Notes under the pieces: model-generated
What the model was told of the DNA's origin: nothing
Databases searched by the model: none
Seen by the model: only the letters and a program-made list of their open reading frames with translations
Source: Pseudomonadota bacterium
GTDB taxonomy: Bacteria; Pseudomonadota; Alphaproteobacteria; Puniceispirillales; Marisalimonadaceae
Assembly: GCA_028382005.1 (NCBI GenBank)
Contig: JAOESH010000012.1
Location: 1 to 55,492, forward strand
Length of the DNA: 55,492 nt
Reading direction: 5' to 3'
Program-made: the position numbers and the translations under genes
In this document: positions 1 through 55,492 of the stretch, piece by piece
Layout of the letters: every line of letters starts with the position of its first letter
How positions within the stretch are numbered: the stretch's first letter is position 1

Positions 1-672
1 TTAAATCTTAAGTATATTTAATAACTTGAAAGCCGCAGCTTCTTCAGCAATCTTTAAACTCGGACCTTCAGATACTACATTACTAACATTGTTAACACTG
101 ACAGAAACCAAAAATGTTGGTTGATGATCAGTACCAGTTTTATTTATAATAGTATATTTAGGTAAACATTTATATTTATCCAAACAATACTCTTGAAGTA
201 ATGATTTAGGATGTTTAATAGGTTCAGATTGGATAGCATCTTGTTTGATTATTTCATTTATTATGAATTTTCTAGAATTATTAAAATTAGTATCTAAATA
301 TATTGACCCAATAATAGACTCAACCACATCACTTAGAACAGATTTATTAAACTCCAAACTATCCCCTTTTTGAAATTTGATAAAATTAGATAAATTTATT
401 TTATTAGCGTATTCAGCTAAGGTATTCTGATTAGCATATTTTTGTAAATAATCATTTAACAAACCTTCATTAGCATCTGGAAATAATTTAAAAAAATATT
501 CTGCTAAAACCAAGCCAAGTACCCTGTCACCAAGAAATTCTAGTCTTTCATAGTTTTTAATATTTTTTTGGGAATGATTTGATGAATGACTTGAGTGGAT
601 TAAGGCTTCTTTTAATAAGTTAATATCTTTAAATTTATAATGAATTTTTTTTTCAAGATTATCAATCAACAC
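1..672 (-). CDS. rnc: Ribonuclease III
   Basis: Endonuclease that cuts double-stranded RNA in rRNA maturation and mRNA turnover. The catalytic domain carries the family signature ERLEFLGD at residues 42-49 (metal ligands E45, D49) and the second acidic pair DVVES (D115, E118). The last ~70 residues form a double-stranded RNA-binding domain, ending with the typical EEAAAFKLL helix. The length (223 aa) is normal, and the stop codon falls exactly on the first bases of the window. The start is GTG, and the upstream lepB TAG overlaps it by one base (TAGTG), so the two genes are probably translationally coupled. In related alphaproteobacteria era follows rnc; here it would lie outside the window. 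Confidence 0.97.
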   Translation of the reverse strand: MLIDNLEKKIHYKFKDINLLKEALIHSSHSSNHSQKNIKNYERLEFLGDRVLGLVLAEYFFKLFPDANEGLLNDYLQKYANQNTLAEYANKINLSNFIKFQKGDSLEFNKSVLSDVVESIIGSIYLDTNFNNSRKFIINEIIKQDAIQSEPIKHPKSLLQEYCLDKYKCLPKYTIINKTGTDHQPTFLVSVSVNNVSNVVSEGPSLKIAEEAAAFKLLNILKI

Positions 673-1418
673 TACTCGATAGCCTTACCTATTCTATTAA
701 ATCTTATAGATTTATGCCATTTCCAAAATTCAAAAAAGGAAGCCGAACTATTATGAGAAAAAAATATAATCTGAGCTTTTCCAATTAAATTAATTTTAGG
801 AACAAAACCTACTTCTGGAGTTCTACTGTCTCTACTATTATCTCGATTATCCCCCATAAAGAAAAAATTATCTTTAGGAACCTTGAATTTGATAGTATCA
901 TCAAATGGGTCTGTGTCACTAGATTCAATTATATAATGTTCATTTGAGTCCTCAAATTGTTCTTTATATTGAGTAAAAACTTTTGCTTCACCATAAATAT
1001 TTTGAATGACACCAATATTAGATTTTATTCTTTCAGCTTTTTTCCCATTTACATACAAGATACCCTTTTTTACTTGGATAGTGTCATTTGGAAGAGCAAC
1101 TAATCGTTTAATGTAATCTATACTTTCGTCACCTGGTTTTCTAAAAACTATTACGTCACCTCTCTTTGGAGAACTATCAAAAATTCTTTGTTTGATTGGA
1201 ACAATGCCAAATGGAAAACTATATCTAGAATAACCATAAGAATATTTAGAAACAAATAAGTAATCACCGACAAGCAAGGTTGGTATCATTGATCCTGAAG
1301 GAATATTAAAAGGTTCAAAAAAAATAGACCTAAAGATAATAGCAATTGAACCAGCTACCATGAGAGTTTTAATAAGTTCTCTAAAAGAATTTTTATCTTT
1401 ATTTTTTAAACTACTCAT
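672..1418 (-). CDS. lepB: Signal peptidase I
   Basis: Inner-membrane serine/lysine protease that removes signal peptides from exported proteins. An N-terminal membrane anchor (about residues 17-32) is followed by IPSGSMIPTL with the catalytic Ser just before Met (residue 43), YIKRLVALPND with the general-base Lys (residue 104), and the C-terminal box MGDNRDNSRDSR. I chose the ATG at 1418 over the TTG two codons upstream because AGGAG lies 8 nt before that ATG. The gene sits between acpS and rnc in the usual alphaproteobacterial order and overlaps rnc by one base. Confidence 0.96.
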   Translation of the reverse strand: MSSLKNKDKNSFRELIKTLMVAGSIAIIFRSIFFEPFNIPSGSMIPTLLVGDYLFVSKYSYGYSRYSFPFGIVPIKQRIFDSSPKRGDVIVFRKPGDESIDYIKRLVALPNDTIQVKKGILYVNGKKAERIKSNIGVIQNIYGEAKVFTQYKEQFEDSNEHYIIESSDTDPFDDTIKFKVPKDNFFFMGDNRDNSRDSRTPEVGFVPKINLIGKAQIIFFSHNSSASFFEFWKWHKSIRFNRIGKAIE

Positions 1419-1473
1419 CAACAAGTCTCCTAGATAAATAACTTTTATAAAATGAATTTACCTTATGCATCAC

Positions 1474-1881
1474 CTAAACTAATGGAGCAAGTGAAATTAC
1501 TACAAAGGCTAAAACGTAAGGAGGTTCATCAGAAATTGAAATATCAAATATAAGCTTATTATTTAGTTCCTTTTCTTTATTTATAAGATAGTATTTAGTT
1601 GACCCTGAAAAAAAAAAGTAAGGTTTTCCATTTGTATTGTTCAGTATTTCTATTTCTTTAAAAGCTAACCCATGGCCTCTAATTGGGCTTAACGCTTTCC
1701 ATGCAGCTTCTTTAGCAGCAAATCTCTTACCTAAAAATAAACTTGAATTTTTTGATTTTTTTTTAAAAATTTCTATTTCATTATAACCAAAGATTCTATT
1801 GACAAATGTTTGGTTATATTTTTTTAAAATCTTTTCAATTCTTGATATTTCAAGAATATCAGTTCCTATGCCAAATATCAT
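1474..1881 (-). CDS. acpS: Holo-[acyl-carrier-protein] synthase
   Basis: Transfers 4'-phosphopantetheine from CoA to apo-ACP, switching on fatty acid synthesis. The sequence begins with GIGTDILEISRIE (metal ligand D8) and continues with GKRFAAKEAAWKAL (E58), the two hallmark motifs at the usual positions. The length of 135 aa is typical. Its ATG overlaps the pdxJ stop by one base (TAATG), so translation is probably coupled to pdxJ. About 55 nt separate it from lepB. Confidence 0.95.
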   Translation of the reverse strand: MIFGIGTDILEISRIEKILKKYNQTFVNRIFGYNEIEIFKKKSKNSSLFLGKRFAAKEAAWKALSPIRGHGLAFKEIEILNNTNGKPYFFFSGSTKYYLINKEKELNNKLIFDISISDEPPYVLAFVVISLAPLV

Positions 1882-2615
1882 TAAATAGCTTCTTTAATAA
1901 TTTTTTTCATTTTTAAAATAGAGTTTTGTAACCCATTAAAAATTGCGTCGCCAATTAAAAAGTGGCCAATGTTCAACTCTTTTATATTTGGAATTGAAGC
2001 AATCAATGAAACATTATCATAATTTAAACCATGGCCTGCATGGCAATTTATATTAAAATTATCTGCTAATCTAACAGCATCTTGTATTTTTGTGAGCTCT
2101 AATTCTATATCCATTTTTTTTGTAACGGCATGGGCATAAGAACCTGTATGCAACTCAATGATTTTGATGCCCAAATCTCTAGTGGCAAATAATTGTTCTT
2201 TATCAGGATCAATGAAAAAGGAAACTTTTATATCATTACTTGATATATTTTTTAATAGACTTCTAAGTTTTTCAAAATTTTTTAAAACGTCTAATCCACC
2301 TTCAGTAGTTATTTCTTTCCTGTTTTCAGGAACAAAGCATACTGAATGTGGTTTATATTTATTTGCGATAGCTATCATTTCAGGATTTGCTGCTATTTCT
2401 AAGTTAAGCGGTATATTAATAACATCTAGAATAGATTTTAAATCATCTTCATTTACATGTCTTCTATCTTCTCTCACGTGAACAGTAATTAAATCTGCCC
2501 CAGCATTTTCTGCTATTTTTGCTGCAAGCGTGATTTCTGGATGAATACCTCCCCTAGCATTTCTTAGTGTTGCAACATGATCAATATTAACACCCAGTCG
2601 AATATTATTAGTCAA
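1881..2615 (-). CDS. pdxJ: Pyridoxine 5'-phosphate synthase
   Basis: Last step of the DXP-dependent vitamin B6 pathway: condenses 1-amino-3-hydroxyacetone phosphate with deoxyxylulose phosphate. It is a TIM barrel of normal length (244 aa) with GVNIDHVATLRNAR near the N-terminus, HVREDRRH around residue 46-53, an active-site glutamate in LEIAANPEM (about E73), and the phosphate-binding HAGHGLNYDNV (192-202) and LNIGHFLIGDAI motifs. It lies between DUF2062 and acpS, two bases from the first and overlapping the second, which is the standard neighbourhood. Confidence 0.96.
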   Translation of the reverse strand: MTNNIRLGVNIDHVATLRNARGGIHPEITLAAKIAENAGADLITVHVREDRRHVNEDDLKSILDVINIPLNLEIAANPEMIAIANKYKPHSVCFVPENRKEITTEGGLDVLKNFEKLRSLLKNISSNDIKVSFFIDPDKEQLFATRDLGIKIIELHTGSYAHAVTKKMDIELELTKIQDAVRLADNFNINCHAGHGLNYDNVSLIASIPNIKELNIGHFLIGDAIFNGLQNSILKMKKIIKEAI

Positions 2616-2616
2616 T

Positions 2617-3168
2617 TTATCTATCCTCTGGTTTGTTATAAAATTTGTTTTTTATTTTTGATTTTTTATAAGAAGAAATAAAACTATATGTAACTAAATA
2701 GGTTATTAACCATATTGGAATTGCTAAAGTCACTCCTCCAATTAACATAGGAAAAAAAATTTCATAAGTTTGATTTATTATCATTTCAAAATTTATTTCA
2801 GAATTTAAATTTTTTTCAGGTTTATTAGAAACATAAACCCCTACATTATAAATCAATCCCCAAATAAATGGGAAAGTTATTGGATTACCAACAAAAGTTC
2901 CAGTTAAAGCTGCAATTAAATTACCTCGGATAAGAAAAGCAAACATAATAGCTAATAAAAAATGAAGTCCTAAAAGGGGTGTAAATGATACCATTGCTCC
3001 GCATGCAACCCCTGAAGCAATCGCATAGTTTGAAGCAGGTAAACGTGCAAGTTTTAATTTATAGTAAGAGATAAGTCTATCTAACTTATTAAGTAAAAAC
3101 TTAAAATACGAAAGGATTTTTTTTAACAATTTATTCCTAATCTTTACCTCTTTCAACACTCTCAACAA
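2617..3168 (-). CDS. DUF2062 membrane protein
   Basis: Small membrane protein of the DUF2062 family, function unknown. The diagnostic stretch is present: a Pro-rich turn, GVACGAMVSFTPLLGLH, then a hydrophobic helix, RGNL and FVGNPITFP. A second hydrophobic segment lies near the C-terminus (PMLIGGVTLAIPIWLITYL). A gene of this family is regularly found beside spoT and pdxJ in alphaproteobacteria. The start is uncertain: the longest frame uses TTG at 3168, overlapping spoT by 32 bases, but a TTG at 3129 preceded by AGGA just after the spoT stop would also fit. Confidence 0.85.
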   Translation of the reverse strand: MLRVLKEVKIRNKLLKKILSYFKFLLNKLDRLISYYKLKLARLPASNYAIASGVACGAMVSFTPLLGLHFLLAIMFAFLIRGNLIAALTGTFVGNPITFPFIWGLIYNVGVYVSNKPEKNLNSEINFEMIINQTYEIFFPMLIGGVTLAIPIWLITYLVTYSFISSYKKSKIKNKFYNKPEDR

Positions 3169-5254
3169 ATTGTGATAATCTCATTGCAGCTATTATTTGA
3201 TTTAGATGATTAATATTTTTTATTTCTAAGTTTATATTAAATTTATAAAAATCCAGATCTCTTGAAACTACTTGAATATTTGAGATATTACCATTGTTAA
3301 TGCTAATTATTTTAGTTATGTCTGCCAAACTTCCAGGTTCATTAGCTAATACTGTAACTAAACTCCCTTTATGGAAGGAATTACCTTCTCTTTCCCATGA
3401 TATTTCAAGCCACATTTCTGGCATATCATGAAATTTCTCAAGGGAAAAACAATCTAATGCGTGAACTGTAATTCCTTTACCAGTAGTAACAATTCCTACA
3501 ATTCTCTCACCAGGCAATGGATGACAACAGTGTGCGTAATGAATTGCCATTCCTGGGATAACCCCCTTTATTTTCATACTTTCTTGGGAAAAAGGTTTTG
3601 TTAGTAATGGTAATACTGGTACTTTATTTTTTTTGTCCGGATATAAAAAGCTTAATACTTTTCGTGAATTAATGTTACCTTTACCTATTTCAATTAATAG
3701 TTCTTGTAAGTCAGACAAACCAAATTGACTAATAACCTTGATCAAACTTTTTTCATGCATTCTCTTATTTTGTTGTCTATATTCTTTTTGGAGCAAGGCT
3801 GTACCTAAATGTAAAAATTCTTTAGTTTCTCTATTTTTAATAAATCTTTTTATACCTGACTTAGCTTTTCCTGTAATACAATCATCAATCCATTTTGGTT
3901 CTGGAAAACCATTTTTAGACGTTAATATTTCAACCTGGTCTCCATTTTTTATTTCTGTTGTAATTAGTCTGTTTTTATTATTTATCTTTGCTCCAACAGC
4001 AGAGTTTCCAACTTCTGAATGAACGGCATATGAAAAATCAACAGCATTAGCACCTTTTGGAAGAATTATAAGATTACCTTTAGGGGTGAAACAAAAAACT
4101 TGGTCATTGTACATCTCTAATTTAGTATTTTCTAAAAATTCTTCAGGCTCACTACTCTCTTCTAAAACTTGTATAAGTTCTCTTACCCATTTATATTTTA
4201 CACCTTCCGAAGGTTTTTTGCCATCCTTATAAATCCAATGTGCAGCAACACCATTAAGAGCATATTCATTCATAAAAGGTGTACGGATTTGAACTTCTAT
4301 TCTTGTTTTTTTTGGTCCAATTAAACTTGAATGAAGTGACTGATATCCATTTCGCTTTGGTGCTGAAATATAATCTTTAAACCGCCCCATTATAGCTGGG
4401 TATTTTTGGTGAAGCAAACCAAGAGTATTATAACATGAAGAAATATCATCAACTATTATTCTATAAGCCATAATATCAGATAGTTGATCCATACTTAAAT
4501 TTTTAAATTGCATTTTTTTCCAGATTGAATAACTACTCTTAACCCTTCCCGTAATAAGACAATTAATTTTTTTACTTCTTAAAAAACTTTCTAATTCCTT
4601 AGTAATGAAAGGAATATTAGATTCATCTTGAGAGTATATTAACTTTAAACGTTTTAAAATAGAATCTCTTGTTTCTGGTTTAAGTTCCGCAAAACATCTG
4701 TCTTCTAATTCTTTTTGTATAGCATTTATTCCAAGACGTTCTGCTAAAGGTGCAAAAATTTCAAGAGTTTCATAACAAATCCTTGACCTTTTTTCATCAT
4801 TTTTAATACCATTTATAGTTCTTATATTATGAAGTCTGTCAGCTAACTTTACTAAAAGAACTCTAATATCGTCAGACGATGCCAAAAGAAGCTTTCTAAA
4901 ATTTTCAGCTTGTGCAAATCCAAACCTTATATCCAGTTTTGACAATTTAGTCACACCATCAACTAACTTTGAAATTTCTTCTCCAAATTCACTTTTTATA
5001 TTTTCTAAAGTAATTTCACTATCTTCAACTACATCGTGGAGAAGTGCTGTTATTATAGTTGAGGAGTCTAATTTCATGCCAATTAATAAGTCAGCTACAG
5101 CCAAAGGATGAGTAAAATATTCTTCACCACTAGATCTGTACTGATTAGCATGAGCATTTTTTGATATGTTAAAAGCTTTTTGAATTACATCTCTAGATAC
5201 AAAGCTATCATATTTAGAAATTTTTTTATAAAGTGTAGAGGCAGTAACTTTCAT
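3137..5254 (-). CDS. Bifunctional (p)ppGpp synthetase/hydrolase (RelA/SpoT homologue)
   Basis: Stringent-response enzyme that makes and degrades (p)ppGpp. The N-terminal HD hydrolase domain is intact (THP near residue 49, ALLHDVVED near 71-78), so hydrolysis is expected. The synthetase domain has GRFKDYISAPKRNGYQSLH and EVQIRTPFMNEYALNGVAAHW. A TGS domain follows (VFCFTPKGNLIILPKGANA to about residue 480), and the C-terminus ends in an ACT domain. The full length (705 aa) is that of a bifunctional Rsh. I prefer the ATG at 5254 over the TTG two codons earlier; neither has a strong Shine-Dalgarno. rpoZ lies 80 bp upstream on the same strand, the usual pairing. Confidence 0.96.
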   Translation of the reverse strand: MKVTASTLYKKISKYDSFVSRDVIQKAFNISKNAHANQYRSSGEEYFTHPLAVADLLIGMKLDSSTIITALLHDVVEDSEITLENIKSEFGEEISKLVDGVTKLSKLDIRFGFAQAENFRKLLLASSDDIRVLLVKLADRLHNIRTINGIKNDEKRSRICYETLEIFAPLAERLGINAIQKELEDRCFAELKPETRDSILKRLKLIYSQDESNIPFITKELESFLRSKKINCLITGRVKSSYSIWKKMQFKNLSMDQLSDIMAYRIIVDDISSCYNTLGLLHQKYPAIMGRFKDYISAPKRNGYQSLHSSLIGPKKTRIEVQIRTPFMNEYALNGVAAHWIYKDGKKPSEGVKYKWVRELIQVLEESSEPEEFLENTKLEMYNDQVFCFTPKGNLIILPKGANAVDFSYAVHSEVGNSAVGAKINNKNRLITTEIKNGDQVEILTSKNGFPEPKWIDDCITGKAKSGIKRFIKNRETKEFLHLGTALLQKEYRQQNKRMHEKSLIKVISQFGLSDLQELLIEIGKGNINSRKVLSFLYPDKKNKVPVLPLLTKPFSQESMKIKGVIPGMAIHYAHCCHPLPGERIVGIVTTGKGITVHALDCFSLEKFHDMPEMWLEISWEREGNSFHKGSLVTVLANEPGSLADITKIISINNGNISNIQVVSRDLDFYKFNINLEIKNINHLNQIIAAMRLSQFVESVERGKD

Positions 5255-5335
5255 TTTCAAAATAATATTTCAACTTGGTAAAACTTACTTGTTAAATATA
5301 TTAGTTAATTTATACGTGTAAACCAATTAAATAAA

Positions 5336-5740
5336 TTAATCTTCTTTTTTTAACAAAGATTCTGAAATATCTTCAAATGATCCTTCTTCATCTATTTTAT
5401 TTTTACTTATAACAAAACTATCATCAGATGAATTATCATCTTTAGTTTCTTTTAAATAAGCTGCAAATTCGTCTTCTAAGGAAATATCATCTTCAGGTTT
5501 GGGACTTTCCTTAATAATATTTTTTTGCATCGATCTTATAAATCTTTCCTCTAAACTAAGAGGATCAACAGCATCAGACGCAATTTCTCTAAGGGAAACA
5601 ACGGGATTCTTATCATTATCTCTTTCAACTTCAATCTTCATACCATTAGAAATTTCTCTAGAACGTTGAGCAGCAGCTACAACTAAATCAAATCTGTTAG
5701 GTATCTTTTTAATACAATCTTCAACTGTTACACGTGCCAT
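5336..5740 (-). CDS. rpoZ: DNA-directed RNA polymerase omega subunit
   Basis: Small subunit that helps assemble RNA polymerase and links it to ppGpp. It opens with the classic MARVTVEDCIKKIPNRF followed by DLVVAAAQRSREIS, and the C-terminal half is an acidic, low-complexity tail as in other alphaproteobacterial omegas (134 aa). AGGAG lies 6 nt upstream of the ATG. It is next to spoT, as is common in Proteobacteria. Confidence 0.95.
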   Translation of the reverse strand: MARVTVEDCIKKIPNRFDLVVAAAQRSREISNGMKIEVERDNDKNPVVSLREIASDAVDPLSLEERFIRSMQKNIIKESPKPEDDISLEDEFAAYLKETKDDNSSDDSFVISKNKIDEEGSFEDISESLLKKED

Positions 5741-5797
5741 TTAAAACTCCTAAGCCCAAATTGTTTTGTATAAGATTAATTTGAAAAAATCAATTCA

Positions 5798-6316
5798 TTA
5801 TTTTGATTTTAAAAAAAGCTCTATTTCTTGCGTGTCTAATTGGCTTAATATATCTGTTATATTAAGTTTTAAAATTGGGTGTACCCAGTTTTTTTCTATC
5901 TCAAATAAAGGTTCCATAACAAATCTTCTCAGATGAGCTCTTGGATGAGGAATTTTAATATTTTCACTTTCTAAAATTTTAGATGAGTAATCTATTAAAT
6001 CTAAATCAATTACACGTGCTTCATTTCTATTTTTTCTTAGTCTACCTAAATTGTCTTCAATTTTATGCAAAGATTTAAGAACGTCTAATTCGTTTAAACT
6101 TGTTTTAGCAATTATAACGCTATTAAAGAACTTAGGTTGATCACTTTTTGGAATAGGATCAGAACGATACCAGTTTGATTGTTTTTCAACATTAATGGAC
6201 ATTGCTTTTATTGCTTTTATAGCTTGTTGACCAATCTCAATGGGATGAAGTCCATTACTAGAATATAAATTACCACCTATTCCAATTATTATTTTATTTT
6301 GATACATTTCATTCAT
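5798..6316 (-). CDS. folK: HPPK, 2-amino-4-hydroxy-6-hydroxymethyldihydropteridine diphosphokinase
   Basis: Folate pathway kinase that pyrophosphorylates 6-hydroxymethyl-7,8-dihydropterin. Motifs in order: GIGGNL near the start, NWYRSDPIP, QPKFFNSV, LHKIEDNLGR followed by RVIDLDLI (the two metal-binding aspartates), and IPHPRAHLRRFVMEPL. The length of 172 aa is typical. Two in-frame ATGs (6316 and 6307) are possible; neither has a clear ribosome-binding site. It lies between smpB and rpoZ on the same strand. Confidence 0.95.
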   Translation of the reverse strand: MNEMYQNKIIIGIGGNLYSSNGLHPIEIGQQAIKAIKAMSINVEKQSNWYRSDPIPKSDQPKFFNSVIIAKTSLNELDVLKSLHKIEDNLGRLRKNRNEARVIDLDLIDYSSKILESENIKIPHPRAHLRRFVMEPLFEIEKNWVHPILKLNITDILSQLDTQEIELFLKSK

Positions 6317-6346
6317 TAAATATAATTCTTAAGTCGAGGTAAAAAT

Positions 6347-6829
6347 TTAATTATTGTTCTTTAATAATCTATGCTTTTCTCTGTCCCAGTCTCGCTTTTT
6401 TATTACCTCTCTCTTATCAACTTTTTTCTTACCTTCGGCAATACCAAGAGAAATTTTTGCTAAACCTCTTTGATTAAAAAAAAGACTTAATGGCACAACA
6501 GTACATCCATCTTTTTTTATTTGACCTAAAATTTTATTTCTTTCTTTTTTATGTATTAATAAACGTCTTACTCTTTTAGGTTCATGATTTTGACCTGAAG
6601 CGGCAGAACTATATTCAGGAATATTTGAGTTTATTAAGACAACATGACCAGATTCTTCAGTAGCATATGATTCAGCAATACTTGCTCTACCAAGTCTTAG
6701 ACTTTTAACCTCGCTACCTAACAACACAATCCCAGCCTCAATTGTGTCTACAATAGAGTAATCAAATTTTGCACGTCTGTTTTCGGCAACTCTCCCATGA
6801 GAAATACCTTTAGAAGTAGTCTTTTTCAT
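6347..6829 (-). CDS. smpB: SsrA (tmRNA)-binding protein
   Basis: Partner of tmRNA in rescuing stalled ribosomes. The protein shows the SmpB pattern: VAENRRAKFDYSI, GIVLLGSEVKSLRLGR, EYSSAASGQNHEPKRVRRLL, and a basic C-terminal tail with KKKVDKREVIKKRDWDRE that enters the decoding centre. 160 aa is normal. It is separated by only 13 bp from dapA, which precedes it in transcription. Confidence 0.96.
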   Translation of the reverse strand: MKKTTSKGISHGRVAENRRAKFDYSIVDTIEAGIVLLGSEVKSLRLGRASIAESYATEESGHVVLINSNIPEYSSAASGQNHEPKRVRRLLIHKKERNKILGQIKKDGCTVVPLSLFFNQRGLAKISLGIAEGKKKVDKREVIKKRDWDREKHRLLKNNN

Positions 6830-6842
6830 AATAAATTACTAT

Positions 6843-7718
6843 TTAAATTAAGCCTGTTTTTATAAGAGCATTTTTAACGTTCTCTTTACTTTTATCTTCA
6901 ATTTGAACTATTGGAAGTCTTGCTTCTGAAGAACACATTCCTAATAACGACGCTGCATATTTCAGTGGTCCTGGACTTGTTTCACAAAAAAGAGCATCAT
7001 GTAAGGGCATCATTTTTTTATTAATGTCCTGAGCAGTACTAATATCACCTTGCCTCCAAGCATTATGCATTCTAGATAATAAATTAGGCGCAATATTTGC
7101 TGTTACCGAAATACATCCGTGCCCGCCTGCTGCTAAATAAGCTAAAGCTGTTCCATCTTCACCAGATAATTGAATAAAATCATCGCCAATAGTGTTTTGT
7201 AACCTCGTTGGTCTTGCTAAATCAGCAGTAGCGTCTTTGACACCAACAATAATATCACTTTTCGCTAATTCTGCCATTGTATTATCAGCCATTTGAATCA
7301 CTGAGCGGCCAGGAATGTCATAAATTATAATAGGTTTAGAAGATTTTTTAATAAGTTCTTTATAATGAGCTATTAATCCAGATTGAGTTGGTTTGTTGTA
7401 ATATGGCGTTACAACTAACAGACCATCTGCTCCAGCATCACAACCATGTTTAACAAAATCAACAGCTTCAGACGTCGAATTTGAACCTGCACCTGCAATA
7501 ACTGGGACTCTTCCATTTGATTGCTCAATACATACTTCTACTAATTTTTTATGCTCGTCGTGAGATAAAGTTGGTGACTCTCCTGTAGTTCCAACAGGAA
7601 CTAATCCGTGCGTACCATTTTCAATTTGAAAATCAATTAGCTTTCTATATGAATTAAAGTCGACTTTGTTATCTTTAAATGGGGTCAAAAGTGCAGTGTA
7701 AGAGCTATGAAATAACAT
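6843..7718 (-). CDS. dapA: 4-hydroxy-tetrahydrodipicolinate synthase
   Basis: First committed step of lysine and diaminopimelate synthesis, condensing pyruvate with aspartate semialdehyde. The TIM barrel carries PVGTTGESPTL (catalytic threonines), VVTPYYNKPTQ (catalytic Tyr), the PGRS loop, and the Schiff-base Lys in IVGVKDATADL. I chose the ATG at 7718 (291 aa): GGAG lies 9 nt upstream and the protein then starts in the usual place just before the ALLTPF strand. The longer frame begins with an unlikely TTG. The gene faces the PLP dehydratase gene across about 100 bp, so this space holds divergent promoters. Confidence 0.96.
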   Translation of the reverse strand: MLFHSSYTALLTPFKDNKVDFNSYRKLIDFQIENGTHGLVPVGTTGESPTLSHDEHKKLVEVCIEQSNGRVPVIAGAGSNSTSEAVDFVKHGCDAGADGLLVVTPYYNKPTQSGLIAHYKELIKKSSKPIIIYDIPGRSVIQMADNTMAELAKSDIIVGVKDATADLARPTRLQNTIGDDFIQLSGEDGTALAYLAAGGHGCISVTANIAPNLLSRMHNAWRQGDISTAQDINKKMMPLHDALFCETSPGPLKYAASLLGMCSSEARLPIVQIEDKSKENVKNALIKTGLI

Positions 7719-7814
7719 TAAAAAATTCTCCAAAATAAATAACGTTTGTGTATCATAGCTATGTCATTTAAATTTAACAAGATTAACTATAAAGATTATT
7801 TCAGGAAAAAATTA

Positions 7815-8798
7815 ATGATTGAAAACACTGTTTCATTAGCATCTATTTCGAAAGCGGCAAAGAGATTAGAAGGTAAGATAGTTAAAACTCCTATTTTAAA
7901 GTCTGCATACATAGATAAAAAATTAAATACGAACTTATATTTAAAAGCTGAAAACCTTCAGATAATTGGAGCATTTAAATTTAGAGGTGCTATGAATACT
8001 ATTTTACAACTCTCCAAAAGTGAAAATAAAGTAGTTGCATGGTCTAGTGGAAATCATGCACAAGCAGTAGCGGCTGCAGCTAAAATAACGGGGCGCGAAG
8101 CAACAATAATAATGCCTAAAGATTCACCTAAAAATAAATTAGATGGAACTGCATTTTGGGGAGCAAACATAGTAACTTATGATAGGAATAATGAATCTAG
8201 AGAAGAAATTGGAAAGTTATTAGCAAAAAAATTGGGGGCAACAATAATACCTCCTTTTGATGATGTAAATGTTATAATTGGACAAGGAACTGCTGGGCTA
8301 GAGTGTGTGGAACAATTAGGTGAAATTGGAGTTGTTCCTGATATAGTGCTATGCTGTTGCGGTGGTGGTGGATTAATTGCTGGCGTTAGTACAGCTATTA
8401 AAGCTAAATTTGAGAATACTGAAATATACTCTGTTGAACCAGAATTTTTTGATGATACGAAAAAATCTCTTAAAGAAAAAAAAATAATAGAAAACTCCAT
8501 GAAACATAAATCTATATGTGACGCACTCTTAGCGAACAAACCAGGTAATATAACTTTTTCAATTAATAAAAAAAATCTGACATCAGGTATTTCAGTAACT
8601 GATAATGAAGCATTAATTGCAATGCATTCAGCTTATAAACATTTTAAAATTGTTCTTGAGCCAGGAGGAGCGGTTGCCTTAGCAGCCACCCTTGCAAATA
8701 AAATAGATATTGAGAATAAACATGTTTTGGTAATTGCCTCAGGAGGAAATGTTGATAAAGATGTATTTGAAAGTTGCCTTAAAACAATACCTATTTAG
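7815..8798 (+). CDS. PLP-dependent threonine/serine dehydratase (fold type II)
   Basis: Likely deaminates threonine or serine to a 2-oxo acid, or acts as a related racemase or lyase. The PLP lysine lies in AFKFRGAMN (about K55), the phosphate-binding loop is CCGGGGLIAG, and SGGNVD lies near the C-terminus. There is no C-terminal ACT regulatory domain, so it resembles the short catabolic form rather than biosynthetic IlvA. The frame extends 23 codons further up, but AGGA precedes the ATG at 7815 and gives the usual length of 327 aa. Substrate cannot be told from sequence. Confidence 0.88.
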   Translation: MIENTVSLASISKAAKRLEGKIVKTPILKSAYIDKKLNTNLYLKAENLQIIGAFKFRGAMNTILQLSKSENKVVAWSSGNHAQAVAAAAKITGREATIIMPKDSPKNKLDGTAFWGANIVTYDRNNESREEIGKLLAKKLGATIIPPFDDVNVIIGQGTAGLECVEQLGEIGVVPDIVLCCCGGGGLIAGVSTAIKAKFENTEIYSVEPEFFDDTKKSLKEKKIIENSMKHKSICDALLANKPGNITFSINKKNLTSGISVTDNEALIAMHSAYKHFKIVLEPGGAVALAATLANKIDIENKHVLVIASGGNVDKDVFESCLKTIPI

Positions 8799-8800
8799 GT

Positions 8801-9376
8801 TCAGGATACTATATATTTTATTACTTTTTCTTTATTAGGCCTTCTTCGTTCATTAGGATCTTTGGCTTTATCTCCAATGTAAATAAATCCAGCTATTTTA
8901 TCGGTATCTGGATTGCCTCCTAGCTCTCTAATTATCGATGGATTATAAGCATACCATTCAGTTAACCATTGAGCTGCATAACCTAAAGATTGAGCAGCTA
9001 ACAGCAGGTTAGAACAAACTGCGCCAGCAGATAAAAACATTTCTGATTGTGGAATTTTTGGGTGTGAAACAGGTTTGAATAGAACTGCAATAACTACACT
9101 AGCTCTACAAAATCTATTTCTTTCATAATCTAAATCATCATCAGACGTATCTGGATTGCTTAATTTAAATTCTTTTACTAATATTTCATTACCAATTCTA
9201 AATCTTGCTTCATCTTTTATTACAAACAATTCCCAAGGGTTTAATGCACCGTGATCTGGAACCCTTGTTCCACAACTTAAAATGTTATTAAGATCTTCTT
9301 CGTTAACGTGATTGCTAATCATATTTTTAGCTGTAACTGATCTTCTGTTGTGTAGAAATTTTATTATATTATTCAT
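8801..9376 (-). CDS. Nitroreductase family protein (YdjA-like)
   Basis: FMN-dependent NAD(P)H oxidoreductase. The N-terminus HNRRSVTAKNM and the block RVPDHGALNPWELF are typical of the YdjA/TdsD-like subgroup, followed by AGAVCSNLLLAAQSLGYAAQWLTEW. 191 aa is normal. It converges on the dehydratase gene with only 2 bp between stops. Physiological substrate unknown. Confidence 0.87.
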   Translation of the reverse strand: MNNIIKFLHNRRSVTAKNMISNHVNEEDLNNILSCGTRVPDHGALNPWELFVIKDEARFRIGNEILVKEFKLSNPDTSDDDLDYERNRFCRASVVIAVLFKPVSHPKIPQSEMFLSAGAVCSNLLLAAQSLGYAAQWLTEWYAYNPSIIRELGGNPDTDKIAGFIYIGDKAKDPNERRRPNKEKVIKYIVS

Positions 9377-9462
9377 AATTATGTTTAAAATAAAAAGCTT
9401 TACTTGTTAATAATAATCGTACAAATGTTTAATATTGATCGCATATTTTTTAAAGATTTACA

Positions 9463-10203
9463 ATGTATAATGATCCAACAATAATTATTATTATCATTTC
9501 CGCTGTGTTAGCTGGTGGATTAGTCAAGGGTACTTTAGGATTTGGAATGCCTATGGTTGCACTGCCAATAATAGCATTTATTATTCCTCCTACAACGGCA
9601 ATGATATTGCTTTGTGCACCAATATTTTTAACCAACTTTTTGCAAATTAAGTTTAAACAAGGGATTAGCAGTTATAGATTTTTGCCTATGTTTTTATGGC
9701 TGGTTATAGGATTACTTATAGGAGCCCGTTTAATTCTGGAAATAAATTTAAAAACGATCACGCAAATAATTGCAATTTCTATAATTTTTGCTGCATTAGT
9801 AAATTGTTTTGGGTTCAAAATTTCAAATATAAAACAAAGTCGAGAGAAAGTTATCACATCTATTATTGGTTTTGGATCAGGTATTTTAGGAGGATTGTCA
9901 ACATTTTATGGACCACCTATGTTGGCATATATTGTTGCAACCGACTTATCCAAGGAAAAATTTGTTAGAACTATATCTACAATGTATTTTATAGGTTCAT
10001 TTCCATTATATGGGTCTCTAATTTATTATGGTTTTGCTACAAAAGAAGATTTACTATTTAGCTTATTCTTAATAGTTCCAGCTTTTATAACTCAGCAAAT
10101 AGGAACCAAAATAAGAGATAAAATAAACCAAAAACAATTTAGAATATGTGTTTTAATTACTCTAATAATACTTGGAGTTTCACTATTAATTAAAACATTT
10201 TAA
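9463..10203 (+). CDS. TauE/SafE (TSUP) family membrane transporter
   Basis: Multispanning inner-membrane protein (about 8 hydrophobic segments in 246 aa) of the sulfite/organosulfonate exporter family. Each half carries the family's glycine-rich motif: GGLVKGTLGFGMPMVALP near residue 18 and GFGSGILGGLSTFYGPPM near residue 137. It is alone on the plus strand, convergent with the YczE-like gene (5 bp between stops). Substrate unknown; small organic or sulfur anions are the family norm. Confidence 0.88.
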   Translation: MYNDPTIIIIIISAVLAGGLVKGTLGFGMPMVALPIIAFIIPPTTAMILLCAPIFLTNFLQIKFKQGISSYRFLPMFLWLVIGLLIGARLILEINLKTITQIIAISIIFAALVNCFGFKISNIKQSREKVITSIIGFGSGILGGLSTFYGPPMLAYIVATDLSKEKFVRTISTMYFIGSFPLYGSLIYYGFATKEDLLFSLFLIVPAFITQQIGTKIRDKINQKQFRICVLITLIILGVSLLIKTF

Positions 10204-10208
10204 TTTTT

Positions 10209-10892
10209 TTATTTATTTAAAAAAGACACAATTTTTAAACTTAATGATACAGATGGTCCAATGAAAACTGCAAAAATTAGAGTCCCAACTCCTAAAGTGC
10301 CTCCTAAAATCCAACCCAGTAAAACAACAGAAAATTCTATGCTAAACCTTACTAAACTAATTGGTTTGTCATATTTGTTTGATATGCCAGTCATCAAACC
10401 ATCTCTTGTCCCAGGACCCAAATTAGCTATAAGATAAATACCACTTCCAAAACCAATTAACATAGTACCCAAAAAAGATAAGAAAAGACCGTTAAAGATA
10501 TTATTCAAAAAATGTAAAAGAGGAATGGTACCACCCATTGTCATAGCAATAATAAAAATATTCATCACTGTTCCCAAACCTGGTTTGAGTTTGAGAGGTA
10601 ACCAAAAAATTAGTACAATAATGCTTATGATAAAAGTAGATAAACCAATACCAATATCTATTTTTTTAGCCACTCCTTCAGCAAGAACAGTCCAAGGGGT
10701 AACACCATACTGAGAAACTACTAAGATACTCTCACCTAAACCAAATATAAATAAACCCAAACAAAGAAAAAAAAATGTTTTTATTTTTGGCTTGCAATTA
10801 TTGGGTTTTAAAGAACTCCATGAGACCAAAGGAACTCTACTAATAAGAAATATTTTAAAAAGAGATTTAAAACTAAAAAACAAAGAATTCAT
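10209..10892 (-). CDS. YczE-like integral membrane protein
   Basis: Polytopic membrane protein, about five to six helices. The sequence resembles the YczE/YitT-like group: RVPLVSWSSLKP near the N-terminus, GLGESILVVSQYGVTPWTV, and NLGPGTRDGLMTGIS in the middle. Function is not established for the family. It lies 12 bp downstream of the FMN hydroxyacid oxidase gene on the same strand, so they are probably cotranscribed. Confidence 0.75.
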   Translation of the reverse strand: MNSLFFSFKSLFKIFLISRVPLVSWSSLKPNNCKPKIKTFFFLCLGLFIFGLGESILVVSQYGVTPWTVLAEGVAKKIDIGIGLSTFIISIIVLIFWLPLKLKPGLGTVMNIFIIAMTMGGTIPLLHFLNNIFNGLFLSFLGTMLIGFGSGIYLIANLGPGTRDGLMTGISNKYDKPISLVRFSIEFSVVLLGWILGGTLGVGTLIFAVFIGPSVSLSLKIVSFLNK

Positions 10893-10904
10893 TACACAAT
10901 AAAT

Positions 10905-12053
10905 TTATCTAAACTTTATATTAGATCTATTTAATTGTTTGATATTAGTACACCCCATTAACTTCATATCTCTTTCTAGTTCACTGCGATACAAACCTAG
11001 TGCTCTTTCAACTCCAGCTTGTCCAGCAGAGGCCAAACCATACAAATACATTCTTCCACCAGAACATGCTTTTGCACCAACTGAAAGAGCTTTCAAAATA
11101 TGAGTTCCTCTTTGAATTCCACCCTCACAAATAACATCTATTTTATCTCCAACCGCATCAACAATTTCAGCTAACTGATCAAATGGAGCTCTTGCACCAT
11201 CTAACTGCCGTCCACCATGATTTGATACCATTATACCAGTACATCCAATATCAACAGCTTTTTTAGCATCTTCAACACTCATTATACCTTTTAAAGCAAA
11301 ATGGCCTCCCCATTTTGAACATAAACGTTCAGCATCTTTCCAATTCATAGATTGATCTAACATGGAAGAAAAATAAGAACCTATAGAGGTTGCAGTATTG
11401 GTGCCTTCACTGACATGATCTTGAAGTTGAGGTAATTCAAATTTTGGTTTTGTTAAATAATTAATTGCCCACATTGGTTTAGAAGCAAAGCTAAAAAGGC
11501 TAGACATAGTTAACCTTGGAGGAGACGTAAAACCTGTCCTGAGATCTCTTTCACGATTACCCCCAGTTATAGTATCTACTGTTAATGCGAGGACGTCGAA
11601 CTTAGCAGCTTTTACTCTCTCAAGCATGCTATCATTGAGACCTCTATCTTTATGAAAATAAAATTGAAACATTTTTGGTGTAGACACTATAGAAGAAATT
11701 TCTTCAACACTTACTGTGCCTAAAGAAGAAACTCCAAACATAGTACCAAATTTTTGAGCAGCTTTTCCTACAGCTCTTTCACCCTCATAATGAAATAATC
11801 TTTGAAGTGCTGTAGGAGCACAGTAGAATGGTAGATCAAGCTTTTTTCCAAAAATGGTGGTTGATAAATCAACATTTTCAACACCTCTTAAAACATTTGG
11901 AATTAGGTCAGCATCATTGTATGCTGCTGTATTTCTATTATAAGTAACTTCATCATCTGCAGCTCCATCAATATAATGAAAAATAGGAGAAGGAAGACGT
12001 TTTTTAGCCAACCTTCTAAAATCTTGAAAATTATAACAATCGTTTAAATTCAT
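10905..12053 (-). CDS. FMN-dependent alpha-hydroxyacid oxidase/dehydrogenase (LldD-like)
   Basis: Oxidises an L-2-hydroxyacid such as lactate or glycolate to the 2-oxo acid with FMN. The signature SNHGGRQLDGARAP, with the catalytic His near residue 280, is present, along with FQFYFHKDRGLNDSML, LTVDTITGGNRERDLRTGF and the FMN-phosphate region EGGIQRGTHILKALSVGA. In that last motif the usual Asp is Glu. The length of 382 aa is typical. It is divergent from an enolase-superfamily dehydratase gene, which suggests a shared hydroxyacid or sugar-acid pathway (inference). Confidence 0.9.
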   Translation of the reverse strand: MNLNDCYNFQDFRRLAKKRLPSPIFHYIDGAADDEVTYNRNTAAYNDADLIPNVLRGVENVDLSTTIFGKKLDLPFYCAPTALQRLFHYEGERAVGKAAQKFGTMFGVSSLGTVSVEEISSIVSTPKMFQFYFHKDRGLNDSMLERVKAAKFDVLALTVDTITGGNRERDLRTGFTSPPRLTMSSLFSFASKPMWAINYLTKPKFELPQLQDHVSEGTNTATSIGSYFSSMLDQSMNWKDAERLCSKWGGHFALKGIMSVEDAKKAVDIGCTGIMVSNHGGRQLDGARAPFDQLAEIVDAVGDKIDVICEGGIQRGTHILKALSVGAKACSGGRMYLYGLASAGQAGVERALGLYRSELERDMKLMGCTNIKQLNRSNIKFR

Positions 12054-12183
12054 TTAATATCCTTTACACACATTGTAGTAATAAGTATTTTTAAAAGAAG
12101 AACTGTAAACTAAACTTAATTAGATTAAAAAACATATAAGTTTTTTAAATTTTGTCTATTCAATTTTTAAACAAGGTACACAA

Positions 12184-13359
12184 ATGACGCAGATTAAAAG
12201 AGTTGAAATACATGAATTCATTCATTCAGTAAAAAATCTTGGCCTATTAACTAACGCTAATACCATTGGGGCAGTAGGTTATGCAAAAGGACAAGCTACT
12301 AAAATGGATAAATACGCCATTGTAATAGAAACCTCCGATGGGTGTAGAGGAGAGTATGTTACTCATTGGGGAGGCAATCAAGTTGCTTGTGCTCAGTCAA
12401 AAATGCTGGCACCAAAATTATTAGATTATAATGCAGAGGAAAGAGAAAAAATCTATGATGATTTTAAAAGAGAATTAAGACAATTTGATCATATGGGCCA
12501 TGGTCCCTTAGACATTGCGCTATGGGATTGGGCTGGAAAAAAATTAAATTGTTCTATTGGAATTTTTCTTGGGAGCTATAGAAAACGGCTCCCAGCATAC
12601 GCGAGCACATATCACGGGGATAGAAACGGTGGATTAGATAGCAAAGAGGCTTTTGGTGATTTTGCTCTTCAATGTTTAGATATGGGCTACAAAGCATTTA
12701 AAATACATGGATGGCATGAAGGAAACGCCAAAGAAGAAGCTGAAAATGTTCTTCACGTTGCAAAACAGGTTGGAAATAAAATGACTTTAATGCTTGATCC
12801 TGCTTGCCAATTAAGAACTTTTGCAGATGCACTTTATGTTGGCAGGGCTTGTGACGATGCTAATTTTTTTTGGTTAGAAGATCCTTACAGAGATAGTGGG
12901 GTATCAGCTTTTTCTCACAAACGTCTTAGAGAAATGATTAAAACTCCAATTTTACAGACTGAGCATATTAGAGGAATTGAACCTAAATGTGATTTTTTAA
13001 TTGCAGGTGGAACTGACTTTTTAAGATCTGATCCAGAATATGATATGGGCATTACTGGAGCAATGAAGATTTCTCACTTAGGAGAAGCATTTGGTATTGA
13101 TGTAGAAATACATGCTTGTGGACCTGCACATAGACATGTAATGGCTGCTACAAGAAATTCAAATTTCTATGAAGTTGCCCTTGTCGGACCTAATTGTCCT
13201 AATACAATGGCTCCTGTTTATACTTGTGGTTATACAGATATGATTGATTGTATCGATGCTGACGGCTGTGTCTCAGTACCAAGTGGAATTGGATTAGGAG
13301 TAACTTATGACTGGGACTTTATCAAAGCAAACACAACAAATATAAGTATATATGAGTAA
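12184..13359 (+). CDS. Mandelate racemase/enolase superfamily protein
   Basis: Probably a sugar-acid or hydroxyacid dehydratase or racemase. Three acidic metal ligands are visible at the expected spacing: D205 in LMLDPACQL, E232 in FWLEDPYRD and E260 in LQTEHIRG. A Lys-containing strand AFKIHGWHEG precedes them, and EIHACGPAHRH supplies histidines for the other face. The length of 391 aa is normal. It starts a plus-strand run, with the photolyase-like gene 9 bp downstream. The exact reaction cannot be assigned; membership of the superfamily is firm. Confidence 0.88.
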   Translation: MTQIKRVEIHEFIHSVKNLGLLTNANTIGAVGYAKGQATKMDKYAIVIETSDGCRGEYVTHWGGNQVACAQSKMLAPKLLDYNAEEREKIYDDFKRELRQFDHMGHGPLDIALWDWAGKKLNCSIGIFLGSYRKRLPAYASTYHGDRNGGLDSKEAFGDFALQCLDMGYKAFKIHGWHEGNAKEEAENVLHVAKQVGNKMTLMLDPACQLRTFADALYVGRACDDANFFWLEDPYRDSGVSAFSHKRLREMIKTPILQTEHIRGIEPKCDFLIAGGTDFLRSDPEYDMGITGAMKISHLGEAFGIDVEIHACGPAHRHVMAATRNSNFYEVALVGPNCPNTMAPVYTCGYTDMIDCIDADGCVSVPSGIGLGVTYDWDFIKANTTNISIYE

Positions 13360-13368
13360 AAAAATAAA

Positions 13369-14871
13369 ATGTTAGAAAATAAAATTTTACTAATTTTAGG
13401 AAATCAACTATTTCCAATTGAATATATAAATAAAACTGAAATAAAAAAAATTTTTATGGCAGAAGATTTTGGCTTAACTACCAAACATAAACACCATAAA
13501 TTAAAGATATTAATGTTTCTTTGGTCAATGCGTCAATATAGGGATAATTTGATTAAAAATGGATTTGAAGTATATTATCATTCTATTGAAGATCTCGAAT
13601 TCAAAAATAACTTTGAAGATAAATTCCATAAAACTTTAAAAAATGAAAATATAAATTCTATAAAATATTTTGAAATTGAAGATCGTTTTTTTGAAACACA
13701 GTTTAATGACTTCTTAGTTAATAATAATATAGAATTTGAAGTTGTTCAAAGTCCAATGTTTATGACTTCAAGAAAAGAGTTTAAAGATTTTGCTGACAGT
13801 CAAAAAAAACTTATACGAATGGCAAGCTTTTATCAAAAAGTTAGACAAAAGAACTCTATTTTAACTGATGAAAGCAATAAACCTTTAGGTGGAAAATGGT
13901 CTTTTGATGAAGATAACAGAAAGAAAATTCCCAAAAATATTGAGATTCCAACTGTTCCTAGTAGTCAAAATGATAATGAATTTAAATCATTGAAATTAAA
14001 AATTCATTCAATGTTTAAAGATCACCCTGGTTCTTTAGATCATCTATGGATGCCAACAAACAGAAAAGAATCATTGAAATGGTTAGATCTTTTTCTGGAG
14101 AATAAATTTTCAAAATTTGGAGATTATGAAGATGCTATAAGATCAGAAAACAACTTTCTATTCCATAGTGCTTTGAGCCCTGTTCTTAATATGGGTTTAT
14201 TAACCCCGAATGAAGTTGTAAATAAAGCTCTTGATTTTGCTAACAAGAATTCTGTTCCCATTAATTCTCTTGAAGGTTTTATTCGTCAAATTATTGGTTG
14301 GAGAGAGTTTATAAGAGGAATATATCACTATAAAGGTGATGAAGAGATTAAATCAAATTATTGGCGTCACGATAGAAAATTAACTAAGGATTGGTATGAA
14401 GGGACCACTGGTATTACTCCACTTGATGACGCTATCAAAGATTGTCTTAAATTTGGATACACTCATCATATACCAAGACTTATGATTATTTGTAATATTA
14501 TGAACCTTTCAAAAATTCATCCTAATGAAATTTATAAATGGTTTATGGAAATGTTTGTAGATTCTTCTGATTGGGTAATGGTTCCAAATGTGTATGGGAT
14601 GGGTACATTTGCTGATGGAGGAATATTTGCAACTAAGCCTTACTCGTGTGGTTCAAATTATATGATAAAAATGAGTAATTATAAGAAAGATAGTTGGTGC
14701 GATATAGTTGATGGTTTATATTGGAAATTTATGAACGATAATATATCTTTTTTTAAAAGCAACCCTCGCCTTTCTATTCTAGTAGGTTCCTTAGAAAGGA
14801 TGAATTCAGATCGAAAAACATTAATTTTTGATAAAGCTAATAATTTTATCAATGAAATGACAAAAAAATAA
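13369..14871 (+). CDS. Cryptochrome/photolyase-related protein
   Basis: Belongs to the deoxyribodipyrimidine photolyase-related group (PhrB / (6-4) photolyase-like). The order is an N-terminal antenna-type domain, then FAD-binding helices with FIRQIIGWREFIRG, THHIPRLMIICN (365-376), and VPNVYGMGTFADGG. The length of 500 aa is normal. In the well-studied FeS members a YCxxC pair, a later CPF and an upstream Cys bind a 4Fe-4S cluster. Here the equivalent block reads KMSNYKKDSWCD (434-445), so the YCxxC pair is absent. It starts 9 bp after the enolase-superfamily gene. Confidence 0.88.
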   Translation: MLENKILLILGNQLFPIEYINKTEIKKIFMAEDFGLTTKHKHHKLKILMFLWSMRQYRDNLIKNGFEVYYHSIEDLEFKNNFEDKFHKTLKNENINSIKYFEIEDRFFETQFNDFLVNNNIEFEVVQSPMFMTSRKEFKDFADSQKKLIRMASFYQKVRQKNSILTDESNKPLGGKWSFDEDNRKKIPKNIEIPTVPSSQNDNEFKSLKLKIHSMFKDHPGSLDHLWMPTNRKESLKWLDLFLENKFSKFGDYEDAIRSENNFLFHSALSPVLNMGLLTPNEVVNKALDFANKNSVPINSLEGFIRQIIGWREFIRGIYHYKGDEEIKSNYWRHDRKLTKDWYEGTTGITPLDDAIKDCLKFGYTHHIPRLMIICNIMNLSKIHPNEIYKWFMEMFVDSSDWVMVPNVYGMGTFADGGIFATKPYSCGSNYMIKMSNYKKDSWCDIVDGLYWKFMNDNISFFKSNPRLSILVGSLERMNSDRKTLIFDKANNFINEMTKK

Positions 14872-14932
14872 AACTTCACAAATAATATTTTAATTCCTAG
14901 GATATATATTCGATATTTTATGGGGATTAATA

Positions 14933-15847
14933 ATGTTAAATCAAATTCCTAAGATAAATTTTAAATTATTGTCTAATGAAAATCATATTGATTATCAACG
15001 GGAAATAAACACATTAAAAAAAGCTGTGACTGATTACGGTTTTTTAATAATTAAAAATTATCCTATAGACTTTAAGGAAATTAATAATGTTTTTGATTTA
15101 TACAGAAATTTTTTTAATCAGAGTTTAGATGAAAAAGATACAGTTAACATGTCGAAAACATCATCAAACAGAGGTTGGGGTGGTATAAAAGCTGAACGCG
15201 TTAATACGGACTTTAATCCAGATAATAAAGAGATATTTGACTGTGGACCAGATATCAGAGTTAACCATGAGTTCCAAGAATTACCTTATTATTCAAAAAA
15301 TATTTGGCCAGAAAACATACCTATGTTTGAGACTAAAATTATGGAATTTTATAAATCATGCAGTCAAATTTCAATCTCAATCTTAAAACAAATTGAAATT
15401 TCATTAAATTATTCAAGTAACTATTTTGCTGATAAATTCGAATTACCAATGGCACTGTTAAGATGTAATTATTACCCCAAAAGATCAAAAGATATGTCAA
15501 AAAAAGACTTTGGTATAGCTCCTCACACAGATTATGGATGTTTAACACTTTTATTTACAGACGGAACTCCTGGTTTAGAAGTGGAACTTCCTAATAAAAA
15601 ATGGGAAAAGGTTATAGCTAATAAAGATGAAATTATAGTTAATTTTGGAGACATGCTTGAAATATGGTCAAAAAAACAAATTAAAGCTACCCCACATAGG
15701 GTTATAGGAGGAAATAAAGAGCGATTTTCAATTCCTTTTTTCTTCAACCCTCAATATGATACAGTCATTTCTGAAGATGAAAATATACTAGCAGGTGAGT
15801 ATTTGTCCCAAAGATATGATTCAACTTATGTACATAAAATTATTTAG
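14933..15847 (+). CDS. 2-oxoglutarate/Fe(II)-dependent oxygenase (isopenicillin N synthase-like)
   Basis: Non-haem iron dioxygenase of the IPNS-like family. The iron ligands are clear: APHTDYGCLTLLF (H198, D200) and ATPHRV (H255). The 2OG- or substrate-anchoring RFSIPFF (R264, S266) follows. The N-terminal non-haem dioxygenase domain includes DYGFLIIKNY. The length of 304 aa is normal. It is 62 bp downstream of the photolyase-like gene and may share its transcript. Substrate unknown. Confidence 0.9.
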   Translation: MLNQIPKINFKLLSNENHIDYQREINTLKKAVTDYGFLIIKNYPIDFKEINNVFDLYRNFFNQSLDEKDTVNMSKTSSNRGWGGIKAERVNTDFNPDNKEIFDCGPDIRVNHEFQELPYYSKNIWPENIPMFETKIMEFYKSCSQISISILKQIEISLNYSSNYFADKFELPMALLRCNYYPKRSKDMSKKDFGIAPHTDYGCLTLLFTDGTPGLEVELPNKKWEKVIANKDEIIVNFGDMLEIWSKKQIKATPHRVIGGNKERFSIPFFFNPQYDTVISEDENILAGEYLSQRYDSTYVHKII

Positions 15848-15854
15848 TGATTGT

Positions 15855-16433
15855 TTATCTCAAGCCGTCTTTTCCTTCAACTTCATCAGCTTCTAATCCA
15901 CCCATTCTATTATTTATCCTAGGACCTTTAGTCATTGCTAGACAAAACATAATTTCGTTTGCTCTTGGAGCGTCTGTTACGCTTACTTCATATGCATCAA
16001 AATGACTTCTGACATATGCCGCGTTTGTATGGCCTAATGGAATATCAATTGATGACCCCATTCCCGCCACTTTCATTGCTGAAGGAACTATGGCCTTAGA
16101 ATTTTTAAGCCTTTTGCGCATTGCATAACCACCAGGTACATGCCAAAGAGCTGTGTGTTCTAACTCTCCATTTTCTCCAACAATAGCCGCTTTGCCATAA
16201 CCGTCAATACCATTAGTACCACCTAAAGTATCTATTAAACGATCAGTTAACATTAAGCCAAGATCTTTAAGGTTCTCCATGCCTGACTGTAATTCTTCAT
16301 GATAAGTTTCTGCATATGGATTGGATACTATGCCAACAGCTGCTGCTCTTATTCTTGGTATAGGTTGAATTGGTCCATTTTCATGAAAAATTTCTTCTTT
16401 TAATATAATTACTTTTCTTAATTTGAAATCCAT
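15855..16433 (-). CDS. Amino acid synthesis family protein (DUF1185-like)
   Basis: Matches my memory of the DUF1185 or 'amino acid synthesis' family: PRIRAAAVGIVSNPYAETYHE, GKAAIVGENGELEHTALW, MRKRLKNSKAIVPSAMK, SSIDIPLGHTNAAYVRSHFDA and SVTDAPRANEI. Function is not established despite the name. 192 aa is typical. It is transcribed with the peroxiredoxin gene 30 bp upstream. Confidence 0.8.
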   Translation of the reverse strand: MDFKLRKVIILKEEIFHENGPIQPIPRIRAAAVGIVSNPYAETYHEELQSGMENLKDLGLMLTDRLIDTLGGTNGIDGYGKAAIVGENGELEHTALWHVPGGYAMRKRLKNSKAIVPSAMKVAGMGSSIDIPLGHTNAAYVRSHFDAYEVSVTDAPRANEIMFCLAMTKGPRINNRMGGLEADEVEGKDGLR

Positions 16434-16463
16434 TTGAAGACCCTATCTATACATTTAAAAAAT

Positions 16464-16982
16464 TTATTTGTTTCCTCTTACAGGATACTGTTTTTCATCA
16501 GCAAAAACTAATTTGGCAGGGAGAGAACTAATATCAGGTCTAGCAAAAGGCATATTACTAGTGTTAACAAGATACAATGATCCGTCTTCTTTAATAATAA
16601 ATAAACCTGGTTCACAAAAAACGTCAGATTCAGCTTCTTTAATTGAACTAGAAATATATAAATTCCATTCTCTTGCTTTTTCTTCACTAAGATCATAAGC
16701 AATCTTTAGGTTATGTAAACTCCATTCATCTTTAGCTTTTAATGCTTTTTCTTTATTATCCATGGAGACTGCAATAACTTCTGTATTAGATTTTTTATAA
16801 TCAGATAACTGATTATCAATTAATTTTAAAAATTCAGAACATATAGGACAATGTAAACCTCTATAAAAAACTACCATTGTCTTAGTTTTATTTAAATTAG
16901 ATCCTAAAGACCACTTATCATTGTCTAATGTGTTTAAAACAAGAGCAGGTGTTTTTTTGCCAGGAACAATATTACTAGTCAT
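16464..16982 (-). CDS. AhpC/TSA-type peroxiredoxin-like protein (copy 1)
   Basis: Thioredoxin-fold protein of the AhpC/TSA family, 172 aa, no signal peptide. A CxxC pair (C45, C48) sits in FYRGLHCPICSEF, right after the beta strand, as in thiol peroxidase-like members. It probably reduces peroxides or acts as a thiol-disulfide protein. A second gene of identical length (54443-54961) encodes a protein about 80% identical by eye, inside the inverted-repeat element at the end of the window. Confidence 0.85.
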   Translation of the reverse strand: MTSNIVPGKKTPALVLNTLDNDKWSLGSNLNKTKTMVVFYRGLHCPICSEFLKLIDNQLSDYKKSNTEVIAVSMDNKEKALKAKDEWSLHNLKIAYDLSEEKAREWNLYISSSIKEAESDVFCEPGLFIIKEDGSLYLVNTSNMPFARPDISSLPAKLVFADEKQYPVRGNK

Positions 16983-17064
16983 TTTAAATCCTTAAATTTA
17001 GTTAAATAGATTTATACTCATAGTTACTTTTTTATTTTGCACAAATTATATTTCATTATATCAA

Positions 17065-17499
17065 TTATAATATTTTAGTTTCAAAATACTTTTTATATGG
17101 GCCCAAAAACATAAAATATAATATAAGAGCCTCACACACATTTTTTATCCAATCTATTGGAAATAATATTCCATAATTGACTGTATCTCCACTTATCATA
17201 ATTATTATGAAATTTAAAATCATATAAACTAAAAAAATTAATCTTCCAATAGGGACAAAAAAGTATATTAAAATAATACTCATTAAAGATAAAAAAGACA
17301 TAAACAAGGTTAAGTATAATTCTAATGTGTTGTTTAAATAAATTTCAATGAAACCTTGGTTGATAAAACGGCTTAGCCCATAATATTTTTCAAAATTAAA
17401 GAGGGTAGGAATTAAAGTTGTCAAAATTGATAAAAAGACCAAAAGCAAAATTAAACGCCTAAACACCAATTTATTGAAATTTTCAATTTCATTTAACAT
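17065..17499 (-). CDS. Hypothetical four-helix membrane protein
   Basis: 144 aa with four hydrophobic segments (about residues 13-32, 58-82, 84-101 and 118-133). Not recognised as any family. It lies between the peroxiredoxin gene and the MATE gene on the same strand, with an 82-bp spacer on the peroxiredoxin side and 63 bp on the other. Confidence 0.65.
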   Translation of the reverse strand: MLNEIENFNKLVFRRLILLLVFLSILTTLIPTLFNFEKYYGLSRFINQGFIEIYLNNTLELYLTLFMSFLSLMSIILIYFFVPIGRLIFLVYMILNFIIIMISGDTVNYGILFPIDWIKNVCEALILYFMFLGPYKKYFETKIL

Positions 17500-17562
17500 T
17501 ATTTGATTAACCTTACTAATAACAAAGAATTACTTTATAAAATGATTGAATGAAGAACATAT

Positions 17563-18876
17563 CTAATTTTTTACTAATTTAAAAACTCTCGGTAAATAAA
17601 TAGTTAAAAAAACACCTCTTAAAATTAAAAACAAAAGAAAGCAAGAGTACAGACTTTTTAAATTCAAACTGTTTTCAATAAAATACTCAATAGTTAAATA
17701 AAAAATTATAGATGAAAAAATTATACAATTTCTCATTTCTTTGGCTAAAGTTGCACCTATAAAAATACCATCTAATTGAAATGCAAGCATTGAAACAAAA
17801 GGAGTAATAACAACTAAAGCCCAGACCTGTATTGTTAAATCTCTTAGTACATTTATATCCGTAAAAATTGCAATTATATAATAATCTGAAACATATAAAA
17901 TAACACCTACTATTAAAGAAAATATCAAAGCTAACTCAGTTGTATTTTTTATAGATTTATAAATATTCCTTTTGTTTTTTGCACCTATAGAGACACCAAC
18001 TGTTGACTCTGCAGCATGAGCAAAAGCATCTAAAGTATAAGATGAAAGAGCAAAAATAACTAATAAAACCTCCATTGCTGCCAATTCATCAACTCCTATT
18101 AAACCTGCTTTTTTAATTAAATAAGCTTGCACAGAAACCAAGAGCATTGTTCTTAGAAATAAGTTCTTACTAATAGAAAATAAATTAAAAAACCCTTTAA
18201 TGTTTAATAATTTACTTAATTTAAATAAATCAAAGTTTAGTATTTTAAAATAATTAATAAAAATAATAATTGATAGAAAAAGACCAGAAACCTGTGCTAA
18301 AACACTACCTAAAGCAACACCATAAATACCATAGTCAAGATAAACTGCTAAATAAAGTGAAGAAAAAACATTAACTAAATTAATAACCATTAACTGAAGT
18401 ATAACTGATTTAGTTTTTTGCATTCCAAAAAACCAGCCTAAGAAAACAATATTTAAAAGTCCAGCAGGCAAGCCTAACATTCTGACAAAAAGATATTCTT
18501 TATAAAATTTTTGAATTTCATGATTAGGGTTTAAAACATAAAGTGATAAATCATATAAATAACTTTTAAAAAAAAATAGACTGATACCTATTATAAAAGC
18601 TATCAACAAAGGTCTAAGTAAACTGAAAAACACTTCTTCAAAATTATTGGCTCCTAATTTTTGAGCTACTATTCCAGTTGTACTCATTCTAAGAAAATTT
18701 AAGCCTGCATACATAAAGTTAAAAACAATGCCACCAATAGCAATTGCGGCTAAATACAAACTGCTTGGCATATGACCCATAATCACAGTGTCCGTAAGCC
18801 CTACTAATGGTATTGTAAAATTCGCAATTATTAATGGCCAAGACAAAGACCATATTTTTTTTCTATTTATAATCAT
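17563..18876 (-). CDS. MATE family efflux transporter (DinF-like)
   Basis: Multidrug/toxin exporter of the MATE family: 12 hydrophobic segments in 437 aa, with the N-terminal WPLIIANFTIPLVGLTDTVIMGH motif typical of DinF-type members. The second half begins around residue 235. It uses a Na+ or H+ gradient in characterised relatives. The upstream neighbour RraA-like is 35 bp away on the same strand. Confidence 0.9.
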   Translation of the reverse strand: MIINRKKIWSLSWPLIIANFTIPLVGLTDTVIMGHMPSSLYLAAIAIGGIVFNFMYAGLNFLRMSTTGIVAQKLGANNFEEVFFSLLRPLLIAFIIGISLFFFKSYLYDLSLYVLNPNHEIQKFYKEYLFVRMLGLPAGLLNIVFLGWFFGMQKTKSVILQLMVINLVNVFSSLYLAVYLDYGIYGVALGSVLAQVSGLFLSIIIFINYFKILNFDLFKLSKLLNIKGFFNLFSISKNLFLRTMLLVSVQAYLIKKAGLIGVDELAAMEVLLVIFALSSYTLDAFAHAAESTVGVSIGAKNKRNIYKSIKNTTELALIFSLIVGVILYVSDYYIIAIFTDINVLRDLTIQVWALVVITPFVSMLAFQLDGIFIGATLAKEMRNCIIFSSIIFYLTIEYFIENSLNLKSLYSCFLLFLILRGVFLTIYLPRVFKLVKN

Positions 18877-18911
18877 TTTAAATTAGTATTAATATTTAAC
18901 ATCTGTTTCAT

Positions 18912-19559
18912 TTAAAATTTTCTAAATTTAAGATATGCTTGTTCAGGATCCATACCATTCAAAATGGCTTTACGCATTTCACTTTCAGTGGTCATCACTT
19001 CTTCTGTCTTCGTTAAAACTTCTTCAACCACCTCTTTAGGTATAATTACAGCTCCATCCATATCGGCTATAATAAAATCCCCAGAACGAATGGTAACAGT
19101 TCCTATAGTTATAGGAGTGCCTAATGAGTCATATTTCCAACGTTCAACAATATCAGCCGCTGTTGATAGTCGACAAAAAACAGGAAAATTTGCATCTAAA
19201 ATTTCCTCTACATCCCTACAATGTCCATCCATTAAGTACCCTTTTGTTCCTTTGACCATCAAAGCTCTAGCAGACAACTCTCCCATCAATGCTATTGAAT
19301 GAGTATTAGGTTGGCATACGATAACTTTTTCAGATGGAACTTTTGATAAAACCTGAGACCAAAGAAGAAGAGATTGATGACGTGTTAGTGTATAATCTAT
19401 ATGACCAGAAACAGTATATATTTCTCCGAATATTTTTTGTCCTTTTCGAAGTGCTTGAATTTCTGGAGGAAGAACACAGTTACCATACCCTTTTTCTCTT
19501 AAGACATCATGGATAGCACTTGCATAACATTTTGAAAGACGGTCTATAATATTATTCAT
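18912..19559 (-). CDS. RraA family protein (HMG/CHA aldolase-like)
   Basis: 215-aa member of the RraA/demethylmenaquinone methyltransferase-like fold. The diagnostic motif is MDGHCRDVEEILDANFPVF, giving the GxxRD arginine-aspartate pair used by 4-hydroxy-4-methyl-2-oxoglutarate/oxaloacetate aldolases. IADMDGAVIIPKEV is also typical. The class includes both RNase E regulators and aldolases; with no RNase E context here, an aldolase or decarboxylase is more likely (inference). Confidence 0.83.
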   Translation of the reverse strand: MNNIIDRLSKCYASAIHDVLREKGYGNCVLPPEIQALRKGQKIFGEIYTVSGHIDYTLTRHQSLLLWSQVLSKVPSEKVIVCQPNTHSIALMGELSARALMVKGTKGYLMDGHCRDVEEILDANFPVFCRLSTAADIVERWKYDSLGTPITIGTVTIRSGDFIIADMDGAVIIPKEVVEEVLTKTEEVMTTESEMRKAILNGMDPEQAYLKFRKF

Positions 19560-19651
19560 TTTTTAAATTCCTATTTGATATACTTGTAACTTAAATATGT
19601 AATTTGCGTTTTAACTAATCTCTAAAGTCTATCATGGATTATATGAAACAC

Positions 19652-20338
19652 TTAAAATACTGATACAACTTCTTTAAATGGTTTTTTCACAGTAGATGCT
19701 AGAGGAATTTTAACATTTTCAGCAGCATGTCCAACCGCAAGAATTAAAGATGCTTTATTAGAAGATGGTCTATTACATATTTTACTTAAAAAACCCATTG
19801 GATTAGGAGTATGTGTTAAACATGACAAACCAGATAAGTGTAGAGCTGATATAAGAAATCCTGTTGCTATACCAACACTTTCTGGGACATAATAATTTTT
19901 TCTTTTTGTTCCATCTTCTAATTCTCCATATCTTTCAGAAAATACAACAATAAGCCATGGAGCAACTTCTAGATGCGGTTTACTTGGATGTGTTCCAAAG
20001 GGCTCAAGTGCTGTTAACCATTCATCTTTTTTTATATCATTATAAAATTTTTGTTCTTCAATTTCAGCTGCTTTTCTAATTTGAGATTTAACGCTAGGAC
20101 TTGAAATTACAGAAAAATGCCATGGTTGTAGATTTGCTCCACTTGGTGCAGAACATGCTGTCCTTAGACAATTTTCTATAATAGAATAAGAAACTTTTCT
20201 ATCTGAGAAATCTCTAATTGTATGCCTAGATTGCATTTCTAACAAATGCTGCTTAGAAATTAACTCCATATCCGAATTGGAAATAAGTTTTTGATTATCT
20301 GGTGAAACAGGTTGATAAGATTTATTTTTTGTCTTCAT
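19652..20338 (-). CDS. Nitroreductase family protein (second)
   Basis: FMN oxidoreductase: RHTIRDFSDRKVSYSIIE and CSAPSGANLQPWHFSVI are the classic FMN-binding nitroreductase motifs, and ESVGIATGFLISALHLSGL forms the dimer/FMN helix. It resembles the larger subgroup that includes iodotyrosine-deiodinase-like proteins. I chose the ATG at 20338 (228 aa) because AAAGGGG lies 5 nt upstream; the longer frame starts from a TTG without a site. Not closely similar to the nitroreductase at 8801-9376. Confidence 0.86.
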   Translation of the reverse strand: MKTKNKSYQPVSPDNQKLISNSDMELISKQHLLEMQSRHTIRDFSDRKVSYSIIENCLRTACSAPSGANLQPWHFSVISSPSVKSQIRKAAEIEEQKFYNDIKKDEWLTALEPFGTHPSKPHLEVAPWLIVVFSERYGELEDGTKRKNYYVPESVGIATGFLISALHLSGLSCLTHTPNPMGFLSKICNRPSSNKASLILAVGHAAENVKIPLASTVKKPFKEVVSVF

Positions 20339-20968
20339 AATTACCCCTTTAAAAAAATAGTCTTTATTCAATAGCTTCAGCGCTTGAAACTTAATAAATA
20401 GCGTTAAACAATAGTTAATTTAATATTGTTCAAATAATTATTGAAAGCTATATTTTTTGAGTTGTCCTTTTATTCATTGATTAAAACTAATCCATTAACT
20501 CTTACATTATTCATTTTTAATATTATCAATATGATTATTTGCTAATCCACATCGAAAAAAATCCTCAACTGCTCTCTTCAATGATAAAAATTCATAATGA
20601 GACCAAATATTAATGAAACTGACATAACTAGAAAAGTATGGACAAGAAAATCCGATTTAATTGTAAAAAACTCTATAAATTTGATAAAATATGCTTTGGA
20701 AAGGATAAGTCAGCATAAGGGAGAACTACAACAAAAAGAACTATAAATATAAGAAAATATTTAAAATAATCTTTTCGAAACTTTAAATTAACTTTTCCTA
20801 ATTTGAATGAAATATACTTAATTTGATTATTGCTACTCACAGACACCTCAATATTACATATAGACAATCAAATATATATAATACTCAGTTATCTTAACAA
20901 TCAAGTTATTTAATAATTATAACTTTTTATGATTTGAATACTAAATTAAAATATGTTTAAAATTAAAT
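20339..20968. other. Intergenic region with no convincing gene
   Basis: About 630 bp of AT-rich DNA between the nitroreductase and the next secreted protein gene. A 64-codon minus-strand frame at 20673-20867 encodes one hydrophobic segment but starts from TTG without a ribosome-binding site. Another stretch (about 20535-20660, minus) reads protein-like in one frame but has no start codon and may be a gene remnant. I do not call either. Confidence 0.5.
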
Positions 20969-21349
20969 ATGAAATTATTATGTAGTATTATATTTTTGGT
21001 TTTCTTTGTGCTTTCAAAATCTATTAATGCAAATAGTCTCAATCCTCATATTATTTGTAGTAACAATAACAAATCTATTTTATTAGAATTTATGTTAAAA
21101 AATAAGAATGATTTTTTTTATGATGTTGTTTTCAAGAAAGTTAAAAATAAATTTATAAAAGTTGGAAACGTAGTAGGACAAAAGTTAAATTCGTTTATTT
21201 TGTTTGAGGATAAGTATGCTTTTCTTGGAGTTGATTTTGCATGGCATTTAGATAAAAATAATATGAAGTTAAACCCTATTTTATTAAGTGAAGGTACAAT
21301 AAAATTAAAAAAATTGCCTGAAGAATTATATTGCATTAATAAAAAATAA
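20969..21349 (+). CDS. Small secreted protein, paralog of 26201-26587
   Basis: 126 aa with an N-terminal signal peptide (MKLLCSIIFLVFFVLSKS) and no further membrane segment, so probably periplasmic. Not a family I can name. The core GNVVGQKLNSFILFEDK, then FAWHLD and PILLSEG, is shared almost word for word with the protein at 26201-26587. Two conserved cysteines (IICSN and YCIN) could form a disulfide. Confidence 0.75.
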   Translation: MKLLCSIIFLVFFVLSKSINANSLNPHIICSNNNKSILLEFMLKNKNDFFYDVVFKKVKNKFIKVGNVVGQKLNSFILFEDKYAFLGVDFAWHLDKNNMKLNPILLSEGTIKLKKLPEELYCINKK

Positions 21350-21455
21350 TTTTCTTTTAATTTAAGCTTAATAATGAAATAACTCAATCAATATTCGCTA
21401 TCAATTTATACAAAGTTGTTTTCATAATAATCAATACATATAAAAAGGGCTCTTA

Positions 21456-22154
21456 ATGGCAAACGAAGTTAAACTCCACTATTTCTTGGGCCGTGGTAGA
21501 GCCGAAACTACAAGATGGATGCTGGCAATTAATCAAATTGCTTTTAAAAACAATCCTATCACAACACCTGATGATCTTTGTCAACTCCGAAACTCTGGGA
21601 AACTTCCATTTGACCAAATGCCTCTTCTAGAAATCAATGGAATGAACTTAAGTCAATCAAGCGGAATGATAAGATATCTTGCCAGAATTGGAGGGTTTTA
21701 TGGAGAAAATGACAAAGAAGCTCTTTATTGTGATATGTTTGCAGGAGCAATAAATGACTTTGCGGAAGCATCTATGCAGGCCTCATTTCAATCTTCTACA
21801 GAAATAGCTGTTAAAATATTACAAGAACGTTTTAATAAATTTGCTCCTAAATTTGAATTAAGAATAAAAGAAAATGGAAATGAGTTATGCGTTGGTAACA
21901 AAATATCATTTGCTGATGTTATTTTGTCAGAAGCCTTGAGTGCTTATATGGAATGGATTCCAGATCTTTTAAAGAATACCCCCCTCCTATTATCCATACA
22001 TGAAAAAATAGTTAACGAAACTGGAATCAAATCATATTTAAATTCTGAACAAAGATATCCTAAACCTGATGAAAATTATGTTATTGATGTTGCACGTGTT
22101 CTTCAAAGAGCTTTACCTGCACACATGTCAGACATAAATAGATTTGTAAATTAA
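21456..22154 (+). CDS. Glutathione S-transferase-like protein
   Basis: Thioredoxin-fold N-terminal domain starting KLHYFLGRGRAETTRWML, with the glutathione-binding QMPLLEINGMNLSQSSGMIRYL (the QMP and SS contacts), then an all-helical C-terminal domain with KISFADVILSEAL. The pattern resembles the sigma/mu/alpha-type GSTs. 232 aa is normal. The start has an AAGGG-like site. The gene at 22159 follows after 4 bp and is probably cotranscribed. Confidence 0.88.
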   Translation: MANEVKLHYFLGRGRAETTRWMLAINQIAFKNNPITTPDDLCQLRNSGKLPFDQMPLLEINGMNLSQSSGMIRYLARIGGFYGENDKEALYCDMFAGAINDFAEASMQASFQSSTEIAVKILQERFNKFAPKFELRIKENGNELCVGNKISFADVILSEALSAYMEWIPDLLKNTPLLLSIHEKIVNETGIKSYLNSEQRYPKPDENYVIDVARVLQRALPAHMSDINRFVN

Positions 22155-22158
22155 GATA

Positions 22159-22458
22159 ATGAAATTTAAGGACTTAAGTTTTATTAATGGTAAATGTCAA
22201 TTAGACTATAATTATTATGTTCTTAGTTTTTCTCAGATTACAAATGAAAAAACATATGAGTGTGCCGTATTTAATAGAGCAAAATTACCAGTAGACCTAC
22301 CTGGTGTTAAAACAGAAAAAATTAAAAATAATAAATGGGTAAAGATACATTTTACTAAGATAGGTGTTGAAGATATGTTAATAAAGTTTTGGGCAATTAC
22401 TGGAATTAAAGACCCAAAGCAACTAGATCCAAGTGAATTTTATAAAGATATTTTTTAA
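22159..22458 (+). CDS. Hypothetical protein downstream of GST
   Basis: 99 aa, soluble, no signal peptide, not recognised. It starts 4 bp after the GST stop, so the two genes share a transcript. Composition is mixed and well ordered (ends DPSEFYKDIF), which supports a real protein. Confidence 0.6.
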   Translation: MKFKDLSFINGKCQLDYNYYVLSFSQITNEKTYECAVFNRAKLPVDLPGVKTEKIKNNKWVKIHFTKIGVEDMLIKFWAITGIKDPKQLDPSEFYKDIF

Positions 22459-22486
22459 ATAATTAAATCTACCTAACAAGTTAAAA

Positions 22487-22633
22487 TTATTTTAAAACAT
22501 AATAACCAATTAAAATCCCTATAATTAATCCCTCTAAAAAACTAAGCCAGATAATTTGATAGTTCGAAAAACCAGTGTAATTTTGTACTTTATTTATTAA
22601 GTTTATATGCCAATTCATTATTTTATTTGTCAT
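22487..22633 (-). CDS. 48-aa single-pass membrane protein, paralog of 53723-53866
   Basis: Short gene read directly from the sequence: ATG at 22633 with TTGGAG 7 nt upstream, stop at 22487. The protein has a polar, amphipathic first half and a C-terminal transmembrane helix. The core NYQIIWL and FLEGL, then GILIGYY, is nearly identical to the 47-aa protein at 53723-53866, which supports both as real genes. No known family recognised. Confidence 0.8.
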   Translation of the reverse strand: MTNKIMNWHINLINKVQNYTGFSNYQIIWLSFLEGLIIGILIGYYVLK

Positions 22634-22792
22634 TTAAAAACTCCAAGAAAAATTCTGCATCATAAAATTTAAATTATCTTAATTTACAAGACATATTTAA
22701 TTTATTTAATTATTATTAAAACTAAAAAGTTGATTTATAAAAAAATAAAAAAAATTTGTTAATATAAGTTAATAATTTCAAAGGAAAATCTA

Positions 22793-23200
22793 ATGAATAA
22801 CATCCCACTTACATCACTGTTCACATCCTTATTTATCATTTTTTATTTATTTTTATCTTTTCGTATAGGTTACCTAAGAGGGAGTCCTGTCATGAAATTA
22901 TTGTTTAAAATGGATAAAAAAATTTCAGATAAAAAATTAGATAGAAATGTAAGAGCTCATGGTAATTTTTCAGAGTACGTCCCACTTTTTTTAATAATTT
23001 TGTTTATCTTTGAAAATATTGGTTTAGCATCTTATAACTACTTACTAATAATTTGCTTGATATTTTCTTATGGACGAACTGCACACGCAGTTTGTTTTGC
23101 TTTTTTTGACCATAATCCATTTCTAAGAATTTCTGGAATGCTTTGCACATATTTGGGGTTGGGTATTTTATCAATTCAACTATTAGTATCAGTAATATAA
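22793..23200 (+). CDS. MAPEG family membrane protein
   Basis: 135-aa four-helix membrane protein of the MAPEG (eicosanoid/glutathione metabolism) superfamily. The diagnostic stretch is RNVRAHGNFSEYVPLFLIIL (the RxHxNxxE motif), followed by GRTAHAVCFAF and a hydrophobic C-terminus. Bacterial members are small glutathione transferase-like or unknown-function proteins. AAAGGAAA precedes the ATG. The GST gene close upstream may be functionally linked (inference). Confidence 0.88.
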   Translation: MNNIPLTSLFTSLFIIFYLFLSFRIGYLRGSPVMKLLFKMDKKISDKKLDRNVRAHGNFSEYVPLFLIILFIFENIGLASYNYLLIICLIFSYGRTAHAVCFAFFDHNPFLRISGMLCTYLGLGILSIQLLVSVI

Positions 23201-23373
23201 ACTCAGTTTTTAATTTACGGTTTGTAATAAAATAAATTTATTTATCAATTTGTTTCACAAGAAATAGTGTAATTATAATGATATAATAAATTTTTAAACC
23301 GGCAATAAATATGTTTTAAAGAATTTTTTTAATAAATCTTATATCTAATTTTCGTCTAAAGAAAGTCCTGTTA

Positions 23374-23571
23374 TCAATATTTCCATATTTTGTTTACCTC
23401 ATCAATTTTCAGAAAATTACTATTTTCATATTGATAACAAATTATTTCGATAGCTTTATCTTCATTTTCAGCTTCTACAATTAAAGAATTATATTTACAC
23501 TCTTTCTTACCATTCATGTGTGTAAATTCTAAATGAAATTTTACTTCAAAATCAGTTTTCCAATTAGCCAT
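23374..23571 (-). CDS. Small hypothetical protein
   Basis: 65 aa, soluble, not recognised. The sequence looks like a small alpha/beta domain (alternating FEVKFHLEF strand and an acidic AENEDKAIEII helix). Isolated on the minus strand between the MAPEG gene and a zinc-ribbon-like gene. Confidence 0.55.
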   Translation of the reverse strand: MANWKTDFEVKFHLEFTHMNGKKECKYNSLIVEAENEDKAIEIICYQYENSNFLKIDEVNKIWKY

Positions 23572-23682
23572 TAATTGATCCTGTGAATTAAGCGTAAAAA
23601 AAGTTATTAATAGAATAAAAAAAAATATTTATATACATATAAATGTTAACATACACCATTTAAATAGAGCAAAAGTATAGAG

Positions 23683-23925
23683 ATGGATTTTGATTACGAT
23701 AAAATAAATGCTCAATGTATGTGGTGTAAAAGGACTAAAAATCCTCATCCTGATTTTTTGAATGAAACTATACCCACAAAAATTTTTACTTCTATGTCAG
23801 GTCGTAAAATAGAACTTTGCTTTAGTTGTTATGAATATGAAAAAAATAAATCAAATTTAAGCGACATAGATTTTAAACAAAACTTGGACTTACGGTGGGA
23901 AGTAATGAAGATGTTAAAATTTTAA
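23683..23925 (+). CDS. Small zinc-ribbon-like protein
   Basis: 80 aa with two CxxC knuckles, QCMWCKRTK near residue 12 and LCFSCYEYE near residue 47, which could bind one zinc ion. Not assigned to a known family. Its stop is next to the EamA gene stop (convergent, no gap). Confidence 0.65.
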   Translation: MDFDYDKINAQCMWCKRTKNPHPDFLNETIPTKIFTSMSGRKIELCFSCYEYEKNKSNLSDIDFKQNLDLRWEVMKMLKF

Positions 23926-24807
23926 CTAAATAAATTTTTTTAATCTTCCATCTAGAATTAGTAATCCAAAAGTAATTATTACCAAACCAATAAGTTCATT
24001 TAAGGTAATCGATTCTCCTATTAAAATTGCATTTAACAAAATTGCTGAAGGAGGAATTATAATCGTGCATATTAGTAAATTGCCAGCACCAGTAGACAAA
24101 AGAATTTTAAAATATATAAAATACGCTAACACCGAACATATTACTGCAAACAGTAAAGAATAACTCATAGAAATAATATTAAGTGATGAAACCTCGTTAC
24201 CATAAAAAAGAAAAATAAATGGTGATAAAATAAGAGTACTCATTGTCAACATGCCAGTTGCAGCAACTTCAGGTTGTGTATTTTGCAACCTAACTTTTGC
24301 AAAAATAGCTGCGAATGCATAAGATAAACCAGAGAGTAAAATTAAAAATTTTCCAGAACCTTTGTCAAATAAATCATATATATTCCCATAACCAACTACT
24401 ATAATGACTCCTATAACACCTATTAAAACTCCAATTATTCTAGATTTTGTCAATGGCTCATTCTTTAATATTAATGAAGCTAACAAAATTGTTAAAAAAG
24501 ATGTATTTGCATTAAGTATAGAAGCAAGTCCACCCGAAACTGTTTGTTGTCCATATGTTATTAAAAGAAATGGAAAAACATTATTCAACATTCCCATAAT
24601 AAAGAAGTTAAAAACTAATAAAAATGAGAACTGAAATTTAATTTTACTTAAAATAAGATATAAGATTAAAATTAATGAAGCCAAACTTACTCTTAAATAA
24701 ACAATCATAAATGGACTAATATAATTAAGTAAAATTTCTACAAATAAAAAGCTTGCACCCCACAAGAAACCCAACAAAAAAACTAAAGTCCAATTTTTAT
24801 TATTCAA
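23926..24807 (-). CDS. EamA/DMT family transporter
   Basis: Ten hydrophobic segments in 293 aa, arranged as two EamA repeats, the drug/metabolite transporter layout. The first begins FLLGFLWGASFLFVEILL, the second around residue 150 with ILLSGLSYAFAAIFAKVRL. The C-terminal NELIGLVIITFGLLIL is typical. Substrate not predictable. Confidence 0.88.
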   Translation of the reverse strand: MNNKNWTLVFLLGFLWGASFLFVEILLNYISPFMIVYLRVSLASLILILYLILSKIKFQFSFLLVFNFFIMGMLNNVFPFLLITYGQQTVSGGLASILNANTSFLTILLASLILKNEPLTKSRIIGVLIGVIGVIIVVGYGNIYDLFDKGSGKFLILLSGLSYAFAAIFAKVRLQNTQPEVAATGMLTMSTLILSPFIFLFYGNEVSSLNIISMSYSLLFAVICSVLAYFIYFKILLSTGAGNLLICTIIIPPSAILLNAILIGESITLNELIGLVIITFGLLILDGRLKKFI

Positions 24808-24835
24808 GTTAACCCTATATATTACTTCAATTAGT

Positions 24836-25408
24836 TTATATATATGACTTTTTTAACATAATTATTATAAATGGTCTTAACTTTTTGATTGAATTTAAAG
24901 GATAAATATTAGTCATGTAATCCAAATTTTTTAGAGCTTTATCATATTTTTTTAAAGCTATATTAATTTGCGTTAAACCAGATATTGCCCCAAAATGTCT
25001 TGGTTCCAATGATAGAGTAAGTTTGATATAATCTATAGAACTAAAATAATCACCTTTAAGAAATTGTATTGTAGCAATTTTATTAATTGGCTCAGCCCAA
25101 TAAGGTTCTTTTTTTGACAAATCTTCAAATAATTCAAGTGCCTTATCTAATTCACCCTGTGCTAACAAGATTGTTCCCTTTTTCATTTGAAGGTTACTTT
25201 CATTGTCACTACCACTGCTTAACCATTTGTCCCATATTTTACTTTCAATTATTTGAGCTGAAGTTAAATCTGGAGCTTTTTTTAAATTTAAAAAAAGTTC
25301 TCGTAAATCTGAAGATAAAGCATTGAAAATTAAATAAAAATAAATTAATAAAAATGAAAATGTATACTTTAGATAACATTTCAAAAAAGGGCTATGTTTG
25401 TCTACCAT
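24836..25408 (-). CDS. TPR-containing periplasmic or anchored protein
   Basis: 190 aa. A hydrophobic N-terminal segment (about residues 13-32) looks like a signal peptide or anchor. Three tetratricopeptide-like repeats follow, for example GTILLAQGELDKALELFE and IATIQFLKGDYFSSIDYI. Small alphaproteobacterial exported TPR proteins look like this; function unknown. Confidence 0.75.
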   Translation of the reverse strand: MVDKHSPFLKCYLKYTFSFLLIYFYLIFNALSSDLRELFLNLKKAPDLTSAQIIESKIWDKWLSSGSDNESNLQMKKGTILLAQGELDKALELFEDLSKKEPYWAEPINKIATIQFLKGDYFSSIDYIKLTLSLEPRHFGAISGLTQINIALKKYDKALKNLDYMTNIYPLNSIKKLRPFIIIMLKKSYI

Positions 25409-25466
25409 CTATTTCCTTGTCTTGTATGATCAAATAAATTCAATATTTATATATAAATATAATTAA

Positions 25467-25796
25467 TTAGTAATTAACATCATATAAAATAATACCTCTA
25501 TTAGAAAAAACTTTCCATGTTATTCCAGTTCTTTTTTTAAATTCAGCTTCAGCTTGATTAAATATTTTTTGGCATGCTATGAAAGCTTTCTCATCTCTAT
25601 ATTCCCACAAATGACCTAATCTTAGTGTCCCTTCTTTGTTCCATATTTGACTAACCGTTTGTCTGACTGCACCAGCTTTTTTAAATTTATCAAAGTATTT
25701 GTTCATAATTTTTTGCCATTCAATTTCCCCAACTTTCATATCACTTTGGCTTTGAAAGTCTGAAGTTATGTAACTTATTAACTTTGATTCAGTCAT
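25467..25796 (-). CDS. Hypothetical protein, possible dimeric alpha/beta-barrel
   Basis: 109 aa. The rhythm of the second half (GTLRLGHLWEYRDEKAFIAC, then a helix rich in Glu and Lys, ending in a short strand) suggests a NIPSNAP or ABM-like ferredoxin fold, but I cannot name a family. Same strand as the cupin gene 55 bp upstream. Confidence 0.55.
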   Translation of the reverse strand: MTESKLISYITSDFQSQSDMKVGEIEWQKIMNKYFDKFKKAGAVRQTVSQIWNKEGTLRLGHLWEYRDEKAFIACQKIFNQAEAEFKKRTGITWKVFSNRGIILYDVNY

Positions 25797-25851
25797 TAAA
25801 ATTCATCCTTAATTAAAATATTTTTTATCGTTTTGTTTGTTAAATAATTAA

Positions 25852-26133
25852 CTACTTGAACTCTATTTCTACAAATGAAAAAGGAAAGTCATTATGATTA
25901 ATAACATTGTGATTAGCACCTTTATCCCTGTAATAACTTTTACCCTCAGTTAAATCTGATATGAGAACTCCTCCGTCTTCATTTACAATTTTTAATTGGC
26001 CGTCTTTCATAGGAACAACTACATAATCATACTCGTGAATATGTTGCCCAGTATCTTCTCCAATTTCAAAGGCCCATCGAGTAACTCTTGTTCTTATATT
26101 ATCAATCATAATTTCTGATGTAGCCATTTTCAT
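25852..26133 (-). CDS. Single-domain cupin-like protein
   Basis: 93-aa beta-barrel of the cupin type. Metal-binding pattern TGQHIHEYDYVVVP (two His and a downstream Glu) and a second His in KGANHNVINH. No fused domain. Probably a small-molecule binding or dioxygenase-like protein; substrate unknown. Confidence 0.75.
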   Translation of the reverse strand: MKMATSEIMIDNIRTRVTRWAFEIGEDTGQHIHEYDYVVVPMKDGQLKIVNEDGGVLISDLTEGKSYYRDKGANHNVINHNDFPFSFVEIEFK

Positions 26134-26200
26134 TACCTATCATATTTAATTTTAAAGAATTATTATTTTGTAATGTAAAGCTTACCCAATTTTAATTTTA

Positions 26201-26587
26201 TTAAAACCAAAAATTTTTACTTATACAATCAAAGGTATTAGGGATTACAAATTTTCTATTTCTAGTTTCACTTAAAATAAATGGTTTTAAATTTTTAGTA
26301 ACCATATCTAAATGCCAAGCAAAATTTAAATCTTTATCAACCGTCTTATCTTCAAATAAAATAAATGAAGATATTTTTTGACCCACTACGTTTCCAATTT
26401 GACGAAATTTACCTTCAACTCTTTTGTATGCTTTGGCATATATAAAGTTTTCATCATGCTTAAAAAAAAACTCTATATTCCCATTTATTGTTGAGTTATG
26501 ACATGAAATACCAGAATAAGGTTCAAAAGCGTTGCAGTTAAATGCTATTAAACTGAAATATATGATTAAAAAATACCGAACCTTCAT
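26201..26587 (-). CDS. Small secreted protein, paralog of 20969-21349
   Basis: 128 aa with a clear signal peptide (MKVRYFLIIYFSLIAFNC). The mature part contains GNVVGQKISSFILFEDK and FAWHLD, then PFILSE, matching the protein at 20969-21349. Cysteines near both ends (ISCHN, FDCISK) are conserved in the pair. Function unknown. Confidence 0.75.
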   Translation of the reverse strand: MKVRYFLIIYFSLIAFNCNAFEPYSGISCHNSTINGNIEFFFKHDENFIYAKAYKRVEGKFRQIGNVVGQKISSFILFEDKTVDKDLNFAWHLDMVTKNLKPFILSETRNRKFVIPNTFDCISKNFWF

Positions 26588-26684
26588 CTTATCCTCAATA
26601 AAAGCTTTAACTGATATAAGATTTCATCATATATAAGTTGGGAAAATAGTCCAATATAAGCTGATACTATCACTTAAGCGATTT

Positions 26685-26882
26685 CTAATGATGTGTCTTC
26701 TGATCTTTGATAATATTTTCCATTACAGATTTTAAGGACTCAAATAAATCAATAGCAATTTTTTTCTCATCTTCTGTTAAAGATAGGAATTGTTTATCAA
26801 GTTGTTCCTTATCAACACCGTTAGATTGTAACTTTAACCACACTGGATTTTGTTGAATTTCTTCAAGTGTTTTATACTTCAT
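26685..26882 (-). CDS. Small hypothetical protein
   Basis: 65 aa, charged and predominantly helical (LSLTEDEKKIAIDLFESLKS), no signal or membrane segment. Not recognised. It stands alone between two divergently placed genes. Confidence 0.5.
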   Translation of the reverse strand: MKYKTLEEIQQNPVWLKLQSNGVDKEQLDKQFLSLTEDEKKIAIDLFESLKSVMENIIKDQKTHH

Positions 26883-26986
26883 ATTTAATAAAATCCTAAA
26901 TTTGCTCTTATTAGGTTATTAAGATACAACTAACTTGATTTTTTGTTAAAGCAAAACTTTACTTTTAAATATTTTTTGAGTTAAAA

Positions 26987-28066
26987 ATGATTAAACCACA
27001 TGAAGCACTTCAAAATTCAATGTCTTTTGCTCATGATTATAATCTCCAAATACCTATATTATTATCTCCAATGGCTGGTGTATGCCCTGTCTCACTATCT
27101 GCGGCAGTAGCAAATGCAGGTGGAATGGGTTCTTGTGGAGCTCTGTTGATGACGCCAGAACAAATATCCAGTTGGGTTAAGGAAATGCGAGAAAGTTCTA
27201 ATGGTACATTTCAGTTAAATACTTGGATACCTGACCCAAAACCTATTCGTAATTTAAAACACGAGAATAGTATAAAAAAGTTAATTGCAAAATGGGAACC
27301 AGAAGTTTCAAATCCACCAGACAATCTACCTTCACAAGATTTCGAACTACAATGCGAAGCTATGTTAAAAGCAAATCCCCCTATCATATCGTCAATAATG
27401 GGACTTTATCCAAGTCAATTCGTATCTAGTATGAAAAATAACAATATTAAATGGTTTGCTACAGTAACCACCGTAAGCGAAGCCATTGAAGCCGAAAATG
27501 CTGGAGCTAACGCCGTTGTTGCACAAGGTATGGAAGCAGGAGGACATAGAGGTTCATTTATTGCTGAAAATGCATCAGAAAATATGGTAGGCCTTTTTTC
27601 TTTGTTACCAGCTGTCGTTGATGCTGTGAAGATACCAGTAATAGCCGCTGGTGGAATTGCTGATGGCAGAGGAATAGCAGCTTCTTTTTTACTAGGAGCT
27701 TCTGCAGTACAAATGGGAACTTGTTTTTTTCGATCTCCAGAAGCCAAAATTCCAAGGGTTTGGGCTGAAAAATTAAACAGTACATATCCAGAAGATACAA
27801 TTACTACTCGCACTTTTTCTGGAAGATTAGGAAGGAGCTTAAGAACTAAATATGCTCTTGAAGCAAGTTCACTTAAAGCACCCTCACCTGCACCATACCC
27901 TATACAAAGACATTTAACTCAAAATATGAGAACTAACGCAATTAAAACGAACAATCTAGACGGCATGCAAGCTTGGGCTGGTCAGTCAGCAAGGCTTGCA
28001 CTTGACATTTCAGCATCAGAAATAGTTAATAAGTTATGGGAAGATACGAAATCAATTTTAGGATAA
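26987..28066 (+). CDS. Nitronate monooxygenase family protein
   Basis: FMN-binding TIM barrel of the nitronate monooxygenase / 2-nitropropane dioxygenase group, 359 aa. The signature GMEAGGHRGSF (catalytic-region His) and the FMN-phosphate loops AAGGIADGRGIAASFLLGA and VQMGTCFF are present. The N-terminus IPILLSPMAGVCPVSLSAAV matches the first barrel strand. It oxidises alkyl nitronates in characterised members; some homologues are enoyl-type reductases, so the substrate is open. Confidence 0.88.
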   Translation: MIKPHEALQNSMSFAHDYNLQIPILLSPMAGVCPVSLSAAVANAGGMGSCGALLMTPEQISSWVKEMRESSNGTFQLNTWIPDPKPIRNLKHENSIKKLIAKWEPEVSNPPDNLPSQDFELQCEAMLKANPPIISSIMGLYPSQFVSSMKNNNIKWFATVTTVSEAIEAENAGANAVVAQGMEAGGHRGSFIAENASENMVGLFSLLPAVVDAVKIPVIAAGGIADGRGIAASFLLGASAVQMGTCFFRSPEAKIPRVWAEKLNSTYPEDTITTRTFSGRLGRSLRTKYALEASSLKAPSPAPYPIQRHLTQNMRTNAIKTNNLDGMQAWAGQSARLALDISASEIVNKLWEDTKSILG

Positions 28067-28075
28067 GGTCTTAAC

Positions 28076-28177
28076 TTAACCTAAGGTTACGTATAAAGAA
28101 AAAACAATGAATAGGATTAATGAAATACATAGATATACTCCTACCCACATCCACCATTTTTTTTTATTTTCTATCAT
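28076..28177 (-). CDS. Possible 33-aa membrane peptide
   Basis: Short frame read directly: ATG at 28177, stop at 28076. It encodes a Lys-rich start (ENKKKWWMWVGVY) followed by one hydrophobic helix, a pattern common in tiny membrane proteins. No Shine-Dalgarno is visible, so the call is tentative. Confidence 0.35.
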   Translation of the reverse strand: MIENKKKWWMWVGVYLCISLILFIVFSLYVTLG

Positions 28178-28196
28178 TGTTCAAAATTGTAATTAA

Positions 28197-28787
28197 TCAT
28201 AAATTTATCCATTTAGGAAATACATCTATCTTTTTAAAGAAAATTTCTAAATTTTCAACTGACAACTCTAATGTTCTATCGTTAACAAGCGGGTGTGCAT
28301 AAATTTTTTTAAAATCTTTTAATGATGAGTCCATAAATAATATTACATTCTTTTGTATGCCATTTATCATTGAGAAAGGAGTTACTGCGCCTGGAAACAC
28401 TCCTAAATGCTCCATTAACCTTTCTGGAGAAGCAAATGACAAACGTCCCACTCCTATTTTAATCTGCAACTCCTTAAGATCAATCAAGGCATCTTGATGA
28501 GTAATTATTAAAATATTATTTTTTTTATGATCTCTTAAAAAAAGATTTTTAATGTGTCCTCCACCTTCATTGGAATTTAGAAACATATCCTGAATACTCT
28601 TTGAGGCTGCAACAGTTTTAAGGGGAATGTGTTCAAAGTATTTATATTCAATACCCCAATCATCAAGTTTTTTTAAAAATTTATCAGATGAAATTGGAAG
28701 GAGGTTTTGAAATTTTGAGGATGCATCAGGGGTTTCATTTTTGTTTAAAACCTGTTCTAAATCGATTTTTTTTTTAAAATCCACCAT
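28197..28787 (-). CDS. YbaK/ProX-type aminoacyl-tRNA deacylase (ProXp-like)
   Basis: Free-standing editing domain that removes mischarged amino acids, typically Ala from tRNA-Pro. Motifs: GGHIKNLFLRDHKK (substrate-site Lys), IDLKELQIKIGVGRLSFAS, HLGVFPGAVTPFSMIN and the C-terminal AHPLVNDRTLELS. The longest frame begins with TTG at 28823; the ATG at 28787 with GGAG just upstream gives a length (196 aa) closer to family members, and a GTG one codon later is also possible. Confidence 0.86.
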   Translation of the reverse strand: MVDFKKKIDLEQVLNKNETPDASSKFQNLLPISSDKFLKKLDDWGIEYKYFEHIPLKTVAASKSIQDMFLNSNEGGGHIKNLFLRDHKKNNILIITHQDALIDLKELQIKIGVGRLSFASPERLMEHLGVFPGAVTPFSMINGIQKNVILFMDSSLKDFKKIYAHPLVNDRTLELSVENLEIFFKKIDVFPKWINL

Positions 28788-28856
28788 TATCTCCAAAAAA
28801 AACATATTAAACATATCAAACAATTAAACATGACAAAATTAAATTAAAATTTAATA

Positions 28857-29720
28857 CTATTTTCTTTCACGCCAAGCAATATATGAAGAAGAGAGTACAA
28901 TAAGTGAACCACCTAACCATAGTGTATAAGGTGTACTTTCAAAAAAAAAAGTATATCCAATTAAAACAGACCAGATTAATTTAAGAAAATCAAAAGGTAA
29001 AAGAACAGCAAGTTCACCTCTTTTGAAGGCACTATTTAAAAGTGTTTGAGCTATTGTTCCTGTAATAGCTATAAACAAAATAATTAAAAATTGATTAAAG
29101 GTAGGCATGGTTAAATAAGGCCAAGCAGCAATAAAAGTTGGTGGCACCATTCCAACACCAGCATATAAGGAAATTGTTACTGCTGAATCAGTTTCTGTCA
29201 GTTTTTTTATAAAAATAAGTGAAATTGACCAAATTAAGGCTGAAGTTAATATTAACAAACCACCAAGATTAAGCGAAATATCTGGCCTTAAAACGATCAT
29301 TGTTCCAATAAAACCTATGCATAAAGCTATAATCCTTCTAATTTTAATTTTCTCATTTAAAAAGATAATTGCAAAAAAAGTTGTAAAAATTGGTACTGTT
29401 AAATTTAGAGCAGTTACTTGAGACAAAGTTGTCAGTGTTAAACCATAAAAAAAACATAACATTGCAATAGAATTAGTTAAAATTCTATAAAATTGAAATT
29501 TTGGTTGTTTAGTTACAATTGTTTTAACACCTTGTTTAAATATAACTGGAGCTAGGACAAAGATAACAAGGGAGCATCTTAAAAATGTAATTTCAAAAAT
29601 ATGTAATTCATCTGATAAATATTTTGCAGCACTATGCATTATAACAAAACTAAAACCTGATATAATCATTAATATTACTGCAATAGATGTATTAGATAAT
29701 TTACCAAAGAATTTAAACAT
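28857..29720 (-). CDS. EamA/DMT family transporter (second)
   Basis: 287 aa, ten hydrophobic segments in two EamA repeats. The start, FVIMHSAAKYLSD and RCSLVIFVLAP, and the later GELAVLLPFDFLKLIWSVLIG are like the RhaT/SAM-uptake-like subgroup of DMT carriers. Not close in sequence to the EamA protein at 23926-24807. Confidence 0.87.
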   Translation of the reverse strand: MFKFFGKLSNTSIAVILMIISGFSFVIMHSAAKYLSDELHIFEITFLRCSLVIFVLAPVIFKQGVKTIVTKQPKFQFYRILTNSIAMLCFFYGLTLTTLSQVTALNLTVPIFTTFFAIIFLNEKIKIRRIIALCIGFIGTMIVLRPDISLNLGGLLILTSALIWSISLIFIKKLTETDSAVTISLYAGVGMVPPTFIAAWPYLTMPTFNQFLIILFIAITGTIAQTLLNSAFKRGELAVLLPFDFLKLIWSVLIGYTFFFESTPYTLWLGGSLIVLSSSYIAWRERK

Positions 29721-29973
29721 ACTTAACCTTTAAAATAAATTTATACTCACATAATACCAATCAAAATGTTACACTTAGTCTTTTTACAAGCTTTTGAAAT
29801 AATAAGTTTTACAACTTTATAAGTAACACCTAATTAAAGAATTGATTGAAAATATAATACACTTTTTTAAAATTCTGAATTAATATATCTTGAAAATACA
29901 ACTTAAAAATTATTTAATTATTAATGTTGTTATTAAAACTGTATGTAAAACTATTTTTTAAAACGGAGTTAAA

Positions 29974-30144
29974 TTGGATTTTAAATACGCTCAAAGTTGG
30001 TTGTTGGGAGTTATTTGTTTTGTATACGGTATTTACAGAATAATTGGTGGAACAGATGCGCCTTTTAATTGGGTCGATATTGTCGCGATAATAGGTTTTT
30101 GTTATTCACTTTACATAACACAGTTACGTCAATCAAAGGAATAA
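29974..30144 (+). CDS. 56-aa two-helix membrane protein
   Basis: Read directly from the sequence: TTG start at 29974 with CGGAG 5 nt upstream, stop at 30142-30144. The protein has two hydrophobic helices (about residues 8-21 and 35-50) joined by IIGGTDAPFNWVD. The strong ribosome-binding site and good codon structure support it, but I know no family. About 250 bp upstream are empty. Confidence 0.65.
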   Translation: MDFKYAQSWLLGVICFVYGIYRIIGGTDAPFNWVDIVAIIGFCYSLYITQLRQSKE

Positions 30145-30269
30145 TGATTTAACTCACTGTATAAATTATTTGTTTCATTTATTTAAAATATATTTTAAAT
30201 CATTCAAGTGAAATTAGTTGTTTTCCTTAATCTAAATATATTTAAAACCTTAAGCATAGAATTAAAAAA

Positions 30270-30968
30270 ATGAACTTATCAACAGAAAAAACACCTCAAC
30301 AAAAATTAAGTAATTTCTCAATAGAAAATGTGTCTGCCGTAAATATCACTCATTTACTAATTAACAACCTTAAAGAAGTTGCCCAGGCATCAGATGAACT
30401 TAACCAACAAGCAGGATGCAATAAAGCTATACCTCACGTAGCAGCAAGAAACATAAGAAATGAATATGAGTTAGAAAATTTTGTGAAGTTCTGTATATCA
30501 AAAAAAATTGATAAAGCACTTGTAATTGGAGGATCTATACCAAGAAACGGTAGTAATATCTTTCAAAATGATATTGATGTTGCAACCATTTTAAAAAATG
30601 CAAATATAGGTGTTGATTGTGGAATATATCCACAAAATGAAACTGAACTAGAAATAAAAACTAAACTTGAAATTTTTAATAATGGAATTACACAACTTTG
30701 TATGGATCCTAATACTATTAATAATTTACCTTTTTTAGATACTATTCGTATTGGCATACCATCTATGTGCAGCGTACAAGGAATATATAAATATTTGAAA
30801 TTATGCGGCAACGAGAGCTATAAATATATTTTTAAAAACTGGAAAGCATTAAACTATCTAAGTAGTGATGGTTTTATGGTAGAAGAATTTATTAAAAAAT
30901 TAAAATTCACTAACTATCATATTTATAATTTTGGAAAATTAGAAAAAACTATTCATAAATTGTTATAA
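30270..30968 (+). CDS. Methylenetetrahydrofolate reductase-like protein
   Basis: 232 aa. The middle looks like the MetF barrel: PHVAARNIRNEYELENFV, then KALVIGGSIPRNG in the place of the conserved glycine-rich strand, and CGIYPQNETELE in the place of the folate-site YP motif. It is shorter than MetF (about 300 aa), so if related it is a reduced, perhaps specialised version. No folate gene neighbours it. Confidence 0.55.
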   Translation: MNLSTEKTPQQKLSNFSIENVSAVNITHLLINNLKEVAQASDELNQQAGCNKAIPHVAARNIRNEYELENFVKFCISKKIDKALVIGGSIPRNGSNIFQNDIDVATILKNANIGVDCGIYPQNETELEIKTKLEIFNNGITQLCMDPNTINNLPFLDTIRIGIPSMCSVQGIYKYLKLCGNESYKYIFKNWKALNYLSSDGFMVEEFIKKLKFTNYHIYNFGKLEKTIHKLL

Positions 30969-31006
30969 TTAACAATTAAGTCACCCGAACTAAACTTTGA
31001 AAAATG

Positions 31007-31396
31007 TTATTTTTTTGATAAAGCTTCCAGTATGGGACAGTTTGGCCTATCGTCTCCATGACAATTATTAGCTAAATAACTTAATTCTTTTCTTAAAGCT
31101 TTCAAATCATTTAATTTTTGATCAATTTCCGAAATTTTTTCCAAAGTTATTTTTTTAACCTCTTTGCTTGGTCTATTTTCATTTTCATATAAAGATAAAA
31201 GTTCTCTACATTCATCAATACTAAAATTAAACTTTCTGGCTTTCCCAATAAATTTTAATTTTAAAACATCTTTTTCTGTATAATTTCTATAACCTGTTTG
31301 AAAGTCTTGTATCGGCTTAACCAAATCTATGTTCGCGTAATATCGTGTAGCTTTCACAGTTAAATCAGATAATTTTGAAGCTTTTCCAATGTTCAT
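31007..31396 (-). CDS. MerR-family copper-responsive regulator (CueR/HmrR-like)
   Basis: Transcription factor of 129 aa: N-terminal winged helix (MNIGKASKLSDLTVKATRYY, then GYRNYTEKDVLKLKFI), a long coiled-coil helix around residues 75-105, and a C-terminal metal loop NCHGDDRPNCPILEAL. The two cysteines with seven residues between them match the Cu(I) pair of CueR. It is divergent from a DUF4396 gene, with a MerR-type promoter between them that it most likely controls. Two further copies of parts of this gene and promoter occur at 34369-34492 and 38790-39125. Confidence 0.88.
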   Translation of the reverse strand: MNIGKASKLSDLTVKATRYYANIDLVKPIQDFQTGYRNYTEKDVLKLKFIGKARKFNFSIDECRELLSLYENENRPSKEVKKITLEKISEIDQKLNDLKALRKELSYLANNCHGDDRPNCPILEALSKK

Positions 31397-31406
31397 AATA
31401 TTTATC

Positions 31407-31437
31407 TTTACCTTCCCCGTAGAGTAACCTTTATAAA
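31407..31437 (+). promoter_or_regulatory. MerR-type promoter (19-bp spacer) for the DUF4396 gene
   Basis: A -35-like TTTACC (31407-31412) and a -10 TATAAA (31432-31437) are 19 bp apart, the overlong spacing that MerR-family activators correct by twisting DNA. The spacer starts TTCCCC, as in copper-responsive promoters of CueR relatives. The right half-site is weaker than the consensus. The leader to the ATG at 31457 is only about 15-20 nt, with TAGGAG as ribosome-binding site. Confidence 0.7.
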
Positions 31438-31456
31438 ATATTGATAGGAGATAATT

Positions 31457-31900
31457 ATGTCAACACAAAGTACATTAACTATCGATTGGTATTGCATAAA
31501 CACTTGGTTACAAGCATCTAAGAACACTATGTGGTGTTTATTAGGTTGTTGTATAGGTGATTTTGGAACAATAGGATTTTTTCAATTTATGGAAATAGCA
31601 TGGCCGGTATCCTTAATAATGACCCTAGCAATTATAAATGGCATTATCACATCGATTATTCTAGAAACGATAATCTTATCAAAACAAATGTTATTTAAGT
31701 TAGCTTTTAAGACAGCTATAGGAATGTCTTTAATATCAATGGTATCTATGGAAGCTGCTATGAATTTAACAGACTTTATATTGACAGGTGGAGCAATTCT
31801 GACTTGGTGGGTAATTCCTTTTATGCTTTTTGCAGGCTTTATTACACCACTACCTTATAATTATTGGCGTCTTAAGGCTTTGGGAAAGGCTTGTCACTAA
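31457..31900 (+). CDS. DUF4396 membrane protein
   Basis: 147 aa, about four hydrophobic segments, ending PYNYWRLKALGKACH. The start TWLQASKNTMWCLLGCCIGD with a cysteine cluster, and the conserved TWWVIPFMLFAGFITPLPYNYW, are typical of DUF4396. Members are often near copper or other metal-resistance genes, which fits the divergent CueR-like regulator here. Biochemical role unknown. Confidence 0.78.
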   Translation: MSTQSTLTIDWYCINTWLQASKNTMWCLLGCCIGDFGTIGFFQFMEIAWPVSLIMTLAIINGIITSIILETIILSKQMLFKLAFKTAIGMSLISMVSMEAAMNLTDFILTGGAILTWWVIPFMLFAGFITPLPYNYWRLKALGKACH

Positions 31901-31913
31901 ATGAGTAAAACAG

Positions 31914-32258
31914 TCAATGACAAATTTTCACTAGCCATAATACTCTTATAGATGCACTTTGGTTTATATTTCTTAGTTATTTTATAATCTTGCCTTAAAT
32001 AACTTTTTTATTTACAAATTTAGAACTCAATTTTCTTTATAATTAGTAGTATAAAAGAAAAAGTTTTTCATTTATAAACCTCCTAGAATTCATAAAGCAA
32101 ATACCTTATAACATTTGAAATTATAATAATTTTCTACACAGTTTGGGATAAAATCTTGTCTAAAGTTATATTCTTTTTAAATAATATTCAAATATCAATG
32201 TGTTACAAAATAAGATTGTCTGCTCTAAAGTATTTTATGATAGCAATTTATTAAATTA
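31914..32258. repeat. Dispersed intergenic repeat, copy 1 (diverged)
   Basis: Most of the 31901-32366 gap is a diverged copy of an element seen again at 45885-46365 and 50903-51280. Shared pieces include TTTTTATTTACAAATTTAG, a minus-strand AGGAGGTTTATAAATGAAAA block (about 32060-32090) and the closing CTCTAAAGTA. This copy has lost the hairpin that the other two carry next to the ribosome-binding site. Confidence 0.65.
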
Positions 32259-32366
32259 AAACAATGTCTGTAAAGCAAATCAACAAACCCAATTCCATTG
32301 TTGCTTCCGTTATTAGTTTTTTATAAACGTTCATTAACGCTTGTTATTTAATCTAAATCAAATAGT

Positions 32367-34223
32367 TTAATTTTTATTTGATTTTAAAATATCTTCTGCA
32401 ATTAATTTAAATACATCGTCCCATGGCTCCCACGTGTTTCGATCATACATTTCAAAAGATGATGTTACAGGATTATTTAAAATAATATTATATGAACTTT
32501 GTTTCCAATTAGCAAATTTAGTTGACGTTCCTACCGCTGAGCTAATAAACGGTGGCGTAACCTTAGTTGATACAACCATATCAAGTGCAGCACAAAGTGC
32601 TGCTACATCATCTACGTTATTATATTGATCTAAATCATCAAAGTGATGGACCTTTACTTCAAGTTCATCTTGGACTGTCTTTAAATCATCTTCAAAGTTA
32701 ACATATTGCAGATTTATAAACGTTAAATCAGGGATTTTTAATATTGGAGACCACTCAGATATAGGCGGATAATGTTGAAGGCGGTAAGCCGATGTGACTG
32801 AGCTTTTCCAGCTGATACCAATGTAAGGACCTGTTCCCAGAGACTTTAGGCGTTCTTTCCAGTAGTTGACACGAACCGGATCAGGAACAAGAAAGGCATT
32901 AGGTTTAGGGTTATGTATAATCTCTTTAAGAAAGTGTTTGTAAAGACTTCCCATTGGTAAGTGAATATCAAAGTCATCTCTTTGTAAATCTAAACTTTTA
33001 TCTACAGCTTTAATCTCTACGTTTGGAAAGGTACGTCCTAACAAAGGAACTAACTTCTCCTGACACTCCACAATACAATGTTTAGCCTGGGCGGTTATAA
33101 GAGGTAGGCAAGAGGACCAATTGAGTGTGTCACCAATGCCCTGCTCACTCCAAAGAAAGACCCTTTTGCCCTTTAGACTTGATTTACCGTCCCACAAAGG
33201 TTTGGTAAAATGTCGTTGTTGTGATAAAAACTTGTCAGTTTTCCAACGCCATTCATATTCTTCAAGACCTTCTTTTAATTTATCATTGTTGAGTAGAGTT
33301 ATACTTAAGTTAAGATGTGCTTGAGCATAATTAGGATTAATTAATAATGCTTTCTTGTATGAGGCAATTGACTCGTCCAGTTTGCCTTGGTCTTTAAGAA
33401 CATTGCCCATGTTACTGTAAGCTTTAACATAGTTAGGATTAAGTAATATAGATTTTTCATGAGCTTCAATAGCCTCATCCAACTTACCTTGATCTTTAAG
33501 AACATTGCCCATATTACTGTAGGCATCAGCATAATTAGGATTAAGTAGGATTGCTTTATTGTACGCATTAATTGCTTCGTCTAGTTTACCTTGCTGTTGA
33601 AGAGTAACGCCCATGTTGTTGTAGGCATCAGCATAATCAGGTTTTAGTGATATGCATTTATTATAAGCTTCTATGGCCTCATCAAGCTTATCTTGTTCTT
33701 GAAGAGCAACGCCCATGTTGCTATAGGCCTCAGCGTAATCAGGTTTAAGCGATATGCATTTATTATAAACTTCTATGGCCTCATCTAGCTTACCTTGATC
33801 TTTAAGAGCAACACCCATGTTACTATAGGCATCAGCATAATCAGGCTTGAGTGAGATTGCTTTTTTGTATGCATTCACAGCTTCATCCATCATTCCAATT
33901 TGCGCAGTAGATGCTCCTAGTATATTCCAAACGATAATTGCTTCTGGATATTGATCTGTAATGGCTTGAGCTTGCTCGACTACAGACGAAAGTTGACCTT
34001 GATTATAAAGATTGACTAATTGATCAATTGTTTCCTGAGGTGGGCTTTGCATAATATTATCTTGATTAGACTTCTTTAAAGCGGTCAATTTCTGTTGTGC
34101 CCTTAAATTTTTAGAAAAAGGTTGTAAAATCACTTTGTATAGCTTTTTTACTTTTATCATCCAATTTTTTTTAAAATGAGAGATTGCCTTCATAAGCACT
34201 TGATCTACAGATAGTTTTACCAA
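32367..34223 (-). CDS. TPR protein with glycosyltransferase-like C-terminal domain (copy 1)
   Basis: 618 aa. Residues about 95-330 are tetratricopeptide repeats; six 34-residue units of the type LKPDYADAYSNMGVALKDQG follow each other. The C-terminal ~270 residues begin GKRVFLWSEQGIGDTLNWSS and continue with IGISWKSS and STKVTPPFISSAVGT, the pattern of TPR proteins with a GT9/GT41-like domain, so a sugar transfer or protein-modification role is likely (inference). The C-terminal domain is very close to that of 36166-38328. The N-terminal 50 residues look more diverged than in the sister copy. No signal peptide. Confidence 0.8.
   Translation of the reverse strand: MVKLSVDQVLMKAISHFKKNWMIKVKKLYKVILQPFSKNLRAQQKLTALKKSNQDNIMQSPPQETIDQLVNLYNQGQLSSVVEQAQAITDQYPEAIIVWNILGASTAQIGMMDEAVNAYKKAISLKPDYADAYSNMGVALKDQGKLDEAIEVYNKCISLKPDYAEAYSNMGVALQEQDKLDEAIEAYNKCISLKPDYADAYNNMGVTLQQQGKLDEAINAYNKAILLNPNYADAYSNMGNVLKDQGKLDEAIEAHEKSILLNPNYVKAYSNMGNVLKDQGKLDESIASYKKALLINPNYAQAHLNLSITLLNNDKLKEGLEEYEWRWKTDKFLSQQRHFTKPLWDGKSSLKGKRVFLWSEQGIGDTLNWSSCLPLITAQAKHCIVECQEKLVPLLGRTFPNVEIKAVDKSLDLQRDDFDIHLPMGSLYKHFLKEIIHNPKPNAFLVPDPVRVNYWKERLKSLGTGPYIGISWKSSVTSAYRLQHYPPISEWSPILKIPDLTFINLQYVNFEDDLKTVQDELEVKVHHFDDLDQYNNVDDVAALCAALDMVVSTKVTPPFISSAVGTSTKFANWKQSSYNIILNNPVTSSFEMYDRNTWEPWDDVFKLIAEDILKSNKN
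33245..33870 (-). repeat. Six tandem 102-bp TPR-coding repeats
   Basis: The DNA encoding the TPR units is itself a tandem direct repeat of 102 bp, well conserved at the nucleotide level between units. Such arrays can change copy number by recombination; the sister gene has about nine units. Confidence 0.75.
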
Positions 34224-34368
34224 AATTTCATATTCCTATTATAATTGATTTTTCTATAAGAAGTAATGCGTTAACTTAAAAAAATAAAACAAAAAGTAAT
34301 ACTTAAAGCCAATAATAAATATAAGGCAACGAAAAATATATATATCTACTAGATCTCTTAGTAATTAT

Positions 34369-34492
34369 AATCAGATAATTTTGAAGCTTTTCCAATGTTC
34401 ATAATATTTATCTTTACCTTCCCCTTAGAGTAACCTTTATAAGATATTGATAGGAGATTATTATGTCAGCACAAAGTACATTAACTATTGAT
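34369..34492 (+). promoter_or_regulatory. Captured copy of the copper-type promoter, in front of the multicopper oxidase
   Basis: 124 bp that match 31363-31486 base for base with five substitutions and no gap. The copy includes the first 11 codons of merR (reading outward), the whole promoter (TTTACC at 34413, 19-bp spacer, TATAAG at 34438), the TAGGAG ribosome-binding site, the ATG and the first ten codons of the DUF4396 gene. It places the oxidase at 34578 under the same MerR-type control (inference). No complete merR gene accompanies this copy. Confidence 0.85.
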
Positions 34493-34588
34493 ACAAATAG
34501 AAATTTTGTGTGTTTTGTTAATTTTTTTTCTTACAAGTTTACTTACGACTTCTCTAATATTCGCGATGGGAACTTAAATGTTATCTAG
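34463..34588 (+). CDS. Chimeric 41-aa leader reading frame ahead of the oxidase
   Basis: The ATG of the captured promoter opens a frame whose first ten residues (MSAQSTLTID) are those of the DUF4396 protein; the rest is unrelated. Its TAG at 34586-34588 lies inside the oxidase gene, eight bases past the oxidase ATG (34578-34580), so the frames overlap. It is probably a by-product of the duplication that now acts as a translated leader and may couple translation to the oxidase. Confidence 0.5.
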   Translation: MSAQSTLTIDTNRNFVCFVNFFSYKFTYDFSNIRDGNLNVI

Positions 34589-35960
34589 ACGAAACTTTAC
34601 TAAGCGATCATTGGCTTCATTTCTACTTACGGCACTTCCATCTGTTGTCTTTGCTAAAAATAAAATTATCAATTATAAACTTTCTGCAGAAAAATCTAAT
34701 TTTAACTTTGATAAAAATTTTACTTCCAATTTATGGTTATATAATCATGAAAACCCAGGCCCTTTGTTAAAGGCAAACAAAGGAGACATCCTAAAAGTTA
34801 ATTTTACTAATAATCTTGATGAACCAACTAGTATACATTGGCATGGCATTAAAAATATTAATAAAATGGATGGAGTTCCATATTTGACTCAAGACCCTGT
34901 CCAACCCGGTGAGACTTTTTCATATGAATTTCCAGTGAATCAATCAGGCACGTATTGGTATCATGCTCATTTTGAATCTTGGAAACAAGTCGCAAAGGGA
35001 TTGTATGGTCCGTTAGTTGTAAATGATAAAACTGATGACCTTATAGAAGATGATATTGTTATTTTAGCAGATGATTGGAGATTAAATAAAAAATATCAAA
35101 TTGATAAAAAATCTTTTGGTTCATTAATGGATTGGTCACATGCAGGAAGAGTAGGGAACTGGCTAACAATGAATGGCAAAAAATCACCACAATACTCAAT
35201 TAAAGCAAATAGTCTAGCAAGATTAAGGTTTATAAATGCTTCTAATGCTCGTATTTTAAAATTTGGATCAAGCTTAAAAAACAATAATATAATTGCTATT
35301 GACGGGGTTACAGTAAAACCGATGCTAGTTAAAGATTTTACCTTAGCACCAGGGCAAAGAATAGATTTACTTATAAATTCAGTTGACCTTTTGAAAGTTG
35401 ATTTTTTTGAAATTAGTCATACGAAACAACTGAAAGCTTTTACACTTAATGTAACCAAAGCAAATAATAAAACGAGAGACATCACTAACATTAATTTTAC
35501 ATCTAATTGGATTTTACCGAAATTAAATAAAGCAAAAATTATAAACATCCGAATGCAGGGTGGAGCAATGGGTAACCTTTCAAAAGCTAATTTTGATGGA
35601 GTTGAAAAAGATTTTCGTTCACTTGCAACTGAAGATAAAAAATTATGGGCTTTTAACAAAGAAATTGGAAGTTATGAATATTTACTCGCCAAAGTTAAGC
35701 TAAACCAGGTTGTAATCTTAGATGTGTGGAATGATACTCGATGGCCTCATAGTATGCACTTACATGGTAATCATTTTTTTGTTAAATCTAAAGAGTTTAA
35801 AGATAATATCGATTATATTTCAAGAGATACTTATTTAATGCAGGCAGGAGAAAAAGCGAAACTTATTTTTCTGGCTGACAACCCAGGTAAATGGCTTTTC
35901 CATTGTCATATGCTTGAACATGCAGCGTCAGGAATGATAAGTTATATTGATGTAGCTTGA
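34578..35960 (+). CDS. Tat-exported multicopper oxidase (CueO-like)
   Basis: 460 aa. The N-terminus SRRNFTKRSLASFLLTAL is a twin-arginine signal. All four copper-site motifs are seen: IHWHG (H87, H89), YWYHAH (H129, H131), HSMHLHGNHF and the C-terminal HCHMLEHAASGM, which supplies the type 1 Cys-His-Met. The cupredoxin domains are in normal order. A role in periplasmic Cu(I) oxidation or detoxification is likely, given the captured copper-type promoter directly upstream. The ATG lies within the leader frame described at 34463. Confidence 0.92.
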   Translation: MLSRRNFTKRSLASFLLTALPSVVFAKNKIINYKLSAEKSNFNFDKNFTSNLWLYNHENPGPLLKANKGDILKVNFTNNLDEPTSIHWHGIKNINKMDGVPYLTQDPVQPGETFSYEFPVNQSGTYWYHAHFESWKQVAKGLYGPLVVNDKTDDLIEDDIVILADDWRLNKKYQIDKKSFGSLMDWSHAGRVGNWLTMNGKKSPQYSIKANSLARLRFINASNARILKFGSSLKNNNIIAIDGVTVKPMLVKDFTLAPGQRIDLLINSVDLLKVDFFEISHTKQLKAFTLNVTKANNKTRDITNINFTSNWILPKLNKAKIINIRMQGGAMGNLSKANFDGVEKDFRSLATEDKKLWAFNKEIGSYEYLLAKVKLNQVVILDVWNDTRWPHSMHLHGNHFFVKSKEFKDNIDYISRDTYLMQAGEKAKLIFLADNPGKWLFHCHMLEHAASGMISYIDVA

Positions 35961-36093
35961 TCTACTTTAATTTTTTTAATAGAAACAAAAATAAAGATAA
36001 AATCAATTAAACTAGTAAAAGATAACTTTCAACTACCCATAGTATGTTTATAAATAAGCATTGGTCCTTAGTTAAATAGTTAAGTGACTTCAT

Positions 36094-36174
36094 CTTTAAT
36101 CCAACGTATACAATTCTCTTCTCATAATTTTACCTGTGCTGGTTTTTGGGACGTCTCTAACAAACTTAATTTTT
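36094..36174 (-). pseudogene. 81-bp copy of the acyl-CoA ligase 3' end
   Basis: This stretch equals 39197-39277 with a single substitution. It holds the last ~26 codons of the ligase (including PKTSTGKIMRREL) and its stop codon, but no more of the gene. It lies just beyond the end of the second TPR gene and overlaps its last few codons. The flanking ~70 bp (36020-36093) also resemble 39118-39196 more loosely. Confidence 0.85.
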
Positions 36175-38328
36175 ATCTAGCTTTAAAATATCTTCTGCAA
36201 TTAAGTAAAATACATCGTCCCACAGCTCCCAAGTGTTTCGATTATACATTTCAAATGATGACGTCATAGGATTAGTTAAAATAGTATTAAAAGAACTCTG
36301 TCGCCAATTGGCAATTTTAGTTGGTGTTCCTACTGCCGAGCTAATAAACGGTGGCGTAACTTTGGTTGATACAACCATATCAAGTGCGGCACAAAGAGCA
36401 GCTACATCATCTACGTTATTATATTGATCTAAATCATCAAAGTGATGGACCTTTACTCCAAGTTCGTCTTGAACTGTCTTTAAATCATCCTCAAAGTTAA
36501 CATATTGCAGATTTATAAACGTCACATCAGGTATTTTTAATATTGGAGACCACTCAGATATAGGTGGATAATGTTTAAGGCGGTATGCCGATATGGCTGA
36601 GCTTTTCCAACTGATACCAATGTAAGGACCTGTTCCCAGAGACTTTAGGCGCTCTTTCCAATAGTTGATACGAATCGGATCAGGAACAAGAAAGGCCGTA
36701 GGTTTAGACTTTTGTGTAATCTCTTCAAAAAAATGTTTGTAAAGACTTCCCATTGGTAAGTGAACATCAAAGTCATCTCTTTCTAGGTCTAAGTTTCTAT
36801 TTTCAGGTTTTACCTTTACGTTTGGAAATGAGCGTTCTAATAAAGACACTAATTTTTTGGGGCACTCCGCAATACAAAGTTCAGCCTGAGCGGTTACAAG
36901 AGGAAAGAAGGAGGACCAATTGAGTGTATCACCAATGCCTTGCTCACACCAAAGAAGGATCCTTTTACCGTTCAGGCTCGTTTTCCCATCCCATAAAGGT
37001 TGGGTAAAATGTCGTTGTTTTGACAAACCTGATGTAGTTTTCAAGCGCCATTCATATTCAGCAAGACCTTCTTTTAATCTACCGCTCTTGAGAAGAGCAA
37101 ACGATAAAAGTTGGCGTGCTTCACTTAAATCGGGTTTGAGTAATAATGCCTTTTTGTATGCTTCTGTTGCCTCTTCTGTTTTGCCTTCATCTATAAGAGA
37201 CATACCCAAGTTACTGTAAGCTTCAGCATAGTCAGGCTTTAATAATAGTGCCTTGTTGTATGCCTCTATAGCTTCTTCCCCCTTATCTTGTTTTTTAAGA
37301 GCAATACCAAGGTTGTTATAAGCTGCAGCATAGTTAGGTTTAAGCAGGATAGATTTTTTAAGAGCCTCTATTGCCTTCTCCAGTTTACCTTGATCTTTAA
37401 AAACATTACCTATGTTGTTGTAAGCTTCAGCATAGTCAGGTTTAAGTAAGAATGCCTTATTGTACGCCTTTATAGCTTCGTCTAGCTTACCTTGATCTTT
37501 AAGAACAATACCAAGGTTGTTGTAAGCTTCTGCATAGTCAGGTTTAAGTGAGATAGATTTTTTATGAGCCTCTATTGCCTCCTGTAATTTACCTTGATCT
37601 TTAAGAACGTTACCCATGTTATTAAATGTTTCAGCACACTCAGGATTAAATAATATAGATTTTTTATGAGCCTCTATAGCTTGATCTAGATTACCTAGAT
37701 CTTGGAGAACATTACCCATATTGCTGTATGTTTCAGCATAGTTAGGTTTAAGCAAGAGTGCACTATTGTATGCCTCTATTGCTTTGTCAAGCTTACCTTG
37801 ATTTTGGAGAGCAACGCCCATATTATTGTAAACTTCAGCAAAATCAGGTTTAAGTGAAATTGCCTTATTGTATGAGATTATTGCCTCGTCAAGCTTACCT
37901 TGATCTTTAAGAACATTACCCTTATTGCTGTAGGTTTCAGCATAATTAGGCTTAAGTAATATGGATTTATTAAAAGCTTGGATTGCTTGATCTTGCATTC
38001 CTATTTGAGCTGCGGATACCCCCAGTATACTCCAAACTATAAATGCCTCTGGATGTTGATTTACAAGGGTTCGAGCTTGTTTAACTACAGATAAAAATTG
38101 TCCTTGATTATAGAGTTTGATCAGTTGATTGATTGCTTCTTGAGGTGGGTTTTCTGCATCATTGTTTTGCTTAGATTTGTTTAAAGCTACTATTCCGTCC
38201 TGGGCCCTTTTATTTTTGGGAAAGGTACGTAAAATTGATTGGTATAGCTTTTGAGCATCTAAAATCTCATTTTTTTTTTCATGATATCTTGCCTTCATGA
38301 GCATCTGGTCTATAGATAATTTTGCCAA
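36166..38328 (-). CDS. TPR protein with glycosyltransferase-like C-terminal domain (copy 2)
   Basis: 720 aa, paralog of 32367-34223. About nine TPR units (residues ~117-425) of the form LKPDYAEAYNNLGIVLKDQG, then the same C-terminal domain (GKRILLWCEQGIGDTLNWSS, IGISWKSS, STKVTPPFISSAVGT). The difference in length from copy 1 is largely TPR number. The N-terminus AKLSIDQMLMKARYHEKKNE, including a first TPR-like helix pair, is better preserved here. The last codons run into the duplicated ligase tail. Confidence 0.8.
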   Translation of the reverse strand: MAKLSIDQMLMKARYHEKKNEILDAQKLYQSILRTFPKNKRAQDGIVALNKSKQNNDAENPPQEAINQLIKLYNQGQFLSVVKQARTLVNQHPEAFIVWSILGVSAAQIGMQDQAIQAFNKSILLKPNYAETYSNKGNVLKDQGKLDEAIISYNKAISLKPDFAEVYNNMGVALQNQGKLDKAIEAYNSALLLKPNYAETYSNMGNVLQDLGNLDQAIEAHKKSILFNPECAETFNNMGNVLKDQGKLQEAIEAHKKSISLKPDYAEAYNNLGIVLKDQGKLDEAIKAYNKAFLLKPDYAEAYNNIGNVFKDQGKLEKAIEALKKSILLKPNYAAAYNNLGIALKKQDKGEEAIEAYNKALLLKPDYAEAYSNLGMSLIDEGKTEEATEAYKKALLLKPDLSEARQLLSFALLKSGRLKEGLAEYEWRLKTTSGLSKQRHFTQPLWDGKTSLNGKRILLWCEQGIGDTLNWSSFFPLVTAQAELCIAECPKKLVSLLERSFPNVKVKPENRNLDLERDDFDVHLPMGSLYKHFFEEITQKSKPTAFLVPDPIRINYWKERLKSLGTGPYIGISWKSSAISAYRLKHYPPISEWSPILKIPDVTFINLQYVNFEDDLKTVQDELGVKVHHFDDLDQYNNVDDVAALCAALDMVVSTKVTPPFISSAVGTPTKIANWRQSSFNTILTNPMTSSFEMYNRNTWELWDDVFYLIAEDILKLDKN
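37053..37980 (-). repeat. About nine tandem 102-bp TPR-coding repeats
   Basis: Tandem direct repeats at the DNA level, one per 34-residue TPR unit; several neighbouring units share long identical stretches. Compare the six-unit array at 33245-33870. Confidence 0.75.
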
Positions 38329-38789
38329 AATTGCACGAGCCTTTTATGTTCTGATATTACTTCTAAGTCGAAAAACTTAATAATACCAACTTAAAGACTT
38401 TTAACTCCTTAAGTTTTGAAAATTTGTTATTATAAGATAATATTTTAATATTTTAGTTAGTCAAATATAATACCTAACATTATTTTAATACTACACTATA
38501 ATGTATTATAATAAAATATACATTACTAACCTTCCCCACATATCATAATTACAATGTAAAACTTTAATTGATACATATAAGTATTATTATTATTTTTAGG
38601 TATATTTATACATAATCTAAAATCAAAGCTTAGCAGTGTGTGTTGTGCATGAGAAGTGGACAGAACCTTTCCTCAGTACAATTTTTTTACTTTAATATAA
38701 CGTGTTAAAACATTTATATTTAATAAAATATTTTACGTTCTAATTAGAAATCAGGATCACAAATTCTGTAATCTTTCGACCCTCAGATT
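38329..38789. other. Gene-free AT-rich spacer
   Basis: No open frame with a start and ribosome-binding site. It contains short palindromic AT tracts (for example around 38485-38520) and a segment near 38570-38625 that loosely resembles part of the inverted repeats at the window end. Confidence 0.5.
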
Positions 38790-39084
38790 TAAAGATGAGA
38801 TTTTCATAGATTTTAACTTTGTTCAAGATATTTGTTGCAGAATTATTCTTTGCCTGAGAGTCAATAATATATAAATTATTTTGGTTCATTTGTAAAATAT
38901 GTATAAAAATTTGTTCTTAAAAAATTTTGCTTATCTACACCAATAATTTTAAAATATATTTTTCGGTGTAACTTCTAGAACCAATTTGAATATTTTGTCT
39001 TGGCTAAAACAAATCTATATTGTTATTATATTTTTCAAAATTTTCGTTGAAATTAGATAGTTTTGTGTCTTTTCCTATATCCGT
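38790..39084 (-). pseudogene. Decayed merR-type regulator gene
   Basis: Reading the minus strand in one frame gives a clear relic of the regulator at 31007-31396: TDIGKDTKLSN for MNIGKASKLSD, then NNNIDLF-stop, GSRSYTEKYILKLLV-stop, and a later TNILNKVKIYENL for the coiled-coil region. The start codon is ACG and at least three in-frame stops interrupt it. The cysteine loop is not recognisable. Confidence 0.7.
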
Positions 39085-39091
39085 AATTTTT

Positions 39092-39125
39092 TCATTACAT
39101 TCCCCTTAGAATAATCTTTAAATGA
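39092..39125 (+). promoter_or_regulatory. Decayed third copy of the MerR-type promoter
   Basis: Aligns with 31405-31440 and 34411-34446: TTACATTCCCCTTAGAATAA in place of TTACCTTCCCCGTAGAGTAA, then CTTTAAATG for the -10 region. It stands in the same position relative to the merR relic as in the intact locus. Probably non-functional. Confidence 0.55.
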
Positions 39126-39198
39126 CAATAGCCCCCTACTCATAGTAAGGCCATAGATGAACATTTGTTCGGGGTTAAATAATCAAACAAGTTTGACT

Positions 39199-40713
39199 TT
39201 AATCCAACGTATGCAATTCTCTTCTCATAATTTTACCTGTGCTGGTTTTTGGGACGTCTCTAACAAACTTAATTTTTCTTGGACATTTATATGCCGCCAA
39301 TGTTTCATGACAAAAATCAATAAGGTCTTGTTCAGAGATTTTTGCTTCATCTTTTAAAACAATATAAGCCTTTGCTATTTCCCCTTTAAGTTCATCAGTT
39401 TCTTTTCCAACAGCAGCTAAAGCTACATCTGGATGGTTTGCAAGAACTCTTTCTATCTCTGCAGGATATACATTATATCCTGCAGTTAAAATCATGTCTT
39501 TTTTTCTGTCAACAATGTAAACATAACCGTCAATGTCCATTTTGCCTAAATCACCAGAATGCAACCAACCATCTTTTTCTAAAGTTTCATTTGTTTTATC
39601 TTGATCTCCAAAATATCCCATCATAGTAATAGGACCCTTTACCATTAATTCTCCTACTTCTCCTCTTGGCAGAGTTTCTGAAGCATTTTCAGAGTTAACT
39701 ATTTTTAATTCACAATAAGGCATTGCGCACCCTATTGATCCATGTTTATTTTGGCCATATAGTGGATGCGTAGATCCTAAACCTGCTATTTCTGTCATCC
39801 CCCATAATTCTATTAATGGAACTTTGAAAGCTTTTTCTACTGCTTCCATTGTAGCTACTGGCATTGTTTGACCACCTACATAACATCTTTTTAAACTGGA
39901 AAGATTTGCATTTTTAAATTCTTGATGATTGAGCATAAACATAAACATTGTTGGTACACCGTCAAAAATTGTTGCATTATGTGTTTCAATATCTTTAAAA
40001 ACTTTTAATGGATCAAACACTTGATGTAAAACTAGTTTAGTTCCAAACATCATCATGCCAGTCATTAAAACATTTGCATACACATGAGGACATGGAAGAG
40101 CACTAACAACTACGTCTTCAGGCCCGCGCATATGTAATTGGCTAGTCATAGCACCATTGATAATAACAGACTTATGTGACTGCATTGCGCCCTTTGGATG
40201 ACCTGTAGTGCCAGATGTATATCCTATTGTGGATAGATCTTCAGGGATAATATTAGGCATTTGAACAGGTTTGTTTTCAGTTTTTATTAGGTTATTAAAA
40301 GACTCCGTTCCTTCTGGTGCATTACCAAATGAAATAAGAGTGTTAACGCTAGTTTCATGTTTGATGTTTATAATTGCTTGAACTTTATCAGAGGACGTTA
40401 TTATTGCTTTTGCTTTGCAGTCATTTACAACATGCCTTATTTCAAATGGAGTAAGCATAGTATTTACAGGATTTATTATTGCACCAATTCTTGCAATACT
40501 AAAATAGCTAACAATCCATTCCCAAGAATTTGAAGCATAAAGTGTTACAACATCCTTCTCTTTTATACCTAACGAATTTAAACTTGAAGAAAATTTTTCT
40601 ATTAAATTTGAAAGTTCTTCAAATGTAAACCTTTGACCTTCGAAACAAAGAGCTTCTTTATTTTTAAACTTTTTAGCAGCAAGAGATGGCATTTGCCCTA
40701 TATGATTTATCAT
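39199..40713 (-). CDS. Acyl-CoA ligase (AMP-forming, fatty-acid type)
   Basis: Activates a carboxylic acid with ATP and CoA. ANL-superfamily motifs: TIGYTSGTTGHPKGAMQSH (P-loop), ELWGMTEIAGLG, GWLHSGDLGKMDIDGY and the C-terminal PKTSTGKIMRREL with the catalytic Lys. About 504 aa from the ATG at 40713; the longer frame uses a TTG without a site. Fatty-acid or aryl acid substrate cannot be distinguished. Its last 81 bp are duplicated at 36094-36174. Confidence 0.92.
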   Translation of the reverse strand: MINHIGQMPSLAAKKFKNKEALCFEGQRFTFEELSNLIEKFSSSLNSLGIKEKDVVTLYASNSWEWIVSYFSIARIGAIINPVNTMLTPFEIRHVVNDCKAKAIITSSDKVQAIINIKHETSVNTLISFGNAPEGTESFNNLIKTENKPVQMPNIIPEDLSTIGYTSGTTGHPKGAMQSHKSVIINGAMTSQLHMRGPEDVVVSALPCPHVYANVLMTGMMMFGTKLVLHQVFDPLKVFKDIETHNATIFDGVPTMFMFMLNHQEFKNANLSSLKRCYVGGQTMPVATMEAVEKAFKVPLIELWGMTEIAGLGSTHPLYGQNKHGSIGCAMPYCELKIVNSENASETLPRGEVGELMVKGPITMMGYFGDQDKTNETLEKDGWLHSGDLGKMDIDGYVYIVDRKKDMILTAGYNVYPAEIERVLANHPDVALAAVGKETDELKGEIAKAYIVLKDEAKISEQDLIDFCHETLAAYKCPRKIKFVRDVPKTSTGKIMRRELHTLD

Positions 40714-40783
40714 TGCTTCTGGTCCCAAAATTATTTATGATCGTTCCACGAAAAATATTATAAGTCAATATTAGGAGGCAAAA

Positions 40784-41443
40784 ATGACCCTTTCAGTCGA
40801 CCTGTTTTGGTCAGTCCGGAGCCCATACTCATGGCTGTCCATCGATCGTATTATGAAAATGAGTCAAGACTATGAACTCGAAGTCAATGTTCGACAAGTC
40901 TATCCAATTGCCATTCGAAATCCGGAATTTTTTAAAAAAGTTGATCCAAAGTTCATGAAGTATCTTATGCTTGATTTTATGCGGATGGCTGAATATCTTG
41001 AAATTCCGTGCACTGGCTTTCCAACCCCCGATCCAGTGGTCCAAGATATGGAAACCCTTGAAATACCTGAAGAACAACCGCTCATCTATCGGATGGTGCA
41101 TTACGGAGTGGAAGCAGCAAAACAAGGCAAGGGATTGGCTTATATCCATGCAGTTGGGCACTTGTATTACAGTAGCGGTCTAGTATGGACGGAAGAAAAT
41201 CATCTCGCCGAGACGCTGGATAAAATCGGCATGAACCTAGATGAGTTGGAATCCAAGTTTGACAAGAATTTTGATAAAAATGATGCTACAATAAATGAAA
41301 GCCAAAGGGCTTTAGAAACTGCTGGCCATTGGGGTGTGCCAAACCTTGTCTTTAAAAACGAACCTTTCTTCGGGCAGGATCGTGTTGATGTTTGTTTGTG
41401 GCGCATGAAGCAGAACGGGTTAAAACTACGAAAACAGTTTTAA
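40784..41443 (+). CDS. DsbA-family protein, 2-hydroxychromene-2-carboxylate isomerase-like
   Basis: Thioredoxin-like protein, 219 aa, of the HCCA isomerase/kappa-GST type: starts DLFWSVRSPYSWLSIDRI (the SPYS motif in place of CxxC) and ends with HWGVPNLVFKNEPFFGQDR, the cis-Pro loop and WGVP pattern. No signal peptide. AGGAGG lies just upstream of the ATG. The DNA is visibly richer in G and C, with many C- or G-ending codons, than all neighbours, which points to recent transfer. Confidence 0.85.
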   Translation: MTLSVDLFWSVRSPYSWLSIDRIMKMSQDYELEVNVRQVYPIAIRNPEFFKKVDPKFMKYLMLDFMRMAEYLEIPCTGFPTPDPVVQDMETLEIPEEQPLIYRMVHYGVEAAKQGKGLAYIHAVGHLYYSSGLVWTEENHLAETLDKIGMNLDELESKFDKNFDKNDATINESQRALETAGHWGVPNLVFKNEPFFGQDRVDVCLWRMKQNGLKLRKQF

Positions 41444-41476
41444 ACAGGTAATATTTATTGACTGTAAGAAAGGTTT

Positions 41477-41702
41477 TTAATTTAGAATTCTCTAAAATAT
41501 TCCACGAACTAAGAAATTAACTAAATTTAAATTAATAATGTAGATAGTGCAGTTAAAAAATATATTAAAATTAATGTTAGATAAAACTAAACTTATCCAC
41601 TTCCATCAACCTTGAAACTGAATCATTTTGTGAGATAATAGATGGGCATTTGTAAGTAGTTCTTGGTTATTTAATAATATTGCCTTGAATTAACCTATAC
41701 CT
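41477..41702. repeat. Dispersed repeat, left module only
   Basis: About 225 bp downstream of the isomerase gene match 45885-46101 at most positions: TTTAGAATTCT, then TCCACTTCCATCAACCTT, then ATAATATTGCCTTGAATTAA. The hairpin-bearing right module that follows at 46101 is missing here. Confidence 0.7.
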
Positions 41703-41813
41703 TTAATATTAATTTTGATTAGACTGTGAGTATGAAAATTAAAACACCTCCAACTCAATTAGATGTCAAGAAGGTCAATATCGCTAAGTATGAAGGTGAA
41801 GGTGAGTGAACAA

Positions 41814-42452
41814 ATGTATTATGATACTAGTAAAAATGATCACGGGTTACCTTACAATCCTTTCAAAGCCTTAACAGTTCCCCGCCCAATTGGATGGATT
41901 AGTACAGTAAGTAAAAACGGCATAGGAAATTTATCACCATATAGTTATTTCAATGGACTTTCTTATGATCCTCCATTTGTAATGTTCTCTGCAGGAAATC
42001 GTGCAGATGGAAGTAAAAAAGATAGTGTTTTAAATGCTGAAGAAACTGGTGAATTTGTTGTTAACATGAGTACATGGGACACGCGCCACCAAATGAATGA
42101 TACAAGTTGGATAATGGAACCGGACATAGATGAATTAGAAAAGACTGGTTTAACAGCTATAGATTCAACAAATGTAAAACCCAAAAGAGTTGCTGAGTCT
42201 CCAGTCCATTTTGAATGTAAATATCATCAGACTGTTCAACTTCCTGGAAAAGAAGGATTTCATCACGTTGTGTTTGGACAAGTAATTGGGATTCATATTA
42301 AAGATGAATTTATAACAGATGATGGAATAGTCGATATACTAAAAATGAAGGTTATTGCTCGCTTGGGATACAATGATTATACTTTAGTAGAAAAAACTTT
42401 TTCAATTATGGATTTTAAAGATAAAGGAAAAATGACAAAAAGTTGGAGATAA
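41814..42452 (+). CDS. Flavin reductase family protein
   Basis: FMN-binding split-barrel protein like NADH:FMN oxidoreductases. Starts MYYDTSKNDHGLPYNPFKAL and PRPIGWISTVSKNGIGNLSPYSYFN, the usual opening, then FVMFSAGNRADGSKKDSV and GEFVVNM. About 212 aa from the ATG at 41814; the open frame reaches 41763 but the family start fits here. A 25-codon frame (41732-41809) just upstream may be a leader. Confidence 0.85.
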   Translation: MYYDTSKNDHGLPYNPFKALTVPRPIGWISTVSKNGIGNLSPYSYFNGLSYDPPFVMFSAGNRADGSKKDSVLNAEETGEFVVNMSTWDTRHQMNDTSWIMEPDIDELEKTGLTAIDSTNVKPKRVAESPVHFECKYHQTVQLPGKEGFHHVVFGQVIGIHIKDEFITDDGIVDILKMKVIARLGYNDYTLVEKTFSIMDFKDKGKMTKSWR

Positions 42453-42496
42453 CGATACACTTTATTTCCTCACAACCTTAAACCTTAGGTAAGGAC

Positions 42497-42661
42497 ATGA
42501 TCAATAATAAGTTAGAAAAAGAAGTAGAACTCCTAAAGATACTTGCTAAAGGATGCAAAAAGCATCCTGCTTATCGAGCTATTAGAAAAGCAACCGAACG
42601 ATGTGAAGAATGTGTTGTTGTTTGGAAAGCGAGAATGGAGCTTAATAAACTAGAAGAGTGA
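42497..42661 (+). CDS. Small hypothetical protein (54 aa)
   Basis: Read directly from the sequence: ATG at 42497 with AGGTAAGG upstream, stop at 42659-42661. The protein is helical and charged, with GCKKHPAYRAIRKATERCEEC, containing three cysteines. It lies between the flavin reductase and the esterase genes, only 10 bp before the latter, and is probably cotranscribed. No family recognised. Confidence 0.7.
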   Translation: MINNKLEKEVELLKILAKGCKKHPAYRAIRKATERCEECVVVWKARMELNKLEE

Positions 42662-42671
42662 TGAGGAGTAA

Positions 42672-43574
42672 TTGAAAAGAATGACTGACAACTCAATTCT
42701 TAAAAAAATTATCGATGAAAAACTAAAAAATCCATATACAGAAAATAAAACAATTAATCAGTTACGAGAAGAAACTGCAACTGCCAGTACTTTAATACCT
42801 TTACCTGAAAATACTAAGTTCAAAAGAATATTAGCGGGAGATGTTTACGCAGAATGGATCACATGTGGAGACGTTGACAAAGACAAAACATTCATGTTCA
42901 TTCATGGTGGTGGATACTATAGAGGATCAATTGCTGCAACACGTGCAACCGTTGCGAGGATATCTGCTGAAGCTAAAGTGCGATGTTTATCAATAGAATA
43001 TAGATTAGCTCCAGAACATCCTTTTCCAGCTGCTATTGATGATACTTATACAGCTTATAATTGGCTAATAAAAGAGGGATTGAATCCTAAAAATATTATC
43101 ATTAGTGGGCAATCTGCTGGTGGTGGATTATGTTTGGCATTACTCCTGAAAATTAAAGAAAACAATAATATTCAGCCTAAAGGAGCTGTTGCTTTAAGCC
43201 CTTGGACAGACCTTTCTCAATCAGGTAAAACAATGATTACAAATGCAAACATTGATCCGGTAATTAGTAAAAAGTATCTAGATAGGATGGCTAACTTATA
43301 CCTTTATAAGACCCCAAGCAACACTCCTTTAGCATCTCCACTTTATGGTGATTTAACTGGTTTACCACCTATGCTTGTTCAAGTTGGTTCTGCTGAAACG
43401 ATGTTGGATGATAGTAAACGATTTGTAGAAAAAGCAAAAGAGGCAAAAGTAGATGTGCAAATTGAAGTTTGGAAAGACATGTTCCATGGCTGGCATGGAA
43501 GCGCACATATTTTAAAAGATGCGGGAGAAGCAATAAAAAGCATAGGATTATTTTGTAGAAAGCTGTTTAATTAA
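42672..43574 (+). CDS. Alpha/beta hydrolase, hormone-sensitive-lipase family
   Basis: Esterase-type enzyme, 300 aa. The HSL oxyanion motif is FIHGGGYYRGSI, the nucleophile elbow GQSAGGGL carries the catalytic Ser, and the C-terminus has WKDMFHGWH with the catalytic His; PPMLVQVGSAETMLDDS supplies the Asp. The TTG at 42672 and the ATG at 42681 are both possible; AGGAG is 3 nt before the first and 12 nt before the second. Confidence 0.9.
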   Translation: MKRMTDNSILKKIIDEKLKNPYTENKTINQLREETATASTLIPLPENTKFKRILAGDVYAEWITCGDVDKDKTFMFIHGGGYYRGSIAATRATVARISAEAKVRCLSIEYRLAPEHPFPAAIDDTYTAYNWLIKEGLNPKNIIISGQSAGGGLCLALLLKIKENNNIQPKGAVALSPWTDLSQSGKTMITNANIDPVISKKYLDRMANLYLYKTPSNTPLASPLYGDLTGLPPMLVQVGSAETMLDDSKRFVEKAKEAKVDVQIEVWKDMFHGWHGSAHILKDAGEAIKSIGLFCRKLFN

Positions 43575-43768
43575 ATGTCTGACAATATTGATTGACTTAC
43601 ATTTTAAATTTTCGATATTAGATAGCCAACAAAAGGAAATATGTAAGATGAAAACTGATTTATTTATTCTATTGTTCTTTACTAAGTCATTACATATGAT
43701 CTTATATATTAGATAAGTTAAAATTTTAAAAAAAATAATTAAACATTAATTTTGTTAAAGGAAGTGAA
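43575..43768. other. Spacer with repeat fragment
   Basis: No convincing gene. CAACAAAAGGAAATAT (about 43628) recurs at 50876, so this is probably an edge of the dispersed repeats. A 22-codon hydrophobic frame starting at 43648 is too short to call. Confidence 0.4.
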
Positions 43769-43891
43769 ATGGGTAAAGGTAATAATCAAAAAGGTAATAA
43801 AGAAGCTAAAAAACCTAAAAAAACTAAAGAAAAAGTATTAGCAACTTCAAATACAATAACTAAAATAAACTCAAAAAAAACAACCAAATAG
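43769..43891 (+). CDS. Small basic lysine-rich protein (40 aa)
   Basis: ATG at 43769 with AAGGA 6 nt upstream, stop at 43889-43891. The sequence MGKGNNQKGNKEAKKPKKTK, then KVLATSN, is strongly basic. Small proteins with nearly this N-terminus (MGKGNN...KKPKK) occur widely in bacteria, function unknown; I rely on memory of that pattern. Confidence 0.8.
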   Translation: MGKGNNQKGNKEAKKPKKTKEKVLATSNTITKINSKKTTK

Positions 43892-44034
43892 TATACCTTC
43901 TTCATATAAAGTAGAAGTAATTATGGATTTAAGCATTTAAAACCGTTTTCTGAAATTATATTCAGATTAGGAAATTTTAGATTTAATATACATACAATCT
44001 TTATTTGAATGATATTAATTTACTTTTCCATTAT

Positions 44035-44553
44035 TTAGCACAATGGACACTTGCTTCCATTCATATGTTTAGTAAGTGTTTGTTTAAATTCACCATGTTC
44101 AGGGCATATAATAGTAATAGGAAATGATTTGTACTTAAGTTTAATTTTTGAGTAATCGTATTTTTCTCCATGAATTTTTTGAAGGTCTGTTATTATGCTA
44201 TCAATAACACATCTACTACAACCTATAGGAATTCTTTTTTTATCAATATTTTTGCTATCTCTTCCTATATGTAACTTTGGTGTTGTTTTAAATTCACCAT
44301 GTTTTTTACAAATTATGATTACAGGTTTGGTAAAACCAATATAATTCACTTTAGAATAATCATATTTTTTTCTATGAACTTTTTTAAATTGTTCTATTAT
44401 TTTTTCTGGGTTATTTCTGTATTTCTTTAACTTTTTCTTTATAGATTCAGAAGTTTTCCAATTTTCATTTTTTAATTCAAAGGTAGTTTTATTATATTCT
44501 ACTTTTTTCCATGTTTCTTTATTAGGTATTAAGATTTTAAGTTTTATACTCAC
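44035..44553 (-). CDS. DUF723-like zinc-finger protein, phage/mobile type
   Basis: 172 aa. Two repeats of the form FKKVHRKKYDYSKVNYIGF and LQKIHGEKYDYSKIKLKYK, each followed by a CxxHGEF block (IICKKHGEFKTTP, IICPEHGEFKQTL) and a closing Cys pair (GCSRC, CPLC). These modules are known from phage- and mobile-element-linked proteins, often in front of an endonuclease domain. Here the protein stops right after the second zinc motif, so it may be truncated. Confidence 0.72.
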   Translation of the reverse strand: MSIKLKILIPNKETWKKVEYNKTTFELKNENWKTSESIKKKLKKYRNNPEKIIEQFKKVHRKKYDYSKVNYIGFTKPVIIICKKHGEFKTTPKLHIGRDSKNIDKKRIPIGCSRCVIDSIITDLQKIHGEKYDYSKIKLKYKSFPITIICPEHGEFKQTLTKHMNGSKCPLC

Positions 44554-44714
44554 AATATTTACTCTTGTTTCTTTAATTAATTACTCTGTTTTATAAGGTA
44601 ACTTTATCCAAACTACTGTTATAATGACTAAATAAAAGACGTATCAAATATATTCATTTATTAGCTTGCAGTAATCTATTTTTTTCTTCAGAGCATCTTT
44701 ATGGTATCAGTTTG

Positions 44715-45146
44715 TTAATTGTACCTTTGTTTGGATTGATCTAAAACCATCTGTTTTATTTTTGTAGAGGACGTTCTAGGGCTGTAGTCAAATTGAATAA
44801 TTTTCTTTCCAATTTCTTTAATATAATTGTTAACATTAATGTTATGGGGCTTGTTCCCCCAATCTTCTCCAACAACAAAAATATCTACATTTAATGCTTT
44901 GCAACCAGTAATATACTCAAGTTCATGATAAGGCCTGACAATGTCGACACAGTTGAGAGCTTGCAACATCTCAATTCGCTGTTCTAGAGGAATAATTGGA
45001 ATATTTGGTTTGTAAATATTAACAACTTCATCTGAAGCAACGCCAACAGCTAAAATGTCGCCTAAAGTTTTACAATGATTCAGTAATGCTACGTGACCTA
45101 CATGAAGTAAATCAAAAGTACCTACAGTATATACAACTATTTTCAA
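44715..45146 (-). CDS. Cytidylyltransferase-like nucleotidyltransferase (TagD/Gct type)
   Basis: 143 aa, Rossmann-like. Nucleotide-binding HVGH (residues 15-18) in TVGTFDLLHVGHVALLNH and the C-terminal RTSSTKIK, replacing the RTEGIST loop. This is the pattern of glycerol-3-phosphate cytidylyltransferases. It is divergent from a CDP-alcohol phosphotransferase gene, which could use its product. Confidence 0.85.
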   Translation of the reverse strand: MKIVVYTVGTFDLLHVGHVALLNHCKTLGDILAVGVASDEVVNIYKPNIPIIPLEQRIEMLQALNCVDIVRPYHELEYITGCKALNVDIFVVGEDWGNKPHNINVNNYIKEIGKKIIQFDYSPRTSSTKIKQMVLDQSKQRYN

Positions 45147-45231
45147 TATGTCCTTTTACTAACTCTAAAATGATGATAGCAAAGAGTATGGATATTAACT
45201 TTATAACTCTATTTAACGTAAAGGACGTACC

Positions 45232-45888
45232 ATGACAATCAAAAATTTAAAAACTCCAAGTACAGTACAAAAACCTATTTTAACATATGTTAGGGATCTC
45301 CCTAATTTATGCTCTCTTGCAGGCTTAGGTTGTACGTTACTAGCCATCTATTTTTTGTTAATAGAAATGTTTGCTTTAGCAATGATAGGCATGATTTGGG
45401 CGGTTGCGTTTGATTGGCTTGATGGCCTTATCGCTCGTAAAATGAAAGGGAGAACAGGGATAGATAAAGAATTTGGAGGTCAACTTGATCTATTAATAGA
45501 TATTGTTAGTTACGGAGTTACACCTGCTATTTTAATATTAAGTTATTCTAATTTTAACCCGTATTTCTTATTGGTTACATTTATTATGTTAGTTTTTGGA
45601 ACAATTCGGCTAAGTTATTTTAATACTTTTGGATTATCGAATGATAAAAAATATACTGGCCTAGCCATTGATAATAACAGCATAATTTTTGTTTTCCTAT
45701 TTATGTTTTCAGAATATTTTGATCGCGAAACTTTTGCAATTTTTCTTGGTGCTAGTGGTTTGATACTTGCAATATTGAATGTCTCTCCAATAAAGACTCC
45801 TAAACTTTCTGGAAATCCTATTAATGTAATACTTCTCGCAATGTACACACTTTTAATAACTATTTTCTATAGTTGGTTTTTAATTTAG
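45232..45888 (+). CDS. CDP-alcohol phosphatidyltransferase family protein
   Basis: Integral membrane enzyme, 218 aa. The CAPT motif is FDWLDGLIARK followed by EFGGQLDLLID (D61, D64, G65, A68, R69, G82, D86, D90), with a gap between the halves slightly longer than usual. It resembles phosphatidylserine synthase-like members. It may join a CDP-activated alcohol, possibly made by the divergent cytidylyltransferase, to a lipid or head group (inference). Confidence 0.87.
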   Translation: MTIKNLKTPSTVQKPILTYVRDLPNLCSLAGLGCTLLAIYFLLIEMFALAMIGMIWAVAFDWLDGLIARKMKGRTGIDKEFGGQLDLLIDIVSYGVTPAILILSYSNFNPYFLLVTFIMLVFGTIRLSYFNTFGLSNDKKYTGLAIDNNSIIFVFLFMFSEYFDRETFAIFLGASGLILAILNVSPIKTPKLSGNPINVILLAMYTLLITIFYSWFLI

Positions 45889-46365
45889 AGTTCTTTAAAA
45901 ATATTCCATGAATTAAGATATTCATTAAATTTAAATTAAAAATGTAGATATTGCGGTTAAAAAATAAATTAAAAATAATATTAGATAAAATCAAACTTAT
46001 CTACTTCCATCAACCTTAAAACTAAGTCATGTTGTGAAATAATAGATAGTAATTAGTACATGGTTCTTAATTATTTAATAATATTGCCTTGAATTAACCT
46101 TTTTATTTACAAATTTAGAACTAAATTTTTCATATACTTAATTATATAAAAGAAAAAAGTTTTTCATTTATAAACCTCCTATAGGCATTAGCTATTCATA
46201 GAGCTAATGCCTTAAAACTTTATAATAACATAATAAATCATACTTGTTTTGTTATACAGTTTGTTATACGAACTTTTTTACAACTGCATAATTTTAGAAA
46301 ATAGCATTAAATATTAATGCGTTATAAAAGAAGATGATGCGCTCTAAAGTAAGTTCCATGCCCTT
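45885..46365. repeat. Dispersed repeat, copy 2 (both modules)
   Basis: The left part (to about 46101) matches 41477-41702; the right part matches 31975-32258 and 51010-51280. Features of the right part: TTTTTATTTACAAATTTAGAA, a minus-strand AGGAGG-TTTATAA-ATG block, an 11-bp hairpin, and a pair of TATACAGTTTG-type repeats. Overall the copies are clearly homologous but not identical, so the family is old. Confidence 0.8.
46183..46212 (-). promoter_or_regulatory. Hairpin directly upstream of Shine-Dalgarno and ATG (copy 2)
   Basis: Perfect arms AGGCATTAGCT and AGCTAATGCCT around an 8-nt loop. On the minus strand it is followed by AGGAGGTTTATAA and an ATG that opens a short frame (MKNFFLLYN). 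There is no T-tract on either side, so it is not a standard terminator. It may control initiation at that ATG. Confidence 0.55.
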
Positions 46366-46528
46366 ATTTTCTCACAGACTTATTATTGATTAAGTATACA
46401 TTTTACTGCTTTACTGTGACAAATCTTTGTCAAGAACTGCACCACTTCTCAACACTCTTTTTATAGTCTGCAAAGTATCTTGAAATGACTGTTAATTCAA
46501 AAGATAAAAGAATTGAAGTGTTGGGTTC

Positions 46529-46703
46529 TTAATCCAAAAGGAACTTAAAACTGAAGTCTAAAAGTTCTTCTTTAGTAACTTTTTCATTAGTAATGAATTT
46601 TATGAACTTCATCTAACAAAGTGACAATATGAGTTGTTGCAATGTTTGAGTTCACTGTAACTTCATATTCACTATTTGATAATATTTTGATTGAGATGAT
46701 CAT
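46529..46703 (-). pseudogene. Frameshifted small-protein gene
   Basis: From the ATG at 46703 the frame reads NSEYEVTVNSNIATTHIVTL and LLDEVHKIHY, then stops; a shift of one base continues it as NEKVTKEELLDFSFKFLLD. The joined sequence resembles a conserved small-protein family whose members continue into a FLLERE-type motif. So this is a broken and probably 3'-truncated copy. The rest of 46366-46952 shows nothing I can call. Confidence 0.5.
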
Positions 46704-46952
46704 ATCACCATTCTAATCAAAACATCCTATAAAGGGAAAGAGTAATTGCTATTTCACTCTGGATAATATTACTGTTTATAAATTAGATTTTATTTGTAAA
46801 ATATTTAAACAATCTAAAATTCACTTGACCTCGATAATGATTACTATTATCAAATAAATTGAGTGGATTAGAAACTTCTAACCTCCCCAAGGTCATTAAT
46901 TTAAATTCATTCAAAAATTATTAATTATATAAATTAGAAAGTGATTTAAATA

Positions 46953-47216
46953 ATGGATGTTCACTTAGTTATAAAATTAAAAAGTTCTTATGATGTTTGG
47001 GAAGAAGTCTTTATTAACCATGCCAATGTCAGATCTAAAATATGTGATGAAAGTAAAACATTATTTGCTAAGGCGAATGATAAAACCGCACTTGTAACTA
47101 TTTTTGATGTTGATATGGAAGGAATGGGAAAAATGATGTCTGATCCAGAGTTTATTAAATTGAATGAAAGTTTATCAAAAGAGATATTACCATATGTAAT
47201 TAACCCATTAAAATGA
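46953..47216 (+). CDS. Small hypothetical alpha/beta protein
   Basis: 87 aa. The layout (strand, KSSYDVWEEVFINHA helix, strand with ALVTIFDVD, helix with MMSDPEFIKLNESL) suggests a ferredoxin-like dimeric fold, perhaps a DUF3764 relative. No strong ribosome-binding site. Function unknown. Confidence 0.6.
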   Translation: MDVHLVIKLKSSYDVWEEVFINHANVRSKICDESKTLFAKANDKTALVTIFDVDMEGMGKMMSDPEFIKLNESLSKEILPYVINPLK

Positions 47217-47305
47217 TAAAATTATTATTTAGTAATTTGATATTTGTCTTTTGATATTTTTTTGATTTATAGTTAAGATTTTAATAGGTAAAAGCTTTTT
47301 ATGGC

Positions 47306-47512
47306 TTAACTATTAAAGAAACTTTTTTTTTGTACTTGAGAACTTTGATAAAAAGTCTCTAATCCGATTTTGCTTAAACAACTTTTAGTTTTAGATGAAC
47401 CTCTATGAATAATAATATTGAAATGAGATATATCATTCATTATTTTTTCATCCAAGATTTCAGCACAAATATCCAAATTTGAAATCAAATATAGTTTATC
47501 GCCAGTTTTCAT
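47306..47512 (-). CDS. Possible small hypothetical protein
   Basis: 68-codon frame starting at an ATG with only a weak upstream site. Mixed composition with CAEILDEKIMNDISHFNIII. No family and no neighbours on the same strand; could be chance. Confidence 0.3.
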   Translation of the reverse strand: MKTGDKLYLISNLDICAEILDEKIMNDISHFNIIIHRGSSKTKSCLSKIGLETFYQSSQVQKKSFFNS

Positions 47513-47809
47513 GGAGTTTGTTCCATACTTAAAAATGAATGTTTTTTTGATTATATTTAATTAAAAACTAAAAATATTTTATTTGTATTTATGTAAAGCA
47601 AAATAACTTAAATACAAGTGGAAATTCAACTTAATTTAATAAAAAATTATCAAATAAAATTAGAGGATGATAATTAATATTTCTCTCTAGATACTATCGT
47701 GGGTTATAAATTAGGTTTTGGTTGTCAGTTTTAATGAGAGTATTTTTTTAAAGGTGTACTTATTGCATTTATAAATTATAATTATATTATCAAAAAAAAA
47801 GGGAGGTCT

Positions 47810-47965
47810 ATGATGACTGAACATATGGATAATGTAGATACTTGTTGCAAAGACACTTGTTGTGCGGATGGTTGTTGTAGTGATAGTTGCAACACTGGAA
47901 AGTGCAGTACTGGTTGTTGCAGTGATGGATGTTGTAGTGATAAAGTTAATTGCTGCACCAAGTAA
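47810..47965 (+). CDS. Cysteine-rich 51-aa protein, metallothionein-like
   Basis: Read directly: GGGAGG lies 3 nt before a double ATG at 47810, and TAA is at 47963. Fourteen of 51 residues are Cys, at positions 12, 13, 17, 18, 22, 23, 27, 32, 36, 37, 41, 42, 48 and 49. They follow a five-residue rhythm (TCCKD, TCCAD, GCCSD, later GCCSD twice). No hydrophobic segment or signal peptide. The pattern suggests soft-metal (Cu, Zn, Cd) binding; a cysteine-rich RiPP precursor is the alternative. It does not match the classic SmtA or GatA metallothioneins that I know. Confidence 0.8.
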   Translation: MMTEHMDNVDTCCKDTCCADGCCSDSCNTGKCSTGCCSDGCCSDKVNCCTK

Positions 47966-48188
47966 TAGATGGTTTTAAAGATTTGTACGAAATTTTATTA
48001 ATTTTAGGTTCAAAACTATAAATATTATCTTACATTTTTTATTGATTTTTGAAGGGTTAAAAAAATCCTTTGCAACAATTCTAATAAATCATATTAATCT
48101 CCTAAGTCAATTTGGATATTTGTCTTAACTACAGTTCATTATACTGTCTATATTGACGAATTTTATTCTATTGTGGGAGTCATTCTAA

Positions 48189-48785
48189 GTGAAAAATAGT
48201 AGAACAAAGAAAGACACTGTTAGACGAAGTAAAGAGGGAAAATTTCTATTTGAACCTGTATCCAGATATGTGATGTATGACAATAAAACAAAACTCTGGG
48301 TTAATCATAGAAAAAGAGCTTATCTAATTTGGTTTAAGTTTCTTCAACATTGTCATAGAGATAAAAACTTCAAAGTTGATTGGTCAAAATATCAAGGTTG
48401 GGGTGGGTGGAATTTACTCATGGATACTGATTTTGATACTTGGTGGAATAGAAATTGGGTAAATTTATTTGCTGTTAAAGAAAAAGGTGAAACCCCAAAG
48501 TTCCCAACTAATACTAAAACAAAGATATCTAATTATAATTCTTTAAGACTTTATCTTTTGGTTTATGAATATCAATTAAAATATCCAGCAGCAGATACTT
48601 ATGAAATTTCTCAAAGAATTAAAAAAAGAGAACCTTTTAAAAGATACCCAGTACCATCTTTTACTGAAGGATTAGGTTTTGATGGTGGAGTAATCAATAA
48701 GAGAACTGTCAAGAGAAGAATGAGTGATTATAAAAAAAGAGCAAACGAAATAATGGAAAATGTTTGTAACGGGGTTTTTCCATAA
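48189..48785 (+). CDS. Hypothetical Trp-rich protein
   Basis: 198 aa, GTG start with GGAG 9 nt upstream. Very basic N-terminus, then a Trp- and aromatic-rich middle (KYQGWGGWNLLMD, FDTWWNRNWVNLF) and a basic C-terminus. Not recognised; the region around FDTWWNRNWVNLF recalls proteins seen in mobile elements but I cannot name a family. The next small frame starts inside its stop codon. Confidence 0.65.
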   Translation: MKNSRTKKDTVRRSKEGKFLFEPVSRYVMYDNKTKLWVNHRKRAYLIWFKFLQHCHRDKNFKVDWSKYQGWGGWNLLMDTDFDTWWNRNWVNLFAVKEKGETPKFPTNTKTKISNYNSLRLYLLVYEYQLKYPAADTYEISQRIKKREPFKRYPVPSFTEGLGFDGGVINKRTVKRRMSDYKKRANEIMENVCNGVFP

Positions 48786-48904
48786 TGAAAAAACAATTTT
48801 TTATAAGTTTCCTATTATGTTCTTTTTTTAAAAAAACATATTCTAAAGAAAAAAAATTAAATATGAACAACATAAAAAACTTATTGAAAATAAACTTTTA
48901 TTAA
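48785..48904 (+). CDS. Small exported peptide, possibly frameshifted
   Basis: The ATG overlaps the upstream stop (TAATG). The first 20 residues MKKQFFISFLLCSFFKKTYS look like a signal sequence. In the present frame it ends after 39 residues. One extra A in an A8 run at about 48851-48858 would instead continue it as KKIKYEQHKKLIENKLLLNS, ending at a TAA near 48921, which is more protein-like. The gene may be broken, or the run may vary. Confidence 0.45.
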   Translation: MKKQFFISFLLCSFFKKTYSKEKKLNMNNIKNLLKINFY

Positions 48905-49060
48905 ATTCATTTAAAAAGTAAGAAAAATATATTAGTGAAACATCCGTTGAATTATTTTTAAATTGTAATGATATAAATAAATAAAAGAAATGAAAAGAGT
49001 AAGTTCTCAGAATAATTTCCTATATTTTTAGATAAAAATTCTTAAAACATAAAAGATTAA

Positions 49061-49117
49061 TAAGAGTGATTAACTAAAATGCAAATGAAGTTTGTCTTTT
49101 TTAATTAATCACTCTTA
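49061..49117. repeat. 13-bp inverted repeat
   Basis: Perfect arms TAAGAGTGATTAA and TTAATCACTCTTA with about 31 nt between. It lies in the 48905-49203 spacer, which has no gene. Stem-loop of unknown role; without a following T-run on the plus strand it is not a clear terminator. Confidence 0.5.
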
Positions 49118-49203
49118 ATTCTGTTTAGTAGATATTTATTTCATATGCAGAAAAATAAAGTTATTCTAAATTATATCAATATTGTATGAGGTAATTAAAT
49201 ATT

Positions 49204-49317
49204 ATGAGTAAAAATCTCAAAGTTTTTATGGGAATAGTCTGTTTTTTTGTTTTATTAAAAGGTTATATCTTTTTTAATATTAACCCTTCAATATACATTA
49301 ATCCTTTAATGAATTAG
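49204..49317 (+). CDS. Possible 37-aa membrane peptide
   Basis: ATG at 49204, stop at 49315-49317. One hydrophobic helix near VFMGIVCFFVLLKGYIFF. The GAGG upstream is about 12 nt away, a poor distance, so the call is weak. 49318-49476 holds no gene. Confidence 0.35.
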   Translation: MSKNLKVFMGIVCFFVLLKGYIFFNINPSIYINPLMN

Positions 49318-49476
49318 TCATTGGAAAAGTCTTAAAACCATTTTCTCTCTGGATAATATCGAGATTTATAAATGGGTTTTATTAAATTCCATATCTTTAT
49401 TATTGGATTTATGTATAGTTGAAACATTATGTCTAATTCGTCTATAGACTTTTTTTGAAAGTTACATAATCTTTAA

Positions 49477-49980
49477 ATGAAAAAAATTTCACTATTTATT
49501 GTTTTCTTCTTACTTCAATCTTTTCCTTCTTTTGGAAGTGTAGATAGTAAAGGTATTGTTTGTGAATGTTTAGATTGTAATTTAGATCATATAGATCCTT
49601 CTTCATACATACCTGATAACAAACCAACAGAAATAGGATTTCATTTTAAATTTAATAAAGTAGCGATATATTACATCAGTAAAATTGGTGATGATATAAA
49701 AGTAAGTGAGAACAATCAAACAAGTCTTCGAAAGAAAAAAAGATTTTCTACAGATGAAAATAAAATCAAATGGACTTATAGAGATAGTTTAAATATTTAT
49801 GCTTACGAATTAGATAGAAAAACTTTAAATTTAAGTAAAATGAATATAATAAAAATTGAAACACACAATCTTAGAATGTGTGAGGCATTTTCAGAAATTG
49901 ATTTTTTTAAAAATATGAATCAATTATCTGAAAAGTATCAAAATAGTTATAATGACAAACCCAAAAAAAATAAAATTTAA
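49477..49980 (+). CDS. Hypothetical secreted protein
   Basis: 167 aa with a signal peptide (MKKISLFIVFFLLQSFPSFG). The mature protein has an early CECLDC motif (two Cys pairs) and a later Cys in MCEAF. It has polar beta-type strands with NIYAYELDRKTLNLSKMN. Not recognised. Different from the 20969/26201 pair. Confidence 0.65.
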   Translation: MKKISLFIVFFLLQSFPSFGSVDSKGIVCECLDCNLDHIDPSSYIPDNKPTEIGFHFKFNKVAIYYISKIGDDIKVSENNQTSLRKKKRFSTDENKIKWTYRDSLNIYAYELDRKTLNLSKMNIIKIETHNLRMCEAFSEIDFFKNMNQLSEKYQNSYNDKPKKNKI

Positions 49981-50002
49981 TGAGAAAATAACGTAAATTA
50001 TT

Positions 50003-50113
50003 TTACAAAGTTATGAATATTGAAACTCTATTTTGGGTTTTGCTCATTGCTGGCTTATCACCACCGGTATCTTTATAATTTATTTCGTTTCCATTTATGT
50101 TTGCTAAGGGCAT
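50003..50113 (-). pseudogene. Remnant of an alpha/beta hydrolase N-terminus
   Basis: Frame with ATG at 50113 and GGAG upstream reads MPLANINGNEINYKDTGGDK then PAMSKT, exactly how many alpha/beta hydrolases begin before the HG oxyanion motif. The sequence then leaves the family and stops after 36 residues. It starts 18 bp after the 50132-50749 gene, so an operon partner seems to have been deleted. Confidence 0.6.
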
Positions 50114-50131
50114 TGTTTCTCCTTTTACAAA

Positions 50132-50749
50132 TTATATCATTCTTACTACGTTAGAAGCTTTTAATTTTCCAATCTCATTAGCTTTATTAACCACGTTTTG
50201 AAATGCTTCAGACATACCAACTCTGTCAATGATATCTCCCATAGATTCAAATGACGAATAGTAATAAATAACAAATAAAGTGTCCATTTTGTCTGCTATT
50301 ATTGGATAAAGACCTAAAATTTTAGTATCCTCATCTTTACCAATAGCCTCCACTTCAGCAAGTAGCTCAACTGATCGGGGAACATACTTTCTGTCAACTT
50401 CATATTCTCTAATCAGTAATATATTATGTTCTGGAGAAGGCTGTCCGTAAACACTTCTATAAACTTCAGGTCCAATCAAATGTCCTGATGGATCATCATC
50501 TCTTTTACTCATTAATTCCATAATTTCTTTATTTTTGCTCAAACTAGCAAAAGATTTAGTTGCGGATGTCATATCAGTATAAGCTGCAGTTAGTTGAATG
50601 GCGCCATTAAGCTCGCCACCAACAAACATACTCAACCTCGCCTTAACTCCATTTGAAACCATTATATCTTTATACTTTGGAGAACGCTCTAAAGCAGTTT
50701 TAGATTTACCTAAAATAGGTTTTAAAATTCTTCTTGAAATTATAGCCAT
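50132..50749 (-). CDS. Hypothetical protein, probable dimeric alpha/beta-barrel
   Basis: 205 aa. Two ferredoxin-like halves are suggested by NILLIREYEVDRKYVPRSVEL and TLFVIYYYSSFESMGDIID. Looks like a NIPSNAP/ABM-type protein but I cannot assign it. It was followed by a hydrolase gene of which only the start remains. Confidence 0.6.
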   Translation of the reverse strand: MAIISRRILKPILGKSKTALERSPKYKDIMVSNGVKARLSMFVGGELNGAIQLTAAYTDMTSATKSFASLSKNKEIMELMSKRDDDPSGHLIGPEVYRSVYGQPSPEHNILLIREYEVDRKYVPRSVELLAEVEAIGKDEDTKILGLYPIIADKMDTLFVIYYYSSFESMGDIIDRVGMSEAFQNVVNKANEIGKLKASNVVRMI

Positions 50750-50953
50750 TTACTTTTCCTTTGATAATAAGAACTGTTATCATTATCTTAACTATTTTAT
50801 TATGTTTTTAAAAATTAATTTTTAGTAAGTTTGATTTTAATATTATTTTGATTATCTTTTAGGCAATTAAATCTCAACAAAAGGAAATATTTAAAACCAA
50901 TAAAAGACAACTTTTCACTACCCTAATTCGGACATAGATCGGCATTGGTCCGT

Positions 50954-50985
50954 GGTTCTTGGTACTTGGTACTTGGTACTTGGTT
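50954..50985. repeat. 7-bp tandem repeat
   Basis: GGTTCTT, then GGTACTT three times, then GGTT. A microsatellite inside repeat copy 3; other copies have only one unit at the same place. Confidence 0.8.
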
Positions 50986-51097
50986 GTTAAATAGTATTGC
51001 CTTGAATTAACCTTTTTATTTACAAATTTAGAACTAAATTTTCCATATAATTATTAATATAAAAGAAAAAAATGTTTTTCATTTATAATCCTCCTAA

Positions 51098-51127
51098 AGG
51101 CATTAGCTATTCATAGAGCTAATGCCT
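51098..51127 (-). promoter_or_regulatory. Hairpin upstream of Shine-Dalgarno and ATG (copy 3)
   Basis: Same arms as at 46183-46212 with the same loop, again followed on the minus strand by AGGAGG, seven bases, and ATG AAA AAC. The frame here reads MKNIFFFYINNYMENL. Conservation of the whole block in two of three otherwise diverged repeats suggests that it is under selection. Confidence 0.55.
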
Positions 51128-51283
51128 TAAAACTTTAAGATTACATTCAAAATCATACTAATTTTGGTATACAGTTTGGTATACAACCTTGTCTACAGCG
51201 ACATCTCATTTAAAAATAATTTATAAATATCAATATGTTATAAAATAATATGGTGCTCTCTGAAAGAGTTCCATTCCTTACAT

Positions 51284-51655
51284 ATGCATCGTGCTCTACC
51301 ACAATCAAGCTATACGTTAAGATATGAATACGTATGGCATTGTCAATAGGCACGATATGTTTCACACTTTGTTTTACATCTTAATTAACCGTTACCAGTA
51401 CAGAGTAAGTGGGTATGGATATGTATAAATATACCTAACTATATTAACACTTATATGTATCATTTAAAGTGTTACCACCCCACACAAGAGCCATCCCACC
51501 AACCTGCGTATAGTATACATGTGCTCTGCAGCAGATAGGGTAAATATAGTGTTAACCATGTGGAGATGATTGAAGTGTCAAGTGGATGGGTTGGTGGATG
51601 TGTAGGTTATATGTATATAGGGTCTGCAGCAGATGGTGTGTTGGGAGTATTAACC
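51284..51655 (+). repeat. Left long terminal inverted repeat
   Basis: About 370 bp that match, reversed, the last ~388 bp of the window. The core 51446-51580 (135 bp) is identical to 55189-55323; the outer and inner parts are diverged with small gaps. It contains two copies of CTGCAGCAGAT about 95 bp apart and an AGTGTTAACCATG element. G+C is visibly higher than in the surroundings. Confidence 0.9.
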
Positions 51656-51924
51656 ATCAGAAGAATGATTGCTGACTCATACAGAGTCATACAGCAGGGT
51701 TAATGTTATCAGAGTCAATGGTCATGAGATGTGGTTAGTGTGGGTGTGTGAGTCTGTTTGAGTCAGGGATTAATTATGTAGGCTATTTATGTATAGGGTG
51801 AACAGCTGATGGAATGGTAGAAGAGTAGAATTATATTTTTTGATATAAATAAATAATTTCCATCTAAATATGTTATTTACTTATTATGTACTTTTCTAAT
51901 TAATTTAAATTAAAAGAGGAGAAA
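51656..51924. other. Repeat-like region inside the element
   Basis: No gene. Around 51777-51820 is a degraded relative of the inner part of the inverted repeat (TGTAGGCTATTTATGTATAG, then AACAGCTGATGG). Short GAGTCA and GTGTG motifs recur. It probably also holds the promoter for the gene at 51925. Confidence 0.5.
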
Positions 51925-52320
51925 ATGATGGGTAAACTCAATACAAAATCACAAAAAATAATATTTACTATTCAATGTAGTATCAAGTCTGATGCTAACG
52001 AATTTAGAAAATGGGCAAATGACCGTGCCGCAAAATACGTATTTAATTTAAAAGAAGAAAAAACCATAAGTTATGAATGGTATTTGTCTGATGATAATTC
52101 AGAAGCAACATTAGTAGAGTCATTTATTGACAGTGATGGTGCAATGCAACGTTTGAACAACCATATGTCAAGCCCTATAGCCGAAGAAATAATGCAGCAT
52201 GTTGATATTAAAGAATGGCTAGTTTTTGGTAATTCTAAACAAGATTTAATTGATGCACTAACTCCTTTTGGTGCCAAATTCAAAAAGCACCATTCTGGCT
52301 TCAATCATAGTTCAGAATAA
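51925..52320 (+). CDS. Antibiotic biosynthesis monooxygenase-like (ABM) protein
   Basis: 131 aa, AGAGGAG upstream of a double ATG. The pattern of a dimeric alpha/beta barrel is clear: IIFTIQCSIKSDANEFRKWA, SYEWYLSDDNSEATLVESFI and GAMQRLNNHMSSP. Members act on quinones or as small monooxygenases; no metal site is needed. It lies 32 bp before the polymerase-like gene on the same strand. Confidence 0.75.
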   Translation: MMGKLNTKSQKIIFTIQCSIKSDANEFRKWANDRAAKYVFNLKEEKTISYEWYLSDDNSEATLVESFIDSDGAMQRLNNHMSSPIAEEIMQHVDIKEWLVFGNSKQDLIDALTPFGAKFKKHHSGFNHSSE

Positions 52321-52352
52321 CATTGTTCAATCCATAAAGATTAAGATAACCT

Positions 52353-53720
52353 ATGAACTCATTTGATGAACTATGTAAAAAACTAACTCAAGATGTTGCT
52401 AATAATATTGTTCAGGGTCGTTCATGGAAAGAAGAAGAACAGCTTCGCTTTGATTATGCAGTAAGACATCTGTTAATTGATTTATGGAAGAAGCATCATA
52501 CCCATCCAGATAATCATTCATCAATGCAGAAGAATAAAAACTTTTACTCTGCATTAAAACAATATCGTGACCCACAATTAACATACCGTATGGCTATTCA
52601 CGCTTTTGATGGTCTTCAAAAACTAGATATGATTTACGTTGTACAAGATGGTTATTATGACCGTATTAAAATGGAAGGTAGCTTAACAAGATATAAAGCT
52701 ACACTTCGTCTAGCTGAAATGTTTGAAGAACTAGAAGGACATCCAGTAATAACACTCAAACCTAATATTGATATTCAAACCATTTTACTTAGACATAAAG
52801 TTGATGGAAAAAGACAGATAGTTCCCTATGAAGAAGATAAAGATACAGAACAATGGAGAATAAATCTTAGAAAGATTAATCATTGCTTATCTAAACACAT
52901 ACTTGATTTAAGAATAAAAGATAAAGATGTAGAAATTTTGCAAGAGAGACTTTTATTAGATGATGATAAAGAACCAGTAGATTTAACTCATAAAATTTTA
53001 GTACGTATTTTTACTAATAACTCTTTTAAAGAAGGTGGAAGATTTTATAGAGGGTGGTGGCAAAATGTACCGAGTGAATACAGACCATTTATAACTATAG
53101 ATAGTAAGAAGACACAAGAACATGATTACTCTCAGCTAAACCCAAATATGATTTATTCACTCTATAATCATGAATTAGGAAGTGAAGATGCGTATTCAAG
53201 AGTGTTAGGACCAGAACATCGTGATGTCATTAAACAAGCTTTCAATGCAATGTTTCAGGCCAAAACAGAACTTAAAAACAAACCTAATAACATTAACATT
53301 GATAAACTTGAGATAACTTGGAAAGAATTAAAAGAAGAAATACTTAAAGCACATAAACCTATTAAAGATTTATTCTTCACTGGACTTGGGAACAAGTTGC
53401 AATTTGAAGATAGCATAATAGCTGAAAGTATAATGCTTCAATTTGCTAAGATGGATGTACCAGCATTACCTGTACATGATAGTTTTATAATACATCATGG
53501 ATTTGGAACTTATGGTGAATTAGAAGAAGCTATGAGAAGAGCATTTCATGAAAGGTTCCATAGAGACATAGGTATTAAAAGAGAGTTAGTTGTACAACAA
53601 AAGTCTAACATTACAGAAAAACATGAGTTTGCATCGCCATCATTTGACAATATAGTTAATGCAGAGAATGATTACTCTCAATGGAGAGATAGAGATGATA
53701 TGTGGATGAGCAGGAAATAA
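52353..53720 (+). CDS. Palm-domain polymerase-like protein (PolA/T7 RNA polymerase superfamily resemblance)
   Basis: 455 aa. Three motifs in the right order and spacing resemble the family-A DNA polymerase and single-subunit RNA polymerase palm and fingers: motif A EHDYSQLNPNMIYSLY (D258), motif B RDVIKQAFNAMFQA (R290, K294) and motif C PALPVHDSFIIHH (H375, D376). There is no recognisable 3'-5' exonuclease domain; the N-terminal ~230 residues are helical and unassigned. I recall similar hypothetical proteins in alphaproteobacteria, usually unannotated. It sits between long inverted repeats and may replicate or maintain the element (inference). Confidence 0.7.
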   Translation: MNSFDELCKKLTQDVANNIVQGRSWKEEEQLRFDYAVRHLLIDLWKKHHTHPDNHSSMQKNKNFYSALKQYRDPQLTYRMAIHAFDGLQKLDMIYVVQDGYYDRIKMEGSLTRYKATLRLAEMFEELEGHPVITLKPNIDIQTILLRHKVDGKRQIVPYEEDKDTEQWRINLRKINHCLSKHILDLRIKDKDVEILQERLLLDDDKEPVDLTHKILVRIFTNNSFKEGGRFYRGWWQNVPSEYRPFITIDSKKTQEHDYSQLNPNMIYSLYNHELGSEDAYSRVLGPEHRDVIKQAFNAMFQAKTELKNKPNNINIDKLEITWKELKEEILKAHKPIKDLFFTGLGNKLQFEDSIIAESIMLQFAKMDVPALPVHDSFIIHHGFGTYGELEEAMRRAFHERFHRDIGIKRELVVQQKSNITEKHEFASPSFDNIVNAENDYSQWRDRDDMWMSRK

Positions 53721-53722
53721 CA

Positions 53723-53866
53723 GTGCTTAATAAAATGAAGAAATGGCATATTATTTTAATTGAAAAAGTACAAAAATATACTGGTTTGTCTAACTATCAA
53801 ATAATTTGGCTTGGTTTTTTAGAAGGGTTACTAATTGGTATTTTGATAGGGTATTATTTAATATGA
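53723..53866 (+). CDS. 47-aa single-pass membrane protein, paralog of 22487-22633
   Basis: GTG at 53723 two bases after the polymerase stop, or ATG at 53735; stop at 53864-53866. One C-terminal transmembrane helix. NYQIIWL and FLEGL, then GILIGYY, are shared with the chromosomal 48-aa protein. The stop overlaps the ATG of the acetyltransferase (TGATG), which suggests coupled translation. Confidence 0.75.
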   Translation: MLNKMKKWHIILIEKVQKYTGLSNYQIIWLGFLEGLLIGILIGYYLI

Positions 53867-53929
53867 TGAAAAAAAACTAAGTTATTTGAAATAAGAAAAT
53901 TATCTGACAACGATTTCATAAATTGGAAA

Positions 53930-54322
53930 ATGTTGTGGAAACAATATATAGAATTTTATCAAAGTTCAGTAGAAGATATAGTTTATGAAACTACGTTTAA
54001 AAGATTGATTTCAAGCAATCACCTCTCTCAAAATGCTCTTGTTGCAAATGAAGGAAAGAACCTTATAGGGTTAGTTCATTTTATTTATCATCCTCATAAT
54101 TGGAAAATTGAAGACGTTTGCTATTTGCAGGATTTGTTTGTTTCACCAACGCTACGAGGAACTGGTGTTGGACGTGCACTCATTGAAGCTGTTTATTCAG
54201 GCGCAGACAAAAACAAAACTTCAACTGTTTACTGGCTCACTCAAGATTCTAATCAACAAGCTAGAAAACTTTATGATAACATTGGTTCAGTTACATCTTT
54301 TATAAAGTATAATCGCCATTGA
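53930..54322 (+). CDS. GNAT acetyltransferase with a disrupted start
   Basis: Acetyl-CoA-dependent N-acetyltransferase: LQDLFVSPTLRGTGVGRALI is the CoA-binding motif and ARKLYDNIGSV the usual C-terminal motif. The frame open from 53930 lacks the first strand. That strand (KLFEIRKLSDNDFINWK) is encoded in the same frame just upstream but has no start codon. The ATG at 53866 would supply it if the A8 run at 53869-53876 had seven A's, giving 151 aa, the normal size. Confidence 0.8.
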   Translation: MLWKQYIEFYQSSVEDIVYETTFKRLISSNHLSQNALVANEGKNLIGLVHFIYHPHNWKIEDVCYLQDLFVSPTLRGTGVGRALIEAVYSGADKNKTSTVYWLTQDSNQQARKLYDNIGSVTSFIKYNRH

Positions 54323-54342
54323 TTTGTGACTTATTTATATAA

Positions 54343-54435
54343 CTCCATCTGCTGCAGACCCTATGTATATAGCCATACCATCATGTCCTATCAGTGGGCA
54401 GAACATTTAAAATGATATATATCTGTGTTTATTAT
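54343..54435 (-). repeat. Shortened internal copy of the inverted repeat
   Basis: Begins CCATCTGCTGCAGACCCTAT, matching the left repeat read backwards near 51608-51635, then after a deletion continues AACATTTAAAATGATATATA and TTTATTATAGTTA, like 55297-55335. Same orientation as the right repeat. It separates the peroxiredoxin gene from the acetyltransferase. Confidence 0.7.
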
Positions 54436-54442
54436 AGTTAAT

Positions 54443-54961
54443 TTACTTATTACCTCTTACAGGGTATTGTTTTTCTTCAGCAAATAATAATTTAGCTGGA
54501 AGAGAACTAACGTCTGGTCTAGCCCAAGGCATATTACTAGTATTTACAATATACAATGAACCATCTTCTTTAATTACAAATAAACCTGGTTCACAGAAAA
54601 CATCACTCTCTGCTTCCTTAATAGAATTAGAAATATATAAATTCCATTCTCTTGCTTTGTCTTCACTAAGACCATAAGCTAAATTAAGATTAGTTAAATT
54701 CCAATCATTTTTAGCTTTTAATGCTTTATCCTTATTATCCATAGAAACGGCAATTACCTCAGTATTAGATTTTTTATAATCTAAAATTTGTGTATCAATT
54801 AATTTAAGAAAATCTGAACATACAGGACAATGCAAACCTCTATAAAAAATAATCATAGATTTAGTTCTATTAAAATTACTTTCCAAAGACCATTTGTTAT
54901 TATCTAATGTGTCTAACGTAAGAGAAGGTGTCTTTTGTCCTGGAACTATATTGTTAATCAT
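54443..54961 (-). CDS. AhpC/TSA-type peroxiredoxin-like protein (copy 2)
   Basis: 172 aa, no gaps against copy 1 at 16464-16982 and about 80% identical by eye; CxxC is in FYRGLHCPVCSDF (C45, C48). The N- and C-termini (QYPVRGNK) are conserved. Differences are spread evenly and conservative, so both copies seem functional. It lies between the internal and right inverted repeats, transcribed toward the acetyltransferase. Confidence 0.85.
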   Translation of the reverse strand: MINNIVPGQKTPSLTLDTLDNNKWSLESNFNRTKSMIIFYRGLHCPVCSDFLKLIDTQILDYKKSNTEVIAVSMDNKDKALKAKNDWNLTNLNLAYGLSEDKAREWNLYISNSIKEAESDVFCEPGLFVIKEDGSLYIVNTSNMPWARPDVSSLPAKLLFAEEKQYPVRGNK

Positions 54962-55104
54962 TAAAAATCCTTAAAATAATATGTTAATTAAAAACTTATT
55001 TTAGATTTAATTATGTTTTTAACAAATAATTTTTTATAATAGTCTCTATGGTTTTTATAGATGAACACTTTTTTGATATTGCTTTACATCTGCAACACTT
55101 AATT

Positions 55105-55492
55105 GGTTAACACTCCCAAAACCTCATCTGCTGCAGACCTGCATACTCTATGTATATCTAATCCTACACACCCTCCAACCTTTCCACCTGACACTTCAAT
55201 CATCTCCACATGGTTAACACTATATTTACCCTATCTGCTGCAGAGCACATGTATACTATACGCAGGTTGGTGGGATGGCTCTTGTGTGGGGTGGTAACAC
55301 TTTAAATGATACATATAAGTGTTATTATAGTTAGATATATTTACACATATCCATGTCCACGTTCCCTATACTAAGAACGCTAATTTAATGTGTAAAACAA
55401 AGTGTGAAACATATCCTGCTTATTGACAATGCCATACGTATGCATATCTTAAGCTATAGCTTGATTGTATTCAGCTATGGTGCATACATACG
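55105..55492 (-). repeat. Right long terminal inverted repeat (runs to the window end)
   Basis: Reverse complement of 51284-51655; identical over 55189-55323. It contains CTGCTGCAG sites at about 55129 and 55230. The outer end has a CATACGTATG palindrome. The open frame at 55103-55297 lies in this repeat and is not a gene. Sequence beyond 55492 would be needed to find the end. Confidence 0.9.

Follow-up and report, generated by a model that had tools for sequence, protein, structure and literature searches.

Long inverted repeats around a polymerase-like gene are probably attachment-site arms of a tRNA-targeting integrase element

Marine tycheposons, which are among the islands that tyrosine integrases insert at tRNA genes, are described as having a tRNA at their border, a tyrosine recombinase and cargo, with sizes of 4-200 kb (PMC10872708). 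Opposed attachment sites that are able to pair in single-stranded DNA are known from CTX-phi (attP1 and attP2) and from integron attC sites; CTX-phi uses host XerC/D, and its sites lie about 90 bp apart (PMC3089051). The yeast 2-micron plasmid carries 599-bp repeats (PMC3147054), and strand-biased circularizing integrative elements (SE) have two recombinases and imperfect repeats of 13-19 bp (PMC10214605). In the literature that we searched, we found no description of a layout with two docking sites of the kind reported below.

The DNA that we analysed (hereafter the window) is an entire contig, G000:C5, of 55,492 nucleotides, and close to its right-hand end two long inverted repeats enclose five open frames (Table 1). 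The repeats, as the original prediction held, are real: a gapped alignment of positions 51301-51656 with 55104-55468 spans 365 columns at 88.5% identity and scores 433 bits, whereas 50 dinucleotide-shuffled versions of positions 48000-55492 scored no more than 36 bits; an ungapped pair (51301-51606 with 55163-55468) covers 306 nt at 91% identity. The longest stretch identical in both arms, which had been put at 135 bp, does exist but is 136 bp long. Five genes had been predicted between the arms and five frames were found, one of them doubtful; the 131-aa protein gave no convincing match in Pfam, PHROG or NCBIfam, although similar frames of 130-131 aa precede the polymerase at five other loci (L042, L043, L044, L046 and L047). 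Pfam and PHROG scans recognised no terminal protein among the scanned frames and, in keeping with the original prediction, no transposase among the five, which does not fit a DNA transposon with terminal inverted repeats. Rfam searches of positions 50000-55492 returned nothing useful.

Table 1. Features at and between the inverted repeats of the window (arm and core assignments are putative)
Feature	Position	Strand	Basis
Degenerate attachment core, tRNA 3'-end-like	51250..51274	-	resemblance to tRNA-Arg(TCG) 3' end
Left P' arm (inverted repeat)	51275..51656	+	arm comparison
Identical 136-bp stretch, left copy	51445..51580	+	matches right arm exactly
131-aa protein	51925..52320	+	open frame
455-aa polymerase-like protein, phrog_4756, predicted family A-like palm	52353..53720	+	PHROG profile, fold comparison
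54-aa frame, doubtful gene	53702..53866	+	open frame, Pfam/PHROG scans
GNAT acetyltransferase, cargo	53930..54322	+	PF00583 E 1.2e-13
Additional piece of P'-arm sequence within cargo	54336..54449	-	sequence comparison
AhpC/TSA-type redoxin, cargo	54443..54961	-	PF00578 E 1.5e-15
Right P' arm (inverted repeat)	55104..55486	-	arm comparison
Identical 136-bp stretch, right copy	55189..55324	-	matches left arm exactly

Relatives yielded eight complete elements, of which four lie in genomes assembled as one contig. Their order is chromosome, core, P' arm, cargo, P' arm, core (inverted), P arm, integrase, P arm, core and tRNA, and three single-contig genomes (G077, G082 and G124) contain it. The integrases have DUF6538 and Phage_integrase (PF00589) domains; we found no literature naming DUF6538. 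Insertion is at the 3' end of the tRNA gene, and the opposite end of the element bears the core again in direct orientation. Moreover, pairs of occupied and empty sites, which the original prediction had proposed to look for, exist: among 28 loci, 16 have an empty tRNA-Gly(UCC) site and 9 have an occupied one. Where a tRNA lies immediately upstream of the integrase, an inverted core matching at 14-16 of 16 letters was found at 16 of 29 loci within the genus; the figures are 18 of 21 for the rest of the order and 4 of 5 beyond it. Elements with inverted cores occur at 12 kinds of tRNA and in several families. On sequence grounds, we regard the element as a tRNA-targeting mobile element of marine SAR116 bacteria and some relatives. 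Its target at the tRNA 3' end, recombinase beside the tRNA and variable cargo are shared with tRNA-targeting tyrosine-integrase islands, including tycheposons as described. Judged by described traits, the general features of tycheposons fit the relatives, although the modelled circles begin at 3.1 kb, below the 4-200 kb given for tycheposons. The passages of the tycheposon account that we consulted make no mention of an internal, inverted and near-identical second attP flanking the integrase.

The integrase is likely to recombine the two direct cores, so the element would exit as a circle with two near-identical attP in inverted orientation, which would then re-enter at a tRNA gene. Circles modelled in relatives measure 3-11 kb (the smallest 3.1 kb) and carry two attachment sites in opposite orientation. 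The inverted repeat of a modelled circle, meaning the match between the circle junction site and the internal attP, is 267-495 bp long at 98-100% identity in seven of the eight; L072 is the exception, with an inverted match of 86 bp. When P arms of the same element are compared, 28 of 30 elements show a likeness of 96-100%; in 4 of 30 the P arm of another element is closer than the element's own second one, and in 2 there is a tie. The P arms of L256 do not match each other. We count L072, L256 and the 4 elements with a closer foreign arm, together with the 2 ties, as evidence against our reading. In L253 and L259 the inner and distal cores have letters in common that differ from the tRNA, as is expected of two P' half-sites.

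We put at about 80% the probability that the repeats in the window are the P' arms of two opposed attachment sites of such a tyrosine-integrase element at a tRNA 3' end. By comparison with relatives, the window would hold the cargo half in diverged form, on a contig that ends before the right-hand core; its right-hand border is out of view because the contig stops 24 bases past the right arm. Note that this placement rests on the relatives, since the window offers one degenerate core, with neither integrase nor tRNA in view (a tblastn search of the whole window with the integrase set gave no match at 1e-3). For the 24-mer at the 3' end of tRNA-Arg(TCG), that core is the best site in the window (16 of 24 letters; next best 14), and it adjoins the outside of the P' arm, an arrangement also seen in L059. 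Direct sequence comparison detected no P arm on its outer side, and the idea that positions 50962-51250 are an Arg(ACG)-lineage P arm was rejected because they gave no match. The arms of the window are only 88-91% alike, which we count against the placement. An integron-like attC array made of scattered arm fragments was also considered and rejected, the fragments being pieces of P' arms.

The 455-aa protein matches phrog_4756 (E 1.5e-38). Its structure, whose prediction had been suggested at the outset, was modelled with a pLDDT of 86.5, and the best of the two PDB matches that Foldseek gave at E 0.001 or better is the Pol1 polymerase domain (E 5e-4, probability 1.00, TM about 0.3). D258 is invariant and D376 is kept at 90% or more; we take these residues to belong to polymerase motifs A and C. 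The gene has a dN/dS of 0.23-0.27 against five relatives. PDB sequence searches, NCBIfam and two viral-contig scans with the protein returned nothing useful. The modelled fold supports reading it as a putative palm polymerase of family A-like fold, which agrees with the family A or T7-type palm predicted earlier. Proteins of Vibrio, Aeromonas, Shewanella and Pseudoalteromonas phages belong to the same family, but are 22-30% identical to it and occur in a phage setting; in two phage neighbourhoods that we examined, no integrase is annotated.

Inverted arms of 295-434 bp flank polymerase homologues in the cargo arcs of three of the eight complete elements (L259, L261 and L262). When related genomes were searched for arm sequence and for the polymerase, much as had been proposed, each was also found without the other: arm sequence lacks the polymerase in contig C55 of the window's own genome, in G022 (L198), in L072 and in L256, and in L049, L084, L087 and L090 the polymerase sits in islands at tRNA-Gly that have direct cores but no such repeats. 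These are, in part, findings that had been named beforehand as speaking against an element built around the polymerase. That proposal is supported in so far as it describes a mobile element that encodes a family A/T7-like palm protein. The repeats, however, appear to be the arms of integrase attachment sites, and such elements can carry several cargoes, the polymerase-like gene among them. A self-replicating element driven by the polymerase, with the repeats as its own termini in the manner of protein-primed linear plasmids, would account for the polymerase-like gene and its homologues lying between long inverted repeats. It is largely refuted and very improbable, and we rejected the linear plasmid, as arms and polymerase occur apart, the arms border directly on integrase cores and tRNA 3' ends, and the fold matches are family A-like, whereas such plasmids use family B. 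An artefact of assembly or amplification might be suspected because the relatives found first are single-cell or metagenome assemblies and because the contig stops near a repeat. The arms of the window differ by about 10%, however, a divergence that the original prediction had held against an artefact, and the same order recurs in single-contig genomes, which refutes an artefact.

The role of the second, inverted site is inferred. Our preferred reading, at somewhat less than even odds, is that it lets a single-stranded form fold attP onto attP and thereby gives the integrase a double-stranded attP. The two attP of the postulated single strand would pair, as their inverted identity suggests; the copy would then be completed by synthesis of the second strand, for which elements with a palm polymerase might use that enzyme; and the arms would stay alike through repair in the stem. 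The integrase gene starts on the tRNA side in all 50 cases checked. This speaks against free inversion and tilts the balance toward single-strand folding, and the likeness of P arms within elements is also counted in favour of folding. The elements resemble CTX-phi and integrons, as described, in having two opposed att sites predicted to pair, but unlike CTX-phi they encode their own integrase and target tRNAs, and their paired repeats are hundreds of bases long and kilobases apart. More doubtfully, there may be an alphaproteobacterial class with a built-in inverted attP for single-strand folding, some members of which use a family A-like polymerase for the second strand.

It is somewhat unlikely that the circle is instead double-stranded and resembles the 2-micron plasmid, the integrase recombining the inverted sites during replication and so reversing one fork and amplifying the element, a reaction that could also exchange cargo arcs between elements. 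The geometry is shared with the Flp/FRT system as described: a recombinase gene, and two sites in long inverted repeats that split a small circle into two unique arcs. Replication-type genes lie in four of the eight cargo arcs, the polymerase reads toward the integrase arc in L055, L259 and L262 and away from it in L047, L060 and L261, and in L047 and L058 a similar stretch of cargo runs in opposite directions relative to the same tRNA-Arg, for which inversion would be the simpler explanation. The two 2-micron isomers are equal in number, yet a flipped integrase arc was found for 0 of 50 integrases; integration at tRNA genes is a further difference, and no circular overlap was found in 18 short contigs. 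Unlikely, too, is an inverted site without use in transposition, a by-product of, for example, nested insertions that ordinary gene conversion keeps alike. Tandem insertions are real (L253, L262 and L059) and gene conversion alone could produce the likeness, but the same arrangement recurs at 12 kinds of tRNA, both in several families and in bacteria from beyond the order, with the integrase start always on the tRNA side. Strand-biased elements and Tn554, as described, share tyrosine recombinases, a circle and terminal inverted repeats, whereas the present elements have one integrase in their arc and much longer repeats.

SAR116 bacteria are abundant in ocean surface waters. In them, and in some other alphaproteobacteria, the elements bring cargo to a dozen kinds of tRNA. 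An uncharacterised phage-type polymerase family is now placed in a defined mobile setting. If folding does occur, the elements would be an integrase-encoding, tRNA-targeting counterpart of the trick used by CTX-phi and integrons. That two opposed docking sites are kept 98-100% alike is unexpected and suggests either integration from a single strand or amplification driven by recombination.

The original prediction placed long inverted repeats around a polymerase-like gene near the right end of the window, and the alignment bore this out: the two arms are 88.5% alike in a 365-column alignment (score 433 bits; none of 50 dinucleotide shuffles exceeded 36 bits), and the identical core, put at 135 bp, proved to be a stretch of 136 bp that is the same in both. 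Enclosed by the arms are genes for a 131-aa protein, the 455-aa polymerase-like protein (hereafter the polymerase), a GNAT acetyltransferase and an AhpC/TSA-type redoxin, together with a doubtful 54-aa frame. The right arm ends 24 bases from the contig end; the window is an entire contig of a genome of 65 contigs with an estimated completeness of 80.7%.

Arm sequence recurs on the polymerase contigs L041-L047 and at loci that lack the polymerase. We surveyed 28 loci having an EamA-type transporter gene. Beyond that gene an intact tRNA-Gly(UCC) stands in 16, and nine loci depart into the arm. In eight of the nine the departure falls in the final 18-19 letters of the tRNA (one, L134, judged on few letters before its contig ends); the ninth, L131, enters the arm without a recognisable core. 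Of the remaining loci, two contigs end and one (L137) has other content. The inverted repeats of the window are thus attachment-site arms, here termed P' (and P on the other side of a core that copies the tRNA 3' end). The 'empty' sites are not all pristine, because several (L119-L124, L126 and L132) retain a fragment resembling a P arm ahead of the tRNA; in L133, a nearly empty site, what remains is core, a piece of P', P and tRNA.

The clearest complete element in the genus (L198, genome G022) reads core, P', cargo, P', inverted core, P, integrase, P, tRNA-Gly. Its integrase family carries DUF6538 and Phage_integrase domains (L055, L087). In the genus, 32 of the integrase places listed were surveyed, 29 of them with a tRNA just upstream; 16 of the 29 carry the tRNA core again in inverted orientation, 1.3-2.3 kb away, and the other 13 comprise seven contigs ending less than 1 kb from the integrase, five broken integrases and one intact classical island. 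For the rest of the order, 31 loci were run, and the inverted core is present in 18 of the 21 that are distinct and tRNA-adjacent; it is absent at L255, L268 and L269, and part of an inverted arm persists at L255 and L268. Beyond the order, 5 of 385 genomes sampled from the class match the integrase at 1e-60, with the inverted core in four of five tRNA-adjacent loci (perfect repeats of 80-93 bp) and without it at L274. The tRNA targets accompanied by an inverted core are Arg-TCG, Arg-ACG, Gly-TCC, Gly-GCC, Gly-CCC, Leu-GAG, Leu-CAG, Phe-GAA, Thr-CGT, Thr-TGT, Asn-GTT and SeC-TCA. Genomes G077, G082 and G124 are single contigs, which argues against chimeras. Locus L253, also in a single-contig genome, is two elements in tandem. 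Relatives with names are mostly SAR116 cluster single-cell genomes.

Features and their coordinates (window coordinates unless a locus is named)
Feature	Coordinates	Observation
Left arm	51301-51656	
Right arm	55104-55468	
Polymerase	52353-53720 (+)	
Further attachment-like site	38596-38744	P' arm 38596-38669; P arm 38685-38744
Dispersed repeat, ~290 bp	50962-51248; 46049-46332; 31972-32213	Copies 75-83% alike within the window; also in other genomes of the genus
Gene	50132-50749	DNA copy 90% identical elsewhere in own genome (contig G000:C10); copies at 75-78% in many congeners
L253, tRNA-Thr	9565-19715	Cores alternate inverted, direct, inverted, direct; two integrases
L260, cargo arc	12163-14039	Prim-Pol protein (E 2.8e-30); AAA_25 ATPase (E 3e-31)
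L084, polymerase island	15145-16542	Protein with RNase_T and Exonuc_X-T_C domains

With arms no more than 88-91% alike, the window copy itself looks like an older one. At its left edge lies a core resembling a tRNA 3' end, though degenerate (16 of 24 letters), in the same position as in L059, and direct comparison detected no P arm outside it. Older insertions are probably present in the window as well, given the further attachment-like site.

Circles were modelled by script for eight loci with an inverted core and a further direct core (for L253, the first element only), giving sizes of 3.1-11.1 kb. In seven of the eight, the junction attP is repeated, in inverted orientation, as the internal attP over 267-495 bp (98.0-100% alike); in L072 this repeat is 86 bp. 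The attP match of L256 spans core and P', not P (P 0.53). In L253 and L259, letters that differ from the tRNA are common to the inner and distal cores. Over 45 bp in 30 elements, L256 not included, the P arms inside one element are 84-100% alike (at least 96% in 28), and the closest arm of another element is 57 to 100% alike. Homogenisation is clear between distant elements and is not resolvable between close ones, because an element's own second arm is closer in 24 of the 30, another element's in four (L198, L228, L229, L231), with ties in two (L199, L246).

Free recombination between the two sites by the integrase should leave the integrase arc in both orientations. In 50 distinct cases a tRNA faces the integrase at a distance of up to 6 kb; the integrase start lay on the tRNA side in all 50, and at most 500 bases from the tRNA in 48. 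Cargo orientation is not fixed: in L055, L259 and L262 the polymerase gene points to the integrase arc, in L047, L060 and L261 it points the opposite way, and a similar cargo stretch is reversed between L047 and L058. Arm fragments of L041, L046, L047, L058, L059 and L198 are accompanied by recurring small proteins (about 100-140 aa) in varying order and company, as if cargo genes had been shuffled.

We propose that a single-stranded form may fold attP1 on attP2, in the way reported for CTX-phi (PMC3089051). Such folding would fit the fixed integrase arc and the strongly self-complementary sites better than inversion of the yeast 2-micron kind, because the latter yields equal isomers (PMC3147054) whereas the arc here lies one way round in 50 of 50; the fit is not proof, and selection could likewise hold the arc in one orientation. 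In a literature search, no title or abstract opening among the papers covered described the layout; the primary tycheposon paper lay outside its coverage, so any novelty of the layout is provisional.

The polymerase belongs to phrog_4756 (E 1.5e-38), which PHROG labels 'unknown function', and 18 phage records share stretches 22-30% identical with it. A model built from 33 aligned sequences (mean pLDDT 86.5) gave two Foldseek matches in the PDB at E 0.001 or better; the top one, the Pol1 polymerase domain 6vdd (E 5e-4, probability 1.00), is partial because the TM is about 0.3, and mitochondrial RNA polymerase and T7 DNA polymerase are among the weaker matches. Against viral models the phage relatives were recovered, one carrying the name DNA polymerase. 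Candidate catalytic residues, which we take to belong to motifs A, B and C, are invariant (E256, D258, S260, R290, K294) or conserved at a level of at least 90% (H375, D376, S377), and a dN/dS of 0.23-0.27 against five relatives shows that selection has maintained the gene. Of 40 congeneric genomes, 19 have a member (a count that includes the window's own), as do 47 of 136 across the order; an integrase of the element's family lies no more than 12 kb away, on one contig with the polymerase, in at least 21 of 75 places, many of which are on short contigs. Some polymerase genes are found in islands that lack these repeats (L049, L084, L087, L090), flanked by direct copies of the tRNA-Gly 3' end; the exonuclease-domain protein of L084 is possibly a separate proofreading partner.

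Replication-type genes were found in four of the eight cargo arcs: phrog_4756 in L259, L261 and L262, and in L260 a Prim-Pol and AAA ATPase module that replaces the phrog_4756 polymerase. Their presence suggests that some excised forms replicate.
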